Source: a virus. From it: a DNA stretch of 53,338 nt. This document shows, piece by piece, positions 1 through 53,338 of this stretch (its first letter is position 1; each line of letters begins with the position of its first letter). Where the stretch lies: IMG/VR virus record IMGVR_UViG_3300031885_000018, positions 1-53,338 of that record, one strand, 5' to 3'. The notes beneath the pieces are model-generated. The model did not search any database. It was not told the DNA's origin and was given only the letters and a program-made list of their open reading frames with translations. The position numbers and the translations under genes were made by a program.

Positions 1-1164
1 GCGGCTAAGTTGGCTTCCATTCTACAAAGCCATACTGGCGGCGGCACAATGGATATTATCTGGGGTGAAGACCTTAAGCTAACTGAATCCAAGAGCGAAG
101 TCTACAAGTTTTTGGGTGAGGAAAAGTACAAGCCAATTTTAAACGCTCTTTATGCGGGCCTTGGTATTCCACCGACGCTAACAGGTACTTATGGCGCGGC
201 AGGCACCACCAACAACTTTATCTCTCTCAAGACTCTTACAGAAAGACTTGAGTATGGTCGCCAAGTTGTCAAGGAGTTCTGGGAGGCCGAACTTGCCATA
301 GTTCAAAAGGCTATGGGTTTTAGGTTTGCAGCTAACATTGAGTTCGACCTAATGAACTTGGGCGATGAGCAGACAACACTAACTCTATTCAAAGAGATGG
401 TGGATAGGAACATTATCTCCGACGAAACCATGCAATACGTAATGAAGCAGAACCCAGAAATGGAAAGAATCAGAATTAACCGTGAGGCTAAGGACCGCGA
501 TAACGGTCGTCTTGTCAATAAGACCGGCCCGTACTTCGAGCAGATTGCTACAGAAAGCCTTAAGAAGATTGCATTGCAGCAGGGAACAGTTACACCTGGG
601 CAGGTTGGATTGGACATTCCAGAGAAGCCAGAAACAGAAACCGCGCTCATTGATAAGAAGCATGAGCAGGATATGGAGAAGCAAAAGCTTGCCAATCAGG
701 TTAAGGTAACCCAGCAGAAGGCTAAAGGAAAGCCGGGTCAGGGTCGCCCGTCTGGGTCTAAGGATTCCTCAAAGAGAAAGACTAAAACCTTTAAGCCAAG
801 AAGTAGGGCGGCGCTTGCTGTTTGGGCTAATCATGCCCAGGCTGAAATTGCGGCCATATTAAATCCTGGCTTCCTTGAGAGCTACGGAAAGAAGAATTTC
901 CGCATGTTTAGTACGTCTGAAGCTGAAGAGTCAGAAAGAATCAAGTTTGGGGTATTATCTACTATTGAGCCATTCTCCGAAATTAATGAGGAAGTGGTTA
1001 AAAGTGGACTTAATTTTGGGGACGAGTACAAAGAGATGTATTCAATGTACAGGAATTATCTAAATGATGTTTCCTCAGCAACAGAGAAGAGTCCTACGCT
1101 AGACGACATTAAGAGCATCCAAGCATGTGTTTATGCAGACTATTATGGAGGAAGCGATGAGTAA
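1..1164 (+). CDS. Portal protein, C-terminal part (5' end outside window)
   Basis: Portal proteins form the dodecameric ring at one capsid vertex through which DNA enters and the tail attaches. The frame is open from base 1 (codons gcg gct aag), so the real start lies upstream; a TTG at 10 is not a credible start. About 387 residues are visible. Residues 50-100 carry a portal-like segment, with GIPPTLTGT followed by NNFISLKTLTERLEYGR, then a long helical stem/wing region and a Lys-rich tail around residues 225-265. It is followed by a small gene overlapping by 8 nt, then protease, decoration and capsid genes, the usual head order. The identification rests on motif pattern plus gene order; the clip domain and N-terminus cannot be judged. 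Confidence 0.8.
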   Translation, partial: AAKLASILQSHTGGGTMDIIWGEDLKLTESKSEVYKFLGEEKYKPILNALYAGLGIPPTLTGTYGAAGTTNNFISLKTLTERLEYGRQVVKEFWEAELAIVQKAMGFRFAANIEFDLMNLGDEQTTLTLFKEMVDRNIISDETMQYVMKQNPEMERIRINREAKDRDNGRLVNKTGPYFEQIATESLKKIALQQGTVTPGQVGLDIPEKPETETALIDKKHEQDMEKQKLANQVKVTQQKAKGKPGQGRPSGSKDSSKRKTKTFKPRSRAALAVWANHAQAEIAAILNPGFLESYGKKNFRMFSTSEAEESERIKFGVLSTIEPFSEINEEVVKSGLNFGDEYKEMYSMYRNYLNDVSSATEKSPTLDDIKSIQACVYADYYGGSDE

Positions 1165-1459
1165 GGTAAGTATAGAGCTAGATACACAAACCCAAGAACT
1201 CAAAGTAGTTGTGGACGGTAAGGCTCTCGACAATGTAACGAGTGCTAGTGTCTACAAATACAGAGACTATTATGATGATGAAGAGGAAAGGGTTTCAGTA
1301 AGTATTAGCCAAAGAATAGAGCCAGAGACAAAGGGTGATGTGTGTACACATATTATGCTCAGCGCCTCTGCTAATGGCGATTTAGTTGCAGATAAGGCTA
1401 GCGAGACAGACTTACAACGCTCAATATCCGGTTTCCTAAACAGCAAGAGAAAGAGATAA
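1157..1459 (+). CDS. Small hypothetical protein between portal and protease
   Basis: A 100-residue acidic protein (MSKVSIELDTQTQELKV...) that I do not recognise. The start at 1157 is chosen because GGAGGA at 1148-1153 lies just upstream and the junction with the portal is an ATGAGTAA overlap, the same 8-nt overlap that recurs elsewhere in this genome; the longer frame from 1127 has no ribosome site. The protein has a beta-strand-like N-terminus and a basic C-terminus (NSKRKR). It stops one base before the protease gene, so all three are probably translated from one message. A head-assembly role is suggested only by position. Confidence 0.7.
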   Translation: MSKVSIELDTQTQELKVVVDGKALDNVTSASVYKYRDYYDDEEERVSVSISQRIEPETKGDVCTHIMLSASANGDLVADKASETDLQRSISGFLNSKRKR

Positions 1460-3061
1460 ATGTCAAGATACATACCTATTTTTCAAGCAGAAATTGATGC
1501 CGGTATAGCCGAACAGGTTCGTACTCAGGCTTCAATAGCATATCTAATAGAGCCGCAAACATATGTTCCAAGTAGTGAACAGATGGAAAGAATTGCCGCT
1601 GCGCTTCATGCAGTAGGCGTTCAAAATAAGGTTCTAGCTGGATTAACAGATAGTGACCTATATCTAAACAAATCCATATTAGCTTCTACTAATTGGAATA
1701 AGAATGATGATATATTCGACCCACTAGAAACATGGCACGCTAGAAGTACCCCAATTCACAAGCCAAGTAACCTTGAGCATGTTGACACATCTATAATCGG
1801 CCACATGATTGATACGTGGTGTATTGATGAAAACGCTAAGATTATAGCTAACAATCTAGCTGATGACCATGTTCCAGCTTTCTTCCATCTAATAGATGCT
1901 TCTGTAATCTATAGGGTTTGGAGCAATGAAAAGGTTAAGGAAAAGGTAGAAGAGCTTATCGCTAAGATTGATAAGAAAGAAGCTCTAGTATCAATGGAAT
2001 GTTTATTCTCTGGGTTTAACTACGGTATTATAACTCCAGAGGGCGACCAAAGGGTTGTGGCTAGAGCTACTGATACTGCTTTCTTAACCAAACACCTTAG
2101 AGCATATGGTGGTACTGGTGAATACGAAGGATGCAAAATTGGCCGTATTATGCGTAATATGTCCTTTTCTGGTAAGGGTTATGTGGTACGTCCAGCTAAC
2201 CCAGCAAGCTCAGCATTCCCTTGGGAATCAGTAATAGATTTTAGTACGGCAACGGAAATAAATCCGTTTTCCAAAAGAAATGGTGTATCTATATTTTGTG
2301 GCGATACTCAACAGAGTAAAGCTGCTAAACCAAATAATGACAAGGAGAACAGTAATATGTCAGATGTTGTAAACAAGGTTCTAGAGGACCAAGTAGCTGA
2401 GCTTAAGGCTTCCGTCAAAGCGTTGACAGAAGACAACAAGACTCTTGCTGAGAAGTCCACGAAGGCATCCGTTGATAAATTGGAGCTTTCCGTTACAGAC
2501 CTAACGAAGAAGCTTGAGGCATCTGTTTCAGATGTTACAGCTCTTACAAAAGAACTAGCTGACGCTAAGGCCGCTTCCGTTAAGGCAGCCGCCGACCTAG
2601 AAGCAGCTAACACAGCTAAGGCAGCTCTTGAGACAGACCTAGGTAAGATTAAGGCAGAGGCCGCTAAGGCAGCCCGCGTTGCTACTCTTGTCGCCGGTGG
2701 TGTCTCCGCAGAAGATGCAGCCGCTACAGTCGAGAAGTTTGCAAGTTCCAGCGATGAGCAGTTTGCTCTAGTTGCTGAGTTTGCTATCAAGGCTGCAAAG
2801 CCAGCACCGTTCGAGTCCAAAGACGATAAGAATGGTAAGAAAGAGAAGAAAGAAGGCTGCAAGGCTACTGCATCTGATGCAGACGAGTCCGGCGCTTCTG
2901 CTGACCTTGAGAGTGTTGAAACAGACGAAGAGCCAAATCTAGCTGCCGCAGGTAGCGAAGAAGGCGAAGACGTAGCCACTGAAACCCGTAAGGCTTTGGC
3001 TGGCTGGCTTGAATCCAGAATTGCTGGTGGTAGCAAGGCTAAAGCAAAAGCAACTAAGTAA
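1460..3061 (+). CDS. Prohead maturation protease fused to scaffold domain
   Basis: A 533-residue protein with two parts. Residues 1 to about 240 resemble an HK97/T4-type prohead serine protease: a candidate catalytic His at 107 (NLEHVDTSIIGHMIDTW) and candidate Ser at 178 (ALVSMECLFSG). Such proteases cleave scaffold and capsid N-termini during maturation. Residues 300-533 are Ala/Lys/Glu-rich, with a long predicted coiled coil (about 305-400), then an acidic low-complexity stretch and a basic end, typical of scaffolding proteins. An in-frame ATG with a strong ribosome site begins the scaffold part (separate entry). The gene starts immediately after the preceding stop codon and is followed by decoration and capsid genes. 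The protease call is from motif spacing and context, not alignment. Confidence 0.72.
   Translation: MSRYIPIFQAEIDAGIAEQVRTQASIAYLIEPQTYVPSSEQMERIAAALHAVGVQNKVLAGLTDSDLYLNKSILASTNWNKNDDIFDPLETWHARSTPIHKPSNLEHVDTSIIGHMIDTWCIDENAKIIANNLADDHVPAFFHLIDASVIYRVWSNEKVKEKVEELIAKIDKKEALVSMECLFSGFNYGIITPEGDQRVVARATDTAFLTKHLRAYGGTGEYEGCKIGRIMRNMSFSGKGYVVRPANPASSAFPWESVIDFSTATEINPFSKRNGVSIFCGDTQQSKAAKPNNDKENSNMSDVVNKVLEDQVAELKASVKALTEDNKTLAEKSTKASVDKLELSVTDLTKKLEASVSDVTALTKELADAKAASVKAAADLEAANTAKAALETDLGKIKAEAAKAARVATLVAGGVSAEDAAATVEKFASSSDEQFALVAEFAIKAAKPAPFESKDDKNGKKEKKEGCKATASDADESGASADLESVETDEEPNLAAAGSEEGEDVATETRKALAGWLESRIAGGSKAKAKATK
2342..2348 (+). promoter_or_regulatory. Internal ribosome binding site for nested scaffold
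   Basis: AAGGAGA lies 8 nt before an in-frame ATG at 2357, in the middle of the protease-scaffold gene. It is one of the best Shine-Dalgarno matches in the window, comparable to those before the decoration and PAS genes. This is hard to explain as chance inside a coding sequence. Confidence 0.7.
2357..3061 (+). CDS. Nested scaffolding protein from internal start
   Basis: The same frame as the protease gene, starting at its codon 300 (MSDVVNKVLEDQ), giving 234 residues. It contains only the coiled-coil and acidic part. Known parallels are lambda C/Nu3 and related phages, where the scaffold is made in excess from an internal start inside the protease gene. The evidence here is the AAGGAGA site at good spacing and a sharp change in composition exactly at this Met: before it the protein is globular, after it helical and low-complexity. 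Inferred role: it forms the procapsid core and is then digested by the protease. Whether the full-length form is also made cannot be told. Confidence 0.65.
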   Translation: MSDVVNKVLEDQVAELKASVKALTEDNKTLAEKSTKASVDKLELSVTDLTKKLEASVSDVTALTKELADAKAASVKAAADLEAANTAKAALETDLGKIKAEAAKAARVATLVAGGVSAEDAAATVEKFASSSDEQFALVAEFAIKAAKPAPFESKDDKNGKKEKKEGCKATASDADESGASADLESVETDEEPNLAAAGSEEGEDVATETRKALAGWLESRIAGGSKAKAKATK

Positions 3062-3085
3062 TTTCTTAAAGGAGATATAGTACAG

Positions 3086-3547
3086 ATGGCTCTAAAATCA
3101 GATAGACACGAATTTCTAACAGACATGTCGTTCTTCACGAACTTTGTTGCTACTCGTGGTTATGTTTTGGTACACAACAGCTCCGGTTCCGGTGCAGCTA
3201 TGGACCAAGCAAGTGCTTACGTTGCTCTACCAACAGGTGCAGCAGGCGTATCCGGCACAAATCCAGTAGGTTTGCTACTAAACGACGTTGTCAACTACGA
3301 CTTGACTCGTCAGCACATCAACTGGCACAAGGATGAAGTCCAGGTTGGAGGCAAGGTATTGCTTCTAAGACGCGGCTGGGTTGTAACAAACGCAGTTAGC
3401 GGTACACCAACAGCCGGTGACAAGGCTTATTACAATGCTCTAGGTGAATTGACACCGACAGCCGTTGCTAATAGCACACAGGTTGGACGTTTCCTAAGCG
3501 CTAAAGACGCCGATGGATATGCAAAAGTAGACATCAACATACAATAA
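3086..3547 (+). CDS. Head decoration / capsid stabilising protein
   Basis: A 153-residue protein just upstream of the major capsid gene, preceded by a strong AAGGAGAT site at 3069-3076. The composition is beta-rich with many Gly, Ala, Val and Thr and no long helices. The pattern of a short N-terminal arm followed by GYVLVHNSSGSG, a central VQVGGKVLLLRRGWVVTNAV strand region, and TAGDKAYYN resembles DUF2190-type or cement-like capsid decoration proteins. Such proteins bind the outside of the expanded capsid and stabilise it. The call is from position and fold-like pattern. Confidence 0.65.
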   Translation: MALKSDRHEFLTDMSFFTNFVATRGYVLVHNSSGSGAAMDQASAYVALPTGAAGVSGTNPVGLLLNDVVNYDLTRQHINWHKDEVQVGGKVLLLRRGWVVTNAVSGTPTAGDKAYYNALGELTPTAVANSTQVGRFLSAKDADGYAKVDINIQ

Positions 3548-3569
3548 TTTTAGGAGAGATAACAAAATC

Positions 3570-4568
3570 ATGGCTAAGGTTCAACCGACTCCAGAAATGG
3601 ACCAGCTTCTAATCAAGTCTGGTTCCTACATTAAAGAAGAGGCTCTTGCTGCTCAGGCAGAACTTGCCAAGGCCCTAGAACTACCTTTGAGAAAGGGTAT
3701 TCTTTTTGGGGACATCCTTGACAGTATTTTTGAGCCTATAGCTTTGACACAGAGTGCAACTCCAGAGTTCCCTCTTGATTTCATCGCTCCAGGTACAGAA
3801 AAGGATTTCGTAGCGTATACAATCCCTAACCACGGTCGTATACCAGAGAGACACGTTGAAGGCGATTACGTCATGGTTCCGACATACGATGTCGGTGCAT
3901 CCATCGACTGGTTGCTTAAGTATGCCCGTGACGCCCGTTGGGATGTTGTCGGTCGTGCTATGGAATTGATGGAAGCTCAGTTCACCAAGAAGATGAATGA
4001 TGACGGATGGCACACAATCCTAGCGGCTGGTGTTGACCGTAACATTGTTGTCTTGGACGCTGATAGCAATCCAGGTCAGTTCACAAAGAGACTTGTTTCT
4101 CTAGCGAAGACAGTTATGCGTAGAAACGGTGGTGGTAACTCAACATCACTTAACCGTGGTATCCTAACGGATATTTACATGAGCCCAGAAGGTGTCGAAG
4201 ACATCCGTAACTGGGGTCTTGACCAAGTAGACGAGTTCACCAGAAGAGAAATCTTCACAGCAGAAGACGGTAGAATCAACCGTGTATTCTCTGTAAATCT
4301 TCACGATTTGGACGAACTTGGTGAAGGTCAGGAATATCAGTTGTTCTACACAAACCAGCTTGGTGGTTCCCTACCATCTGGACACGTAGAGCTAGCTGTA
4401 GGCTTGGACCTACGCAAGAGTGATAGCTTTGTTATGCCAATTCGTGAGCAGGTTCAAATCTTCGAGGACGAAGCATTGCATCGTCAGAAGAGAGCTGGTC
4501 TATACGGTTGGGCTGAGCAGGGTTTCGCTGTTCTAGACAACAGAAGAGTTCTACTACTATCCTACTAA
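3570..4568 (+). CDS. Major capsid protein
   Basis: A 332-residue protein after the protease, scaffold and decoration genes and directly before a strong terminator, as expected for the most abundant virion protein. It starts at an ATG preceded by TTTAGGAGAGAT. Visible features include an N-terminal helical arm, then LDFIAPGTEKDFVAYTIPNHG, a helix-rich stretch with ARDARWDVVGRAMELMEAQF (spine-helix-like), LTDIYMSPEGVEDIRNW, and the C-terminal GLYGWAEQGFAVLDNRRVLLL, typical of HK97-fold capsid proteins. No obvious protease site was located. Codon use is clean and consistent with high expression. Confidence 0.82.
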   Translation: MAKVQPTPEMDQLLIKSGSYIKEEALAAQAELAKALELPLRKGILFGDILDSIFEPIALTQSATPEFPLDFIAPGTEKDFVAYTIPNHGRIPERHVEGDYVMVPTYDVGASIDWLLKYARDARWDVVGRAMELMEAQFTKKMNDDGWHTILAAGVDRNIVVLDADSNPGQFTKRLVSLAKTVMRRNGGGNSTSLNRGILTDIYMSPEGVEDIRNWGLDQVDEFTRREIFTAEDGRINRVFSVNLHDLDELGEGQEYQLFYTNQLGGSLPSGHVELAVGLDLRKSDSFVMPIREQVQIFEDEALHRQKRAGLYGWAEQGFAVLDNRRVLLLSY

Positions 4569-4591
4569 GGGTATAGTCAACTATAAAAATC

Positions 4592-4629
4592 AAGAGGGGC
4601 TATACTTCGGTGTAGCTCCTCTTTTTTTT
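4592..4629 (+). terminator. Rho-independent terminator after major capsid gene
   Basis: A 14-bp stem (arms 4592-4605 and 4610-4623, with two G-U pairs) closes a UUCG tetraloop on a C-G pair and is followed by a run of eight T (4622-4629). It lies 23 nt after the capsid stop codon and should end or reduce transcription of the head operon before the fibre-like genes. Confidence 0.93.
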
Positions 4630-4636
4630 GGTAGAA

Positions 4637-4646
4637 GGTGTATTAT
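4637..4646 (+). promoter_or_regulatory. Candidate phage promoter motif GGTGTATTAT (copy 1)
   Basis: GGTGTATTAT occurs just after the capsid terminator and 40 nt before the next gene. The same 10-mer or a one-base variant occurs three more times, always in plus-strand intergenic gaps. No -35 box is apparent. It is proposed as the recognition element of the phage sigma factor encoded at 44682-45161. Confidence 0.5.
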
Positions 4647-4686
4647 TAGGTAGTTATACAACTGTTTTGCCGAGGGTTAATGAGTT

Positions 4687-6375
4687 ATGGCTATTAATGT
4701 TGCCACAATATGGGAGGTACAGACTAGCGGCCTTGATGGTAGTGGTGGCTATGGGGGTGGATTTTTTACTGGTAGCTCTCAGTATGGTACAAATTTATTG
4801 GTGACCAATTCTGGTGGTATGACTAGTAGCCCTATTGTATCTAGTACAACACATACGTTTACTAGCATGGATGTTGGGCATTGGTTATATATTGGCATCA
4901 ACAATCCTTGGATTCCAGGTTGGTATCAGATAACAGGGGTTATCACTGGTAGTGGTATGATTAACGCTGATATTGGTCAAGCTACTATTTTTCAGACAAA
5001 TACATTTAGCGGTGCATGTCCAGATAGACTAAATCCATCTCTTGGGTGTGCTACGACAGCATCTCCAACCGGAGGTACTTTTGCTATAGATTTCTCTCAA
5101 AACACTCCTGTACTTTTTACTGGCTTGGTTTGTACCTCTACCTCTGGTATAAATTTTACCTGTTCCAACCTACAGGGTATTTCGCCAGGAACTAGATGGT
5201 TATCAGGTAATACTATAAACATTCTTGGTGGTAGTGGTTTTACTCCTGGTCGATACCAAATTACATCGGGTTCGGCTAATACTTCGGAAATGCAGGTAGA
5301 TAGAAGTTTTGGTGCTGCGTCTGGTGCTATTGCTAGCGGCTATCTTGGTGGCCCTCTAGCTACTCCTGGTTACGCCGCCTCACAAAGAGTTATTGGTAAT
5401 TGTGTCTTTATTAAAAACGGCACATATACTATAACAACTAGAACAGCAAACGTATCCTCTGGTTGTATCTTAGAAATTGGAGCTAATACTTCTGGAAATA
5501 CTTCAAGATGGACAGGATATAGCGGCATAAGACAGGATAGTATAAATGCTGTTACTTTAATTTTTGCTAGCGGCGTTACTTCTGGAACATTACTAAGAAC
5601 ATCTGGAAACTACTGCTTAGTAGATAACCTAACCTTTGATGGTAATAAGCAAACAGCCTCAAGGGGTTATTGGGCTGGTACTACTAGGCAGACTATACAA
5701 GACTGTAACGCATATAACTGTAATAGCGGGGCTTTTGTTTGTAGCAACAATGGGGCGATAGCAATTAATTGTTTAGCTACAGGTTGTTCTGTTTGGCCTG
5801 CTTATGCTCAAGACACAGGACCAACAGCGGCAAATTTTTCATTGTATAATTGTAGGGCTAGCAATAATAGCGCCGGTGGACTAGGCGTGGTTCTTCATGC
5901 GTATTATTGTATAGCCGATAATAATACTGGGGATGGAATTGGTTTTACAAATGCAACTATGGCTTATAAGTGTGTCGCATACAACAATACTAATGGTGGT
6001 TTCAATATAGGTGGTGCTGGTGGAGCTATTTTAATGGACTGTGTTGCAGAAAATAATGCAAGCGGATTTTTAGCTACTAGTGCTACCATAGGTAACTTTT
6101 TATATAATTGTGCGGCGTACAACAATACGGTTAATTACGCTAATGTTCCAGAGCAAGTAAACTGTATTGTTGGAACAGGAACATTCTTTGCTGGTGCATC
6201 TACTGGTAATTTTGCTCCAAGTCTTACATCGCAGGCTTTATATGGTGGATACGGCGTATTTCCCCGTGGTCTAACTACTCAATATACGGACATAGGTTTC
6301 CAACATCAAGAGTTATCTATTAATGATATAGCGTCTGGTATTTGGAATTACTCTAGCAGAACATTGACGGGGTAA
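4687..6375 (+). CDS. Parallel beta-helix virion protein A
   Basis: A 562-residue protein beginning MAIN-ATIWEVQTSG-D, a common N-terminal module of environmental phage structural proteins. The N-terminal half is Gly/Ser/Thr-rich beta structure. From about residue 300 to 480 short coils repeat with conserved Asn/Cys/Ala/Tyr positions (CNAYNC, CRASNN, CIADNN, CVAYNN, CVAENN, CAAYNN), the ladder expected of a right-handed parallel beta helix as in tailspikes and pectate lyases. The last 17 residues (IASGIWNYSSRTLTG) recur in its paralogue and at the start of the 8070 gene. It is probably an appendage or head fibre; an enzymatic activity on polysaccharide is possible, but no catalytic site is evident. 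Confidence 0.7.
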   Translation: MAINVATIWEVQTSGLDGSGGYGGGFFTGSSQYGTNLLVTNSGGMTSSPIVSSTTHTFTSMDVGHWLYIGINNPWIPGWYQITGVITGSGMINADIGQATIFQTNTFSGACPDRLNPSLGCATTASPTGGTFAIDFSQNTPVLFTGLVCTSTSGINFTCSNLQGISPGTRWLSGNTINILGGSGFTPGRYQITSGSANTSEMQVDRSFGAASGAIASGYLGGPLATPGYAASQRVIGNCVFIKNGTYTITTRTANVSSGCILEIGANTSGNTSRWTGYSGIRQDSINAVTLIFASGVTSGTLLRTSGNYCLVDNLTFDGNKQTASRGYWAGTTRQTIQDCNAYNCNSGAFVCSNNGAIAINCLATGCSVWPAYAQDTGPTAANFSLYNCRASNNSAGGLGVVLHAYYCIADNNTGDGIGFTNATMAYKCVAYNNTNGGFNIGGAGGAILMDCVAENNASGFLATSATIGNFLYNCAAYNNTVNYANVPEQVNCIVGTGTFFAGASTGNFAPSLTSQALYGGYGVFPRGLTTQYTDIGFQHQELSINDIASGIWNYSSRTLTG

Positions 6376-6378
6376 GAT

Positions 6379-8073
6379 ATGGCTATTAATGCTGCTACAT
6401 TATGGGAGGTTCAAACTAGTGGTAGTGATACGAATGGTGGAGCGTTTGTTCCTGGTCTTACTGCTGCTAATGTTTATATTTCTACTCTATCAGTAAGCAA
6501 TTCTGGTGGGCTATCTACTAACCCATTAGTTACTAGTACATCATATAATTTTCTCCCCAGAGATATTGGTCACTACGTATACATAAAGAAGAATGTACAA
6601 AGCTGGACTCCTGGGTGGTATGCCATTACTGGTGTTGTTGGTAGTGGAGCTATGTTGGGTGCCTCTATAGGTAACTCAACTCAGTATTTTTCTGGAGTAA
6701 ACGTCTCTGGTGGTGTAACAACATCTTCTCCAACAATAGTTAATACGGTTGCAGGATGTGCTACCACAGCTTCTCCTACTGGTGGTATGTGGAGTATAGA
6801 CTATTCTCAAAGTACAGCAATAGATGTGAATGACATAGTTGCTGCTTCTACAACCACATTTTCAAGCGCTGCTTTAAAAGGAACATCTTCAGCTTGCAAA
6901 AATTATGTAGGTAACACCATCAATATTACTTCTGGTACTGGTTTTACTCTTGGAAGATACCAGATTGTTAGCGAGAATGGTGCTGGGGTTATGACGGTAG
7001 ATAGAAGCTGGGTTGCTACTTCTGGAACCGCTTCTGGTAAGTTGGGTGGACCTTTAGCAAATCCTGGTTTTATGCAATCACAAAAGGTAACTAGTAATGG
7101 CGCCTTTATAAAAGCTGGTACGTACATAATTTCAAGTAGCGGCGTTAATACCAGCTCTGGTTGTTTAAACGATACGGTTGGTGGTGCTGCTGCTACCTAT
7201 GGTACAACTATTGGTTATAACTCCGTAAGGTGTGACAGTGGCACTCCACCCGTTTTACAATTAGCTAGCGGTGTTAGGTCTGGTGTAATAATAAGAATTG
7301 CAAGTTCGTTTTGCTCTTTTGAAAATATTACATGTGATGGCAATAATGCATTTAGAGGTCGCGGTTTTTTGCTTTTCAGTGTAAGGGCCGTTACTAGGTC
7401 ATGTAATGCTTACAACTGTACAAGCGGAGGATTTGTTGGGTCTAGCGCTGGAACAGCTATTTCGTGTGTGGCAACTGGATGTTCTGGTGTAGCTGCGTTT
7501 AGTGCAAGTATATTAAATATTGCTCATTGCGAAGCATATAACAATATGATTGATGGATTTAATGTGTCGGCACAGTCTGTGGTTAAGTGCCTGTCATACA
7601 ACAACATAGGAGCTGGTTTTGTTATTGGTGTTCTGAATATTACAGAAGGATGTATAGCATACAACAATACAAAAAATGGATTTGAAAACACGTCAGCACA
7701 CGGAATGTATGTAAATTGTGTTGCAGAAAATAATGGTGGTAGTGGATTTTATGCTAGTCTTAGTACACTTAATTACTTTAGAAATTGTGCTGCATATAAT
7801 AATACGGTGAACTATGTGCCGCTCACATCACAAAGGCTTGAAAATTGTATTAGCGGTTCCACTAGTTTCTTTGTTAATGCTTCTGGTGGTAATTTTGCTC
7901 CAAATAATAATATAAGTGGCGGTCTGTTGCTACAGGGAAATGGCTATCCTACTATTGACCCTAAAGGTACAACCTTAATGTATCCAAATATTGGTTTACA
8001 GCACCAAGAACTAACGGCTAATAATATTGCATCGGGAGTATGGAATTATTCAAATAGGACTAGAACAGGATGA
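6379..8073 (+). CDS. Parallel beta-helix virion protein B (paralogue of A)
   Basis: A 564-residue paralogue of the preceding protein, three bases downstream, with the same architecture: MAINAATLWEVQTSGSD start, a beta-rich N-terminal half with GGPLANPGF matching GGPLATPGY, then coils repeating CNAYNC, CEAYNN, CLSYNN, CIAYNN, CVAENN, CAAYNN, and the same C-terminal motif (IASGVWNYSNRTRTG). The two copies have diverged throughout, so the tandem duplication is not recent. Two related coils may assemble into different appendages or a mixed spike. Its stop overlaps the next start (ATGA), so the three genes are probably co-translated. Confidence 0.7.
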   Translation: MAINAATLWEVQTSGSDTNGGAFVPGLTAANVYISTLSVSNSGGLSTNPLVTSTSYNFLPRDIGHYVYIKKNVQSWTPGWYAITGVVGSGAMLGASIGNSTQYFSGVNVSGGVTTSSPTIVNTVAGCATTASPTGGMWSIDYSQSTAIDVNDIVAASTTTFSSAALKGTSSACKNYVGNTINITSGTGFTLGRYQIVSENGAGVMTVDRSWVATSGTASGKLGGPLANPGFMQSQKVTSNGAFIKAGTYIISSSGVNTSSGCLNDTVGGAAATYGTTIGYNSVRCDSGTPPVLQLASGVRSGVIIRIASSFCSFENITCDGNNAFRGRGFLLFSVRAVTRSCNAYNCTSGGFVGSSAGTAISCVATGCSGVAAFSASILNIAHCEAYNNMIDGFNVSAQSVVKCLSYNNIGAGFVIGVLNITEGCIAYNNTKNGFENTSAHGMYVNCVAENNGGSGFYASLSTLNYFRNCAAYNNTVNYVPLTSQRLENCISGSTSFFVNASGGNFAPNNNISGGLLLQGNGYPTIDPKGTTLMYPNIGLQHQELTANNIASGVWNYSNRTRTG

Positions 8074-9695
8074 GAATAGATGATATAAATAGCGCGGTAT
8101 GGGCTTACGGCACTAGAATATTAGTGTCGGGAGCAAATACTAGTCCTACGGACAAATTAGGTCAAATCCAACAAGCTGTCTGGCAATATAGTACAAGGAT
8201 GATGACTAATGTGTTTACTGCATATTCTACAGACATAGAATCAATTTCTAATCTAGTTGACCTAGGCGACCTAAACATAGACAGCACAACTACAACCAGT
8301 GGCCTTAATGCAATTGCTAAATATTGTTCGTTGTGTATAGAGTCAATTTCTCAATTGGTTGACTCAAATAGTTTAAACGCAGATACTCTAACGACATTTC
8401 AAAAGAATAGCTCTATCAACATAGACACCTTACTACAACTACTGAAAAGCAATGTGGTCGATATTGAGACAGCTCTATCTCTTACTAGCAACAAGTCCCT
8501 TGACATAGAGACATTGTTATCTCTTAGTAACAACAAGTCCCTTGACATAGAGACATTGTTATCTCTTAGTAACAACAAGTCCCTTGACATAGAGACATTG
8601 TTATCTCTTAGTAACAACAAGTCCCTTGACATAGAGACATTGTTATCTCTTAGTAACAACAAGCAAATCGACATAGATACGCTATTAGCTCTTAGTAACA
8701 ACAAATCCATTAATATAGACAGTGTGCTTGCAGCTAGTAATCTAGCGGTACTAGCTCAGTACGCTATCTGTATAGAGTCAATTTCTAAGTTCATTAAATC
8801 AAACAGTCTAACCGCCGACACCCTTTCTTCTCTTAGTGGTTCCAGACTGGTTAATATTGATACTGTACTTCGTTTAGCGGCGCAGAAAAATATAAGTGCA
8901 GATTCCTTGTTGTCATTAAATAAAAACGGTCTGGTTGACCTAGATACACTATTGTCACTATCTAAGAACAATAGCTCTAACCTAGATACCATATTGTCAT
9001 TCTCTAAGAATAGTAGTATTGATTTAGATACACTATTAGGGCTATCTAGAAACAATACTATAGATATAGACTCACTACTGTCGTTGTCTAAGAATAGTAC
9101 AATAGACATAGAATCGTTATTGTGGTTATCTAAAAACAATAACATTAATCTAGATTCACTATTAAGGTTATCTAAGAACAATACAGTAGACTTAGATACA
9201 CTACTAAAGCTAACTAAGAATAACGGTGTCAACCTAGAGACGCTATTGGCATTAAGTAGGGGTTACATAGCAAATATAGAATTTATCTCTATGCTTAAAA
9301 AGCAATCGCCGACAACTATAGAGAGCATCAAGCGTTTAATGTTGGCTGTAAACGCCAACGTGGATAGTTTGGGAAAGACACTTAGAGATGGGACTATTGG
9401 TGTTGAGTCTACTGCGTCAGTTGCTATCTATCCTATTAGTTCAACTTTTTCCATAGAATCCATTATTGGTGTATTAAATGTTAGTGACTTTGTTATCGAG
9501 GGGTATTTTATCCCTAGTGACCAGCCAGAGGTTGGAGTTCCTGTACTTGTAATTGTGGACCCAGAAAATAATGTGGCGGTTGTTGGTCTAGAAAATAACA
9601 CTGTGGTTGTGGACACATTTAACAACACAATAACAGTTAAGCAAAATTCTCAGATTTATAAAGTACCCAAAATAGACAATAGTATCCAATATTAA
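8070..9695 (+). CDS. Protein of tandem 14-residue repeats, probable fibre component
   Basis: A 541-residue protein of unknown function. The N-terminal 40 residues carry two copies of the motif that ends both upstream beta-helix proteins (DDINSAVWAYGTRIL and QAVWQYSTRM). Residues about 110-410 consist of 14-residue repeats with consensus N-x-S-[LI]-[DN]-[IL]-[DE]-[TS]-L-L-x-L-[ST]-K/N-N; four copies are identical at DNA level. The regular Leu/Ile spacing suggests a helical or solenoid rod. The C-terminal 80 residues change to Val/Asn-rich beta strands (VLVIVDPENNVAVVGLENN). Position with the beta-helix genes suggests a fibre shaft. No catalytic motif is visible. Confidence 0.6.
   Translation: MRIDDINSAVWAYGTRILVSGANTSPTDKLGQIQQAVWQYSTRMMTNVFTAYSTDIESISNLVDLGDLNIDSTTTTSGLNAIAKYCSLCIESISQLVDSNSLNADTLTTFQKNSSINIDTLLQLLKSNVVDIETALSLTSNKSLDIETLLSLSNNKSLDIETLLSLSNNKSLDIETLLSLSNNKSLDIETLLSLSNNKQIDIDTLLALSNNKSINIDSVLAASNLAVLAQYAICIESISKFIKSNSLTADTLSSLSGSRLVNIDTVLRLAAQKNISADSLLSLNKNGLVDLDTLLSLSKNNSSNLDTILSFSKNSSIDLDTLLGLSRNNTIDIDSLLSLSKNSTIDIESLLWLSKNNNINLDSLLRLSKNNTVDLDTLLKLTKNNGVNLETLLALSRGYIANIEFISMLKKQSPTTIESIKRLMLAVNANVDSLGKTLRDGTIGVESTASVAIYPISSTFSIESIIGVLNVSDFVIEGYFIPSDQPEVGVPVLVIVDPENNVAVVGLENNTVVVDTFNNTITVKQNSQIYKVPKIDNSIQY
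8490..8657 (+). repeat. Four identical 42-bp tandem repeats inside fibre gene
   Basis: Units start at 8490, 8532, 8574 and 8616, each encoding 14 residues around SLDIETLLSLSNNK. A fifth, diverged unit begins at 8658, and many weaker copies follow to about 9270. Perfect identity of four units against the diverged rest indicates recent expansion by slippage or unequal recombination. Confidence 0.95.
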
Positions 9696-9718
9696 TAAGT
9701 GACACATAGAGGTAAAAC

Positions 9719-10462
9719 ATGCCAATTTCATCTGGTGACCTAGTATTCTACGGTAGCGCAAACATGCCGACTGGCGATGCCACTACTGCTGGTGGTGCTA
9801 TAGATACATCAACAAGGGTAATATTTGATGATACTACACTAGCTAATGCTGTTGGACCATCTGTATTGTCTGTTGTTTCTACTATAGCTGGAGACAATAG
9901 CGGCATTTTAATTTACGGTAGAGATGCCGGTGGTGCCCTAATTAACTCCACTATTACTCTTAGTGGGCTAACACCAGTTACCGGAGTTGTATCTTATGAT
10001 AGGATTCATATGGTAAGTGGTCAGCATAACGGAACACTTTCTCTTAAGAAAGCTGCTTCTGTTATTGTAGCTATGGAGTCTGGCGTGAATGTTATTCGTC
10101 GTCCATTTTTCAATGCTATTGCTGATGCTTCTGGTGGCTCTTCAAGAACATATTATGAAAAGGTATTCCTAAAGAATAACCATGCAACACTTACACTAAC
10201 ATCTGCTTTCATTAGCGGTTCTTCTTCTGGTCTTGCATCATTTGTAGATATTTCAGCAGAAAGCGGTACTGGTGGAACAACAACTATTACTAATCGCCTA
10301 ACTTCCCCAACTGGAATTTCTCCATTCGGAGATGGAAGTGTTTCAATAGCTAATGTTGTAGCTGGTGGAACACAGCCGGTATGGTTGTCATTAACGCTAG
10401 CTGCTGGCACAGCTCCTCAACTTGGTCTATACACAATTGCTGCACTAGGAAACACAACCTAA
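9719..10462 (+). CDS. Phage structural protein, appendage or head associated
   Basis: A 247-residue protein starting MPISSGDLVFYGSANMP after a GAGGT ribosome site. It is Gly/Ser/Thr-rich and beta-dominated, with segments GGAIDTSTRVIFDD, NVIRRPFFNAIADASGGSSRTYYEKVFLKNNHATLTL split over residues 125-160, and a C-terminal PVWLSLTLAAGTAPQLGLYTI. This pattern recurs in virion genes of many tailed phages, lying between capsid or fibre genes and the head-tail connector genes. The exact location in the virion is unknown. No enzyme motif is visible. Confidence 0.5.
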   Translation: MPISSGDLVFYGSANMPTGDATTAGGAIDTSTRVIFDDTTLANAVGPSVLSVVSTIAGDNSGILIYGRDAGGALINSTITLSGLTPVTGVVSYDRIHMVSGQHNGTLSLKKAASVIVAMESGVNVIRRPFFNAIADASGGSSRTYYEKVFLKNNHATLTLTSAFISGSSSGLASFVDISAESGTGGTTTITNRLTSPTGISPFGDGSVSIANVVAGGTQPVWLSLTLAAGTAPQLGLYTIAALGNTT

Positions 10463-10478
10463 TAATTAAGGTAGCTAC

Positions 10479-11276
10479 ATGATTCTATATAAAGAAGCAA
10501 ATGAGTCAAAGGTATTTGGCGTAGACTTTTCTGCGAATTTAGCTACTGGCGAAACCATATCTAGTTCAACGATAACATCAGACACGGTAGGACTTACCAT
10601 TGGTAGCCCATCAATATCTGCTGGAATAGTGACCTTTAGGATTTCCGGTGGCGTTGTTGGTACGTCCTATGGATTAACGGTATCAGCGGTTACATCGGAA
10701 TCAAACACATACGAACAGTGTGTGACTCTTTCAATTAATGAGTGTGACGACCTACTATCTTTGGTTACATCACTAAGGGTTATGATTAATGATTTGGAGA
10801 CAGACCCAACGTATTCTGACAATAGACTAAAGCAAGTTTTGTGTGTGGCAGCGCAACAGGTAAAGGTTCATCTAAACTTTACAGATTATACGATTAATCT
10901 TCTAGCTCTAACAATTACGCCAAATCCAACAGCAGCAGCTACGTTAGACGAAGCATATGCGGCCCTAGTAGTTCTAAAGGCTGCGTGTTTTATAGATACA
11001 AATGCACTTAGGACTAAGGCGGCTCTGGCTGGAATAAGAGCTACTCTTGGTGCCCTAAGTCTAGATACAAGCAACAATATTCAAGGATATATCAACACAA
11101 TCAAGTTGGGTCCATGTGCAATGTTTGATGACCTAGCCGCCGATTATGCTATTGGTAATCCAAATATTTGGAAAGCTATACTTAGTCCATTCATTAATAA
11201 TCAATTTGACCCAAGAAATTTACAGTCAACAGAAGTACGTAATCGTACAGGCAACTTTAATAGTGGAGAATTTTAA
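10479..11276 (+). CDS. Head-tail connector with N-terminal Ig-like domain
   Basis: A 265-residue two-domain protein. Residues 1-90 form a small Ig-like beta domain (KVFGVDFSANLATGETISSS...GGVVGTSYGLTVSAVT), a fusion seen at the front of phage connector proteins. Residues 90-230 are helical (LVTSLRVMINDLETDPTYSDNRLKQVLCVAAQ), matching gp6-like head-tail connectors that bind the portal. The stop overlaps the next start by one base. The start is chosen at ATG 10479 after AAGGTAG. Connector assignment is inferred from the helical pattern and gene order. Confidence 0.55.
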   Translation: MILYKEANESKVFGVDFSANLATGETISSSTITSDTVGLTIGSPSISAGIVTFRISGGVVGTSYGLTVSAVTSESNTYEQCVTLSINECDDLLSLVTSLRVMINDLETDPTYSDNRLKQVLCVAAQQVKVHLNFTDYTINLLALTITPNPTAAATLDEAYAALVVLKAACFIDTNALRTKAALAGIRATLGALSLDTSNNIQGYINTIKLGPCAMFDDLAADYAIGNPNIWKAILSPFINNQFDPRNLQSTEVRNRTGNFNSGEF

Positions 11277-11470
11277 TGGGAATAGATGTAATAAAGGCTA
11301 TAACAGCTAACAACATAAAGAACGGAAGTGTTGTACTAGGTAGAGTTGGTGGTACTTATGCCGCCGGTCCTCTAGCCGAGAACAGCAGCGTAAGCAACAA
11401 TCCAACAATTACAACAATAGAGTCAAAGTACGGCGCTCGTTTCGATGACGCTAGTTACTACAACAACTAA
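11276..11470 (+). CDS. Small hypothetical protein in connector cluster
   Basis: A 64-residue protein (MGIDVIKAITANNIKNGSV...), coupled by one-base overlaps to genes on both sides, so it is probably translated and head-tail associated. It ends in SKYGARFDDASYYNN. I recognise no family. Its tight overlaps and consistent codon use support it being real. Confidence 0.65.
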   Translation: MGIDVIKAITANNIKNGSVVLGRVGGTYAAGPLAENSSVSNNPTITTIESKYGARFDDASYYNN

Positions 11471-12003
11471 TGAGTAATCCATTCGCCGGTATAATAACGC
11501 CCGAGTTTAAGGCATTATTCAATAATGCGATAGACGCCCTATTGGAAAGTACGGCCCTAACGGTCCCGTGTAGGATTGTATTTGGAACAACAAAGAACAC
11601 CGAGTGCCCTAATTGTGTATTGGATACGAACGCAAGGGTATCCGCCAATAAATACAAAGCAGGTGGCCCTAGTTCTTTTCCTCTGGGTTCTATTTGTCCG
11701 ATGTGCGCGGGTGTAGGATTTATTGCGGTAGATACCAGTCAGATAATCTACATGGCTGTTATTTACAACGAGCAGCGTTCTAAGTTCATCAAGACAGGAT
11801 TGAATCTTACGGCCTCAGACTACTTTGTACAGACAATATCACACGCTTCTACCTATGCGGCCCTTAAGAATGCCAAAGAGGTAGTTTTTGATACGGCGGT
11901 CGAGGGACAGGCAACTAGGAACTTTCAGAGATACGGCGACCCAACTCCAGTAGGTTTTGGTGATAGTGCCTACATAATAACACTTTGGACAATAGATAAG
12001 TAA
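11470..12003 (+). CDS. Head-tail joining protein with zinc-binding cysteines
   Basis: A 177-residue protein with an N-terminal helix (SNPFAGIITPEFKALFNNAIDALL) and two Cys pairs, C46-x2-C49 and C76-x2-C79 (CPNC and CPMCAGVGF), forming a likely structural zinc site. Phage neck proteins with this helix plus paired Cys followed by a Gly-rich turn occur in several environmental phage lineages. The C-terminal half is beta-rich. It lies between the connector and the tail-completion genes and overlaps the next start by one base. A head-closure role is inferred from position. Confidence 0.55.
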   Translation: MSNPFAGIITPEFKALFNNAIDALLESTALTVPCRIVFGTTKNTECPNCVLDTNARVSANKYKAGGPSSFPLGSICPMCAGVGFIAVDTSQIIYMAVIYNEQRSKFIKTGLNLTASDYFVQTISHASTYAALKNAKEVVFDTAVEGQATRNFQRYGDPTPVGFGDSAYIITLWTIDK

Positions 12004-12611
12004 TGAAGATACTTCAGACAGATGCTCAAATTGAGAAGATGATTGCTGACATAACACTAGAACACTATCAACAAGTTATGCGCGCTGCTAGGAAACCAAT
12101 AGTCAATAGAATTAGAGAAGTGGTTATTGAGGCGATTAAGAGAGAGCCGGAATACGAGTCTCTTTTGAACGGTAGACTTCTCGGTGAGTTTGGCCTAACG
12201 GGCGCTGAGCAGAAACTAGCAACTATATTGAATGTGTGGGCTCAAGACATACATATTGTGGTCGCTAAAAAAACCATAGCTATTACGGTAATCGGCGGCA
12301 ACTTTGAAGATGTGTTGGCTTTACCAGAAGCCAGACAGATTACAGAGAAGGGGCAGTCTTTAGAATGGTTAGACTGGTTGCTTATTCAGGGTGATAAAAC
12401 AATCATCAAAGAGTATACAATCAAGAAGTCTTTCAATAAGGATAGTAGAACTGGATTAGCGGTGATGGTAGAGAGCAAGAAAGGAAAGTGGGCGGTTCCA
12501 TCTCAATACTCAGGAACTCCTAGAGATAACTGGGTTACAAGGGCGATTAGAAATATACATGCTAGTTCTATAGAAGAAGTCATCATTCAGGAAGTAACAT
12601 CTAGATGGTAG
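12003..12611 (+). CDS. Putative tail completion / neck protein
   Basis: A 202-residue protein in the slot usually held by HK97 gp10-like neck or tail-completion proteins, just before the tail terminator position. The N-terminus is strongly helical (DAQIEKMIADITLEHYQQVMRAARKPIVNRI); the middle has short strands (KKTIAITVIGG) and WLDWLLIQGD; the C-terminus has W-rich GKWAVPSQYSGTPRDNWVTRAI. The segment before the C-terminus resembles the RxFxG-like end of gp10-family proteins only loosely. Overlaps of one and seven bases with its neighbours support co-translation. Confidence 0.45.
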   Translation: MKILQTDAQIEKMIADITLEHYQQVMRAARKPIVNRIREVVIEAIKREPEYESLLNGRLLGEFGLTGAEQKLATILNVWAQDIHIVVAKKTIAITVIGGNFEDVLALPEARQITEKGQSLEWLDWLLIQGDKTIIKEYTIKKSFNKDSRTGLAVMVESKKGKWAVPSQYSGTPRDNWVTRAIRNIHASSIEEVIIQEVTSRW

Positions 12612-13570
12612 AATCATATACAGTATTTAAGGGCGTAACAAGTATCGGCAGCACGCTGGTAATGAACGAACTTGAAAATAACATGAAGACTTACCTAGAC
12701 TGGGGGTTCTTAAATATAGGCGGTTTCGTAAATGTTCAGATTCCTGCTAGTAGCTCTTTCGGTGGAAACTTTCATCAACTAAGGCAATCAGCGGACCCAA
12801 CCTATGCAAGTGGTACAGTCTGGGAGACAATAAGGAAAGACTGGGTGTGGGAAACAGGAGTTGTTTATGAGGGAACTTCGCCCATAGCAATTTCTGGTGT
12901 TTGGATTAATAATCAGTTCTATGCTCCAGGTGATGCAACATGGGGTCACTATTACGACTATAGGAATGGTAGGGTTATTTTCAACAACCCAGTTTCTTTA
13001 TCTAGTGGCGTATCAATGAACTATAGCTATCGCTATGTGCAAACATATGTAGCTAATGATGCTCAGTGGTTCTACGAGGGTCAGTACGATTCGTTTAAGC
13101 CGGGAAGTACACAGTGGGCAACATCCCCATTAAATAGTGGAGACTATTCTGTGCCGCCGCAGCATAGGGTACAGTATCCAGCAATCATTATTGAGGCTGT
13201 GCCAAGAGCTTATAACAAACCATACGAACTAGGTAATTCTGCTCTATGGGTTGAACAAGATGTTAAATTCAATATTGTAGCTGAGAATAAATGGGGAAGA
13301 AATAAGCTAATAGATGTGCTTAGGTTAGAAGATAACCATGTAATCTATTTGTATAACAGCGATTCTGTCGCAAGGTCTGGGCTTAATTCACTTGACTACA
13401 GGGGTATGTTGGTAAATACAACTGGAAACTATCCGTATTTGGTCAACAATTATCCATTCGTTAAGTGCTATTTCAAGGATACAACAGTTGCCGAAGTAGA
13501 GTCAATTAGCGCAAATCTACATGAAGCATCTGTCCGTATCACTATGGAAATGGTTTTACATAAAATATAG
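12605..13570 (+). CDS. Putative tail terminator or virion structural protein
   Basis: A 321-residue, aromatic-rich beta protein directly before the tail tube gene. Segments such as KTYLDWGFLNIGGFVNVQIP, WGHYYDYRNGRVIFN and AQWFYEGQYDSFKPGS are visible, and the C-terminus ANLHEASVRITMEMVL resembles the end of tail-tube-interacting proteins. In siphoviruses this slot often holds the tail terminator that caps the tube at the neck, but 321 residues is long for that family. It may therefore be a different structural protein; the role is inferred from position. Confidence 0.45.
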   Translation: MVESYTVFKGVTSIGSTLVMNELENNMKTYLDWGFLNIGGFVNVQIPASSSFGGNFHQLRQSADPTYASGTVWETIRKDWVWETGVVYEGTSPIAISGVWINNQFYAPGDATWGHYYDYRNGRVIFNNPVSLSSGVSMNYSYRYVQTYVANDAQWFYEGQYDSFKPGSTQWATSPLNSGDYSVPPQHRVQYPAIIIEAVPRAYNKPYELGNSALWVEQDVKFNIVAENKWGRNKLIDVLRLEDNHVIYLYNSDSVARSGLNSLDYRGMLVNTTGNYPYLVNNYPFVKCYFKDTTVAEVESISANLHEASVRITMEMVLHKI

Positions 13571-13578
13571 TCTCAAAT

Positions 13579-13588
13579 GGTGTATTAT
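13579..13588 (+). promoter_or_regulatory. Candidate phage promoter motif GGTGTATTAT (copy 2)
   Basis: An exact copy of the 10-mer, in a 62-nt gap, 44 nt upstream of the tail tube ATG. The tail tube protein is one of the most abundant virion proteins, so an extra late promoter here would make sense. Confidence 0.5.
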
Positions 13589-13632
13589 CATTAGAGAACA
13601 GGTTTTCCTACTAAATGGAGCAATAATAAAAC

Positions 13633-14781
13633 ATGGCTAACAAGCGTATTTTTTATGCTATCGAGCAAGTTGGTGTTAAAAATGACGCCGACGCTGGACA
13701 ATTCAATGCGCTTCATGGCGTACAGTCCTGTGGTATTACCACGAACTTCAATCTTAACCAGGTTTTTGAGCTTGGTCAGATTGCTATTTATGCGAACATA
13801 GAAGATTTGCCAGATGTGCAGATTACACTTTCCAAGGTTCTTGACGGTTATCCATTGATATACCACAGAGCTACGGTAGGTGCTACTGCTCCAACATTGG
13901 TAGGTCGCTCAACATGCAAGTGCGTTGTTGCGCTAGCTATTTTCCCAGACACAAACACATCTGCTACGGGTGCCCCAGGCTCAATGGTTGAAGCCTCTGG
14001 TCAGTTCGTATCTTCTGCCTCTTATCGTTTCGGCGTAGACGACCAAGGAACAGAAGAAGTAAGTCTAGTTGGTAACAACAAGATTTGGAAGAACGACTCC
14101 AGAATTCTTAGCGGCGAAACAGTGTCTATTACATTCAGCGGCCAGTTCACATCTGGTGCTGATGTTCCTGCTGCTTCTGTCGGTATTAGCCGTAGACAGC
14201 ACATCGTCTTCACTCCAACAGTAGGTACAACAGACGCTAACGGTCAGATTACTGACCCAGACTGTACAATTCTTCCGATTGAAGTCGAAGGTATCAATGA
14301 GAGTGGTGTTAATGTTCAGGCTTCTGATAGTACAACAACCGCCCACGTTCAGACTCTAGGCGTAAACGTAGACTTTAACCGTACAGCTCTTAACGAGCTA
14401 GGTCACTTGGCTCCGTATACACGTTATATCAACTTCCCAGTTCAGGTTACAACAGAAATCGGCGTTATCTCCGCTTCTGGTGACTTGGTATCTGCTACTG
14501 AAAAGGGTATTTACACAACTGGTTCAGGATGTGGTGCTTTCCAGGGTAACCTAAAGAACAACACAATCCGTATTGCTACTTGCGAAGGTACACGTATCTA
14601 CTGTGGTCTAAAGAACAAACTACAGTCCATTAACTACACTGGTGGTGACACCGGCGGTGGTAATGTCCAGGTAACATACAGCTATCGTAACTTCAACGAC
14701 TTTACTGTCATGCACTCAGGCGACCCGCACGCTAGCGGTGCTGCTTGGTGGACGGCACGCGCAACTTATTTGTGCAACTAA
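13633..14781 (+). CDS. Major tail tube protein
   Basis: A 382-residue protein with clean high-expression codon use, its own candidate promoter motif upstream and a terminator just downstream, as expected for an abundant tube subunit. The N-terminus (ANKRIFYAIEQVGVKN, then QSCGITTNFNLNQVFELGQ) and IEDLPDVQITLSKVLDGY fit tube subunits that stack as hexamer rings. The C-terminal 100 residues may form an extra surface domain. No sheath gene is adjacent, which favours a non-contractile tail. It lies before the chaperone-region genes and the tape measure, the canonical order. Confidence 0.72.
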   Translation: MANKRIFYAIEQVGVKNDADAGQFNALHGVQSCGITTNFNLNQVFELGQIAIYANIEDLPDVQITLSKVLDGYPLIYHRATVGATAPTLVGRSTCKCVVALAIFPDTNTSATGAPGSMVEASGQFVSSASYRFGVDDQGTEEVSLVGNNKIWKNDSRILSGETVSITFSGQFTSGADVPAASVGISRRQHIVFTPTVGTTDANGQITDPDCTILPIEVEGINESGVNVQASDSTTTAHVQTLGVNVDFNRTALNELGHLAPYTRYINFPVQVTTEIGVISASGDLVSATEKGIYTTGSGCGAFQGNLKNNTIRIATCEGTRIYCGLKNKLQSINYTGGDTGGGNVQVTYSYRNFNDFTVMHSGDPHASGAAWWTARATYLCN

Positions 14782-14793
14782 TGGCGTAAGCAT

Positions 14794-14835
14794 AAGGGGG
14801 CTGTGCGGGGGTAAAACCCCGCACAACCCTCTTTT
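14794..14835 (+). terminator. Terminator after tail tube gene
   Basis: A GC-rich hairpin with arms 14794-14810 and 14817-14833, one C/A mismatch and one G-U pair, and a loop of six (GTAAAA), followed by TTTT. The inner 8 bp are GTGCGGGG paired with CCCCGCAC. It starts 13 nt after the tail tube stop codon. Confidence 0.85.
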
Positions 14836-14873
14836 CGGTTAGTAAGAACAGGATTATCAGGAATACAATATCT

Positions 14874-15044
14874 ATGGATGAAAGCTTCGTATTACAAACT
14901 ATAGGACGTTTGTATCTAGACAATCTGCGTATGCAGTTAATAGTCAAAGATGCAGCCACTAAAGATGCTCAGCTTCTAGAGCTACGTCGTCAGTTAGACG
15001 AATTGCAGAGAGCGGCTATCAATGAATCAAACAGAAAAAGCTGA
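14874..15044 (+). CDS. 56-residue coiled-coil microprotein
   Basis: A short gene that a 60-residue length cut-off would miss: MDESFVLQTIGRLYLDNL, then a Leu-rich helix ending with LLELRRQLDELQ. It fills most of the gap between the tail tube terminator and the next gene and overlaps that gene by 23 nt in a different frame. The heptad-like Leu spacing suggests a coiled coil. Similar tiny helical proteins sit near tail assembly genes in many phages. No function can be assigned; reality is supported by position, a plausible start and coding-like composition. Confidence 0.6.
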   Translation: MDESFVLQTIGRLYLDNLRMQLIVKDAATKDAQLLELRRQLDELQRAAINESNRKS

Positions 15045-16047
15045 GACGATTTATAGAATCATCTCTGGCATAAATGAGATTAGCTGGGCGGACGATGAAT
15101 ACATAGTCAAAAACCCCGACATAGACATACTGTACAAAGCTACCAAGATGCACAATGATATTGTACGCAAACTAAGGTACAATGATGAGTGGCTTAGTGC
15201 AGGCGAGATTGACAGGCTTCTTTTATCCCAGAAACTTATTCCGCCGAACATAGATGAAGTTATTAAGGAGATGGGTAAGCAGGTAGAAGATATTAAGGTA
15301 AGTATGTATAAGTCTTACCTTAAAAAAGAGATATTAGCAATGTTGAGAACTAGGCTTAAACTGCTCAAAGATAAGTTAAATGAAACAGTGAACGCTAAGC
15401 ATATGTTTGACTATGTTACTAGTGATGGCTACGCTATAATGTTGAAGAATCAGTTTGTTCTAGCGAACACGCTATTTTTCAAAGATGGCACTAAGGTATT
15501 TGATTCTTTTGAAAACGCCGACTATAGATTGCTAGACAATATAATGAGCGTATTGAACGATAAATACCTGACAAGTGAAGAGATTAGAGAGTTAGCCAGA
15601 ACCGAGCCGTGGAGGCCGATATGGTCAAACTCAAAGGAGAAGGCTGTTCAGGGGGTTGGGTATGAGTGGACAGATGAGCAAAGAGCTATAATTTCTTACT
15701 CTAGGATGTACGACAGTATCTATGATAACCCAGAATGTCCAAGTGACGAGATTCTTGAAGATGATGATATTCTAGATGGATGGCTAATCAATCTAAGAAG
15801 GACTAGAGAAAAAGACAAGAAGACAAGTGAGCTAGAAAATTGGTTGGGCGATAAGTATAAGGACGCCGGCGAAGTATTCTTACCAGCATCAAACCAAGAG
15901 AACGCTCAGGAAATATTTGATTTGAACAGTGAGCATATGAGGCAACTTAAGGCACAAAGAGATAAGGCCATAAGGGACAGAGGAGTCTTAAACGAAGCAG
16001 AGCTACCAGACGTTATGTTAGATAGGGTAGTTCAGGTAAATAGATAA
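15022..16047 (+). CDS. Helical protein of tail chaperone region
   Basis: A 341-residue, charged, mostly helical protein lying between tail tube and tape measure, where tail assembly chaperones or tape-measure partners are encoded. It has no recognisable enzymatic motif. Notable segments are the N-terminal EKAETIYRIISGINEISWADDEY split over residues 4-27, AMLRTRLKLLKDKLNETVNAK near residue 112, and TEPWRPIWSNSK near 200. Phage proteins of this type are seen in related contexts as virion or assembly proteins. It ends 11 nt before the next ATG. Function is inferred from position only. Confidence 0.5.
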   Translation: MNQTEKAETIYRIISGINEISWADDEYIVKNPDIDILYKATKMHNDIVRKLRYNDEWLSAGEIDRLLLSQKLIPPNIDEVIKEMGKQVEDIKVSMYKSYLKKEILAMLRTRLKLLKDKLNETVNAKHMFDYVTSDGYAIMLKNQFVLANTLFFKDGTKVFDSFENADYRLLDNIMSVLNDKYLTSEEIRELARTEPWRPIWSNSKEKAVQGVGYEWTDEQRAIISYSRMYDSIYDNPECPSDEILEDDDILDGWLINLRRTREKDKKTSELENWLGDKYKDAGEVFLPASNQENAQEIFDLNSEHMRQLKAQRDKAIRDRGVLNEAELPDVMLDRVVQVNR

Positions 16048-16058
16048 GGAATAATACT

Positions 16059-16463
16059 ATGGTAGATATGGAAAGAGTTTCTTTGCTTAGGCAAGAGCTT
16101 TTAGAAACTGCTGAAGCAGAGCGTGTGAAAAAGAATAATGAGGATAAGTATAAGGAAAACTCAAAGAAGAGATTAATGTCTGTCATAGAGAAGAAGTTCA
16201 AGACTACTATGATAGGGGCGCTCGCTAGGGTTGAAGATGGCTTCGGTTCCTTGTGGGGTCATGGACAAAGAGACTTAACGCCAGAGCAGCAAGAATTTCG
16301 CAAGCTTTGGACCGAGGTTAGGACAGACGTTCTTAATAATGGAAACAATCAGCTTAGGGGTGCGCTAGACGAAATAGCAAACTACACCATGAGCTGGGAT
16401 AAATTCAAGACAGAATTCGTAATTAGACCTAGAGAAGAAAAAGGATGTGAGAACGATGAGTAA
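16059..16463 (+). CDS. Hypothetical tail assembly region protein
   Basis: A 134-residue, highly charged helical protein (MVDMERVSLLRQELLETAEAE...) with AAGGA 7 nt before its ATG. I recognise no family. It overlaps the next gene by the eight bases ATGAGTAA, the same junction type as the portal and gene 1157. Its size and place upstream of a larger overlapping frame resemble the G/GT arrangement of tail chaperones, but no convincing slippery site is present. Confidence 0.55.
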   Translation: MVDMERVSLLRQELLETAEAERVKKNNEDKYKENSKKRLMSVIEKKFKTTMIGALARVEDGFGSLWGHGQRDLTPEQQEFRKLWTEVRTDVLNNGNNQLRGALDEIANYTMSWDKFKTEFVIRPREEKGCENDE

Positions 16464-17391
16464 AACCAAGAAAGAACAAGAAGAGTACACATTACCAGAT
16501 GGTAGGAAACTAACACTTCGTCTACCGGGTGTAAAGGAATTCAGAGAGGCCCAGAGCGTATACAATGCTGAGTTTAAGAATTCAGTTGATAGCGGCGCTT
16601 TCCTAAGAGTCAGCCTTGACGACTTTGCTAAGAAGCAGGGCGTTTGGAGCGATGAGAAGCAGGCCGAGTACGATAGTATTAGGCACCAGATTCTAGAGAA
16701 CGAGAAGGCTCTAGAAAAGGGTGGTATTAAGCTAAGTCAGGCTAAGGCTCTAGCTCTAGAAATGGTTGAGCTTCGTGGTAATCTTAGAAGCTTAATCGCT
16801 CCTCGTAGCGAACTCGATAATAAGACTGCTGAAGGACAGGCTGACAATGAAAAGTTTAACTATCTAATATCGGCCTGTTTGGTGTATAAAGATACAGGTA
16901 AGCCCTATTTTGCGAAGGACGAAAACCATGCAAGCGGTTATGCTGCATTCTTGAATGCCCAGACCGACCCTGCCGCTATATGGGGTGCTACGCAGCTCAG
17001 TGCGGTCATGTACGGCCTCGATAATAACTTTGAGGCTAAACTACCAGAGTTTAGATTCTTAAAGGAATACGGCTTTATAGACGACCAGCTACGCCTAATA
17101 AACAAGGATGGTCATCTAGTTGATAAAGATGGTAGGCTTGTAGATGAGCAAGGTAGGTTTATCAACGAAAAGAACCAGTTTGTTGACAGGGATGGTAACC
17201 TAGTTGACGAAGATGGTAATTATGTGGTCGAAAAGAAACCGTTCTTGGATGACGACGGTAAAGAAGTGGTATTGAAAACAGATACCCCAGAGGTAAAAGA
17301 GGTACAATTAGAGGCTGTTGCCGAAAAAGTATCTCCAAAAGTAGATAGCGTTCCTCCAATGCTAGAGGTTGTATCGGAGGATGAAAAATAA
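16456..17391 (+). CDS. Putative tail assembly chaperone with heptapeptide repeat tail
   Basis: A 311-residue protein. The start at ATG 16456 is preferred over GTG 16447 because AAAGGA at 16440-16445 is well spaced for it and it makes the ATGAGTAA overlap. Residues 1-200 are helical with EEYTLPDGRKLTLRLPGVKEF at the front, as in chaperones of the gpG type that bind the tape measure. Residues 215-270 are eight 7-residue repeats of type V-D-x-D-G-x-L, followed by an acidic Pro/Val tail. A strong terminator separates it from the tape measure. The repeat suggests a small beta-solenoid or Ca-binding-like turn series; that is inference. Confidence 0.55.
   Translation: MSKTKKEQEEYTLPDGRKLTLRLPGVKEFREAQSVYNAEFKNSVDSGAFLRVSLDDFAKKQGVWSDEKQAEYDSIRHQILENEKALEKGGIKLSQAKALALEMVELRGNLRSLIAPRSELDNKTAEGQADNEKFNYLISACLVYKDTGKPYFAKDENHASGYAAFLNAQTDPAAIWGATQLSAVMYGLDNNFEAKLPEFRFLKEYGFIDDQLRLINKDGHLVDKDGRLVDEQGRFINEKNQFVDRDGNLVDEDGNYVVEKKPFLDDDGKEVVLKTDTPEVKEVQLEAVAEKVSPKVDSVPPMLEVVSEDEK
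17098..17265 (+). repeat. Eight 21-bp units encoding V-D-x-D-G-x-L heptapeptides
   Basis: Repeat units read INKDGHL, VDKDGRL, VDEQGRF, INEKNQF, VDRDGNL, VDEDGNY, VVEKKPF, LDDDGKE in the chaperone-like protein. They are diverged in DNA but strictly in register, so the protein structure, not recent DNA duplication, maintains them. Confidence 0.88.
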
Positions 17392-17402
17392 GCGGACAGT
17401 GT

Positions 17403-17460
17403 AAGCTATACGGATAGTGCATAAGTGTTAATTCTTGTGTCTATTCGTGTAGCTTTTTTT
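17403..17460 (+). terminator. Long-stem terminator before tape measure gene
   Basis: Arms 17403-17417 and 17441-17455 pair over 15 bp with two G-U pairs; an inner 6-bp stem (CATAAG with CTTGTG) extends the hairpin. A seven-T tract (17454-17460) follows. It lies 11 nt before the tape measure ATG, so it may attenuate rather than fully stop transcription. Confidence 0.82.
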
Positions 17461-17470
17461 ATAGGTAAAC

Positions 17471-20400
17471 ATGGCAAAAACATTCCAGTTGACAGCGCAG
17501 CTTAATCTTGCTGCACCCAATAACCTAAAGAGCGTTGTTAGCAACATTCGTAGCCAGCTAGGCGACGTTGATGTTAGGGTTAATGTCAATATGGGTAACG
17601 CCATTAAGAACATCAAAGAAGCTAGAACAGAAATGGAAGCTTTCGGTTTCCAGTCTGGTTTGGCTATCAAGAGATTCGCCGCGTTCTCTCTTGCCACCGC
17701 AGGCATTATAGGTTTCGTCTCCGCGATTAAGAATGGCTTCACAGAAGCTATTAAGTTCGACCGCGAAATGGTTCGTCTAGCCCAGGTTCTAAACACATCC
17801 GTTAAGGGTGTGCGCGAAATCTCTACAGCCGTAGATGAGCTATCTAGGAAGTTCGGTGTTAGCTCAACAGAGCTTCTAGACGTTTCTACTACATTGGCCC
17901 AGGCTGGTTTGTCAGCTAAGGAAACAAAGGTAGCTTTGGAAGCTCTAGCTAAGTCTTCTCTAGCTCCATCCTTCGACAATCTTAAAGATACAACAGAAGG
18001 TGTTATCGCTGCCATGAGGCAGTTTAATCTAGGTGCCCATCAAGTTGAGGCTGCCCTAGGTTCTATTAACTCTGTTGCTGCTGCGTTCGCCGTTGAATCT
18101 GGCGACATTATTACAGCTATTCGTACCACTGGTGGTGTCTTCGCCTCTGCTTCTAAGGGTGTGGCCGAAGGTACGGACGCTCTTAATCAGTTCATCTCAG
18201 TCTTTACATCTGTTCGTCAAACAACTCGTGAAAGTGCTGAATCTATCGCTACTGGTCTACGTACAATTTTTACACGTATCCAGCGCCCTAGAACAATCGC
18301 CTATCTACAAGAGTTTGGTATCGAGCTAAAAGACCTTGAGGGTAAGTTCGTAGGTCCGTATGAGGCCGTTAAGAGACTAAGTAATGGATTGCGCGAACTT
18401 GATAATCGTGACCCTAGGTTCGCCGCTATCACAGAAGAGCTTGGTGGTTACAGACAGCTAAGCAAGATTATTCCTGCTATTCAGCAGTTTGCTGTAAGTC
18501 AGAAGGCTTTAGGTATCGCCGAGGCTGGAACTACATCTCTAACAAGAGATAGTGCCACAGCTCAACAGGCCCTAGCTGTTCAAATTGCTAAGGTTCGTGA
18601 AGAGTTCCTATCCCTAATACGTTCTCTTGCGTCTTCTACACTATTCACAACACTAGCTAAGCAAACATTAAGCATAGCATCTGGATTCATCTCCATTGCT
18701 AAGGCCATAGAACCTATTCTTCCACTACTAACAGTTCTTGCTGGTATCAAGCTTGCATCTGGACTAACACAGTTCTCAGGTGGTTTTTTGGGTGCTATTA
18801 AGAAGGGTGGTGGCGCAGGTGGAGTTGGAGCAGGTCTAGGTGGAATATTAACTGGTCAACAGGCCCGCCCGTTTGCTACAGGTGGTATAGTTCCTGGTGT
18901 TGGTAATACAGACAGCGTTCTAACACGCTTGATGCCTGGAGAATTCGTTGTCCAGAAGTCTGCTGTAGCAGCGATTGGAGAAAAGGCACTACATGGTATT
19001 AACAAGTTCGCCGGTGGTGCTGGTCCATCATACAAGCAGCTATCTGCAAAAAACAAGGGCGTAATTGACCCACAATATATTGCTTCTCTAAGAGCTATGA
19101 AGTCTAGCGACCCTGCTGCATATCAAGCAATAGTAGATGCTTACGAAGGTAGCGCCCCAAATGTCCCAGTAAAAGCTAAGTCAAATTTTAAGTATGGTTC
19201 AAAGCCAGGGTCAAACGACCTAATCGTTGATGGTAGCTACGGTGGTCTATTCTTCCAGCTTGGAACAAATAAGGTTGTCAACTCACTAGTTGGAACAACG
19301 CCGGGCAATCTATCAAAAGAATCACAGGCCGCTATAAGCAGTAAGTTTGGTAAGGTTGGCAAAATCCTTGGTCAGCCATATCAGTTCTTCATCAATAAAA
19401 ACAAGAAACAAGAGTTTGGTGGAATAGCATCAAAGTCATTCGACCAGTCACTAAAGAATATACTAGACTCCCAAGGTGGTGCTGCTTCTGTCTCTGCGTC
19501 TCTTGGTATCAGTGAAGACGAGCTTCTAAAAAGACTTAAGAAGCAAACTGGATATGAACAACTAGCTGGTTCATTGTTTGAATCTTATGTTGGTGTTCTT
19601 GCCGGTCAGGTAAAAGATACTAGTAGAGGTCGTAGCTTCGACTTTAATCCAGTTGGCGCTGGCTTTGAAAAGCTATTTGGTCCTGGCGTAAATAGCATAA
19701 GACATGCTGACGCTAAATATACATCTAATGCTAAATCAAGAAGCTCTATCGTAGAGAAGGCTATTAATACATACCTTGCAGGAGAAGGTTCTGGTATCAA
19801 TGTGTCTCAATTTGGGGCACAGTCTGCTAAAGATAGGTTTGCTGGATTCAAGGCAAAAGACCTAGATATTTTCACAAAGGGTGGAATTCCACATAAGGCC
19901 GGTGGTGGCGGCGGTGATGGTCTAGCTATGGTTATGCCTGGAGAGTTTATCCTAAATGCAAATTCGGCTGGTAAGCTAGGCCCAGAAGCTTTACATACAA
20001 TTAATAATGCACACAAGTATGCTGGTGGTGGATTCTTCGACAGACTATTTGGTAGAAAGCCTCCTATTAAAAGACAGGGTATTCTAGACCTACTTGGTAA
20101 CGCCCCTGGTGTTCGTGGGTATTCTCCTGGTGACTTGAAGCAGAAGTTCAATACAAGCTATAGCGAAGCTCGTTCTGGTGGACAGGAGCAATATGCAGCC
20201 TTTGACCAGAAGCAAGAAAATGATAGAATAAGAGAAGAAGCTAGTCTTATAGCTCGTACTAGAGGCATTCATATTAGACAAGCTACTAAATTAGCTCAGC
20301 AACAATCTAGACTAAATGGTTTCAGACCAGCTCAACAACAAGACCCTCTTAGTGTTGGAGCTACTGACTCACTTAATAGTGCAAAGGACCAGCTTGGTGT

Positions 20401-23400
20401 CAACTATGATAGACTAGCAGTAACACCAACAACAGTAGGTGGTGGAAGAACCGTTGTTACTAAGCCACCTACTAAGCCTGGACTTTTTGCTCGCGCCCGC
20501 GATGCCACAAACTATCTACTTAATCGTAATCAAGAACCTTTGAGCGAAGAAGAGCAGATTCAAAAAGACGCAAAAGATGAGAAGAGAAGTAGGTTTAATA
20601 AAAAGCTTGCTGGAGCAGCACTAGGAGTAACTTTAGCAGCTCCGCTATTAGAGCGTGCTGCTGGTAATAATGCACATGCACAGGGTGCAATTGGAGCCCT
20701 AACTGGAGCTTCTGCTGGAGCTGCTGCTGGTTCAGTATTTGGCCCGGCGGGTACAGCAGTTGGTGGTATTGCTGGAGCTATAGGCGGATTTGTTTCAGCT
20801 TTCAAGGAAGCAAACCTAAAAGTTGCAATGGAGAAGTTAGCTAAGTCAACAGACAAACTAGAAAAGGGGTTTTTGCAATATTCAAAAGGAGAGGGTGGTT
20901 CTCAAAAGGGACTTGCTGAAGATACTCGTAATGCACTAGCTTCCGCTAGAGGATTAGATAAAAAGGGTGCAATTGGCTCTGGTATCACTGGTGCTGCTGA
21001 CCTTTATGGTGGCGGTATTGGTGGACATATTACGTCTGGTATTGTTGGTGTTGGCGCGCTTCTACCAAGCAGTCTTGGTGGGGATGATGCTCGCGCCTCT
21101 ATAAAAGCTAGAGTAGAAGCAGAACAACAACAAAGGTCTTCTGACTACCTACAAAACCGCCAAGGTATCGGTGCTGTTAATGAAAAGTATTTCAGTAGTC
21201 TTGCTGAAAAGGGTAAGATAGAGGAAGTAGGCGGAAGAATAATAGATAGAAACGATGACTATTCTGCTTATTCTGATGTTACGAAATTTGGTGAAGACCA
21301 CAGGGACCAGATTCGCTCTCTTGCCGCAACTGGTGCTAGGGCTGGCGTAAACGCCGATGAAATTACAAGGACTAGAGTAGCCGCAGAGGGTGGTGGATTT
21401 CAGCCAGTTGTGACAGATGATGATGTTTGGTATGGAACACCAGAAGACAAACTTAAAGATAAACAGGGTAGAACCAAAGAAGCGTATGAGGCCGATGTAA
21501 ACAAGGCTGTTGCTGATAAAGAATTTACTCTTGGTAAGATAAGACTAGATGAGTTGCAGGTTCTTGGTAAGTTATCAACAGCAAACAAGAAGGCTGCGAC
21601 AGAGCTAGCTATCTTTAGTGATGAGTTAGAGAAGATAGGCGCTCGTGTTGGAAGGGTTGGTGCTGAGTCAGATAAGAGAGGTATCGGCGTAGAAAATGCG
21701 TTTGCTACTGCTAATAATCAGTTTGGTATAGGTAGGCAGGCTAGTAACCTAGATGTATTTACAAATAACAGAGCTTATAGTCAAGATGAAACCAAGAGTG
21801 CTTTTGCCGGTCTTGGACTTGGTGCCGACGCTACAAGTAGACTTAGTGGAGCTGCCCTATCAACAAAGGCACTACAAGAGAATCTACCACAGGAACTATT
21901 GAAGCTATACTCTGGTGGTACATCACAAGCAGATGTTTCAACAGCTACAGGTGCTAATGATTCTATTAACAAGATACTTAAAGAGCAAGGACTAAGCAAA
22001 GAAAGTCTTCCTAGAGAACTAAGAGATGAAATCACAAGTGCTATTGCTCAACAGACAGAAGAGAATAAGCAGAGTGGTTCACAAAACTCAAGAACATTTT
22101 TTGAGAAAGAGCTTCCAAAAAGACTAGCTTCTATTAATGAGGCTGTGTTTAAGGCTGGAGCTGAACTTCAGAAGGGTCTTGAAACAGCTAATAATACATA
22201 CCTAGCTGGAATCAACCAGTATATTAACCAAAGCTTAAAGGCTACTTCTTCTCTTGCGGCAGCCGACAAGTCAAGAAGTAACAACGAGAACTCGCTAATC
22301 AAACTTACTGGTCGTACACTAACAGAAGACCAGTTTGGCGCTCCAGACTCAGCAGAAATTGATAGGCTAACAGGTGTTAAGGGAAGTGGTGCAAATAGCA
22401 TCATACAAACAATTGGTGGTCTAGATAAAAAGAAGGCTGACCTTAATAGCCAGCTAAGTGGTCTTGATAAAGGTAGCTCAGACTATACAAATAAGAGCCA
22501 AGCTCTACTAGACGCCCTTGCTGGCGTTGAAGAGGGTCTTGGTAATAACATTAGAGCGTTGGAGCTATCAACAGAAGCCAGTGGTAAACTAGCTGGTATT
22601 CAGCAAACACTAGCACAAGAACAAGAGGGTAGAGATAAGGGTAGGGGTCTTGCTGCTCAGGCTAGCGGTAGAAGTAGAACTGAGGTTGCCCAAGGAAGAA
22701 GAGCAGCTCGTAGAGCAGACGAGGTATTTAGCGGTAGAAGAAATGTAAATAGTCTTTCTAGAAGAGAGGCTACCAGTGTTTTTGCGTCAAAGGCAGCAGA
22801 TATTGAAACAATAACAAATGAAGATGAAAAAGAAAAAGCAAAGGCACAGCTTGCTAAATATCAACACAGCTTTAATCTAGCTAATAATCAATATAAGAGT
22901 AGGGCCGAAGCAGAAGCAGCGGAAAAGGGTACTACTGAAAAAGTTCAGATTAGCGCAGGTCAGTTTGGTCAAAGAATTTACAACGGTGGTACTCCCGCTG
23001 AAAGAAAAGCTGCTGCTGAAGCTGGTAGTATATATGATGGTCAAAACACAGGCAAGGACTTCCTTGCTAACAGACAGAAGCCAAAGGGTGTTGATGGCTC
23101 ATTAGCTACGAATCGCGCTAAGGCAATAAAAGATGTGCAAGCTGCCGGTAACAAAATTGGTGAGTTTAGTAACGAGGCGTTTGCCGCCAATGTAAACAAC
23201 CTAAATGCTGCTGCCGATAAGCTTGTTGCACTAAGCAACACAAAGATTAGTCTAGAGGGAACCCACACAGTAAACGTAAACATAACTGGCGGCGACTCCC
23301 TTAAGGATGGTATTGGTCTATTGGTACAGGCAGAGGTTGGAAAAGCTATTAAGGCCCTTAATATGCCTAAAGACCAGCAGATAGAAAACAAACAAGGAAT

Positions 23401-23407
23401 GGCATAA
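17471..23407 (+). CDS. Tape measure protein with embedded nuclease-like domain
   Basis: A 1978-residue protein that sets tail length and fills the tube. Residues 95-200 contain the conserved tape measure core (REISTAVDELSRKFGVSSTE, FDNLKDTTEGVIAAMRQF). Hydrophobic segments lie at about 70-90, 410-430 and in a Gly/Ala-rich stretch near 1045-1110. Two Gly-rich motifs ending MPGEF are at 488-492 and 822-826. Between them, residues about 690-760 hold E704, D724 and D747-A-K749, a spacing that fits a PD-(D/E)XK nuclease fold. The rest is helical. By the usual 1.5 Angstrom per residue the tail would be roughly 300 nm, if nothing is cut off. It overlaps the next gene by one base (TAATG). Confidence 0.9.
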   Translation: MAKTFQLTAQLNLAAPNNLKSVVSNIRSQLGDVDVRVNVNMGNAIKNIKEARTEMEAFGFQSGLAIKRFAAFSLATAGIIGFVSAIKNGFTEAIKFDREMVRLAQVLNTSVKGVREISTAVDELSRKFGVSSTELLDVSTTLAQAGLSAKETKVALEALAKSSLAPSFDNLKDTTEGVIAAMRQFNLGAHQVEAALGSINSVAAAFAVESGDIITAIRTTGGVFASASKGVAEGTDALNQFISVFTSVRQTTRESAESIATGLRTIFTRIQRPRTIAYLQEFGIELKDLEGKFVGPYEAVKRLSNGLRELDNRDPRFAAITEELGGYRQLSKIIPAIQQFAVSQKALGIAEAGTTSLTRDSATAQQALAVQIAKVREEFLSLIRSLASSTLFTTLAKQTLSIASGFISIAKAIEPILPLLTVLAGIKLASGLTQFSGGFLGAIKKGGGAGGVGAGLGGILTGQQARPFATGGIVPGVGNTDSVLTRLMPGEFVVQKSAVAAIGEKALHGINKFAGGAGPSYKQLSAKNKGVIDPQYIASLRAMKSSDPAAYQAIVDAYEGSAPNVPVKAKSNFKYGSKPGSNDLIVDGSYGGLFFQLGTNKVVNSLVGTTPGNLSKESQAAISSKFGKVGKILGQPYQFFINKNKKQEFGGIASKSFDQSLKNILDSQGGAASVSASLGISEDELLKRLKKQTGYEQLAGSLFESYVGVLAGQVKDTSRGRSFDFNPVGAGFEKLFGPGVNSIRHADAKYTSNAKSRSSIVEKAINTYLAGEGSGINVSQFGAQSAKDRFAGFKAKDLDIFTKGGIPHKAGGGGGDGLAMVMPGEFILNANSAGKLGPEALHTINNAHKYAGGGFFDRLFGRKPPIKRQGILDLLGNAPGVRGYSPGDLKQKFNTSYSEARSGGQEQYAAFDQKQENDRIREEASLIARTRGIHIRQATKLAQQQSRLNGFRPAQQQDPLSVGATDSLNSAKDQLGVNYDRLAVTPTTVGGGRTVVTKPPTKPGLFARARDATNYLLNRNQEPLSEEEQIQKDAKDEKRSRFNKKLAGAALGVTLAAPLLERAAGNNAHAQGAIGALTGASAGAAAGSVFGPAGTAVGGIAGAIGGFVSAFKEANLKVAMEKLAKSTDKLEKGFLQYSKGEGGSQKGLAEDTRNALASARGLDKKGAIGSGITGAADLYGGGIGGHITSGIVGVGALLPSSLGGDDARASIKARVEAEQQQRSSDYLQNRQGIGAVNEKYFSSLAEKGKIEEVGGRIIDRNDDYSAYSDVTKFGEDHRDQIRSLAATGARAGVNADEITRTRVAAEGGGFQPVVTDDDVWYGTPEDKLKDKQGRTKEAYEADVNKAVADKEFTLGKIRLDELQVLGKLSTANKKAATELAIFSDELEKIGARVGRVGAESDKRGIGVENAFATANNQFGIGRQASNLDVFTNNRAYSQDETKSAFAGLGLGADATSRLSGAALSTKALQENLPQELLKLYSGGTSQADVSTATGANDSINKILKEQGLSKESLPRELRDEITSAIAQQTEENKQSGSQNSRTFFEKELPKRLASINEAVFKAGAELQKGLETANNTYLAGINQYINQSLKATSSLAAADKSRSNNENSLIKLTGRTLTEDQFGAPDSAEIDRLTGVKGSGANSIIQTIGGLDKKKADLNSQLSGLDKGSSDYTNKSQALLDALAGVEEGLGNNIRALELSTEASGKLAGIQQTLAQEQEGRDKGRGLAAQASGRSRTEVAQGRRAARRADEVFSGRRNVNSLSRREATSVFASKAADIETITNEDEKEKAKAQLAKYQHSFNLANNQYKSRAEAEAAEKGTTEKVQISAGQFGQRIYNGGTPAERKAAAEAGSIYDGQNTGKDFLANRQKPKGVDGSLATNRAKAIKDVQAAGNKIGEFSNEAFAANVNNLNAAADKLVALSNTKISLEGTHTVNVNITGGDSLKDGIGLLVQAEVGKAIKALNMPKDQQIENKQGMA

Positions 23408-24873
23408 TGTCAATAGTAACAATGGTGTATGGAACGTACAACATAAGTCCAGTTCCATTCTTAGCACTAACAAGACAACTACAAACTAAAGCTGATGGCA
23501 CCATAATTGGATGTCTATTTAACGCTAGACTAGATGGTACAATCTATTGTCCTACTGGTGGATTTCCAGCAGTTATAGCTAAACAACAAGACCTAAGACA
23601 AGCATTTCTAACACACGGCCTATTATTTAAGGTCATGTGTGATAGTACGGAATTAATTAAGGCTTATCCTAGAATCGCCGGTCCTATAGATTTCCAAGAG
23701 ACTAGCGATAATTGGGTGTTCTCAACAAAGTATTCCGTTGACCTACAGTGGGATGATGAGCTTGTTCTAAACGAAGCAAGCGGCCTAGTTCCGCCCTATA
23801 TCTCCGATACACAAGAATCATGGAGCGTAGAGTTTGTTGAAGATAAGGCTAAGTATGAGTTTACGTTGTCTGGGTCTATAACTGATGCTAATCCATATCA
23901 AGTAAGAATAACACATGCTATTTCTGCTGTGGGTAAAAAGCACTATACTTCAGGTATATTAGATAAAGAAGCATGGGAGCAGGCTAGGGAGTATATTGTT
24001 CCTCGTCTTGGATATAATGGTTCATACTTAGGTGCTTCTGGTGTATTAAATATAAGCAGCGGTAACTTTACTGCGTTTAATCATGTTAGACAAAATGTGG
24101 TAGATATATCTGCTGGAAGCTACTCTGTAACCGAGAATTGGATTGCTATCAATCCATCTGGAAGCGGCGTGGCCGGTAGGGCTTTAGAGGATTTTACTGT
24201 TGACGTTCGTAAGGGCATTGAATCGGATATAACGACCGTATCTATACAAGGAAGCATACAGGGTCTTGAGACAAGAAGCTATGGAACAAATCCAGGTGAC
24301 TTCACAATCTCAGAGACAAAATATGCTGCGGCCTCTGGTTATTGGGCTGCCATTAACACCACAAGAATCTATCCAAGGGCACAGTTATTTGCTGGTTCGG
24401 GTCTAACTCGTCCAATTAATACAACCCCTGCAAGTAGAGTCGTGGGTCATAATCCAGTTAATGGACTTATTACATATTCATATGAATATAATGATAGGCC
24501 ATCTAATTGTATTACTGGCGCAATAACAGAAAGCATAATGGTAACAGATAATAATCCTACTGATGTATTTGCTGAAATAGGTATTCCAGGTAGAAGTGCT
24601 GGACCAATTCTTCAGGATATGGGTACAATAACTTCTGCTAAGAGAGAGGTTAGTATTGAGGCGATAATGGCACCAGCAACAGGTTGTGCTTCAGTTTCGG
24701 GGTTATTTATAAACAATCCGAGAACTCAAGTAGCTACTATAATAAACCTATTCTCTGGCGACCTAACATCGACACATACACAAGTATTCAAACATGCGGA
24801 CTCAGAAACATGGGATGTGAAAACAGGAAGATACACAAGACAGGTTGGATGGACGTATCAACAAGGTTGCTAA
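23407..24873 (+). CDS. Distal tail / minor tail protein
   Basis: A 488-residue beta-rich protein immediately after the tape measure, the standard position of the distal tail protein that forms the ring between tube and tip. It is rich in Gly, Thr, Ser and aromatic residues with repeated strand-turn patterns (VFSTKYSVDLQWDDELVL, RITHAISAVGKKHYTSG) and contains no enzymatic motif. The C-terminus (TSTHTQVFKHADSETWD...TRQVGWTYQQGC) resembles tail proteins seen next to tail hub genes. The next gene begins nine bases on. The assignment is by position and composition. Confidence 0.55.
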   Translation: MSIVTMVYGTYNISPVPFLALTRQLQTKADGTIIGCLFNARLDGTIYCPTGGFPAVIAKQQDLRQAFLTHGLLFKVMCDSTELIKAYPRIAGPIDFQETSDNWVFSTKYSVDLQWDDELVLNEASGLVPPYISDTQESWSVEFVEDKAKYEFTLSGSITDANPYQVRITHAISAVGKKHYTSGILDKEAWEQAREYIVPRLGYNGSYLGASGVLNISSGNFTAFNHVRQNVVDISAGSYSVTENWIAINPSGSGVAGRALEDFTVDVRKGIESDITTVSIQGSIQGLETRSYGTNPGDFTISETKYAAASGYWAAINTTRIYPRAQLFAGSGLTRPINTTPASRVVGHNPVNGLITYSYEYNDRPSNCITGAITESIMVTDNNPTDVFAEIGIPGRSAGPILQDMGTITSAKREVSIEAIMAPATGCASVSGLFINNPRTQVATIINLFSGDLTSTHTQVFKHADSETWDVKTGRYTRQVGWTYQQGC

Positions 24874-24882
24874 GGGTGATTA

Positions 24883-27800
24883 ATGGCGTATAATGCGTGT
24901 TCCGGCGTAAGCAGAAACATATTCGGACCACCGGAACAAACACTGTTCTTGGGCTGTAGCATTTCGTCATTCAGTGTAAATGTTGGATGGAATGAACAAG
25001 TTGGCGAAGTCACTGTTTCACTTGCACAAGATACGTGTCCAGTTCCAACTAGCGGTAACCCAAAGGTTTACTATGATAGTAACCTTCAGCGCCAAACAAC
25101 AATGGCTGCCGACCCAGGCTTTATTGAGCCAAATATAGGAGCGCCGGTATATTTTCGTGCTGGTGACTTTGAGTGGTGCGGTCTTGTTCAGAACTTCACA
25201 TCATCAACATCATTGGGCGGAAAGCCAGTCTATACGGTTAAGCTTATAGACCCCCGCCAAATTCTAGATGGAGCGCAAATTATAGTTGGTGAATATGCCG
25301 ATACGGTGTCTCCAACCCCTAATCTAATCAACGCTTACGCATATGCCGAATCATTTGGAACCTCCTCGCCGCCCAACGTAATAGCTGGTGCCACATTTGG
25401 AAGTCCAGCCGGTGGATTTGGTGGCTCTCTATCTAATGATAATGGTATGCCCTGGTACGTTATTAAGGAGGCGGTAAGCGTACTAACATCTTCCACTCCA
25501 AGAATAGTAAATAATTACTCTCCATATGGAAGACTAACATTTAGGTCTGGTTATGGTACAATGCCAAGTGGTAGTCCAAGCCTTACTGTTGGTTATGGTA
25601 TTATTCCTGGCGATAGCCTATTAGGTCAGTCTCTATATACTGTTGACCTAAGCGAAATGCCCCAGGTTCCTAATTATTGGAGAATCGCCGGTACATCTGT
25701 TAGCTTAATGGAAGCCATAAGCCAGGTATGTTCTGACGCCTGCTCAGACTACTACGTAGAGTTGGTTCCAACCTATGGGTATGGCGGCATACAAAATATC
25801 ATCAAGATAAGAACAGCTAGTAGAGTAGCGGTGCCAACTCTTGGTGCAATTCAAAGCTTTGTAGATAACGCTGGTAATGCTGTTCAGTTCAGCAAGGGCT
25901 TAGAGATGAGAAATGAGGTTGTGTCCTCGTTTGTCGTAGGTGGTAATGTTCAAAGTATCTATCAAGCTGAACAAGATGACAGTCTAACAAAAACGTCTTG
26001 GGACATTATATCCCCGTTCTTTGGGTTAGACATATACGGTAATGTACTAGAGACAAGTGCGGAGAGTGGTATATGGCATTTCCAGGCTAATCTTCTAGAC
26101 CTAAATGCCCAGCTTAATTTCCCTCTACCTATTTCTACAGCGAAGATAACAGAATACGAACTTCTTGCTGCACAAGCTGGATATGATACATGGTTGATGC
26201 TTGGTGAACAAAATGCTTTTGACTTTGAAACAGTCAGAGCTATGAATCACACAGAAGACTCAATCTTTAATCCAGAGTTGATTGAAAGAAACAGTAATGC
26301 CGGTCTACCAAACCCACCAGCTATCGACCTACTAACACTAGGTGCTGGTGCTGTATTTCCAAGCGGCGATACGAATGCAGATAATGTCATTCTTACTAGT
26401 GCTTTTGACAGAGACTCACAAACAGTATTCTCTTTTGTCTCCGCGATTGCTAGTCAGTTCTATGGTAGAAAGTTTATGGTTAGACTACCATATACTACAG
26501 GTAAGATTGACCCAGACTCACAGCAAAACAATGGTAGACCAGTAATCAAAACTACTGAGGTTCCAAGCGATGGTGGCTGGACAGACGAAGACAATGTTAT
26601 TGGTTTGCAGACACAGTCTTCATATCTAGATTTCTTTACTCTACCAGATAATAGGCTTGGATGTTTTGTTGGTCTTGCTATAACAGACGCGGGTGTAGAC
26701 GTTTCTAGCCTAAACCCAGAAGACTATTGGGTAACAACAAACCAGAAGACTGGAGCAGACTGGGTATATATTAGGGCTAATGTAGAACCAGATATTGTCT
26801 ATTTGGATAAGAATACACTTTATTCTCCGCGTGTCATAGTAACATTAGACCAACCAGTAACAAGTCTTTCTTCAGACAACTATCTAGACGGGTTGCCAGC
26901 CCATATGGCAGCTATGGAAGTATACTATTCTAATAAGTCACCTGCGCTTAAAGCTAAGATGAGCGAAGCACTTATTAATAATTCAGTAGGCACTCAGTCT
27001 GTATGGAATGAGTTTCCGCCTCGTTCAATAGTTATACATGCTGCCGCCGTACCAATTCTAAGCAATGTACAAACATATGGTCCTTGGCTTAGCCCGATGA
27101 CCGTACACGGTATCACAAAGATAGAAAAGGATGGGGGTCTAGTACCTTGGGAGTATGGTAGCACATACAACATGAATCTTGTTGGTTCTACTAGGGCTCT
27201 TAACGAAACAGCCAGCTCAATGCAGTTTGGTGAGACTGGAAGCGTAGAAGTTCCTGGTTATCCAACACTACCAATCGGTGCTGAGCTTGGTGCATACAAC
27301 GGCGGATTCTTTGCTGGTGGTCAACATCTATTTGAAACAAGAAGTATTGGTTCTGGTACTGGTGGCGTAACAAACGATAACTATTGCTATGTAGACTCTG
27401 GTGGTCCTTGGACTGGTATCTATGGTCCAAACATCACATCTATCGGCGTAGAGTTTGGTTTGAACGGCGTAACAACCAACTACGCAATGAGAACTTTCTC
27501 TCCTGCGTTTGGTAGGTTTAGCAAGTTAAACTCAGAAAGGCTTAAGCAGTTTGGTCAGCAGGGCCTACGTATGCAGAAGGCTTTCAGGTTTGCCAAGCTA
27601 ACACAAGCTAGAAGAACTGGTGGAATAGATAGAGGAAATGCCGTACAAGCTATTGGTGCCAGAGAAGCTAAGTCAAAACTTAAGAAGGGTAAGCTAAGAC
27701 ATACGGACTCACCGCATGAAATCTTGGTCGGTCAGACAATACCTTGGTTCAGCGGCGATGGTATGGATGGATATACATCTAGAAGCATTGTTGCTACCGA

Positions 27801-30800
27801 AGAAGCTGCGGACCTTGCAAAAGAATTCTCAGCTAACTACGACAAGAAGGCATTCGCAAGTATGGATGCGTTCTTCCGCCCAGTTTCTATGTATGGTGAC
27901 GGTGACTTGCCTCGCTATATGGTTCCATCAATTCCTATCACTGAGGCAGATGACTTTGCTATCCTAGATAATGATTATTCTTCTGCTGGTGCTATGCCTC
28001 CTCTATTGGTGCCAAGTGGAAATAATACCGGTTCATATACAGATGCCTATAAGTTAAGCGCAACATCACAGTTCTTAAACCCATACAATAGCAATCCGGC
28101 ATATATGCACGGTAGCGGTAGTGGTCACGACATAACTGTTCTAGGTCACGGTTCTGTCGTTCCTTCAAGCATGAATATGTATGTTGAGGGCGACGGTACA
28201 CATCCGCACTATCATGATGACTATAGAACGCTAGCCTGGAAGGGTCCACTTATTCTAACACAGTGGGGCCTTGATACAAATGGCAAGCCAGTTCCAAACT
28301 TCGCAGATTCAGAAGATGCTATAGTAAATTCTGGTGAATTTGCAATGAGCGGACTACAAGATAGGTATCTACCTAACTGGTTGACTAAATCGCACACATG
28401 GCCGGTTGCTCCAGTAGACCTAAGACTAGATAGAAAGAGGGGTGTTTGGGTATCGCCCCCATCTCATAAGCTAGTTATTGGTCTTGCCCTAGAAAGAATT
28501 TCTGCTCATGGTCAGGGCTTGTGTCAACTTGTTGAAGGTAATCTACTTTATGATGCCAGTGGAAACAAGATACTTCCCAAAGCTATCCCGTGTTGGTGCG
28601 CACCTAGATTCGTCTTGACAGAAAAAATTGGAGATACAATTGCTTCTGGAACCGTACTTATCGCTTACTATGAAGCTGATAGGGATGAGTATTGGGCTCT
28701 CGAACGCACTGGTGGAAGAAATGATACTACGAGTTCATCAACCACAACTTCTGGCCCAACAACATCAACTACATATAATCCACTTATTACATGTGGTGTT
28801 AGCAACTGTAAGTGGACATGGAGTGGTACTGCCTGGGATAAGACAGAGAATAATTGTGGTGGAACAACAACATCTACAACGGCAGCTCCTAGTGGTACAA
28901 CGACAAGTACAGCAGCTCCTAGCGGTACAACAACCAGTACAGCAGACCCATGTGGATGCCCAACAACTACAAGTACGGCTGCACCTAGCGGTACAACAAC
29001 AAGTACGGCTCCACCCAGCGGTACAACAACAAGTACAACTTCTGGTCCAACAACAACTACTACAGCAGCACCATGTGTTTGCTCGTATCCAAGTTACTGT
29101 GGGCTTATTGTTGGCGAATGTACATATACATCCTGCATAGGTTCTGGTAGCGCTCCAACTGAAACTTCGTGCCCATCAACAACTACATCTACAACAACTC
29201 CAGCGCCAACAGGTTCTACTACATCGTCAACAACATCTACAACTCCAGACTGTAGCTCTACACCTGCACCACCAACAACAGAAGACCCGGCAGCAAATTG
29301 TGGTGGTAGCTGTTCTTGGTATGGTAACCCAATTCTTGGTTACTGGGTTCAGCAAAGCGACTGCGGGGACGCTATTGATTGCCTTGGATGGGATGCGTGT
29401 GGTAACTGTGCATATCCAAGCGCCCCATATGTTAAGTGCGGAAACACATCTACCCCCTGTATAGTAGGGCCAAAACCAGGATGCCCATCAAGCCCAGGTG
29501 GTGGATGCGGCGGATATTACACATATTGGTGCATTTTTGGAACATGGGTTGTAGATATGGCAAATAGCACAGGATGTACTGGTATAGGTGCGGTATGTCA
29601 GTCGTGTGACCCTCCAGCACAATGCTATGGGTGTACTACATTCTATACAATTAGTGCTGGTTGTCAAGCTGGCGGCGCTCCAAATGATTCACAGTGTAAA
29701 CCATGTGTTCCAGTAAGAATGGGTTGCAGGGGTGTTGAATGTCCAGACTGTCCAGGAACAACAGCAGACCCATGTAATCCAGAGACACCTACATCCCCAA
29801 TTCCACCAACAACAACAACCGCAAATCCATGTGGTCCTGGTTGCTGGTGGGAAGCTGATAGTAGTTTAGATTGGGTATTCCAATATGGCGGATGTAGCGG
29901 TGGGTGTGCATGTTACGAACCAGCGGGTAGTCCGTTGGATACGTGTGAGACTGCGTACACAGTGTGTATGGATATTACTACGCCTCCACCGACAACTACG
30001 CCTCCAACAACTACAGTACCTCCAACAACAACACCACCTACGACAACAACAACTAATCCGTGGTGGTGTTCAAATTCTGGCTGTAGCCCATATGGTTCAG
30101 AAGGTGGTGTTTGCTTCCAGGCTACTATTGCAGTAGCAACTGGAGACGCATTGTTATGTGCAGGCCCATTCGGAACCGAAGCTGAGTGTCATGCGACATT
30201 CTGCAAGCTTACAACTACTACAACTACGTCAGCTAAGCCGTGGTGGTGTATAACTGAAAATTGTGGACTAGGTATTGGTGGCTCATGTCTTGCGCTAACA
30301 GAACTTGAGGCTATTTATGATTATCCGTATACACTATGCGATGGTCCATTTGACACTGAGAGCGGATGTTTGTATGATTCTATGTGCGCAATAACCACAA
30401 CCACAACAGGTGCGCCGTGGTATTGTTGTAATATTTATGGTGGTGCGTCTTGCAATCCATTAAATAATAGATGTATACAAACTCCATGCGCTGACGACGG
30501 CATACCTTCAGATGATTGTAACCCTGGAACAACATATACTTCAGAGTCAGGTTGTATAGCAGCGTGTAATTTAACAACGACATGTAGCCCATCCGAACAT
30601 GCAACGGCCTGTTCGACCTACGTAACATATGGATGTACCCTAATATGTAATGCAAGCAATGGCTGGGAATATCAACATGCAGATTGTATATCAACACGTT
30701 GCGATACCCAGGGCTGTTACTGTCAATCTACCCCAGAAACAGATGCTATGGTTGCTAGTGGAATATGTCACGCTGGCGTAGATGCAAACATATACCTGGG

Positions 30801-30840
30801 TTGTAGGTCAACACCAACATCTACAACAGCAGCGCCATAA
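24883..30840 (+). CDS. Large tail tip protein with mucin-like and Cys-rich C-terminus
   Basis: A 1985-residue protein. Residues 1-1280 are a globular tail hub/tip-like region (SFSVNVGWNEQVGEVTVSL, then a strand-rich fold, and KGRRHTDSP-like basic stretch near 945). From about 1281 to the end the composition changes: Thr/Ser/Pro linkers (TTTSTTAAPSG repeats) alternate with Cys-rich segments. Three similar modules start at P1726, P1786 and P1845 with PWWC or PWYC and end with GPF-TE-x2-C-x4-C or similar. The protein ends STPTSTTAAP. Phage tip proteins bind host receptors; the linkers look like classic O-glycosylation substrates. Disulfides or metal binding in the modules is inference. Confidence 0.75.
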   Translation: MAYNACSGVSRNIFGPPEQTLFLGCSISSFSVNVGWNEQVGEVTVSLAQDTCPVPTSGNPKVYYDSNLQRQTTMAADPGFIEPNIGAPVYFRAGDFEWCGLVQNFTSSTSLGGKPVYTVKLIDPRQILDGAQIIVGEYADTVSPTPNLINAYAYAESFGTSSPPNVIAGATFGSPAGGFGGSLSNDNGMPWYVIKEAVSVLTSSTPRIVNNYSPYGRLTFRSGYGTMPSGSPSLTVGYGIIPGDSLLGQSLYTVDLSEMPQVPNYWRIAGTSVSLMEAISQVCSDACSDYYVELVPTYGYGGIQNIIKIRTASRVAVPTLGAIQSFVDNAGNAVQFSKGLEMRNEVVSSFVVGGNVQSIYQAEQDDSLTKTSWDIISPFFGLDIYGNVLETSAESGIWHFQANLLDLNAQLNFPLPISTAKITEYELLAAQAGYDTWLMLGEQNAFDFETVRAMNHTEDSIFNPELIERNSNAGLPNPPAIDLLTLGAGAVFPSGDTNADNVILTSAFDRDSQTVFSFVSAIASQFYGRKFMVRLPYTTGKIDPDSQQNNGRPVIKTTEVPSDGGWTDEDNVIGLQTQSSYLDFFTLPDNRLGCFVGLAITDAGVDVSSLNPEDYWVTTNQKTGADWVYIRANVEPDIVYLDKNTLYSPRVIVTLDQPVTSLSSDNYLDGLPAHMAAMEVYYSNKSPALKAKMSEALINNSVGTQSVWNEFPPRSIVIHAAAVPILSNVQTYGPWLSPMTVHGITKIEKDGGLVPWEYGSTYNMNLVGSTRALNETASSMQFGETGSVEVPGYPTLPIGAELGAYNGGFFAGGQHLFETRSIGSGTGGVTNDNYCYVDSGGPWTGIYGPNITSIGVEFGLNGVTTNYAMRTFSPAFGRFSKLNSERLKQFGQQGLRMQKAFRFAKLTQARRTGGIDRGNAVQAIGAREAKSKLKKGKLRHTDSPHEILVGQTIPWFSGDGMDGYTSRSIVATEEAADLAKEFSANYDKKAFASMDAFFRPVSMYGDGDLPRYMVPSIPITEADDFAILDNDYSSAGAMPPLLVPSGNNTGSYTDAYKLSATSQFLNPYNSNPAYMHGSGSGHDITVLGHGSVVPSSMNMYVEGDGTHPHYHDDYRTLAWKGPLILTQWGLDTNGKPVPNFADSEDAIVNSGEFAMSGLQDRYLPNWLTKSHTWPVAPVDLRLDRKRGVWVSPPSHKLVIGLALERISAHGQGLCQLVEGNLLYDASGNKILPKAIPCWCAPRFVLTEKIGDTIASGTVLIAYYEADRDEYWALERTGGRNDTTSSSTTTSGPTTSTTYNPLITCGVSNCKWTWSGTAWDKTENNCGGTTTSTTAAPSGTTTSTAAPSGTTTSTADPCGCPTTTSTAAPSGTTTSTAPPSGTTTSTTSGPTTTTTAAPCVCSYPSYCGLIVGECTYTSCIGSGSAPTETSCPSTTTSTTTPAPTGSTTSSTTSTTPDCSSTPAPPTTEDPAANCGGSCSWYGNPILGYWVQQSDCGDAIDCLGWDACGNCAYPSAPYVKCGNTSTPCIVGPKPGCPSSPGGGCGGYYTYWCIFGTWVVDMANSTGCTGIGAVCQSCDPPAQCYGCTTFYTISAGCQAGGAPNDSQCKPCVPVRMGCRGVECPDCPGTTADPCNPETPTSPIPPTTTTANPCGPGCWWEADSSLDWVFQYGGCSGGCACYEPAGSPLDTCETAYTVCMDITTPPPTTTPPTTTVPPTTTPPTTTTTNPWWCSNSGCSPYGSEGGVCFQATIAVATGDALLCAGPFGTEAECHATFCKLTTTTTTSAKPWWCITENCGLGIGGSCLALTELEAIYDYPYTLCDGPFDTESGCLYDSMCAITTTTTGAPWYCCNIYGGASCNPLNNRCIQTPCADDGIPSDDCNPGTTYTSESGCIAACNLTTTCSPSEHATACSTYVTYGCTLICNASNGWEYQHADCISTRCDTQGCYCQSTPETDAMVASGICHAGVDANIYLGCRSTPTSTTAAP
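30058..30579 (+). repeat. Three tandem 60-residue Cys-rich modules at tail tip C-terminus
   Basis: Modules begin PWWC, PWWC and PWYC at residue spacing 60 and 59 and are joined by runs of Thr. Units 1 and 2 share C-x5-C, G-[GS]-x-C, L-C-x-GPF-x-TE and a final C-x4-C; unit 3 is more diverged. The DNA copies are not identical. Confidence 0.8.
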
Positions 30841-30842
30841 CC

Positions 30843-30871
30843 TTGGCAGCATGATATGATTAGGATATAAT
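30843..30871 (+). promoter_or_regulatory. Sigma70-type promoter before glycosyltransferase gene
   Basis: TTGGCA (30843-30848) and TATAAT (30866-30871) are separated by 17 bp, close to the host consensus, in the 78-nt gap after the tail tip gene. It would let the plus-strand glycosyltransferase genes be transcribed by host RNA polymerase without the late sigma factor. Confidence 0.72.
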
Positions 30872-30918
30872 AGCGTTAAGGAATTTCTTGAACGGAAAGA
30901 GAAAATAAGGTAAGAAAA

Positions 30919-32922
30919 ATGAGACCAAAACTAACAATAGGAATGCCAATGTATCATGATTATCATGGTGCTTGGTTCTCTCTACAAAGCCTGCGTCTAA
31001 ATGAAAATCTTGAAAACGTAGAGCTAATAGTAATTGATAATGACCCTACATATGCTGGCAGCAATCTTTTGAAGCCAAGTATGATTAGTGCATTTAAGCA
31101 CCATACTGCTGGCACAAGGTATATTGAATATACAGATGCAGTAGGTCCAGCTAATACAAAGAACAGGGTTTTTGAAGAAGCCTCTGGAGAAATAGTTCTA
31201 TGTATAGACTCTCATGTTCTATTTAGGCATGGAACAATTGGTAGGCTACTGGAATGGTATGATGCTAATCCAGAAAGTATGGACTTGATTAATGGGCCGC
31301 TAATCTATGATGACCTAAATAACATCTCTACTCACTTCGACGATAGCTGGAGAGGGGAGATGTGGGGCACATGGGGAAGCGCATGGGAGGCCCCAGACGG
31401 CACTGTTTTCTCTGTTAGGGATATAGGAGATAACACTCTTGAGTGTTTCGACCTAGCTAACCCAGAGATTAAGTTGCCATTTAAGGGTCAGTTCGTAGGT
31501 CACGAGCAGCTATTAATAAATAATGGTTGTCGTAAGCTTGGACTACTCGACTCAGATGAGTTTGAGATTCCTGGTAACGGTTGTGGATTGATTTCTTGCC
31601 GCAAAGACGCTTGGCTCGGATTTAATAAAAATTTCCGTGGCTTTGGGGGCGAGGAAATGTATATACATCAGAAGTTCAGAAACGCGGGCCAAAAAGTTTT
31701 GTGTCTTGGCTTTTTGAAATGGCTTCATAGGTTTGGTCGCCCAGAAGGTGTAGCGTTTCCACTTAGAAGATGGGACAAGGTTCGTAACTATGTGATAGGA
31801 CATCAAGAGTTAGGAATTCCACTAGATAGAGTCTATGACCACTTTGTTAAGAGTGGCCTAATGAAAGAAGGAGAATGGGAAGCTATGCTAAGCGACCCTA
31901 TTGCTATGACAGAACCACAAGCAACAAATAAAGAAAACATTTTAGATGTTTTCCATGCTGTTAAATCCATACCTAGAGATTTGAATCAACACATGGATAA
32001 ATTGAACTCTCTATGTAAGCACGCCACAAAAGTAACAGAATTCTCAGAGAGAAGGGAGTCTCTTGTTGCGTTTCTTTCTGAACCCAATGTTAAGAAGATT
32101 GTATCCTATAATACCGAGGGCGACAACCCAGAGGTAAAGAAGATGGTTGATATGCGCAAAGACCTGGAAATCACCATAGAGAAAAAGAGGTCCGCCGATG
32201 TTCCTTCTATAGATGAAACAGACCTATTGTTCATTGACCAGAGACATACATACGCCGATGTTTATAGGGAGCTATCAACTTATGGACCTAAGACATCAAG
32301 GTTCATTGTTCTCCACGATACTGTCTTGTATGGTATGCAGGGTGACGATGGTGGCCCAGGTATAGGTGCCGCATGTAAGGACTTTATGAAGGAACACAGA
32401 GAATGGTCTGTATGCGCCCATATTCCTGCACAGCACGGCCTAACAGTTCTATGTAAAGTTCCTAGCGATAAACCAGACGTTCCTCTAAGACCTTGGTTAA
32501 ATGGTGGCCCAGGTACAGAACTTGGTGCTATTCTTGAATCTCTAGGTATTAAGTCAAGCCCAACATGCGACTGTAAGGCTAAGGCCCGCGAGATGGACAA
32601 GTGGGGTATTGAAGGCTGTGAAACAAACAGAGAACAGATTATTCAGTGGATTAGAGATAATCAAGTTCGTTGGGGCTGGAAGGATAAGGTCGAAGCTGCC
32701 GCTGCTAGTGGAACTGAAATAGCAACAATTGGAGATGCGGAAGAGGGTGTGGTTGAAGAGCCAACAAAGAAGATGACACTAAGAGAGAAAGCTGCTATTG
32801 TTCTAAAGACGATAACAACTGGCTTAGTATTCAAGCTTAATGTTAGCGACCCAATTCCAAGTTTGGTAGACGAAGCTATTAGAAGGGCCAAGATAAAGGA
32901 CGCTAATGGCGAGTACGTATAA
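30919..32922 (+). CDS. Three-domain glycosyltransferase with GalNAc-transferase-like motifs
   Basis: A 667-residue protein. Residues 1-300 are a GT-A fold glycosyltransferase: KLTIGMPMYHDY start, VIDND, GPANTKNRVFEEA, the metal-binding D97-S98-H99 and a GFGGEEMYIH motif (GGE at 243-245), then LKWLHRFGRPEG. The DSH and GGE motifs are those of polypeptide GalNAc-transferases (GT27). Residues about 360-540 resemble a class I methyltransferase (DLLFIDQRHTYADVYREL at 435). The C-terminal part holds C550, C552 and C567 in a small domain, followed by helices. It stands right after the Thr-rich tail tip gene and behind a sigma70-type promoter. Probable role: adding sugar to a phage or host target; the substrate is unknown. 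Confidence 0.78.
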   Translation: MRPKLTIGMPMYHDYHGAWFSLQSLRLNENLENVELIVIDNDPTYAGSNLLKPSMISAFKHHTAGTRYIEYTDAVGPANTKNRVFEEASGEIVLCIDSHVLFRHGTIGRLLEWYDANPESMDLINGPLIYDDLNNISTHFDDSWRGEMWGTWGSAWEAPDGTVFSVRDIGDNTLECFDLANPEIKLPFKGQFVGHEQLLINNGCRKLGLLDSDEFEIPGNGCGLISCRKDAWLGFNKNFRGFGGEEMYIHQKFRNAGQKVLCLGFLKWLHRFGRPEGVAFPLRRWDKVRNYVIGHQELGIPLDRVYDHFVKSGLMKEGEWEAMLSDPIAMTEPQATNKENILDVFHAVKSIPRDLNQHMDKLNSLCKHATKVTEFSERRESLVAFLSEPNVKKIVSYNTEGDNPEVKKMVDMRKDLEITIEKKRSADVPSIDETDLLFIDQRHTYADVYRELSTYGPKTSRFIVLHDTVLYGMQGDDGGPGIGAACKDFMKEHREWSVCAHIPAQHGLTVLCKVPSDKPDVPLRPWLNGGPGTELGAILESLGIKSSPTCDCKAKAREMDKWGIEGCETNREQIIQWIRDNQVRWGWKDKVEAAAASGTEIATIGDAEEGVVEEPTKKMTLREKAAIVLKTITTGLVFKLNVSDPIPSLVDEAIRRAKIKDANGEYV

Positions 32923-33508
32923 TCCAAAGATTGCGGTGATGGCACCGATATATCGCTACTATCCCGTAATCATTGGTTCTATGCTTGCTCAAAAACATAA
33001 GAACTGGGAACTTAACGTAATACACGATGGACCAGAAGACTCTAATAATCTAGATATTAAACATGCGTTTCAAACACCAGACCCAAGGGTTCATTGTTAC
33101 GCAACAGAGAAAAGGTTAAATAGTTGGGGTCACCCATTACGCCGACAGTGGCTAAAGGATATAAAACCCTGTACTGATATTGACCTAGTTGTAATTACAA
33201 ATGCGGACAACTATCATAATCCAGTTTACTTAGAAAGACTGTGTAAACCGTTTTCAGACAAGAAGGTGGTAGCCACATACGCTGAGTTCAACAGTACGCA
33301 CCACCATTCATATGGGATATTTACGAATAAACTAGCATGCTCTGCTATTGACATAGCGGCTCTTATGTTTAGAAAAGATGTTGCGTGTGAGATTGGATGG
33401 CAGTCTGACGAGTATTTTGCAGACTGGGTATTTATAGATGGGATTATGAAAAAATACGGTAAGGAAAACTTCAGGAAGGTTGATGGACACTTATTCACAC
33501 ACAACTAA
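32906..33508 (+). CDS. Small GT-A glycosyltransferase (GT2-like)
   Basis: A 200-residue compact GT2-like enzyme: N-terminal PKIAVMAPIYRYYPVIIGSM, nucleotide-binding NVIHDGPEDS, a DxD-equivalent VITNADN at about residue 97, then a C-terminal acceptor region with DWVFIDGIM and the final His in LFTHN. It overlaps the preceding gene by 17 nt, with AAGGAC upstream of the start. At 200 residues it is near the minimum for a GT-A fold. The donor and acceptor are unknown. Confidence 0.7.
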   Translation: MASTYNPKIAVMAPIYRYYPVIIGSMLAQKHKNWELNVIHDGPEDSNNLDIKHAFQTPDPRVHCYATEKRLNSWGHPLRRQWLKDIKPCTDIDLVVITNADNYHNPVYLERLCKPFSDKKVVATYAEFNSTHHHSYGIFTNKLACSAIDIAALMFRKDVACEIGWQSDEYFADWVFIDGIMKKYGKENFRKVDGHLFTHN

Positions 33509-33516
33509 GGAACGTA

Positions 33517-34254
33517 ATGAATATTATAGCACTATGCCCCACATTCAGGCACCCCGACCTACTAGCTAATAGTATCGCTATGTGGGAAAGACAAGACTAC
33601 CCCGCCGACAAAAGGTTCCTAATCATCTTAGATGATGGGGGCAACTTCAATTATCAAGAAGGGCCTAATTGGGTAATAATACCTTCTGCTCACCGTCTAC
33701 CGTCATTGCCAATTAAGTACAACGCCATGCTCGATATTGCGAAAATCTCAGAGAAGAAACATGACGCTTTTCTGGTTTGGGAGGACGACGACATCTATTT
33801 AAAAAACTACGTCTCACAACACGCAGAAACTTTAAAGATGCACGAACTGTCGAAGCCAGAGCGTGTAATGACCGATTGTGGCCCAGACAAGTCCCTCAAG
33901 GAAGAAGGCTCCGGTGGTAGATTCCATTCTACTCTAGGTTTTCGTAAGGAGCTAATAGAGAGGGTGGGCGGTTGGCCTCTAACTAAGAGGGCTGATTTCG
34001 ACCTTCAGTTTATAGACATACTACAGCGCAAAGCTAAGAGTATCGGCGAGTGGAAGGATGTAGCCCAGATTCCATTTGTATACTGTTGGCACACGGGACA
34101 GGCTCATGGACAGTGGACTATGAAGAATCAAGAGGATGAAACGTGGTATGATAGGGCAGATGAAGCCTATAAGGATAGAAGAGTAATAGGTACTATTAAT
34201 CCTTCTCTAAATCCAAGAACAGTAGAATTTTTGGCTAAATTAGAGGGCGAATAA
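33517..34254 (+). CDS. GT-A glycosyltransferase with DDD motif
   Basis: A 245-residue protein with NIIALCPTFRHPDLLANSIAM at the start, LIILDDGGNF, and FLVWEDDDIYL, in which the acidic triplet is the likely metal and sugar-nucleotide site. ADFDLQFID and YCWHTGQAHG later match the acceptor side and the C-terminal His of GT2 enzymes. AAGGAA precedes the ATG, eight bases after the previous stop. It is the third consecutive glycosyltransferase after the tail tip gene. Confidence 0.72.
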   Translation: MNIIALCPTFRHPDLLANSIAMWERQDYPADKRFLIILDDGGNFNYQEGPNWVIIPSAHRLPSLPIKYNAMLDIAKISEKKHDAFLVWEDDDIYLKNYVSQHAETLKMHELSKPERVMTDCGPDKSLKEEGSGGRFHSTLGFRKELIERVGGWPLTKRADFDLQFIDILQRKAKSIGEWKDVAQIPFVYCWHTGQAHGQWTMKNQEDETWYDRADEAYKDRRVIGTINPSLNPRTVEFLAKLEGE

Positions 34255-34264
34255 GGTGTATAAT
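34255..34264 (+). promoter_or_regulatory. Candidate phage promoter motif variant GGTGTATAAT
   Basis: A one-base variant of the recurring 10-mer that begins immediately after the stop codon of the glycosyltransferase at 33517, about 84 nt before the PAS gene. It also contains a consensus TATAAT -10 hexamer at 34259-34264. Confidence 0.45.
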
Positions 34265-34311
34265 ATAATGTGTTACTTTTTATAAAGCATCAATAAGAGA
34301 TACATTTAAAT

Positions 34312-34321
34312 GGTGTATTAT
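34312..34321 (+). promoter_or_regulatory. Candidate phage promoter motif GGTGTATTAT (copy 3)
   Basis: An exact copy of the 10-mer, 26 nt before the PAS gene ATG and 57 nt after the GGTGTATAAT variant. As in copies 1 and 2, an A/T-rich triplet precedes the core. Confidence 0.5.
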
Positions 34322-34347
34322 ACAGTATACAAAAAGGAGATATGCAT

Positions 34348-34758
34348 ATGGGCTCATTGCTAACTACATCAGAACCGACATCCTTAGCTAAGTTAAGACA
34401 GGTAACCGAACATCTTGATAAGCTAGATGCTGCTGAAACGAACGCCTATAAGAGAGAAATGTATCTTATCCTAAACGCTTTAACAGATACGGTATTTGTG
34501 TCCGGTAAAGATGGGTTGATTCGTTTTGTTAATCCTTCAGTATACAGGGTGCTAGGATATTATCCAGAAGACTTGCTTGGCAAGAACATATGTAATATCT
34601 TCTTAGACTGCACAGATATAGAATCAAAGGTCAACGAGAGTATTGTCACTGTAGCTATGGATAAGTGCGGTGCCCAGGTTCCAGTTCATATTTATGTAGG
34701 CGTTATGAAGGATGGAGGGGAAAACGACTTAATAGTTTCGATTGTTCGTAAGGCTTAA
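34348..34758 (+). CDS. Stand-alone PAS domain protein
   Basis: A 136-residue protein with AGGAGA seven nt before ATG 34348 (an ATG at 34342 is too close to it). Residues 1-40 are a helix; residues 45-136 form one PAS domain: ILNALTDTVFVSGKDGLIRF, then VNPSVYRVLGYYPEDLLGKN, and a C-terminal strand VPVHIYVGVMKDG. PAS domains sense small molecules, light or redox state, or mediate dimerisation, usually inside kinases and cyclases. No effector domain is attached. It could bind or decoy host signalling proteins. Two candidate phage promoters lie before it, suggesting high or late expression. Confidence 0.78.
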   Translation: MGSLLTTSEPTSLAKLRQVTEHLDKLDAAETNAYKREMYLILNALTDTVFVSGKDGLIRFVNPSVYRVLGYYPEDLLGKNICNIFLDCTDIESKVNESIVTVAMDKCGAQVPVHIYVGVMKDGGENDLIVSIVRKA

Positions 34759-34769
34759 GGGCACTTTTA

Positions 34770-34994
34770 ATGACACCAACAAACAACCTTGAAAGTTGGG
34801 CTGACTATCGCCGCCTTGTGCTTGATTGTATTGGTGAAAATAAGTCTAGAGTTGAAGACTTAGAAGACCGTCTTGCTAAAATAGATACAGAGATAAGCCT
34901 AATCAAACTCAAAATAGGAATGGTTGCCGGGATAGCGGGCTTCATTGGAAGTCTTATCCCGGTCTTAGTCCAATTCTTTCTTTCTAAGATGTAA
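34770..34994 (+). CDS. Small membrane protein with coiled coil, holin-like
   Basis: A 74-residue protein: residues 1-48 are hydrophilic and heptad-like (SRVEDLEDRLAKIDTEISLI), and residues 50-70 form one transmembrane helix (MVAGIAGFIGSLIPVLVQFFL) with a short basic tail. This is the architecture of XhlA-like or single-span holin-associated proteins, but no endolysin lies next to it. It is the last plus-strand gene, and its stop codon directly abuts the stop of the convergent gene. A lysis role is a guess; a membrane anchor is the safe statement. Confidence 0.6.
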   Translation: MTPTNNLESWADYRRLVLDCIGENKSRVEDLEDRLAKIDTEISLIKLKIGMVAGIAGFIGSLIPVLVQFFLSKM

Positions 34995-35537
34995 CTACCA
35001 CTGATAGCTTTGACGAACAGCGGCCTCTAGTATTACTCTTAGAACCTGACCTTCGCCGAAGGTAATTTGGTGAGTTACGGCTACTGGTGGCTTTGCTCCA
35101 ACCTTCTTTGATACTCTTAGTGAGTATCCAGAGTCGCCTCTTTGTAGAAGGAACGATGTTGAGCCGCTTGCGTTCTTATGGAATAACCCGTTGAACTTTT
35201 CGCCCTTAGCTCCGCTCTGGTCTTTTTGTCCAGTTAGGACAGCTAAGATTTCACCAATATCAACTTCGCCAAGCTTAAGAGTTACGTTCTTGGTATCGTC
35301 ACCCCACCCGAAAGAAGCGTTTCCATTAGCGTCAACACCAGTCTGTTTTGCAGACACCCAGAATAGCTGGACATCTCTTATAGAGAATGACTTGCCATCC
35401 TTTTCTTTTTGTGTTGTAACTATCTTGAGTTCAAGCTTGGAAGCAGACCCATCATTGGTCTTCTTTGGCTTGTACACTCTCCACTCTTCCTTCTTCTTTA
35501 CCGCTGTAACCCCTGGCTTTGATGCTACTATACTCAT
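34995..35537 (-). CDS. Hypothetical protein at the end of the early operon, possible nucleic-acid binder
   Basis: A 180-residue basic protein, last gene of the minus-strand operon, with an ATGA overlap with the gene before it. The order of strand-like segments (SKLELKIVTTQ, DVQLFWVSAKQ, TSFLLQRGDSGYSLRVSKK, VTHQITFGEGQVLRVILEAAV) with a final amphipathic helix loosely resembles PC4/whirly-type single-stranded nucleic-acid binders. Its pairing with a candidate annealing protein would suit that. I do not recognise a specific family, so the function remains a hypothesis. Confidence 0.55.
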   Translation of the reverse strand: MSIVASKPGVTAVKKKEEWRVYKPKKTNDGSASKLELKIVTTQKEKDGKSFSIRDVQLFWVSAKQTGVDANGNASFGWGDDTKNVTLKLGEVDIGEILAVLTGQKDQSGAKGEKFNGLFHKNASGSTSFLLQRGDSGYSLRVSKKVGAKPPVAVTHQITFGEGQVLRVILEAAVRQSYQW

Positions 35538-36388
35538 TTAGTTCTCCAATCTGCTTTGTAACCAATTAACTCAATCGGAATTGCGTTCGTGTTCGCTTGG
35601 TAACCCGACAATGCTTTGACAAGGTTTCCACCGTCCGTATGGCTCAATTCCTTAAGGTTATCATAGTCTAGTACCAGATTGGTTGCAAGGTACTTGATTA
35701 GCTTTTCAACATTAACATTTAACCTTTTGGCTGTTATGTCGATAGCGCTCTTTTGGTTGTCGTTAATTGGGGCTACAAGAGTCGTAGAGAGCAAAGGTGC
35801 GTCATTGCTCTTTACTGCTCCATTAGCACCAAGTTCTTCAGCCGACACATTACGAAGTCTAAGAATCTTGCGTAGCGCCCTAGACTCAGCTCTTGTCTCA
35901 GCAAAAGCAACTGGGTATCTCTCAAAACCCTGTGGTAGATTACCAGCAAAGGCATCGGCGGCACCAGAGAATATCTTAACGATACCTTCCTTACCCTTTG
36001 TCAATACACTTACCGTAACTACAACCGTTGCCCTCTCGTTGTTTTCTGGAGTCGGAACCTGCTCAACCTTAGTCGTGCATTCGACGATTTCGCCGATAAG
36101 TTCTTCTGTAACCCTTCTAAGGGCGTCTACGGTAGGATTGCCATCATATAGCTCGTCTTGACTAAACTGGGACATGACATAATCATTCCATGAACCAGGA
36201 GCAACATATGACTCTTCTTCCTCTACGTCCTCTGGCTCGTCTTCCACTTCCTCAACTGAGTCAAGGTCGCCTATCAAATCCTTTTCAATATCAAGCTGAG
36301 CCTGAAGCTGTTCCTCTTCTAGAAGCTCAATAGATGAATCGTACCCGTGATTGTCAATAAGTTCTTTTACTAGTTCATCTTTAGTCAT
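35534..36388 (-). CDS. Candidate single-strand annealing recombinase (Rad52/Erf-like)
   Basis: A 284-residue protein. Residues 1-70 are acidic (EEVEDEPEDVEEEE). Residues about 85-185 look like the annealing core: VVVTVSVLTKGKEGIVKIFSG, ADAFAGNLPQGF, then FAETRAESRALRKILRLRNVSAEEL. The AETRAxxRALR signature is typical of Rad52/Erf-type annealing proteins, where it lies in the DNA-binding groove. The C-terminal 90 residues are helical. ATGA overlaps link it to genes on both sides. It would anneal strands during replication and recombination together with the phage SSB and the Cas4/RecB-like nuclease. Family placement is by signature only. Confidence 0.55.
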   Translation of the reverse strand: MTKDELVKELIDNHGYDSSIELLEEEQLQAQLDIEKDLIGDLDSVEEVEDEPEDVEEEESYVAPGSWNDYVMSQFSQDELYDGNPTVDALRRVTEELIGEIVECTTKVEQVPTPENNERATVVVTVSVLTKGKEGIVKIFSGAADAFAGNLPQGFERYPVAFAETRAESRALRKILRLRNVSAEELGANGAVKSNDAPLLSTTLVAPINDNQKSAIDITAKRLNVNVEKLIKYLATNLVLDYDNLKELSHTDGGNLVKALSGYQANTNAIPIELIGYKADWRTK

Positions 36389-37176
36389 AATTCAATGTAC
36401 CTTTGTCCTAATGGAATATCGTTCTTTGAAATTTTCTCAAGCGTCTCTACTAATTTAGCTACAGTGTCTCTTTTAAACTTGTCCGATAAGTACCCATCTT
36501 GTTTAATCCTGATAACATACATACCCCTGGAGAGCAATAAGCTGTTCTTGTCGTTGTCAGACTTCTTGTTTCTTTGTAGGGTCTTATTACCCCAAATCGG
36601 CAAAAAGTGCGACGGCCCATCGACCTCTATAGCTACACCCATTTTAGGAAGGAAAAGGTCGAGTTGCAAGCGTTCGTTTAGCAATAGATGTTCTTTATGG
36701 AAATCTACCCTATACCCAGCATCAATCAAAGCCTTGAGTATGTGCTTTTCTAGCTTAGAGCCTTCTTTGGCGGCGCGTCTTACTGCTTCACTGGCCTTTT
36801 TATGTAGAAGCTGTCTCTTGTCGTTGTCCATGTCGTCGTATTGCTTTTTGGACTGAGCTGAGATTCTAGCTCTTTCTTCTGGGGATATATTCTCCCAGGC
36901 TTCGCTTCTACCATCGCTTATCTTAACCTTTGTCTCAGCAGACCTTTCTTTTCCTTCTGTCGGGTGGCTTGCCTTACCAAGTTCAAGTGCCTTTTTCTGT
37001 GCCTCGCTCTTATTGCGTATTTCAACGCCAAGTGATTTAGCATCTCTTCTGAGCTTATTAGGATACGTACCATAAGCATTAGCAAGCTCTAGTATGCTTT
37101 TCCCCTCTTTGTGATGTTCAACCTTAAACATCGTGAGCCTCTGCTCTCTGCTCATATCATCATAGTTGACTGTCAT
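36385..37176 (-). CDS. Vsr-like (EDxHD) homing endonuclease with NUMOD region
   Basis: A 263-residue protein. Residues 10-55 resemble a helix-turn-helix (SILELANAYGTYPNKLRRDA); residues 68-105 resemble NUMOD3-type DNA-binding repeats (GKASHPTEGKERSAETKVKI). Residues 138-230 form a PD-(D/E)XK-related Vsr/DUF559-like nuclease: E143, D173 (LQLDLFLP) and E184-V-D186-G-P-S-H190. This E..D..ExDGxxH set matches the EDxHD homing endonucleases exemplified by phage I-Bth0305I. It is a free-standing gene in an operon, overlapping both neighbours, so it has become part of the transcription unit. Mobility is inferred. Confidence 0.68.
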   Translation of the reverse strand: MTVNYDDMSREQRLTMFKVEHHKEGKSILELANAYGTYPNKLRRDAKSLGVEIRNKSEAQKKALELGKASHPTEGKERSAETKVKISDGRSEAWENISPEERARISAQSKKQYDDMDNDKRQLLHKKASEAVRRAAKEGSKLEKHILKALIDAGYRVDFHKEHLLLNERLQLDLFLPKMGVAIEVDGPSHFLPIWGNKTLQRNKKSDNDKNSLLLSRGMYVIRIKQDGYLSDKFKRDTVAKLVETLEKISKNDIPLGQRYIEL

Positions 37177-37636
37177 ATAAAATCTTCTTTAGAACTTCTG
37201 GGTCGAAATCATTCATAATGTAGGCTGGTTTCTTCCATACTTTCTCTATAATTTCAGCATGGTATTCTGACCTAGCTACTAACTCTATTTCTGGATTCTG
37301 GTATATGTTGTTTATGGTTGTATAGTCGCCCCCGTACTGAAGCCACTCTAGGTTCCATACGTAGAAAAACTTCTTAAGGTCACCAGGACACCTTCCTAGT
37401 TTTTCGGCTGTCTTAAGGTCAGTAGCAATACAGGCACCGCTAGAGCCCCATACTTCGCGCTCCATAAGCATTCCAAAGCGAGGAGGTATTGGAAGTCTAC
37501 CCCAATGCTGGTAGTATACTATAGTGTCCATATACGGATTCTCGGCCAACAGTCTATTTACAGACTTGATGAGAGAAACAGATAGCTGTGCTATGTCTAG
37601 ATTTCTAACTAGAATGCTTGATTTTATCATTGACAT
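37160..37636 (-). CDS. Short glycosyltransferase-like (GT-B half) protein
   Basis: A 158-residue protein that resembles one Rossmann half of a GT-B glycosyltransferase: CIATDLKTAEKL, KKFFYVWNLEWLQYGG, IELVARSEYHAEIIEKVW and a final NDFDPEVL. No sugar-nucleotide site of the usual C-terminal half is present. It overlaps the upstream gene by 32 nt and may work in a complex with that protein (287 residues), itself GT-B-like. The start may be ATG 37636 or 37630. The call is moderate. Confidence 0.5.
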   Translation of the reverse strand: MSMIKSSILVRNLDIAQLSVSLIKSVNRLLAENPYMDTIVYYQHWGRLPIPPRFGMLMEREVWGSSGACIATDLKTAEKLGRCPGDLKKFFYVWNLEWLQYGGDYTTINNIYQNPEIELVARSEYHAEIIEKVWKKPAYIMNDFDPEVLKKILYDSQL

Positions 37637-38468
37637 CGAGTATGTATTCCATTTTGGCTATGGCCTTAGCTGCGGCCTCTTTGTTACCTAGTTTAATAAA
37701 CAACTCTTCAGCCCTATGAAAGTATGTGGCTGATGTATCTAAAACCTTCTTATAGGCTTTCTTAACTTCTTTGCTTCTAAGCTTTTCAACATCCAGATAC
37801 TTAAAGACCTGAGACTCATAATCTTCAAGCCCAAACGACGTAACTACATCATTCTCTTCTGAGCTTAGACAGAACACCTTATTTATGGCATAGTCTAGAT
37901 GGTGCTTTCCTGTAAAGTCAATAGCAATTTTTGTAGATGCAATAAGATTGTTTATTGTTGCTAGATTGTCTCTTCCAACATATTGAGGAATTGGAATAGG
38001 GAAATCACCCACCACTCTAATTCTATGCTTGTCGAGTGTAGTTAGAATGTTTGGAATTATACTTCCAGACGTATCGAAATCAGAAAGAAAGAATAGGTCT
38101 GACGCATGTTCTTCAAGTTTTTTACCAGAGCAATACTTAGCTAGATTAGCGGCGGGGCGACATACCATTGTTGGGTTTGCATTCTCAGTCTCTTTATCTA
38201 CGCAAACCAAAGCAGGTTTGAAGTCATCCCTAAAGTTATGACCAACTACGACGAACTTTGTTTGGCTATAGTCCTGCGCACCAATAACCGCCGTTTCATC
38301 TACTTCATAATCATGTAGAATAACAATGTCTGGCTGTATTTCTTCTAACATATCAAGCGTAGGTTTGCTTCCCTTTTCCCAGAACGTAGTCTGTTCGCCC
38401 ATAGCAAAGAAAGTAGCGCCAAAGCCCTGAAACAAATCATTTTGTGAGTGTGAAAGTATTATCTTCAT
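37605..38468 (-). CDS. GT-B-like protein, possible glycosyltransferase
   Basis: A 287-residue protein with alternating strand-helix pattern: MKIILSHSQNDLFQGFG start, QPDIVILHDYEVDE, KFVVVGHNFRDDF, DLFFLSDFD, RIRVVGDFPIP, then NNLIASTKIAIDFTGKHHLDYAINKVFCL, in the place where GT-B enzymes bind the donor. The C-terminus is helical. It has an ATGA overlap with the nucleotidyltransferase-like gene upstream, which could make the activated sugar. The acidic E-x7-E motif of GT4 is absent, so it may be a different GT-B family. Confidence 0.5.
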   Translation of the reverse strand: MKIILSHSQNDLFQGFGATFFAMGEQTTFWEKGSKPTLDMLEEIQPDIVILHDYEVDETAVIGAQDYSQTKFVVVGHNFRDDFKPALVCVDKETENANPTMVCRPAANLAKYCSGKKLEEHASDLFFLSDFDTSGSIIPNILTTLDKHRIRVVGDFPIPIPQYVGRDNLATINNLIASTKIAIDFTGKHHLDYAINKVFCLSSEENDVVTSFGLEDYESQVFKYLDVEKLRSKEVKKAYKKVLDTSATYFHRAEELFIKLGNKEAAAKAIAKMEYILDVNDKIKHSS

Positions 38469-39187
38469 AGTATCTTCTTAATGTTGAGTAAGTCCTTAGT
38501 ACAGTCTATATCCGCTACCTTCATGTTCTTGGGAGACTGGGCCTTTAACGTGCCTCGCCTATCAATAAGCTCGTTGAGTACCTCAAACCCAAATAGCTTC
38601 TCTTTCTCTCTGTTCCAGACTATGTTCTTAAAGATAGAGAGTTCTCTTCCAGTTAAGAATACCATCTGAGCCCATAGATTAGGAAGTCCATAAAGCATGT
38701 GTTCTACATTGTTTTTCTCATTAATCGTACATCCGACTCCACTCTTATCAAAGAAGTCTTCCTTATCTATAAAGACAGATGACTCTTCAAACTTAGCATT
38801 TTTAAGAGTGTCGTGATTGAAAATGAGGTCGCCATACATAAATAGAATCTTGTCAGATGTAGCGGCCCTAAGACCAATTGCCATGCTTCTTACAATATTC
38901 GTTGAGTCGAACCTTTCGTTCTCTACGCATATGATACTGGCTGGCGCATGATTCATAACGCGGTCTGCTTCACAACCACATACTAAAATAATCTCATTGT
39001 TTGGTATTGCTGAGACTATAGTATCTGATTGATACTTAATTAGATTAGTATCGTCTGCCACTTTTATTAGTGACCTTGGGCCGTGAGACTTCATCCTACT
39101 CGCCTCACCGGCTGATAGCAGTATTACGCTAATCTTGGATTTTCTTCCAGGTTTAACTGGATTTACGTTTCTAACAGCTCTATTCAT
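38465..39187 (-). CDS. Nucleotidyltransferase-like protein (sugar or choline phosphate activation)
   Basis: A 240-residue protein with the MobA/LicC-like signature LLSAGEASRMKSHGPRSL at 23-40 (Gly-rich loop, Arg, then Lys/Arg-Ser-Leu), followed by NEIILVCGC, the metal-binding MYGDLIF near 117, and a late acidic VADIDCTKDL. Enzymes of this fold make NDP-sugars or CDP-choline-type donors from NTP and a sugar or alcohol phosphate. The gene is embedded among glycosyltransferase genes and has an 8-nt ATGAATAG overlap with the upstream one. The donor specificity cannot be read from the sequence. Confidence 0.72.
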   Translation of the reverse strand: MNRAVRNVNPVKPGRKSKISVILLSAGEASRMKSHGPRSLIKVADDTNLIKYQSDTIVSAIPNNEIILVCGCEADRVMNHAPASIICVENERFDSTNIVRSMAIGLRAATSDKILFMYGDLIFNHDTLKNAKFEESSVFIDKEDFFDKSGVGCTINEKNNVEHMLYGLPNLWAQMVFLTGRELSIFKNIVWNREKEKLFGFEVLNELIDRRGTLKAQSPKNMKVADIDCTKDLLNIKKIL

Positions 39188-39797
39188 TATTAAGGATTGT
39201 CATCTCTTTGTTTATGTCAAATGCCTCTCTTTTAATCGTGAAGATAGGTTCTGGTAGATGGCAAAGCATAGTTACTCTAGCTGTCTTTCTCATTATGTCA
39301 AAGAAGCACAGCGTATCTATTCCTTCGTTAAATGGGCTCTCATTTAAAGCCGCCGCCTGCACAGCAATAGGATTGTTGACTAGCTGATTACCTGCAAAAA
39401 GATTCGGGGTAAACGAGGGTAGGTACTCATTAGACAAATATCCTTGTTCTACTCTAAAAGAGTCTGTGTAGATAACAGCATAGTTCATATCTTCTAATAG
39501 GAACTTCTCTACAACGCGCGATACCCCTTCATTGTCTGAAAACCAAGCACTATCATTAAGAAAGAAGTATATATCAGTAAGATGCTTACTTAGAGCAATA
39601 GATTCATTATAGAACCTACTTACTGTTTTTGGTACAATCAAATCATCTAATGAGCTAGGTAAAGAAATTACTTGCTTCTTTGCATAGTCTTGGTCAAACG
39701 CCGTTTTTACTATCGCTTCGTTTGCACTTGCTACCAGAATAGTTACTCTTGGCAAGAATGCAACAGCTTCTCTATCGGATATATCATTTGGTAACAT
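39180..39797 (-). CDS. GT-A-like protein lacking a clear DxD motif
   Basis: A 205-residue protein with LPRVTILVASANEAI near the front, like the first strand of GT2 enzymes, then DIYFFLNDSAWF where a DxD site would be expected, and PIAVQAAALNESPFNEGIDTLCFFDIM resembling the acceptor loop. The first 15 residues overlap the preceding gene by 55 nt, so the true start may be later (for example the TTG near FLPRVT). It could be a degenerate or partner subunit of the upstream GT-A-like protein. Confidence 0.45.
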   Translation of the reverse strand: MLPNDISDREAVAFLPRVTILVASANEAIVKTAFDQDYAKKQVISLPSSLDDLIVPKTVSRFYNESIALSKHLTDIYFFLNDSAWFSDNEGVSRVVEKFLLEDMNYAVIYTDSFRVEQGYLSNEYLPSFTPNLFAGNQLVNNPIAVQAAALNESPFNEGIDTLCFFDIMRKTARVTMLCHLPEPIFTIKREAFDINKEMTILNNE

Positions 39798-40528
39798 TCG
39801 TCGTCTCTTATTTTCTCTAGTAGTGGTTTCTCTACATTTCCAACATAGAACTTGTGTATTGATGTTGAGGCTATGTATCCATTCCCATCCTTATCAGGTT
39901 CTATAACGGCAAACTTGAACATTTCGTTGTTTATCTTGTTTCCTAGAACCTCAAATAGCCTAGGGTGTATTTCGTAGCCGGCATTGAATATACCATAATA
40001 TGGAAGCCCAACAAACTCAAGCAGGTCATCAACTGTCAAGCTTGTATCTTCTATATTATCAATACAGTTTTGGTTTCTCCATTGTATCGGAGTACCGTCT
40101 TCAAGAACACAGACTTCGTTTAATACGGATATTATATTAGGCGGCTGTAACTTGCAACGCGGAGGACGAATTACTGTTATGTGCTTTGGCGGAACCGTTT
40201 GATTAACGGCACTCTCAACAGTCTTTCTAAGGTCATCTATATTGTCGTTCGCCCATATAATAACTTGATAAAGAATCCTCATTTCCTTCTCTATGTCGCT
40301 TAGCCATTCAGAAGTCTTATGGGATTTAGCCCATTCTGGATTTCTACACCACATACAGAATATACCATCTATAACATAGAACTCTTTTTCAGTCTCATCT
40401 ATTACCTCAAGGATATTAGCGCCGACAGATGCAAGTTGCTCTAGTTTGTTTAGGGAGCAGTCTATTTGAGTATTGCCTTCGTATTTAGCGAAGATACAGT
40501 CTCTACATATTGTTCTTGGGTTTAACAT
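39743..40528 (-). CDS. GT-A-like protein with N-terminal cysteine cluster
   Basis: A 261-residue protein. The N-terminus carries C8-x2-C11-x12-C24 and C58-x2-C61 (CRDCIFAKYEGNTQIDC and FCMWC), probably binding zinc; similar Cys-rich heads occur in other phage GT-A-like proteins. Residues 80-261 are glycosyltransferase-like: YQVIIWANDNIDDLRKTVES, VNQTVPPKHITVIRPP, then a short acceptor region. There is no textbook DxD. It overlaps genes on both sides by 26 and 55 nt and so forms a set with the proteins at 39180 and 40503. The biochemical role is unproven. Confidence 0.5.
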   Translation of the reverse strand: MLNPRTICRDCIFAKYEGNTQIDCSLNKLEQLASVGANILEVIDETEKEFYVIDGIFCMWCRNPEWAKSHKTSEWLSDIEKEMRILYQVIIWANDNIDDLRKTVESAVNQTVPPKHITVIRPPRCKLQPPNIISVLNEVCVLEDGTPIQWRNQNCIDNIEDTSLTVDDLLEFVGLPYYGIFNAGYEIHPRLFEVLGNKINNEMFKFAVIEPDKDGNGYIASTSIHKFYVGNVEKPLLEKIRDDECYQMIYPIEKLLHSCQE

Positions 40529-40931
40529 TTCTCTCCGCTAGAACGTAGTAATGAAAATCTTTTAGTCTAGAGTTTACTATTGTTAGACCATTGTTTATAA
40601 GCTCTTGAACCACAAGGCCAATAGTTGAAGCTGAACGTCTACCTCCATATAATAGAGATTGAGCCTGTTGTTCGTTAATGGTTCTTACTGTAAACTCTCT
40701 AGATATTTCTTCAATGTCTATACCAGTAATAACAAGTTTACCACCATAACGAAGTCTACTTAGAATTTTTTGTAGACCGGCAGTTCTATCTACCTCATTA
40801 TCTAGGGCACTTTCACACACTATGTGTGTAGCTGTTGCAGGACCAACCTTATCTTCTAGCTCAGCCAACATGCAACAAACATCAGATACGTCACTATCAT
40901 GTTGTTCTGTAGCTTTAATAAAAACTCTCAT
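40503..40931 (-). CDS. Methyltransferase-like C-terminal half
   Basis: A 142-residue protein that matches the second half of a class I SAM-dependent methyltransferase: THIVCESALDNEV, then helix, KILSRLRYGGKLVITGIDIEEI (the strand-turn after the SAM site), and a late HYYVLAERN strand. The Gly-rich SAM loop expected in the first half is missing, so it may be inactive or use a partner. It starts two bases after the upstream stop and lies among glycosyltransferase genes, in line with sugar-chain modification. Moderate confidence. Confidence 0.5.
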   Translation of the reverse strand: MRVFIKATEQHDSDVSDVCCMLAELEDKVGPATATHIVCESALDNEVDRTAGLQKILSRLRYGGKLVITGIDIEEISREFTVRTINEQQAQSLLYGGRRSASTIGLVVQELINNGLTIVNSRLKDFHYYVLAERNVKPKNNM

Positions 40932-40933
40932 TA

Positions 40934-41905
40934 TTACCTCGTATATACCTTTGTTGATAGTTTATCTAATGCTTCGTTAAGCTTGGATGAAAATGTTTCT
41001 ATATTAAGATACTCTGAAGCAAGCCTTCCTTTTTCGGCTAACTTAGTTCTAAACGCACTATCGGCATTAAGTTTTGCAACCCCTCTTGTGAACTGGTCAA
41101 CAGACGTACATAGTATCGAGTTGTCTTTGTTTAAGATTTCGCCGAGAATAGGAAGGTTGTTACTTACAATTGCGCACCTGTTTGCCATAGCCTGTAGTAG
41201 CTGTGGTTTTATTCTTCCTTCTGTTGAGAAGTTGATGAATATACTAGCCTTCTTGATTAGGTCATCTATTTCATATTGATTCCTAATGTTCTCTGTCATA
41301 CCCTTGTTGTTTCCGATGATTCTAAGATTAGGAATAGCATTAACTAGGGCACCAACTATTTGTAGGTCAGTATCACCGTACTCACCAACCATTAGAACCA
41401 AATCCTCATCCTTCTCTGTTATTGTTGGATATTCGTGTATACCATATCCAATAACGGTAGAGTCTTCAATGTTCCAGCTTTTAGCTATAAGTTTTGAAGC
41501 AGATAGATGTAGGTCGTATGGTTGGGCTCTAGCTATTAAACCAAGCTGGTCCGGCTTAATCCTAGTTATCGAGTCAAAGTGTTCAAACATAATAAGCGGG
41601 ATGTGCATTGCGTGCGCCATCTTAATACACATATCATACTGAATAGTCCTATCATTACATAGAACAAAATCTATAGCAAGGTCGATTGGAACATTCTCCA
41701 TATCTCTTAAAACGATACATTCTCTGTTTTTAGGTGGAAGACCAATCTGCCATTCGTACCTACTATTTGCAGGAAGCACATATACATTGTTACCAGTCCT
41801 ACTAACCATATTCTCAAAGAACCCGTCAAATCCAGGCATTAGGATGTTGTATGGCTCTCCACTTTTACGGATAGCTTTTTGGATTATGTTTCTAACAGGA
41901 TTCAT
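40934..41905 (-). CDS. GT-B glycosyltransferase (GT4-like) 1
   Basis: A 323-residue GT-B protein: an N-terminal half with strand-helix units (YNILMPGFDGFFENM, IDFVLCNDRTIQYDM, LIMFEHFD), a linker LVLMVGEYGDTDLQI, and a C-terminal half with NLRIIGNNKGM and FINFSTEGRIKPQLLQAMANRCAIV, the GT4 donor-binding region in which E-G-R-I-K-P-Q-L-L-Q replaces the E-x7-E pattern. It overlaps the next upstream gene by 14 nt. The donor is unknown. Confidence 0.7.
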   Translation of the reverse strand: MNPVRNIIQKAIRKSGEPYNILMPGFDGFFENMVSRTGNNVYVLPANSRYEWQIGLPPKNRECIVLRDMENVPIDLAIDFVLCNDRTIQYDMCIKMAHAMHIPLIMFEHFDSITRIKPDQLGLIARAQPYDLHLSASKLIAKSWNIEDSTVIGYGIHEYPTITEKDEDLVLMVGEYGDTDLQIVGALVNAIPNLRIIGNNKGMTENIRNQYEIDDLIKKASIFINFSTEGRIKPQLLQAMANRCAIVSNNLPILGEILNKDNSILCTSVDQFTRGVAKLNADSAFRTKLAEKGRLASEYLNIETFSSKLNEALDKLSTKVYTR

Positions 41906-43007
41906 TGATTTGTTCCGCTATCTTGTCGTAGGAATAGTTGTAAGCATCTTGCACGCCCTGGGCCGCTTTTACTTTACGCTCGTTCTTATTCTCATAGGCT
42001 TCCCTCATAGCTTTACGTAGGGCGATAATTTCTATGTTGTTCCAAGTCTCACGGGCTTTGTTTAGGTATTCCACACGCCTCTCTAGACACAACACAGGAG
42101 ACTCTGTAGAGCTAACTAACCATCCGTTGTCGTTGTTGACAAACTCATTCATACCCGTACCATCTGTTACTATCGGTGTTTTTCCAAATCCAAGAGCATC
42201 AATAGCTGGGCGGCACCAAGCTTCTCCGCGAGACGGCATAACAAGACAGTCACATGCGGCGTGTAGACCATATAGCATATCGTCTGGCAAATAGTCTGTA
42301 ATAAGCATTTCTGGCTTATACGCTTCTATTTGATTATAGATACCAAACGACTGCTTAAGAGACATAATATCTTGCTCTATACGCTGTCTAGAGTTATTAG
42401 CATCAAGACCTTGAATACCAGTTTTCAACACTAGGTTTACTGGTTCTTGTCTACCAAACTCAAGATGGAACGCTAGCAATAGCGCCGGTATATTCTTTCT
42501 CTCTATCCACTCTCCAATAAAGTAGAAGTTAAACGTCTTACCTTCGGTTGGAAGTTTAAACTTCGGATAGGTTTTTTCAAACTTACTAACATCAATAGGC
42601 ATATTAACCTTTTTGATTGGCTTAGTAACTAAGCTAGTTTTAAGGTGTTGTCTTTCTGCTTCTGATGTTACCCAAATCTCATCCATAAGATTACAGTGTC
42701 TAGGCCACGGAGTGTACTCTAGATGGTTTGTCTCAGAGAAGAAGGAGCCTACGTTTTTATTGAACTTACCATTGTAGTCAAACAGTACCGGAAATGTATG
42801 CTGAATAACAACGTCATAGTCTGGAAACGAATTTTCTTCCAGCTTCTTTACTTCTTCTGGTATAGTTCTAGTTATGTTGCTGCTTGTCATATATAGTGGA
42901 CGCGCGGCTACTTCGTGAACACTCTTAGATAGAGCCATAGCTAAATCTCTAGAGGCCAGACCCCAACCGTCATTTTGTCTATATGGTCCTACGTAGAGTA
43001 TTTTCAT
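41892..43007 (-). CDS. GT-B glycosyltransferase (GT4-like) 2
   Basis: A 371-residue GT4-type enzyme: MKILYVGPYRQNDGWGLASR start, FNFYFIGEWIERKNIPALL at the hinge, and LVMPSRGEAWCRPAIDALGFGKTPIV in the donor half. In the usual E-x7-E motif the second acid is Asp (E262, D270). Length and domain layout are normal for the family. There is an ATGA overlap with the following larger GT4. It probably transfers a sugar from a nucleotide donor to a phage or host acceptor. Confidence 0.82.
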   Translation of the reverse strand: MKILYVGPYRQNDGWGLASRDLAMALSKSVHEVAARPLYMTSSNITRTIPEEVKKLEENSFPDYDVVIQHTFPVLFDYNGKFNKNVGSFFSETNHLEYTPWPRHCNLMDEIWVTSEAERQHLKTSLVTKPIKKVNMPIDVSKFEKTYPKFKLPTEGKTFNFYFIGEWIERKNIPALLLAFHLEFGRQEPVNLVLKTGIQGLDANNSRQRIEQDIMSLKQSFGIYNQIEAYKPEMLITDYLPDDMLYGLHAACDCLVMPSRGEAWCRPAIDALGFGKTPIVTDGTGMNEFVNNDNGWLVSSTESPVLCLERRVEYLNKARETWNNIEIIALRKAMREAYENKNERKVKAAQGVQDAYNYSYDKIAEQINESC

Positions 43008-44689
43008 ACTGGCCTCCTATTAGCATATTCAATCCAATCTTGCGGCGGAACCTGGGCAAACCCACATCTGACTTCTTCACACTGATTATGGTTTACTACC
43101 ATACTTTGAATTTTGTCTACTACGTGCTGTCTACTATAAGCTACAGGAGCAGCGCCGGTCTGTACAGCTAGTTCATAGTTTAGAGCCCTAACCATATCCA
43201 TAGACATCAACGTATTAACATGCTCGCTACTACCATATAGATTAGCTAGACACCAATCAACATAGTCTTCGTTTGGAACATCTGTTGGCGCATCTTGTGG
43301 ATTAGCATTAGGACGTAAGAATTGTGGAGGAGCATCCCATTTACCTTGAAGACCAGTAAGCTCTACTGTATCAAAGTAGCTTTCCCATAATTTATATGTC
43401 TTATCCCATGTATAATGTTGTTCGACAGCCTTCCTGGCCTCCATACCCTTTCTCTTTCTGGCCGATACAGACTGAGAGAAGAACTTAAATAGCTTATCTG
43501 CACAATCGTCATTATCAGGTAGGGCCTTCCAAGCATCTTCTTCTGGTGACCTAAACATCCTGGCTACCTTAATTGGCGTTCCGTTTAGCTTACGAACTAC
43601 GTCTGTCATAGCGCTATAGTCTGTTGAGAATACAGGAACACCCGCACCGGCAGCTTCAACCTGTGGCATACCAAATCCTTCACATACCGCATATTGCACA
43701 TAAGCATCGAATAGGTTATACACATCGTTTAGCTGAGGGGTTGATAGACCATAGCTAACACTAGGAAGAACAGCGGCGGCGTGTTGACACCTTGTACATA
43801 CTGTTCTGGCATCTTGGAAGTTTGAAGCGAATACATGACCGCAGTTCTTACAGATGTAGGTGAAGAACACCTTACTGGCAAGTCCTGTTTCTTTCAATAG
43901 TCTTGGAATGTTCCAACAACCAGCAACTTCTGGATATGATGTATGGAAGTATAGATATGTTTTAGCTGCTAGGTCGTCCCTACCATTTTCCTTACATAGT
44001 TCTAGAAACTTAGAGAAGGCAACTAATAGGTCTGGATACAGCTTTCTGCGCTGATTACGCATAACTGTGCCAATGACATTAATGTCGTCCCTACCAAAGA
44101 ACTTCCTTTTATGCTCTGCGGTATTAAGGATTGGCTTGAACTCATTTAGGTTGATAGCTGGCGGGGCTGAACTAATAAGCTTTATCTTGCCACCACCCTG
44201 ATTCTTAAGAATATCTAGGCCCCAGTCGCTATACGTGAAAACACCATCTGCATCAGCAAAGTGTTGCATCCACTCGTCTTGTTGTGGCATAGAGTCAACT
44301 GTTGGCATTACAGCCCAGTTAAAGAACCTTCTAAGAGGAGATAGGTTCTGATATGTGAACATCCAAGGGTCACGAATATCGAACACAATATCAGGTTTGA
44401 AATCTAATAGAACCTGCTCAAATCTCCAAGCACCAAACTGGTTTACCTGAGCAGAATTAAGCTGTTTGATGCGAGGGTCATTACCACCTTGCGCAGATAG
44501 GCCGTTAGGATAAACTCTCCAAGGTTGCTTATCCCTTGGGTCTTCTACGGCAGCATAACTAGCAAACTCAGCAACGTGATACTTGCCGCTCTTATGTAGT
44601 CTAGACAGTATTTGTTGTGAATAGATTCCATAGCCACTAAGGGTATAGCTAGCTTCGCTTACCATTAGTATTCTTCTTTTCTTAGTCAT
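43004..44689 (-). CDS. GT-B glycosyltransferase (GT4-like) 3 with inserted zinc ribbon
   Basis: A 561-residue GT4 enzyme. The front half has RRILMVSEASYTLSGYGIYS; the hinge INVIGTVMRNQRRKLYPDLL; the donor half CEGFGMPQVEAAGAGVPV with E337 and E345 (E-x7-E). Between strands of the second half lies C280-x2-C283-x14-C298-x2-C301, a zinc ribbon (YICKNCGHVF, then TVCTRCQH). About 100 extra C-terminal residues follow the GT4 fold. Zinc ribbons here are unusual for bacterial GT4 enzymes and may bind a protein or DNA target. It has an 8-nt overlap (ATGACTAA) with the sigma gene upstream. Confidence 0.82.
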   Translation of the reverse strand: MTKKRRILMVSEASYTLSGYGIYSQQILSRLHKSGKYHVAEFASYAAVEDPRDKQPWRVYPNGLSAQGGNDPRIKQLNSAQVNQFGAWRFEQVLLDFKPDIVFDIRDPWMFTYQNLSPLRRFFNWAVMPTVDSMPQQDEWMQHFADADGVFTYSDWGLDILKNQGGGKIKLISSAPPAINLNEFKPILNTAEHKRKFFGRDDINVIGTVMRNQRRKLYPDLLVAFSKFLELCKENGRDDLAAKTYLYFHTSYPEVAGCWNIPRLLKETGLASKVFFTYICKNCGHVFASNFQDARTVCTRCQHAAAVLPSVSYGLSTPQLNDVYNLFDAYVQYAVCEGFGMPQVEAAGAGVPVFSTDYSAMTDVVRKLNGTPIKVARMFRSPEEDAWKALPDNDDCADKLFKFFSQSVSARKRKGMEARKAVEQHYTWDKTYKLWESYFDTVELTGLQGKWDAPPQFLRPNANPQDAPTDVPNEDYVDWCLANLYGSSEHVNTLMSMDMVRALNYELAVQTGAAPVAYSRQHVVDKIQSMVVNHNQCEEVRCGFAQVPPQDWIEYANRRPV

Positions 44690-45161
44690 CTTTGTTTGCT
44701 ATCCTGATTTTTTCTACTGCGGATTTTATCGTTTTGCCGATGGCATACGTATTGAGACTTAGCATTTCCCCTATTTGTTTTAGGGTGTAGCCAGCCCTTC
44801 TGAGCATTATTATCTCGACCTCCTCGCTAGATAGATAGTCTGGAAGGTATTCTGAGAAATCACTCTTTTCGGGAGCTACTATAGGTATTTTAATGTCAGA
44901 CAGACGAGAATCAAGGTTGCCCTTATTCTTATCTATGTATCTCATTATTTCCCATTTAACATGCTGATATGCCCATGTAGACAGTGCAGCTTTACTATTA
45001 TCATAACTACGAATAGCTTCTAATAACCCTATCCTACCAGCTTGAACATACTCTTCTAGTTCTTGCTTAGATGTAGGGCGAAAGTTGTTAGCTATAGAAA
45101 TAACCAGGCCCATATTTTGCAATATGAGCCTGGTTTCTATTTCGTTATTATTGACAGTCAT
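44682..45161 (-). CDS. Phage sigma-70 family factor
   Basis: A 159-residue small sigma factor. Residues 12-78 are region 2 (LILQNMGLVISIANNF, then GRIGLLEAIRSYDNSKAALSTWAY and HVKWEIMRYI) that melts the -10 element; residues 110-155 are region 4, a helix-turn-helix (EEVEIIMLRRAGYTLKQIGE, then LNTYAIGKTIKSAVEKI). Region 3 is short or missing. It follows the SSB gene directly (stop and start abut) and so is early expressed from the same promoter. It probably directs RNA polymerase to the phage late promoters; the GGTGTATWAT motifs on the plus strand are candidates. Confidence 0.87.
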   Translation of the reverse strand: MTVNNNEIETRLILQNMGLVISIANNFRPTSKQELEEYVQAGRIGLLEAIRSYDNSKAALSTWAYQHVKWEIMRYIDKNKGNLDSRLSDIKIPIVAPEKSDFSEYLPDYLSSEEVEIIMLRRAGYTLKQIGEMLSLNTYAIGKTIKSAVEKIRIANKDD

Positions 45162-45590
45162 TTAGAACGGAGTTGGTTCCTCGGCTCCAACATCAGCGGC
45201 AACTGAGTCTGGTTCGCCTTCACCCTCTGCTCCATTAACAGCAACCCTTGTGGAGTCACCCTTTGTGGAGAAGAACTCGAAATGGCTTACGCGAAGCTTA
45301 ATCTTGCTTCTCTTTCCACCATCCTTGTCAACCCAGTTCTCATTTCTGAGTGAACCTTCGGCAAGAATCTTTGAGCCCTTAGTGAAATACTTAGCGATAG
45401 TCTCAGCGCCAGTATCCCAGGCTTCCGCATCAATAAAGAGCGTTTCCTGGTCTGGTGTTCCATCCTTACGCTTGAAAGGACGGGAAGAGGCGATAGTAAA
45501 ATTGGTTACTGTTACCTTCTTACCGTTTGAGTCCAAAACCTTAGCTTCGGGGTCGCGTGTAAGATTACCTGTCACAATGTACTTGTTCAT
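45162..45590 (-). CDS. ssb: Single-stranded DNA-binding protein
   Basis: A 142-residue SSB with a full OB fold: NKYIVTGNLTRDPEAKVLDS, VTVTNFTIASSRPFKR, ETLFIDAEAWDTGAETIAKYF, and SKILAEGSLRNENWVDKDGG. The tail is acidic and ends PTPF, like the partner-binding tip of bacterial SSBs (usually PF or LPF). ATG 45590 is chosen; a TTG two codons earlier is less likely, with GGAGA upstream of the ATG. It is the first gene of the operon that also carries the sigma factor and glycosyltransferases, with a promoter 46-73 nt upstream. Confidence 0.94.
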   Translation of the reverse strand: MNKYIVTGNLTRDPEAKVLDSNGKKVTVTNFTIASSRPFKRKDGTPDQETLFIDAEAWDTGAETIAKYFTKGSKILAEGSLRNENWVDKDGGKRSKIKLRVSHFEFFSTKGDSTRVAVNGAEGEGEPDSVAADVGAEEPTPF

Positions 45591-45635
45591 AATCAAATTT
45601 CTCCAAAAAACAAAAGTGTATCTTAAACCGTTTGT

Positions 45636-45663
45636 ATTATAGCGACGATTTTGCCAGCGGCAA
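45636..45663 (-). promoter_or_regulatory. Sigma70-type promoter of the ssb operon with overlapping palindrome
   Basis: On the minus strand TTGCCG (45663-45658) and TATAAT (45641-45636) are 16 bp apart, in the 79-nt gap between the polymerase C-half and ssb. The -35 box lies in a 13-bp inverted repeat (45651-45663, arms TTGCC and GGCAA around AGC), which could be an operator or a hairpin start. It is the only gap over 50 nt in the minus-strand region. Confidence 0.72.
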
Positions 45664-45669
45664 GCCGCG

Positions 45670-47373
45670 CTAAATTTGCCATACCTTTTTCACTATTAAG
45701 CTGTTATCCTTACCCTTTTCACCTCCCACTAACACAATGTTACCACTTACCAACAATCCTTTACATTCTTTCCATGTCTCTGGAAATGCTACTACATTAT
45801 CAAGTGAACCTGTAGTATCCGATATTGTAATAAATGCCATCTTCTGGCCTGGGTCTTTACCGTTCTTTGTCTTAATCTCGTTGATATTTACAATCTGAGC
45901 GGCAATAATAGAGTAACCATTGAAGGTCGCCCCTTCTCTAAACTCCCTACACGTACAGTTGGCGGCACTAGTATCCCTACCGTCTACCTTTGTACAGGTA
46001 AGAGAAATACCAAGTAACGACTGTTCAATACCGGCAATCCAATCTGGCGAATCTGCAAGACTAATGGGTGGGTTTTCCAGTGTTGTTACAATGTCGCCCA
46101 CCAAGGTCAACCTATTCTTGTTAGATATACCCTTTCCTCTGCCCGTGCCTTCTTGAACCATTTGCTTGAGCAGGATAGATAAGCTAGTAGTTTCGGTTAT
46201 GTCGTTGGCAAATGCTACATACATCTTCTTAATGTACTCTGTTTCTTTATCGGTAAGCTTCTTCAAAGCGTTGTAGTTATACAATAGCTCTGTTCTAGTC
46301 TTCCCGGTATAATCAAAACAGCCAGCTTCCACCATCGCTGTTACGACGGGCATTGTCATTTTCGTAGAGCAGAAAAGTAAGAACTCTAACCAAGTCCAGT
46401 CTGTATATGGCTTGCCCAAAAGCGTCTCAACCCCTGGTATCAACTTAAGCAGCTTGTCTATAGCGGCCTCGCCGATACCAAGAATATCGCTGAACCCAGC
46501 ATAGATAACTTTCTCTCTAAGCATAAAGTGCATAGCGGGATTAAGGTTCTCTATCGTGGAAGCAGTAATGATTCTTCTAAAGTCTGGCACGCAGATTACC
46601 ACGTTACAGGTTCTAGCATCGTTTACCAACTCATTAACTTCCGAGCTTTGCTTAGCCTTTTCTTTTGAGTTGTATAGGTAAGATGTGAAGAACGGCCTTT
46701 GGAAGTGGGCCTTACAGTAGGCGGATAAGTATCCGTTAAAAGCATACGAGACGCTATGGCTCTTATTGAAGGAGTATCTTTGAGACTTCTCAATCCAACC
46801 AAATATCTCTTGGGCCTCTTCCTCGGTAACAATACCAAGTTCTTTACTCTTAATAAGGAACATAGTCTTAACCTTAGCCATTTCTTCTGGCTTCTTTTTA
46901 CCAATAGCTTTACGGAGAGTATCGGCTTCCATTAGATTGAAACCAGCAATATCCTTAACTATTTGCATAGCTTGCTCTTGATATACTAACAATCCATACG
47001 TTCCTCTAAGAGCAGGTTCAAGAGACGGATGATAATATTCAACTTGTTCTCTACCATGCTTTCTATCTATGTAGTGTTGTGTAACTGACTTGTTGCCAAT
47101 CATTGACTCCATTGTTCCCGGCCTCATGATTGCCATCAATGCAGAAAGATGTTCAATGTTTTGTGGGGCTAGCTTCTTAGACAACGAGCGACCTAATGGG
47201 CTTTCCAACTGGAACACCCCTTTAGTTCTACCGCTGCTGATATAGTCCCAAGTTTTTTGACAGGTGTGTTCGCTCTCAAGAATAGCCTGAGGGTCAAACG
47301 CAATTCTAGTCATAGTCTCGTTTTCATTCAAAACATCAAACGAGCAACCACACGAATAGTTTAAAGTCTTCAC
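45670..47373 (-). CDS. dnaE: DNA polymerase III alpha subunit, C-terminal half
   Basis: A 567-residue protein equivalent to the fingers-to-C-terminal part of bacterial DnaE. Residues 45-60 hold SGRTKGVFQLESPLGRS; 80-90 ALMAIMRPGTMES; then IDRKHG and TYGLLVYQEQAMQIVKDIAG; then KSHSVSYAFNGYLSAYCKAHF. A helix-hairpin-helix near 300 (DILGIGEAAIDKLLKL) and an OB-fold domain near 485-567 (FNGYSIIAAQIVNINEIKT) follow. The catalytic palm is in another gene (49563-51434). It starts with GTG in a GTGA overlap with the exonuclease gene. Two separate proteins must come together to make a polymerase. Confidence 0.92.
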   Translation of the reverse strand: MKTLNYSCGCSFDVLNENETMTRIAFDPQAILESEHTCQKTWDYISSGRTKGVFQLESPLGRSLSKKLAPQNIEHLSALMAIMRPGTMESMIGNKSVTQHYIDRKHGREQVEYYHPSLEPALRGTYGLLVYQEQAMQIVKDIAGFNLMEADTLRKAIGKKKPEEMAKVKTMFLIKSKELGIVTEEEAQEIFGWIEKSQRYSFNKSHSVSYAFNGYLSAYCKAHFQRPFFTSYLYNSKEKAKQSSEVNELVNDARTCNVVICVPDFRRIITASTIENLNPAMHFMLREKVIYAGFSDILGIGEAAIDKLLKLIPGVETLLGKPYTDWTWLEFLLFCSTKMTMPVVTAMVEAGCFDYTGKTRTELLYNYNALKKLTDKETEYIKKMYVAFANDITETTSLSILLKQMVQEGTGRGKGISNKNRLTLVGDIVTTLENPPISLADSPDWIAGIEQSLLGISLTCTKVDGRDTSAANCTCREFREGATFNGYSIIAAQIVNINEIKTKNGKDPGQKMAFITISDTTGSLDNVVAFPETWKECKGLLVSGNIVLVGGEKGKDNSLIVKKVWQI

Positions 47374-48023
47374 TTTGAGAACGCCCCTTTAAATGTTACC
47401 TTTTCCGCAGTCTTCCTGTGTAGCTTCATGAATCTGATTATCATTTCCGCTGAGTCCTTAACGTCTTGTAGAGCATCGTGGGCGTTGTCTTTCGACATAC
47501 CAAAGAAATCTCTCATGTTGTCCATAGCGTAGCTTGTTATATCAGCGCTATTCTCAAACCACATGAAGAACACATCCAACAAGTCTATCTTATCTCTTGG
47601 AGAAAATAGAGCCTTGCCGTCACCAAACTTTTCGTGATACCTACTTACGATTGGCATATCAAACTTTTCGATGTTACAACCAGCACGAATGGGCGCACTG
47701 TGCATAGTCTGTCTATCTTGCTTTGTGTGATGTACCCTTAGATACTTCAAGAATTCAGGCCATATAACCCTTGGGTCTGGATACTTAGACCACATATCAA
47801 GAACCTGTTCTGGTTCCATCTTAAGTCTTCTTGCGTGCCACTCAAGGGTTGACTGGTTAATCGTAATCGGGTCTGGACGCATGAACAAATTAAGCTCTGA
47901 CCCAGGAATGATTGTTAGGTTTCTTGGGTCAATAGCTATAGCAGCTAGCTGAACCGCACTACACTCTTCTGGATTTACACCAGTGGTTTCAGTATCAAAA
48001 ACAACGATGGTTTTGAAATTCAT
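47370..48023 (-). CDS. DEDDh 3'-5' exonuclease (epsilon / DnaQ-like)
   Basis: A 217-residue exonuclease: Exo I FDTETTG at residues 9-15, Exo II GCNIEKFDMPIV near 115-126, Exo III NAHDALQDVKDSAEM near 179-193 (His-x4-Asp). This is the fold of the proofreading subunit of DNA polymerase III. It directly precedes the C-terminal polymerase half and overlaps it by four bases, so the gene order itself suggests a proofreading partner. The E. coli-type beta-clamp tail is absent. Its own job may also include RNA primer or RNA trimming. Confidence 0.9.
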   Translation of the reverse strand: MNFKTIVVFDTETTGVNPEECSAVQLAAIAIDPRNLTIIPGSELNLFMRPDPITINQSTLEWHARRLKMEPEQVLDMWSKYPDPRVIWPEFLKYLRVHHTKQDRQTMHSAPIRAGCNIEKFDMPIVSRYHEKFGDGKALFSPRDKIDLLDVFFMWFENSADITSYAMDNMRDFFGMSKDNAHDALQDVKDSAEMIIRFMKLHRKTAEKVTFKGAFSK

Positions 48024-48349
48024 TACCTATTATCTCCACTTCCGGCGAGAACGCCACGGGCCTGTCTGTCTAATAGCTTCTTTACGTTAAGGTCGGCTAT
48101 TTCTTCTAGCGTATAACCTAGCCCCCACGCAAAACGATTAATATACCATAGTACGTCAGATAGCTCTGTCGCTATAGCTTTCTTATCGTCTTCGGTAAAG
48201 ACACCACCCTTGTCTCTAATTACCTTCTTAATCTTTTCAGCTACCTCACCTGTTTCTCCACACAACCCAAGAACTGGATATGTATAGTCATTTTTATTCA
48301 AGTTAATAGATGTACTCAAGGCAACTTTTGTATACTCATCAAACGTCAT
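48023..48349 (-). CDS. MazG-like nucleotide pyrophosphohydrolase
   Basis: A 108-residue all-alpha enzyme with the MazG-type signature: GETGEVAEKIKK (E-x-x-E-x-x-K region) and ELSDVLWYI (E-x-x-D). Such enzymes cleave (d)NTPs to monophosphates and in phages clear aberrant nucleotides or lower host alarmone levels. The start is placed at ATG 48349 because it makes an ATGA overlap with the acetyltransferase stop and has GGAGA upstream; the ATG at 48361 is less likely. It sits between an acetyltransferase and an exonuclease in the replication operon. Confidence 0.82.
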   Translation of the reverse strand: MTFDEYTKVALSTSINLNKNDYTYPVLGLCGETGEVAEKIKKVIRDKGGVFTEDDKKAIATELSDVLWYINRFAWGLGYTLEEIADLNVKKLLDRQARGVLAGSGDNR

Positions 48350-48789
48350 GGCTTTCTCCATATCATTGTATAACCGTCAACACCAGTTTCAAAATAGTCT
48401 TTGTGGACAAACTGTGAAACAAACCCTCTGTTCTTAAGAAACCTTGCGGCCCTTAAGTTACTCTCTGTTATTGTTATTCGTATTTCCCTAGTTGTGTTTA
48501 TCGACACCTTATCTTTGATTTTGTTCAATAGGGCTGTGCCGACACCCTGCTTCCAACAGTCGCCATCTACAGCTAAATGGAGTATGTCAAACACGGGCTC
48601 CAAGAACCTATATATGATAAACCCACGTACAATATCATCATCATTATCTGATGCCGCAACTAAACAAACCGTATTCTGTTGCTTCATGATTTCTCTAAGC
48701 TCTGAGCTTGGGTAATCGTTTACCTCGAAATCAATTCTATGTACAGTATCAAGGTCTGTTCCCTTAATCCATCTTATGTGTGTGTCCAT
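48346..48789 (-). CDS. GNAT-family N-acetyltransferase (RimI-like)
   Basis: A 147-residue GNAT protein: core strand VFDILHLAVDGDCWKQGVGTALL, where Q-x-G-V-G-T-A is the acetyl-CoA loop, then ESNLRAARFLKNRGF near residue 108. The closest type is RimI-like protein N-acetyltransferase. It overlaps the uracil glycosylase gene by 16 nt, at the point where most neighbours are DNA metabolism genes. The target could be a host or phage protein or an amine; none is evident from the sequence. Confidence 0.83.
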   Translation of the reverse strand: MDTHIRWIKGTDLDTVHRIDFEVNDYPSSELREIMKQQNTVCLVAASDNDDDIVRGFIIYRFLEPVFDILHLAVDGDCWKQGVGTALLNKIKDKVSINTTREIRITITESNLRAARFLKNRGFVSQFVHKDYFETGVDGYTMIWRKP

Positions 48790-49391
48790 ATGCTCGCCAA
48801 TCTAAAAGCACTGACTGTCTTATTAATGTAATAGGCATTACCCCTAAGTAAAAACGAGGGGTTCCACGCTGGGATTATTTTAGCACGAAGATACGGAACG
48901 TCAAACGCCGTGCCGACAAGTTCATCCATAGGCTTTTTTTTCTTGAAGTTCTCGTTATGACCATCTAGTAAAAGTTGCGTTGGAACCTTACCAAGTGTTA
49001 TTATGGCATTTGGATTAAGCAGTTTCATCTCTTTCCAAAGAAACGGCTTACATATAGCTATCTCTTCTTTTGAGGGTGGCCTATTCTTATAGTTGCCCCT
49101 CGGCTCACCTACCGGGCGACACTTAACAAGATTAGTTAGATAACATCTATTACGAGATAGTAGTTGACCCTCTATTAAAAGCTTGTCGAGCAAATCTCCA
49201 GCACGCCCAACAAATGGCATGTTTTCAATATCCTCGTTCTCTCCTGGGGCCTCCCCTATCATCATTATCTTAGCGTTAATAGGACCGTGTCCTAAAACTA
49301 CGTTGCTGGCACCCATCTGAATCCTTAACCCCTCAAGGCTTTTTAGGATTAGTCTATTGAGCTTTTGAAACTCTTCTGCTTTAGTCGTCAT
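48774..49391 (-). CDS. Family-4-like uracil-DNA glycosylase, lacking two Fe-S cysteines
   Basis: A 205-residue protein with GEAPGENED at 46-54, FVGRAGDLLDKLL, NLVKCRPV at 87-94, ITLGKVPTQLLL and the late P-A-W-N-P-S-F-L-L-R at 174-183. Family 4 enzymes have four Cys holding a 4Fe-4S cluster; C91 and C114 are kept but the N-terminal C-x2-C is absent. The usual HPS motif reads NPS (N177). It may therefore be an altered or cluster-free enzyme. It overlaps genes on both sides (4 and 16 nt). A phage that keeps UDG is unlikely to use uracil in its own DNA. Confidence 0.84.
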   Translation of the reverse strand: MTTKAEEFQKLNRLILKSLEGLRIQMGASNVVLGHGPINAKIMMIGEAPGENEDIENMPFVGRAGDLLDKLLIEGQLLSRNRCYLTNLVKCRPVGEPRGNYKNRPPSKEEIAICKPFLWKEMKLLNPNAIITLGKVPTQLLLDGHNENFKKKKPMDELVGTAFDVPYLRAKIIPAWNPSFLLRGNAYYINKTVSAFRLASIWTHT

Positions 49392-49570
49392 AGTTTCTCA
49401 ACCTCGTAATCACAGTTAAATAGGGCCGCTATGTTAGTTTCCACTTCTTGATTAGCGTTGGAGTGTGATATGCAACCACAGTTACCAACCCTAACAAGTT
49501 CTGTTACCACCCACGTTACACCAGCATAGATAAATCTATCGCCTATTTCAAGGGTACAAAAACTAATCAT
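49388..49570 (-). CDS. Small hypothetical protein between polymerase half and UDG
   Basis: A 60-residue protein (MISFCTLEIGDRFIYAGVTW...) starting at ATG 49570 in an 8-nt ATGATTAG overlap with the polymerase N-half stop. The TTG 18 nt earlier is unlikely. It reads like a small beta-barrel (short strands separated by turns, with CGCISHSN). No function is recognised. Its tight overlaps on both sides show it belongs to the operon. Confidence 0.7.
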   Translation of the reverse strand: MISFCTLEIGDRFIYAGVTWVVTELVRVGNCGCISHSNANQEVETNIAALFNCDYEVEKL

Positions 49571-51434
49571 GTATGTCGCCACACTCAAGTATCTGTTGAA
49601 TACCCATGACCTTATCTAACATGTTTAGACCTAGAATATCTAGCTTGATAATACCAAGAGCTTCTAAGTCTGCCATCTCCATACCGGCAATAAGTGACTT
49701 GTCCTTACTCTTACTGTCAAGAACCATCGGGCATATTTCACTCAGAGCAGAAGGGGCTATAACTATACCAGAGGCGTGTTTGCTCTGTGCGGTCTTAGTA
49801 CCTTCTAATCTAATAGCCTGCTCGAATCTCTTTGATAGAGTTCCTTGTAGGTTACCCTTGGAATCTATGTAACACCACTGTTTTAGCTTATCAGCGTTAT
49901 TTTCTAGAGCCCAACGAATGATTGAGGATTCACCTGTCTCCTCTTTCATTTCCTGTAGTTCATCGGCGATTCTAGCTTCATCTGGAATGTGCTGAGTAAT
50001 CTCACCCATTTCTTCAAATGAGATAGAACCGTGGGCACGACATACATCTTTAAATGCACCGCGACCCTTCATCGTTTGAAACGTAGCCATTTGAGAGACT
50101 TTATCGTGACCATACTTTTGACGAATATAGTCGATGATTTGCTCTCTCTTATTAACTGGCAAGTCAACGTCAATATCAGGATACGAAACTCTTTCGGCGG
50201 TATTACGACCGGCGTTGTAGAATCTCTCGAAGATAAGACCATACTTAATAGGGTCGATTGCTGTGATGCTAATCAAATAGGATACTAAGCAACCGGCGGC
50301 ACTACCACGACCTGGGCCAACCATCCAACTGTTGTTCCTAGCAAACTGGATAATATCCTGAATGATTAGGAAGTAGCTAGATAGGTCAGCACCCTGTAGA
50401 ACCCCTAGTTCATACTTAACTCTCTCTGCGTACGTATTATGCTCGTTGCTATCAACCTTACTCTGAATCTTCTTTACCCAACCCTGCCTACATAGATGCC
50501 TCAAATACTCGTCTGGCTTCATGCCGTTCGGGCAATCGAATGGGGGTAGAATGGGTTTTCCAAGCACGTTATACTGTTCGCACATCGCCGAAATAAGCCT
50601 AGTATTAACAAGCTCCTCGGTGGTATGGAACTGTGCCATTTCCTCATGAGAAGGAATATGGAAGTTGTTCGATTTGAAGAAGCAAGATAGGCCAACCTCT
50701 TCATCGTCATCAAAGGACTTCTGAATCTTAGCTAGTGTTGTACGTAGATTAGTACACAACAATACTCTCTGGTCCTCAGCATCCTCTTTACGACAATAGT
50801 GGGAGTCGGCAGTAGCCACAGGTGGTATTCCTGTTCTCTTTGCGACTTCCCTCATTTGGTCGCCCACAATTCTAGCGTCATCATTCAGTAAGGAGTCGAT
50901 AAGCTGCACTTCAATAAAGAAGTTGTCCTTACCGAACAACTCTCTTAGATACTCAGCTTCCTTAACAGCGGCATCTACACCTTCCTTCTGTGCGACGTTT
51001 GATAGTCTAGAACCAAGGTGACCGCTGAATGTTATGATACCATCCGGCTTGTTCTCTTCAAAATACTTGTAGTCAAGACGAGGACGGTAGTACAGCCTGT
51101 CTGGATTGTTACTTTCAGATGTCATCTTAATCAGATTTTTCCAGCCAGCTTTATTCTTGGCTAGAACCACCTGATGGAACAACTTACGATTAGACGCTTC
51201 CTTAACAAACGACGACTGGTTTGATAGATACAGTTCACAGCCCACAATCGGCTTAAGCTTCTTCTTTTCCATCGCCTGGATGTGTTGAACGGAAGAAGTT
51301 ATGTTGCCGTGTTCAGTCAGGGCACAGCCATCTAATTCAAGCTCGGAAATCCTCTCAGCTATCTGCGGACTTTTATTTAGGCCATCGAGCAATGAGTAGT
51401 GCGAATGAACATGAAGGGGAACATACCTATTCAT
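49563..51434 (-). CDS. dnaE: DNA polymerase III alpha subunit, N-terminal half (PHP and palm)
   Basis: A 623-residue protein corresponding to the first half of bacterial DnaE. It opens with a PHP domain (YVPLHVHSHYSLLDGLN, then LTEHGNI), continues through VGPGRGSAAGCLVSYL to the catalytic P-D-I-D-V-D at 419-424, and then YPDIDVDLPVNKREQIIDYI. The third Asp lies in IIKLDILGL at about 599, just before the stop. The gene ends exactly where the finger domain would begin. ATG 51434 is preferred over GTG 51464 because it makes an ATGA overlap and starts at the family's usual point. The C-half is five genes downstream, at 45670-47373. Confidence 0.93.
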   Translation of the reverse strand: MNRYVPLHVHSHYSLLDGLNKSPQIAERISELELDGCALTEHGNITSSVQHIQAMEKKKLKPIVGCELYLSNQSSFVKEASNRKLFHQVVLAKNKAGWKNLIKMTSESNNPDRLYYRPRLDYKYFEENKPDGIITFSGHLGSRLSNVAQKEGVDAAVKEAEYLRELFGKDNFFIEVQLIDSLLNDDARIVGDQMREVAKRTGIPPVATADSHYCRKEDAEDQRVLLCTNLRTTLAKIQKSFDDDEEVGLSCFFKSNNFHIPSHEEMAQFHTTEELVNTRLISAMCEQYNVLGKPILPPFDCPNGMKPDEYLRHLCRQGWVKKIQSKVDSNEHNTYAERVKYELGVLQGADLSSYFLIIQDIIQFARNNSWMVGPGRGSAAGCLVSYLISITAIDPIKYGLIFERFYNAGRNTAERVSYPDIDVDLPVNKREQIIDYIRQKYGHDKVSQMATFQTMKGRGAFKDVCRAHGSISFEEMGEITQHIPDEARIADELQEMKEETGESSIIRWALENNADKLKQWCYIDSKGNLQGTLSKRFEQAIRLEGTKTAQSKHASGIVIAPSALSEICPMVLDSKSKDKSLIAGMEMADLEALGIIKLDILGLNMLDKVMGIQQILECGDIHD

Positions 51435-51673
51435 ATATCTGATGTCTTTCTCTGTTTTGTCCACGCATGGCTGTTTTGAACAACTAGGTCGCTAGGCATA
51501 ACAACATATGTATCCTCTACAACCCAACCATCTTCCCATTCCTCAAGACAATTCCTGAGTTTTAATACCCTTCCTACAGACGCATACTTCTCTGGTATAA
51601 AGGAAACCTGTTCCTTATACGCTTCGCCTGTAATGGGTTTTCTAAGCCTACATTGAACGTGCTTGTCTTTCAT
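51431..51673 (-). CDS. Small hypothetical protein in replication operon
   Basis: An 80-residue protein (MKDKHVQCRLRKPITGEAY...) with ATGA overlaps at both ends, so it is translationally coupled to the nuclease upstream and the polymerase N-half downstream. It is basic at the front and acidic/Trp-rich in the middle (LEEWEDGWVVEDTYVVMP). No family recognised; it may be a polymerase or nuclease partner. Confidence 0.7.
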   Translation of the reverse strand: MKDKHVQCRLRKPITGEAYKEQVSFIPEKYASVGRVLKLRNCLEEWEDGWVVEDTYVVMPSDLVVQNSHAWTKQRKTSDI

Positions 51674-52743
51674 TCTACTCCTCCTGGCGCTTTATAATAG
51701 CCAACATCGTGACCTGGAGCAAGGTACTCTTTGGTAGTCTTGTCCATTCCCTTCCTTTGAATCTCGAAACGAATCTGTTCGCACATCGTCATAGGAGCGC
51801 CATATCTGGTAACTTGACCATTACGGAATTCGGTGATAACCTTCTTGTCTGTGCCGTCAAACGTACCCTTGCCAAACGGGCAAAGTTTTGTACACTTCCA
51901 AGACCTATTCAACTGAGGAACCTGAGTCGCCCTAATAATGTCGAACTTCTCCCTAAGCATCTGTTCTGTCTTAGGTAGGTCATCCTTCGTATAGCAAATA
52001 GTGAACGGACCACCATCGGCGATAAAGAAGATAGTAACCATTATCTGGTCAATATCTGGATAGACTTTAGATAGGGCGTAGTGATACATCCTAAGCTGTG
52101 GGTCATCCTGTAGCTTCTCATACGTCTTTTCTTCACCAGTCGCCCAGTTAAGTCTCTTGCCGGTCTTCCAGTCAACAACCTCGTAGACACTATCATCTAC
52201 CTTTGTGATTAAGTCGATTGTACCCTTAATGGCAAGCTGACCATCTAGCTGAGTACCGTCTGGCATTTGATACTCATACTTCGCCCACGGCTCATTAATC
52301 TGAAAGTCGAAGTGAAGTTCTGGAGCTACCACATCCCTCTTTAGAGGGTTAAACATTCCATCGTTAAGTGTGATGGCTGTTTGAACTAGTTCCTGGCATA
52401 TCTTAAGGTCTTTTTCAGACCAGTTATGGTGGTTTACTAGATTGGTATAGTATCCAAAAACTTGCTCTGTAATCGTATCAATCGGTGCCATCTTAGACAA
52501 AGTAACCTTGCCGATGTAGTCATCAACAAATGTTTTCTTCTTGTCTTGCTGTGCCTTCTTGGCAATTGCCAATATTTCAAGCACCTTATGGACTATTGTA
52601 CCTCTATCGGCCTTAAGACCGCTTGGGCCTTTCCATCCTAGATTATACTCCATGTAATATCTCTGCGGACAGTCATCATGGGCATTATAACTAGAACTTC
52701 TGAAGTACGTAATTATCATTCGATTACTCGCTAGGGGTTTCAT
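51670..52743 (-). CDS. RecB/Cas4-like PD-(D/E)XK nuclease with likely Fe-S cluster
   Basis: A 357-residue nuclease. FRSSSYNAHDDCPQRYYMEY at the front, H52 (GTIVHKVLE), D177 (GTIDLI), D191-W-K193 (VVDWKTGK) and Q216-LRM-Y220 are the RecB-family catalytic set. Cysteines C25, C284, C288 and C321 resemble the 4Fe-4S cluster ligands of Cas4/AddB nucleases. The start is ATG 52743, with an alternative at 52719 (MIITYFRSSSYN) that avoids most of the overlap with the upstream gene. It probably resects DNA ends for the annealing protein and SSB. Confidence 0.87.
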   Translation of the reverse strand: MKPLASNRMIITYFRSSSYNAHDDCPQRYYMEYNLGWKGPSGLKADRGTIVHKVLEILAIAKKAQQDKKKTFVDDYIGKVTLSKMAPIDTITEQVFGYYTNLVNHHNWSEKDLKICQELVQTAITLNDGMFNPLKRDVVAPELHFDFQINEPWAKYEYQMPDGTQLDGQLAIKGTIDLITKVDDSVYEVVDWKTGKRLNWATGEEKTYEKLQDDPQLRMYHYALSKVYPDIDQIMVTIFFIADGGPFTICYTKDDLPKTEQMLREKFDIIRATQVPQLNRSWKCTKLCPFGKGTFDGTDKKVITEFRNGQVTRYGAPMTMCEQIRFEIQRKGMDKTTKEYLAPGHDVGYYKAPGGVE

Positions 52744-53338
52744 TTAAGTCCACATCTTCATCTATTGCCCAACCCCACTCTGTGATTACCTTAAGTGTTG
52801 CGGCATTTTGTTCATTAATAGTCATATCTTGATTGTCGATAACAACATCAAACTCACTCCAGTCGAAGTTATCCTTATCTAGAGCTGTCTCGCTATCGTG
52901 CATATCGTTGAACGGATTCCTGGTAAATCTGATTACCTTACCACCAGCATCCTTAACTCCCCTAACCTCATTCGGAAAGCGAACATCTGCAATAATAGCA
53001 AACAAGGAATCTTCTGCGTAAACCTGCCTAATGGTCGAATCTACCCAGACATTCCTATACATCCTACGGAATATTTCGGTGCCCACATACTGCATAACCT
53101 CGCGGGCGGTCATTTGACCTGGGGCGTGATAAACAAATAACCCATCTTTTTCGTAGTATTTGCCTAGTCTACCCTCTAACCTAAACACTTCATTCTTTTC
53201 CTCTGTGTAGCCTTCTACGAGCGACCACGCAAAGTCAATAGGTTTCTTTGTGCAAACCCCAGGCACATCTTCCCATAGTATATTTGTTAGCGAGTTCTTA
53301 TCGTCGTCGCTACCAAAACACTGTTCGTGCGTTAGCCC
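52724..53338 (-). CDS. Deoxynucleoside monophosphate kinase-like protein (5' end outside window)
   Basis: At least 204 residues are visible and the frame remains open at the window edge (GLTHEQCFGSDDDKNSL), so the true start lies beyond 53338; GTG 53266 is internal. Features resembling phage dNMP kinases are the L-T-x-EQ-x-x-G-S/T-x2-D-K-N pattern, a WEDVPGV segment, TAREVMQYVGTEIFRRMY, FAIIADVRFPNEV (the nucleotide-loop region), GGKVIRFTRNPF, and DMHDSETALD. Such kinases phosphorylate dNMPs, including modified ones, to dNDPs. The P-loop itself would be in the missing part. Confidence 0.68.
   Translation of the reverse strand, partial: GLTHEQCFGSDDDKNSLTNILWEDVPGVCTKKPIDFAWSLVEGYTEEKNEVFRLEGRLGKYYEKDGLFVYHAPGQMTAREVMQYVGTEIFRRMYRNVWVDSTIRQVYAEDSLFAIIADVRFPNEVRGVKDAGGKVIRFTRNPFNDMHDSETALDKDNFDWSEFDVVIDNQDMTINEQNAATLKVITEWGWAIDEDVDLNETPSE

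Follow-up and report, generated by a model that had tools for sequence, protein, structure and literature searches.

A threonine-rich tail-tip gene followed by a polypeptide GalNAc-transferase-like gene: a putative self-glycosylating phage tail

Can a phage write sugars on its own tail? The question is raised by the virus record IMGVR_UViG_3300031885_000018, analysed here from position 1 to position 53,338 (53,338 bases, henceforth the window), in which a tail gene encoding long Thr-rich linkers is followed at once by a glycosyltransferase gene. A first-pass annotation had proposed that the enzyme acts on this Thr-rich neighbour. The proposal is supported by gene order, by the way in which the enzyme tracks Thr-richness, by covariation and by the convergence of at least three enzyme families; it remains unproven, neither glycan nor modified site having been measured. 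We hold with good confidence that the Thr-rich tail-tip protein is the acceptor of the 667-residue enzyme, and that the phage O-glycosylates its own tail.

The tail-tip protein and the enzyme encoded behind it

The plus strand of the window carries the tail module and the minus strand the replication genes (Table 1). The labels 'hub' and 'tip' come from the place of the gene after the tape measure gene rather than from a fold, and receptor binding has not been shown. Neither the tip protein nor the 667-residue enzyme has a PHROG match, and the N-terminal part of the tip found no counterpart in viral contigs, the search patterns being too specific.

Table 1. Features of the window, with the evidence on which each assignment rests
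Feature	Position	Strand	Evidence or comment
Tape measure protein (context)	17471..23407	+	PHROG tail length tape measure
Tail gene before tip (context)	23407..24873	+	homologue precedes hub gene in L027
Tail-tip gene, 1985 aa, proposed acceptor	24883..30840	+	hub-like N-terminal part fused to Cys-rich, Thr-linker ('mucin-like') C-terminal part
Thr/Cys-rich C-terminal region, residues 1263-1985	28669..30837	+	about 139 of the protein's 225 Thr
Thr-rich tract (NDTTSSSTTTSGPTTSTTY)	28720..28776	+	composition
Thr-rich tract (NCGGTTTSTTAAPSGTTT)	28852..28905	+	composition
Thr-rich tract	29011..29079	+	composition
Thr-rich tract	29158..29250	+	composition
Thr/Pro-rich tract	29791..29820	+	composition
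Thr/Pro-rich tract (TTPPPTTTPPTTTVPPTTTPPTTTTT)	29971..30069	+	composition
Thr-rich tract	30193..30243	+	composition
Thr-rich tract	30379..30423	+	composition
Sigma70-type promoter-like site, gap before transferase gene	30843..30871	+	TTGGCA-17-TATAAT, 11/12, consensus match only
Glycosyltransferase gene, 667 aa	30919..32922	+	Pfam Glycos_transf_2 2.7e-10; AlphaFold model pLDDT 90.9
Catalytic domain, residues 1-331, polypeptide GalNAc-transferase-like GT-A fold (predicted)	30919..31911	+	model vs PDB
DSH (D97, H99) metal/donor motif	31207..31215	+	D and H invariant 47/47
FGGEE motif, residues 242-246	31642..31656	+	F242, G243, G244, E246 invariant 47/47; E245 46/47
H270, proposed metal ligand	31726..31728	+	invariant 47/47; role inferred from pp-GalNAc-Ts
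O-methyltransferase-like domain, residues 341-520	31939..32478	+	8c9v Z 17.4
Second, GT2-like gene; possible glycan-extending enzyme	32906..33508	+	Glycos_transf_2 E 1.2e-4, 22.5 vs cut-off 23.3
Third operon gene	33517..34254	+	family recurs downstream of transferase
MazG	48023..48361	-	strand opposite to tip and transferase, with replication genes
dNMP kinase	52724..53266	-	strand opposite to tip and transferase, with replication genes

The Thr-rich linkers that had been reported in the tip are indeed there, as eight tracts between residues 1280 and 1847, in the C-terminal third of the protein only. Pooled, they make up about 166 residues (T 75, P 25, S 20, A 9, G 8), and the protein satisfies, at the protein level, the mucin-like (PTS-rich) criterion of Pro/Thr/Ser-rich tracts. 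All four Thr codons are used in the tracts in about the same proportions as outside them (ACA 45/75 inside vs 89/150 outside), and the composition is therefore not that of a DNA microsatellite. No other gene of the window has Thr-rich tracts, the densest 30-residue stretch of the tip reaching 53% Thr as against 27% in the runner-up. The tracts act as linkers that join Cys-rich modules, and the entire protein contains 83 Cys; that the region 28669-30837 is so rich in Cys while being made in the bacterial cytoplasm is a puzzle, disulfides or metal binding being unexplained.

The extreme C-terminus of the protein, ...RSTPTSTTAAP, has its counterpart in a near-identical phage (L004, transferase 94% identical), where the tip ends in ...RSTPTTTTPAP despite divergence of the surrounding tip sequence. 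In a related phage, L027, the tip is split in two: a separate 923-residue hub-like gene matches residues 17-891 of the window's tip, and the first part of a Thr/Cys-rich gene of 951 residues matches residues 927-1262. We can therefore understand the window's protein as the fusion of a hub with a mucin-like protein, the latter being encoded by a gene of its own elsewhere. Its C-terminal region is related to Thr/Cys-rich genes found at the same place in other phages (phmmer 1e-9 to 1e-16).

The transferase gene starts 79 bases after the tip gene. It had been placed behind a sigma70-type promoter of its own; a site that fits the consensus at 11 of 12 positions does lie in the gap, but the promoter scan as a whole stays near shuffle level (3 found vs 2.3). 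The DSH and GGE motifs that had drawn attention to the enzyme are both present, their residues being conserved among 47 family members, and every one of these members matches Glycos_transf_2 at E <= 0.01 (the window's enzyme scoring 40.8 bits, above the curated cut-off of 23.3). It is in the predicted structure that the likeness to polypeptide GalNAc-transferases (pp-GalNAc-Ts), previously inferred from motifs, is borne out. In a Foldseek comparison of the AlphaFold model, built from 46 sequences (mean pLDDT 90.9), with the PDB, all 50 matches listed are polypeptide GalNAc-transferases. In a VIA-align comparison the 29 best entries all belong to the same group (Z 19.6-23.4), with alignments that cover 250-270 residues at 2.8-3.6 A, within model residues 1-331, the first structures of another kind being a Leptospira transferase (19.1) and RmlT (18.6). 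At the level of sequence profiles the family's match to GalNAc-T10 is marginal (E 0.0068), and other GT2-type enzymes score higher.

In the Gal/GalNAc-T motif (WGGE...H) the phage enzyme has F in place of W; the equivalence of its DxH and WGGE...H motifs with those of solved enzymes is our assumption, made from the motif rather than from a residue-level structural superposition. The ricin-type lectin domain is missing, there being no Pfam lectin match and residues 341-520 being O-methyltransferase-like, with a conserved but unusual motif I (VTEFS-RRES). Short members of the family stop after the catalytic domain and so are also without a C-terminal lectin domain. A profile of the C-terminal half of the family found no match among PDB sequences. 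A single-sequence PDB search with the enzyme gave just a hydrolase match, discarded as spurious. On the strength of the model, the protein looks like a pp-GalNAc-T and probably works like one, catalysis being an inference, and we do not claim membership of GT27.

Two further GT-A genes had been announced downstream. The expectation is borne out only in part: the next gene (32906-33508) matches Glycos_transf_2 just under the Pfam cut-off, and the one that follows (33517-34254) has neither a Pfam family above cut-off nor a PHROG match. Relatives of the latter lie one to four genes downstream of the transferase in 18 of the 51 representative loci, two or more downstream genes being available in 44. 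At locus L006 a gene that by eye resembles sulfotransferases (7224-7985) lies between the Thr-rich gene and the transferase, and sulfation of the glycan is a possibility there.

On the other strand, the MazG and dNMP kinase genes that had been pointed out were both found, while the count of about nine sugar-related genes was too generous: three GT1-type genes and one nucleotidyltransferase are supported by the libraries. The minus-strand sugar-gene region also holds a homing/HNH endonuclease-like gene (36385-37176; PHROG 559, E 3.8e-12). DNA polymerase III alpha is present as two open reading frames (45670-47373 and 49563-51464), separated by exonuclease, MazG, GNAT and uracil-DNA glycosylase genes.

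Thr-rich genes and transferases as recurrent neighbours

When viral contigs were scanned with the alignment of the catalytic domain, 445 relatives were found, and the best 80 of these 445 were reduced at <70% identity to 51 viral loci, the window included. With a Thr-rich gene defined by a 30-residue stretch with at least 40% Thr, the pairing suspected from the window alone recurs: the gene at -1 is Thr-rich in 35 of 49 non-redundant loci, compared with 9 of 659 genes elsewhere (-2 left out), the values being 6/47 at -2 and 1/48 directly downstream. Gene calls based on the longest open reading frame pick the wrong frame beside Thr tracts (as at L013, L017 and L021), and a frame-free scan was therefore used as well. 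It places a Thr-rich open stretch within 4 kb upstream in 40/48 loci and downstream in 1/41, with none on the reverse strand upstream (0/48); around an unrelated GT4 family, also taken from the window, the same scan found no Thr-rich neighbour in 60 loci. No tree-based correction for relatedness was applied to these counts. The rule has its exceptions (L043, L044, L069, L071, L076 and L084), among which L043, L044, L069 and L084 have no Thr-rich gene nearby; L083 and L040 fall slightly below the threshold.

What recurs at these loci is not a single protein. Once the Thr tracts are masked, 26 of the 41 Thr-rich neighbours cluster in a single group, with Cys-rich modules of the window's type, and the other 15 are singletons, some of which (L062, L056) are largely Thr/Ser and devoid of Cys-rich modules. 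As BLAST may overlook distant homology, this number of families is an upper bound; no homology being detectable outside the group of 26, what the enzyme follows, as far as sequence comparison goes, is Thr-richness rather than one protein family. The form of the enzyme varies with its partner: long enzymes, which carry the methyltransferase-like part, pair with Cys-rich acceptors 28 to 1, and short ones with other acceptors 10 to 1 (Fisher p 1.4e-7, phylogeny uncorrected).

The reverse test starts from the Thr tract. An exact DNA pattern, eleven Thr followed by Ala-Ala-Pro, brought at least 119 new loci out of the viral contigs. The window's enzyme family occurs in 13 of those listed, always on the same strand and 85-3095 bases downstream; 60 control loci matched in total length have no member of it. 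Among the matches listed, 93 loci have a downstream gene, and in 28 of these the +1 position is occupied by a family of about 305 residues. Taken together the two families count, in the loci listed, 44 matches at +1 to +4 vs 1 at -1 to -6, and neither turned up when 1205 control genes were searched by HMM. The 305-residue family has no Pfam match, and its model (pLDDT 95.5) has a GT-A fold nearest to GT8 (glycogenin Z 14.9, LgtC 14.3). An initial idea that it resembles plant peptidyl Hyp/Ser transferases was confirmed neither by Pfam nor by PDB sequence search; the fold search points to GT8, and we claim no more than that. In ten further loci, again among the matches listed, PF11397 (GT60-like) proteins stand at +1 to +3; PF11397 includes GlcNAc-transferases that act on Skp1 and on parasite mucins. 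A recognised transferase is thus downstream in at least 54 of the 93 listed loci, near-identical contigs not having been removed. In the remaining ones the sequence is too short or the genes are of other kinds, so that some Thr-rich phage genes have no visible transferase partner. As read from these gene neighbourhoods, at least three glycosyltransferase families converge behind Thr-rich phage genes. Just downstream of some of these genes lie 2OG-Fe(II) oxygenase or radical SAM-like genes (L131:5103-5675, L167:8948-9520, L089:1865-2911), possibly for further modification of residue or sugar.

Cultured phages can be consulted too. With tblastn at E 0.001, neither the window's family nor the enzyme of L046 matched anything in 50,697 phage records; the GT8-like family is present in 74 of these. 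Of the 17 cultured-phage loci that were read, 16 have a poly-Thr or Thr-rich tract in the 1.5 kb before the GT8-like gene, and in several this tract forms the C-terminus of a protein annotated as major tail or major capsid protein: the major tail protein of phiFL1A ends in TTTTTSTTTTTTSSTTTTTTTQASSK, the major structural protein of Lactococcus 1706, which has ten Thr in a row close to its end, in GVTTTTTTTTTTHHD and the major capsid protein of Enterococcus 4995_1 in TTTTTTKPTTTTTTTQA. The one exception, bIL285, has its Thr tail on a protein further downstream, at the position of the major tail protein. Since the Thr-tailed proteins are annotated virion subunits, the hypothesis can be tested at once in laboratory phages. 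In XacN1, also a cultured phage, the 1.5 kb before the GT60-like gene contain no Thr-rich stretch. Several cultured phages of Gram-positive hosts have their poly-Thr extension in a different reading frame, which overlaps the major tail or capsid gene or follows it (L349:3123-3936, L355:2164-2926, L360:2229-2931; behind the major capsid gene in L351 and L356), an arrangement that looks as if programmed frameshifting gave Thr tails to some of the subunits.

Bacterial and archaeal genomes gave 103 matches to the window's family. Loci with the gene layout of the window are found in Planctomycetota assemblies (L266, Pirellulales, on a 478-kb contig; L273, L280, L317), a lead for the host and no proof of it. 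A Thr-rich stretch lies upstream of 21 of 65 relatives in bacterial assemblies; given this and the viral members without a Thr-rich neighbour, the family may have other acceptors. Chromosomal relatives are often adjoined by small proteins that by eye look like PqqD (L293, L292, L306, L337, L323), and small, apparently secreted Thr/Pro-rich proteins are encoded near some of them on the opposite strand (L325 at -1, L335 at +2).

Proposed self-glycosylation and its alternatives

The process may be pictured as follows. The 667-residue enzyme would be made beside the tip gene and, in the host cytoplasm, would move a sugar from a nucleotide-sugar donor to Thr (and Ser) of the linkers, either ahead of tail assembly or while it proceeds. 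The Cys-rich modules would then be joined by stiff stalks covered in sugar, and the fused methyltransferase-like domain, unexplained as yet, might, together with the one or two transferase-like genes that come next, decorate the first sugar or build on it. Thr as acceptors, timing, sugar and benefit are all inferred; for the last, protease resistance, spacing or hydration of the tip, and shielding from inactivation could be envisaged. That the sugar is GalNAc is only a tentative guess, somewhat doubtful, and a judgement rather than a result.

Phage glycosyltransferases that alter the glycans of the host surface are well known, and it could be supposed that the enzyme and the genes that follow it modify capsule, LPS or cell-wall glycan against superinfection, adjacency to the tip being an operon convenience by which receptor-binding and receptor-changing genes travel together. 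GT2 is a broad family, to which all 47 members have their Pfam match, and the GT1-type genes of the other strand would suit such a role. Yet this supposition predicts neither a pp-GalNAc-T-like fold nor Thr-rich neighbours without shared homology, nor GT8-like genes behind major tail and capsid genes with Thr tails, none of which is a receptor gene; moreover, the GT4 control loci lack Thr-rich neighbours. We consider it unlikely. Glycosylation of phage DNA, with hypermodified bases and with MazG and the dNMP kinase in the pathway, is scarcely credible: both genes are there, but they sit on the other strand among the replication genes, at a distance of some 15 kb or more; neither a hydroxymethylase nor any other gene for hypermodification was found among the genes scanned; and an enzyme for DNA would not track Thr-rich structural genes.

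It might also be that the Thr tracts are flexible, unmodified spacers, a role that T-rich linkers can play, and that the neighbour glycosylates another part of the tip, such as the Cys-rich modules, or another virion protein. The covariation of these modules with the long form of the enzyme would agree with this; the partners of the short form in L062 and L056, being mostly Thr/Ser tracts without any such module, would not, and we give the idea very little credence. Glycosylation of the Thr-rich protein itself remains our preferred reading. Extended beyond the window, it becomes one of convergent 'phage mucins', in which tail-tip, tail-tube and capsid proteins bear Thr-rich tails or linkers and each is served by a dedicated glycosyltransferase encoded next to it, from at least three families (pp-GalNAc-T-like, GT8-like, GT60-like), and in which protein-bound glycan coats are common in uncultivated and several cultured phages; this seems to us reasonably likely.

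Known systems and what the pairing would mean

Virion glycosylation by phages is not new. Che8, Corndog and Myrna, all mycobacteriophages, encode transferases that glycosylate their capsid and tail-tube proteins, and glycans are reported at the C-termini of these subunits (Freeman et al., 2023, cited in PMC12363180 and PMC12619734). The likeness lies in a phage-encoded glycosyltransferase, here linked to a tail gene, with no virion glycan shown. The differences are that the proposed acceptor of the window is mucin-like, that the enzyme gene lies beside it and that its model resembles pp-GalNAc-Ts, whereas the capsid and tail-tube C-termini of Che8, with 6 and 3 Ser/Thr respectively among their final 40 residues, are not rich in Thr. 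For the acceptor, the best functional analogue, by analogy alone, is CST1 of the Toxoplasma cyst wall, with Thr-rich repeats glycosylated by pp-GalNAc-Ts (PMC5225312), and Toxoplasma GalNAc-T3 is among the best structural matches of the enzyme model. With GT27 the phage enzyme would share the predicted catalytic fold, the DxH and GGE/H motifs and a Thr-rich acceptor; it differs in its 12-17% identity, in having an O-methyltransferase-like domain instead of the lectin domain, in being cytoplasmic and in a donor still unidentified. GT60-type polypeptide GlcNAc-transferases (PF11397), behind Thr-rich genes in 10 other loci listed, would be a parallel solution and not the window's enzyme; nor is GT8 (glycogenin, LgtC), which provides the fold of the 305-residue family, the acceptor of which is inferred from gene order only.

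Our searches of the open-access literature brought up no account in which a Thr-rich phage protein is paired with an adjacent transferase. Virion glycosylation is documented for a few mycobacteriophages; the Thr-rich variant proposed here is apparently far more widespread than has been described, the pairing recurring in dozens of diverse phages, and many phages probably sugar-coat their own particles. If this is true, Thr-rich glycosylated tails on virion proteins would be widespread, and gene order would give a simple rule for finding the enzymes; examples would already be present in cultured phages that infect Lactococcus, Lactobacillus, Staphylococcus and Enterococcus. The loci would also provide candidate O-glycosyltransferases for Thr-rich peptides that need no secretory pathway. 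For the phages themselves, the finding would bear on the low level of annotation of tail proteins, and on the resistance of the particles to proteases and to immune recognition.
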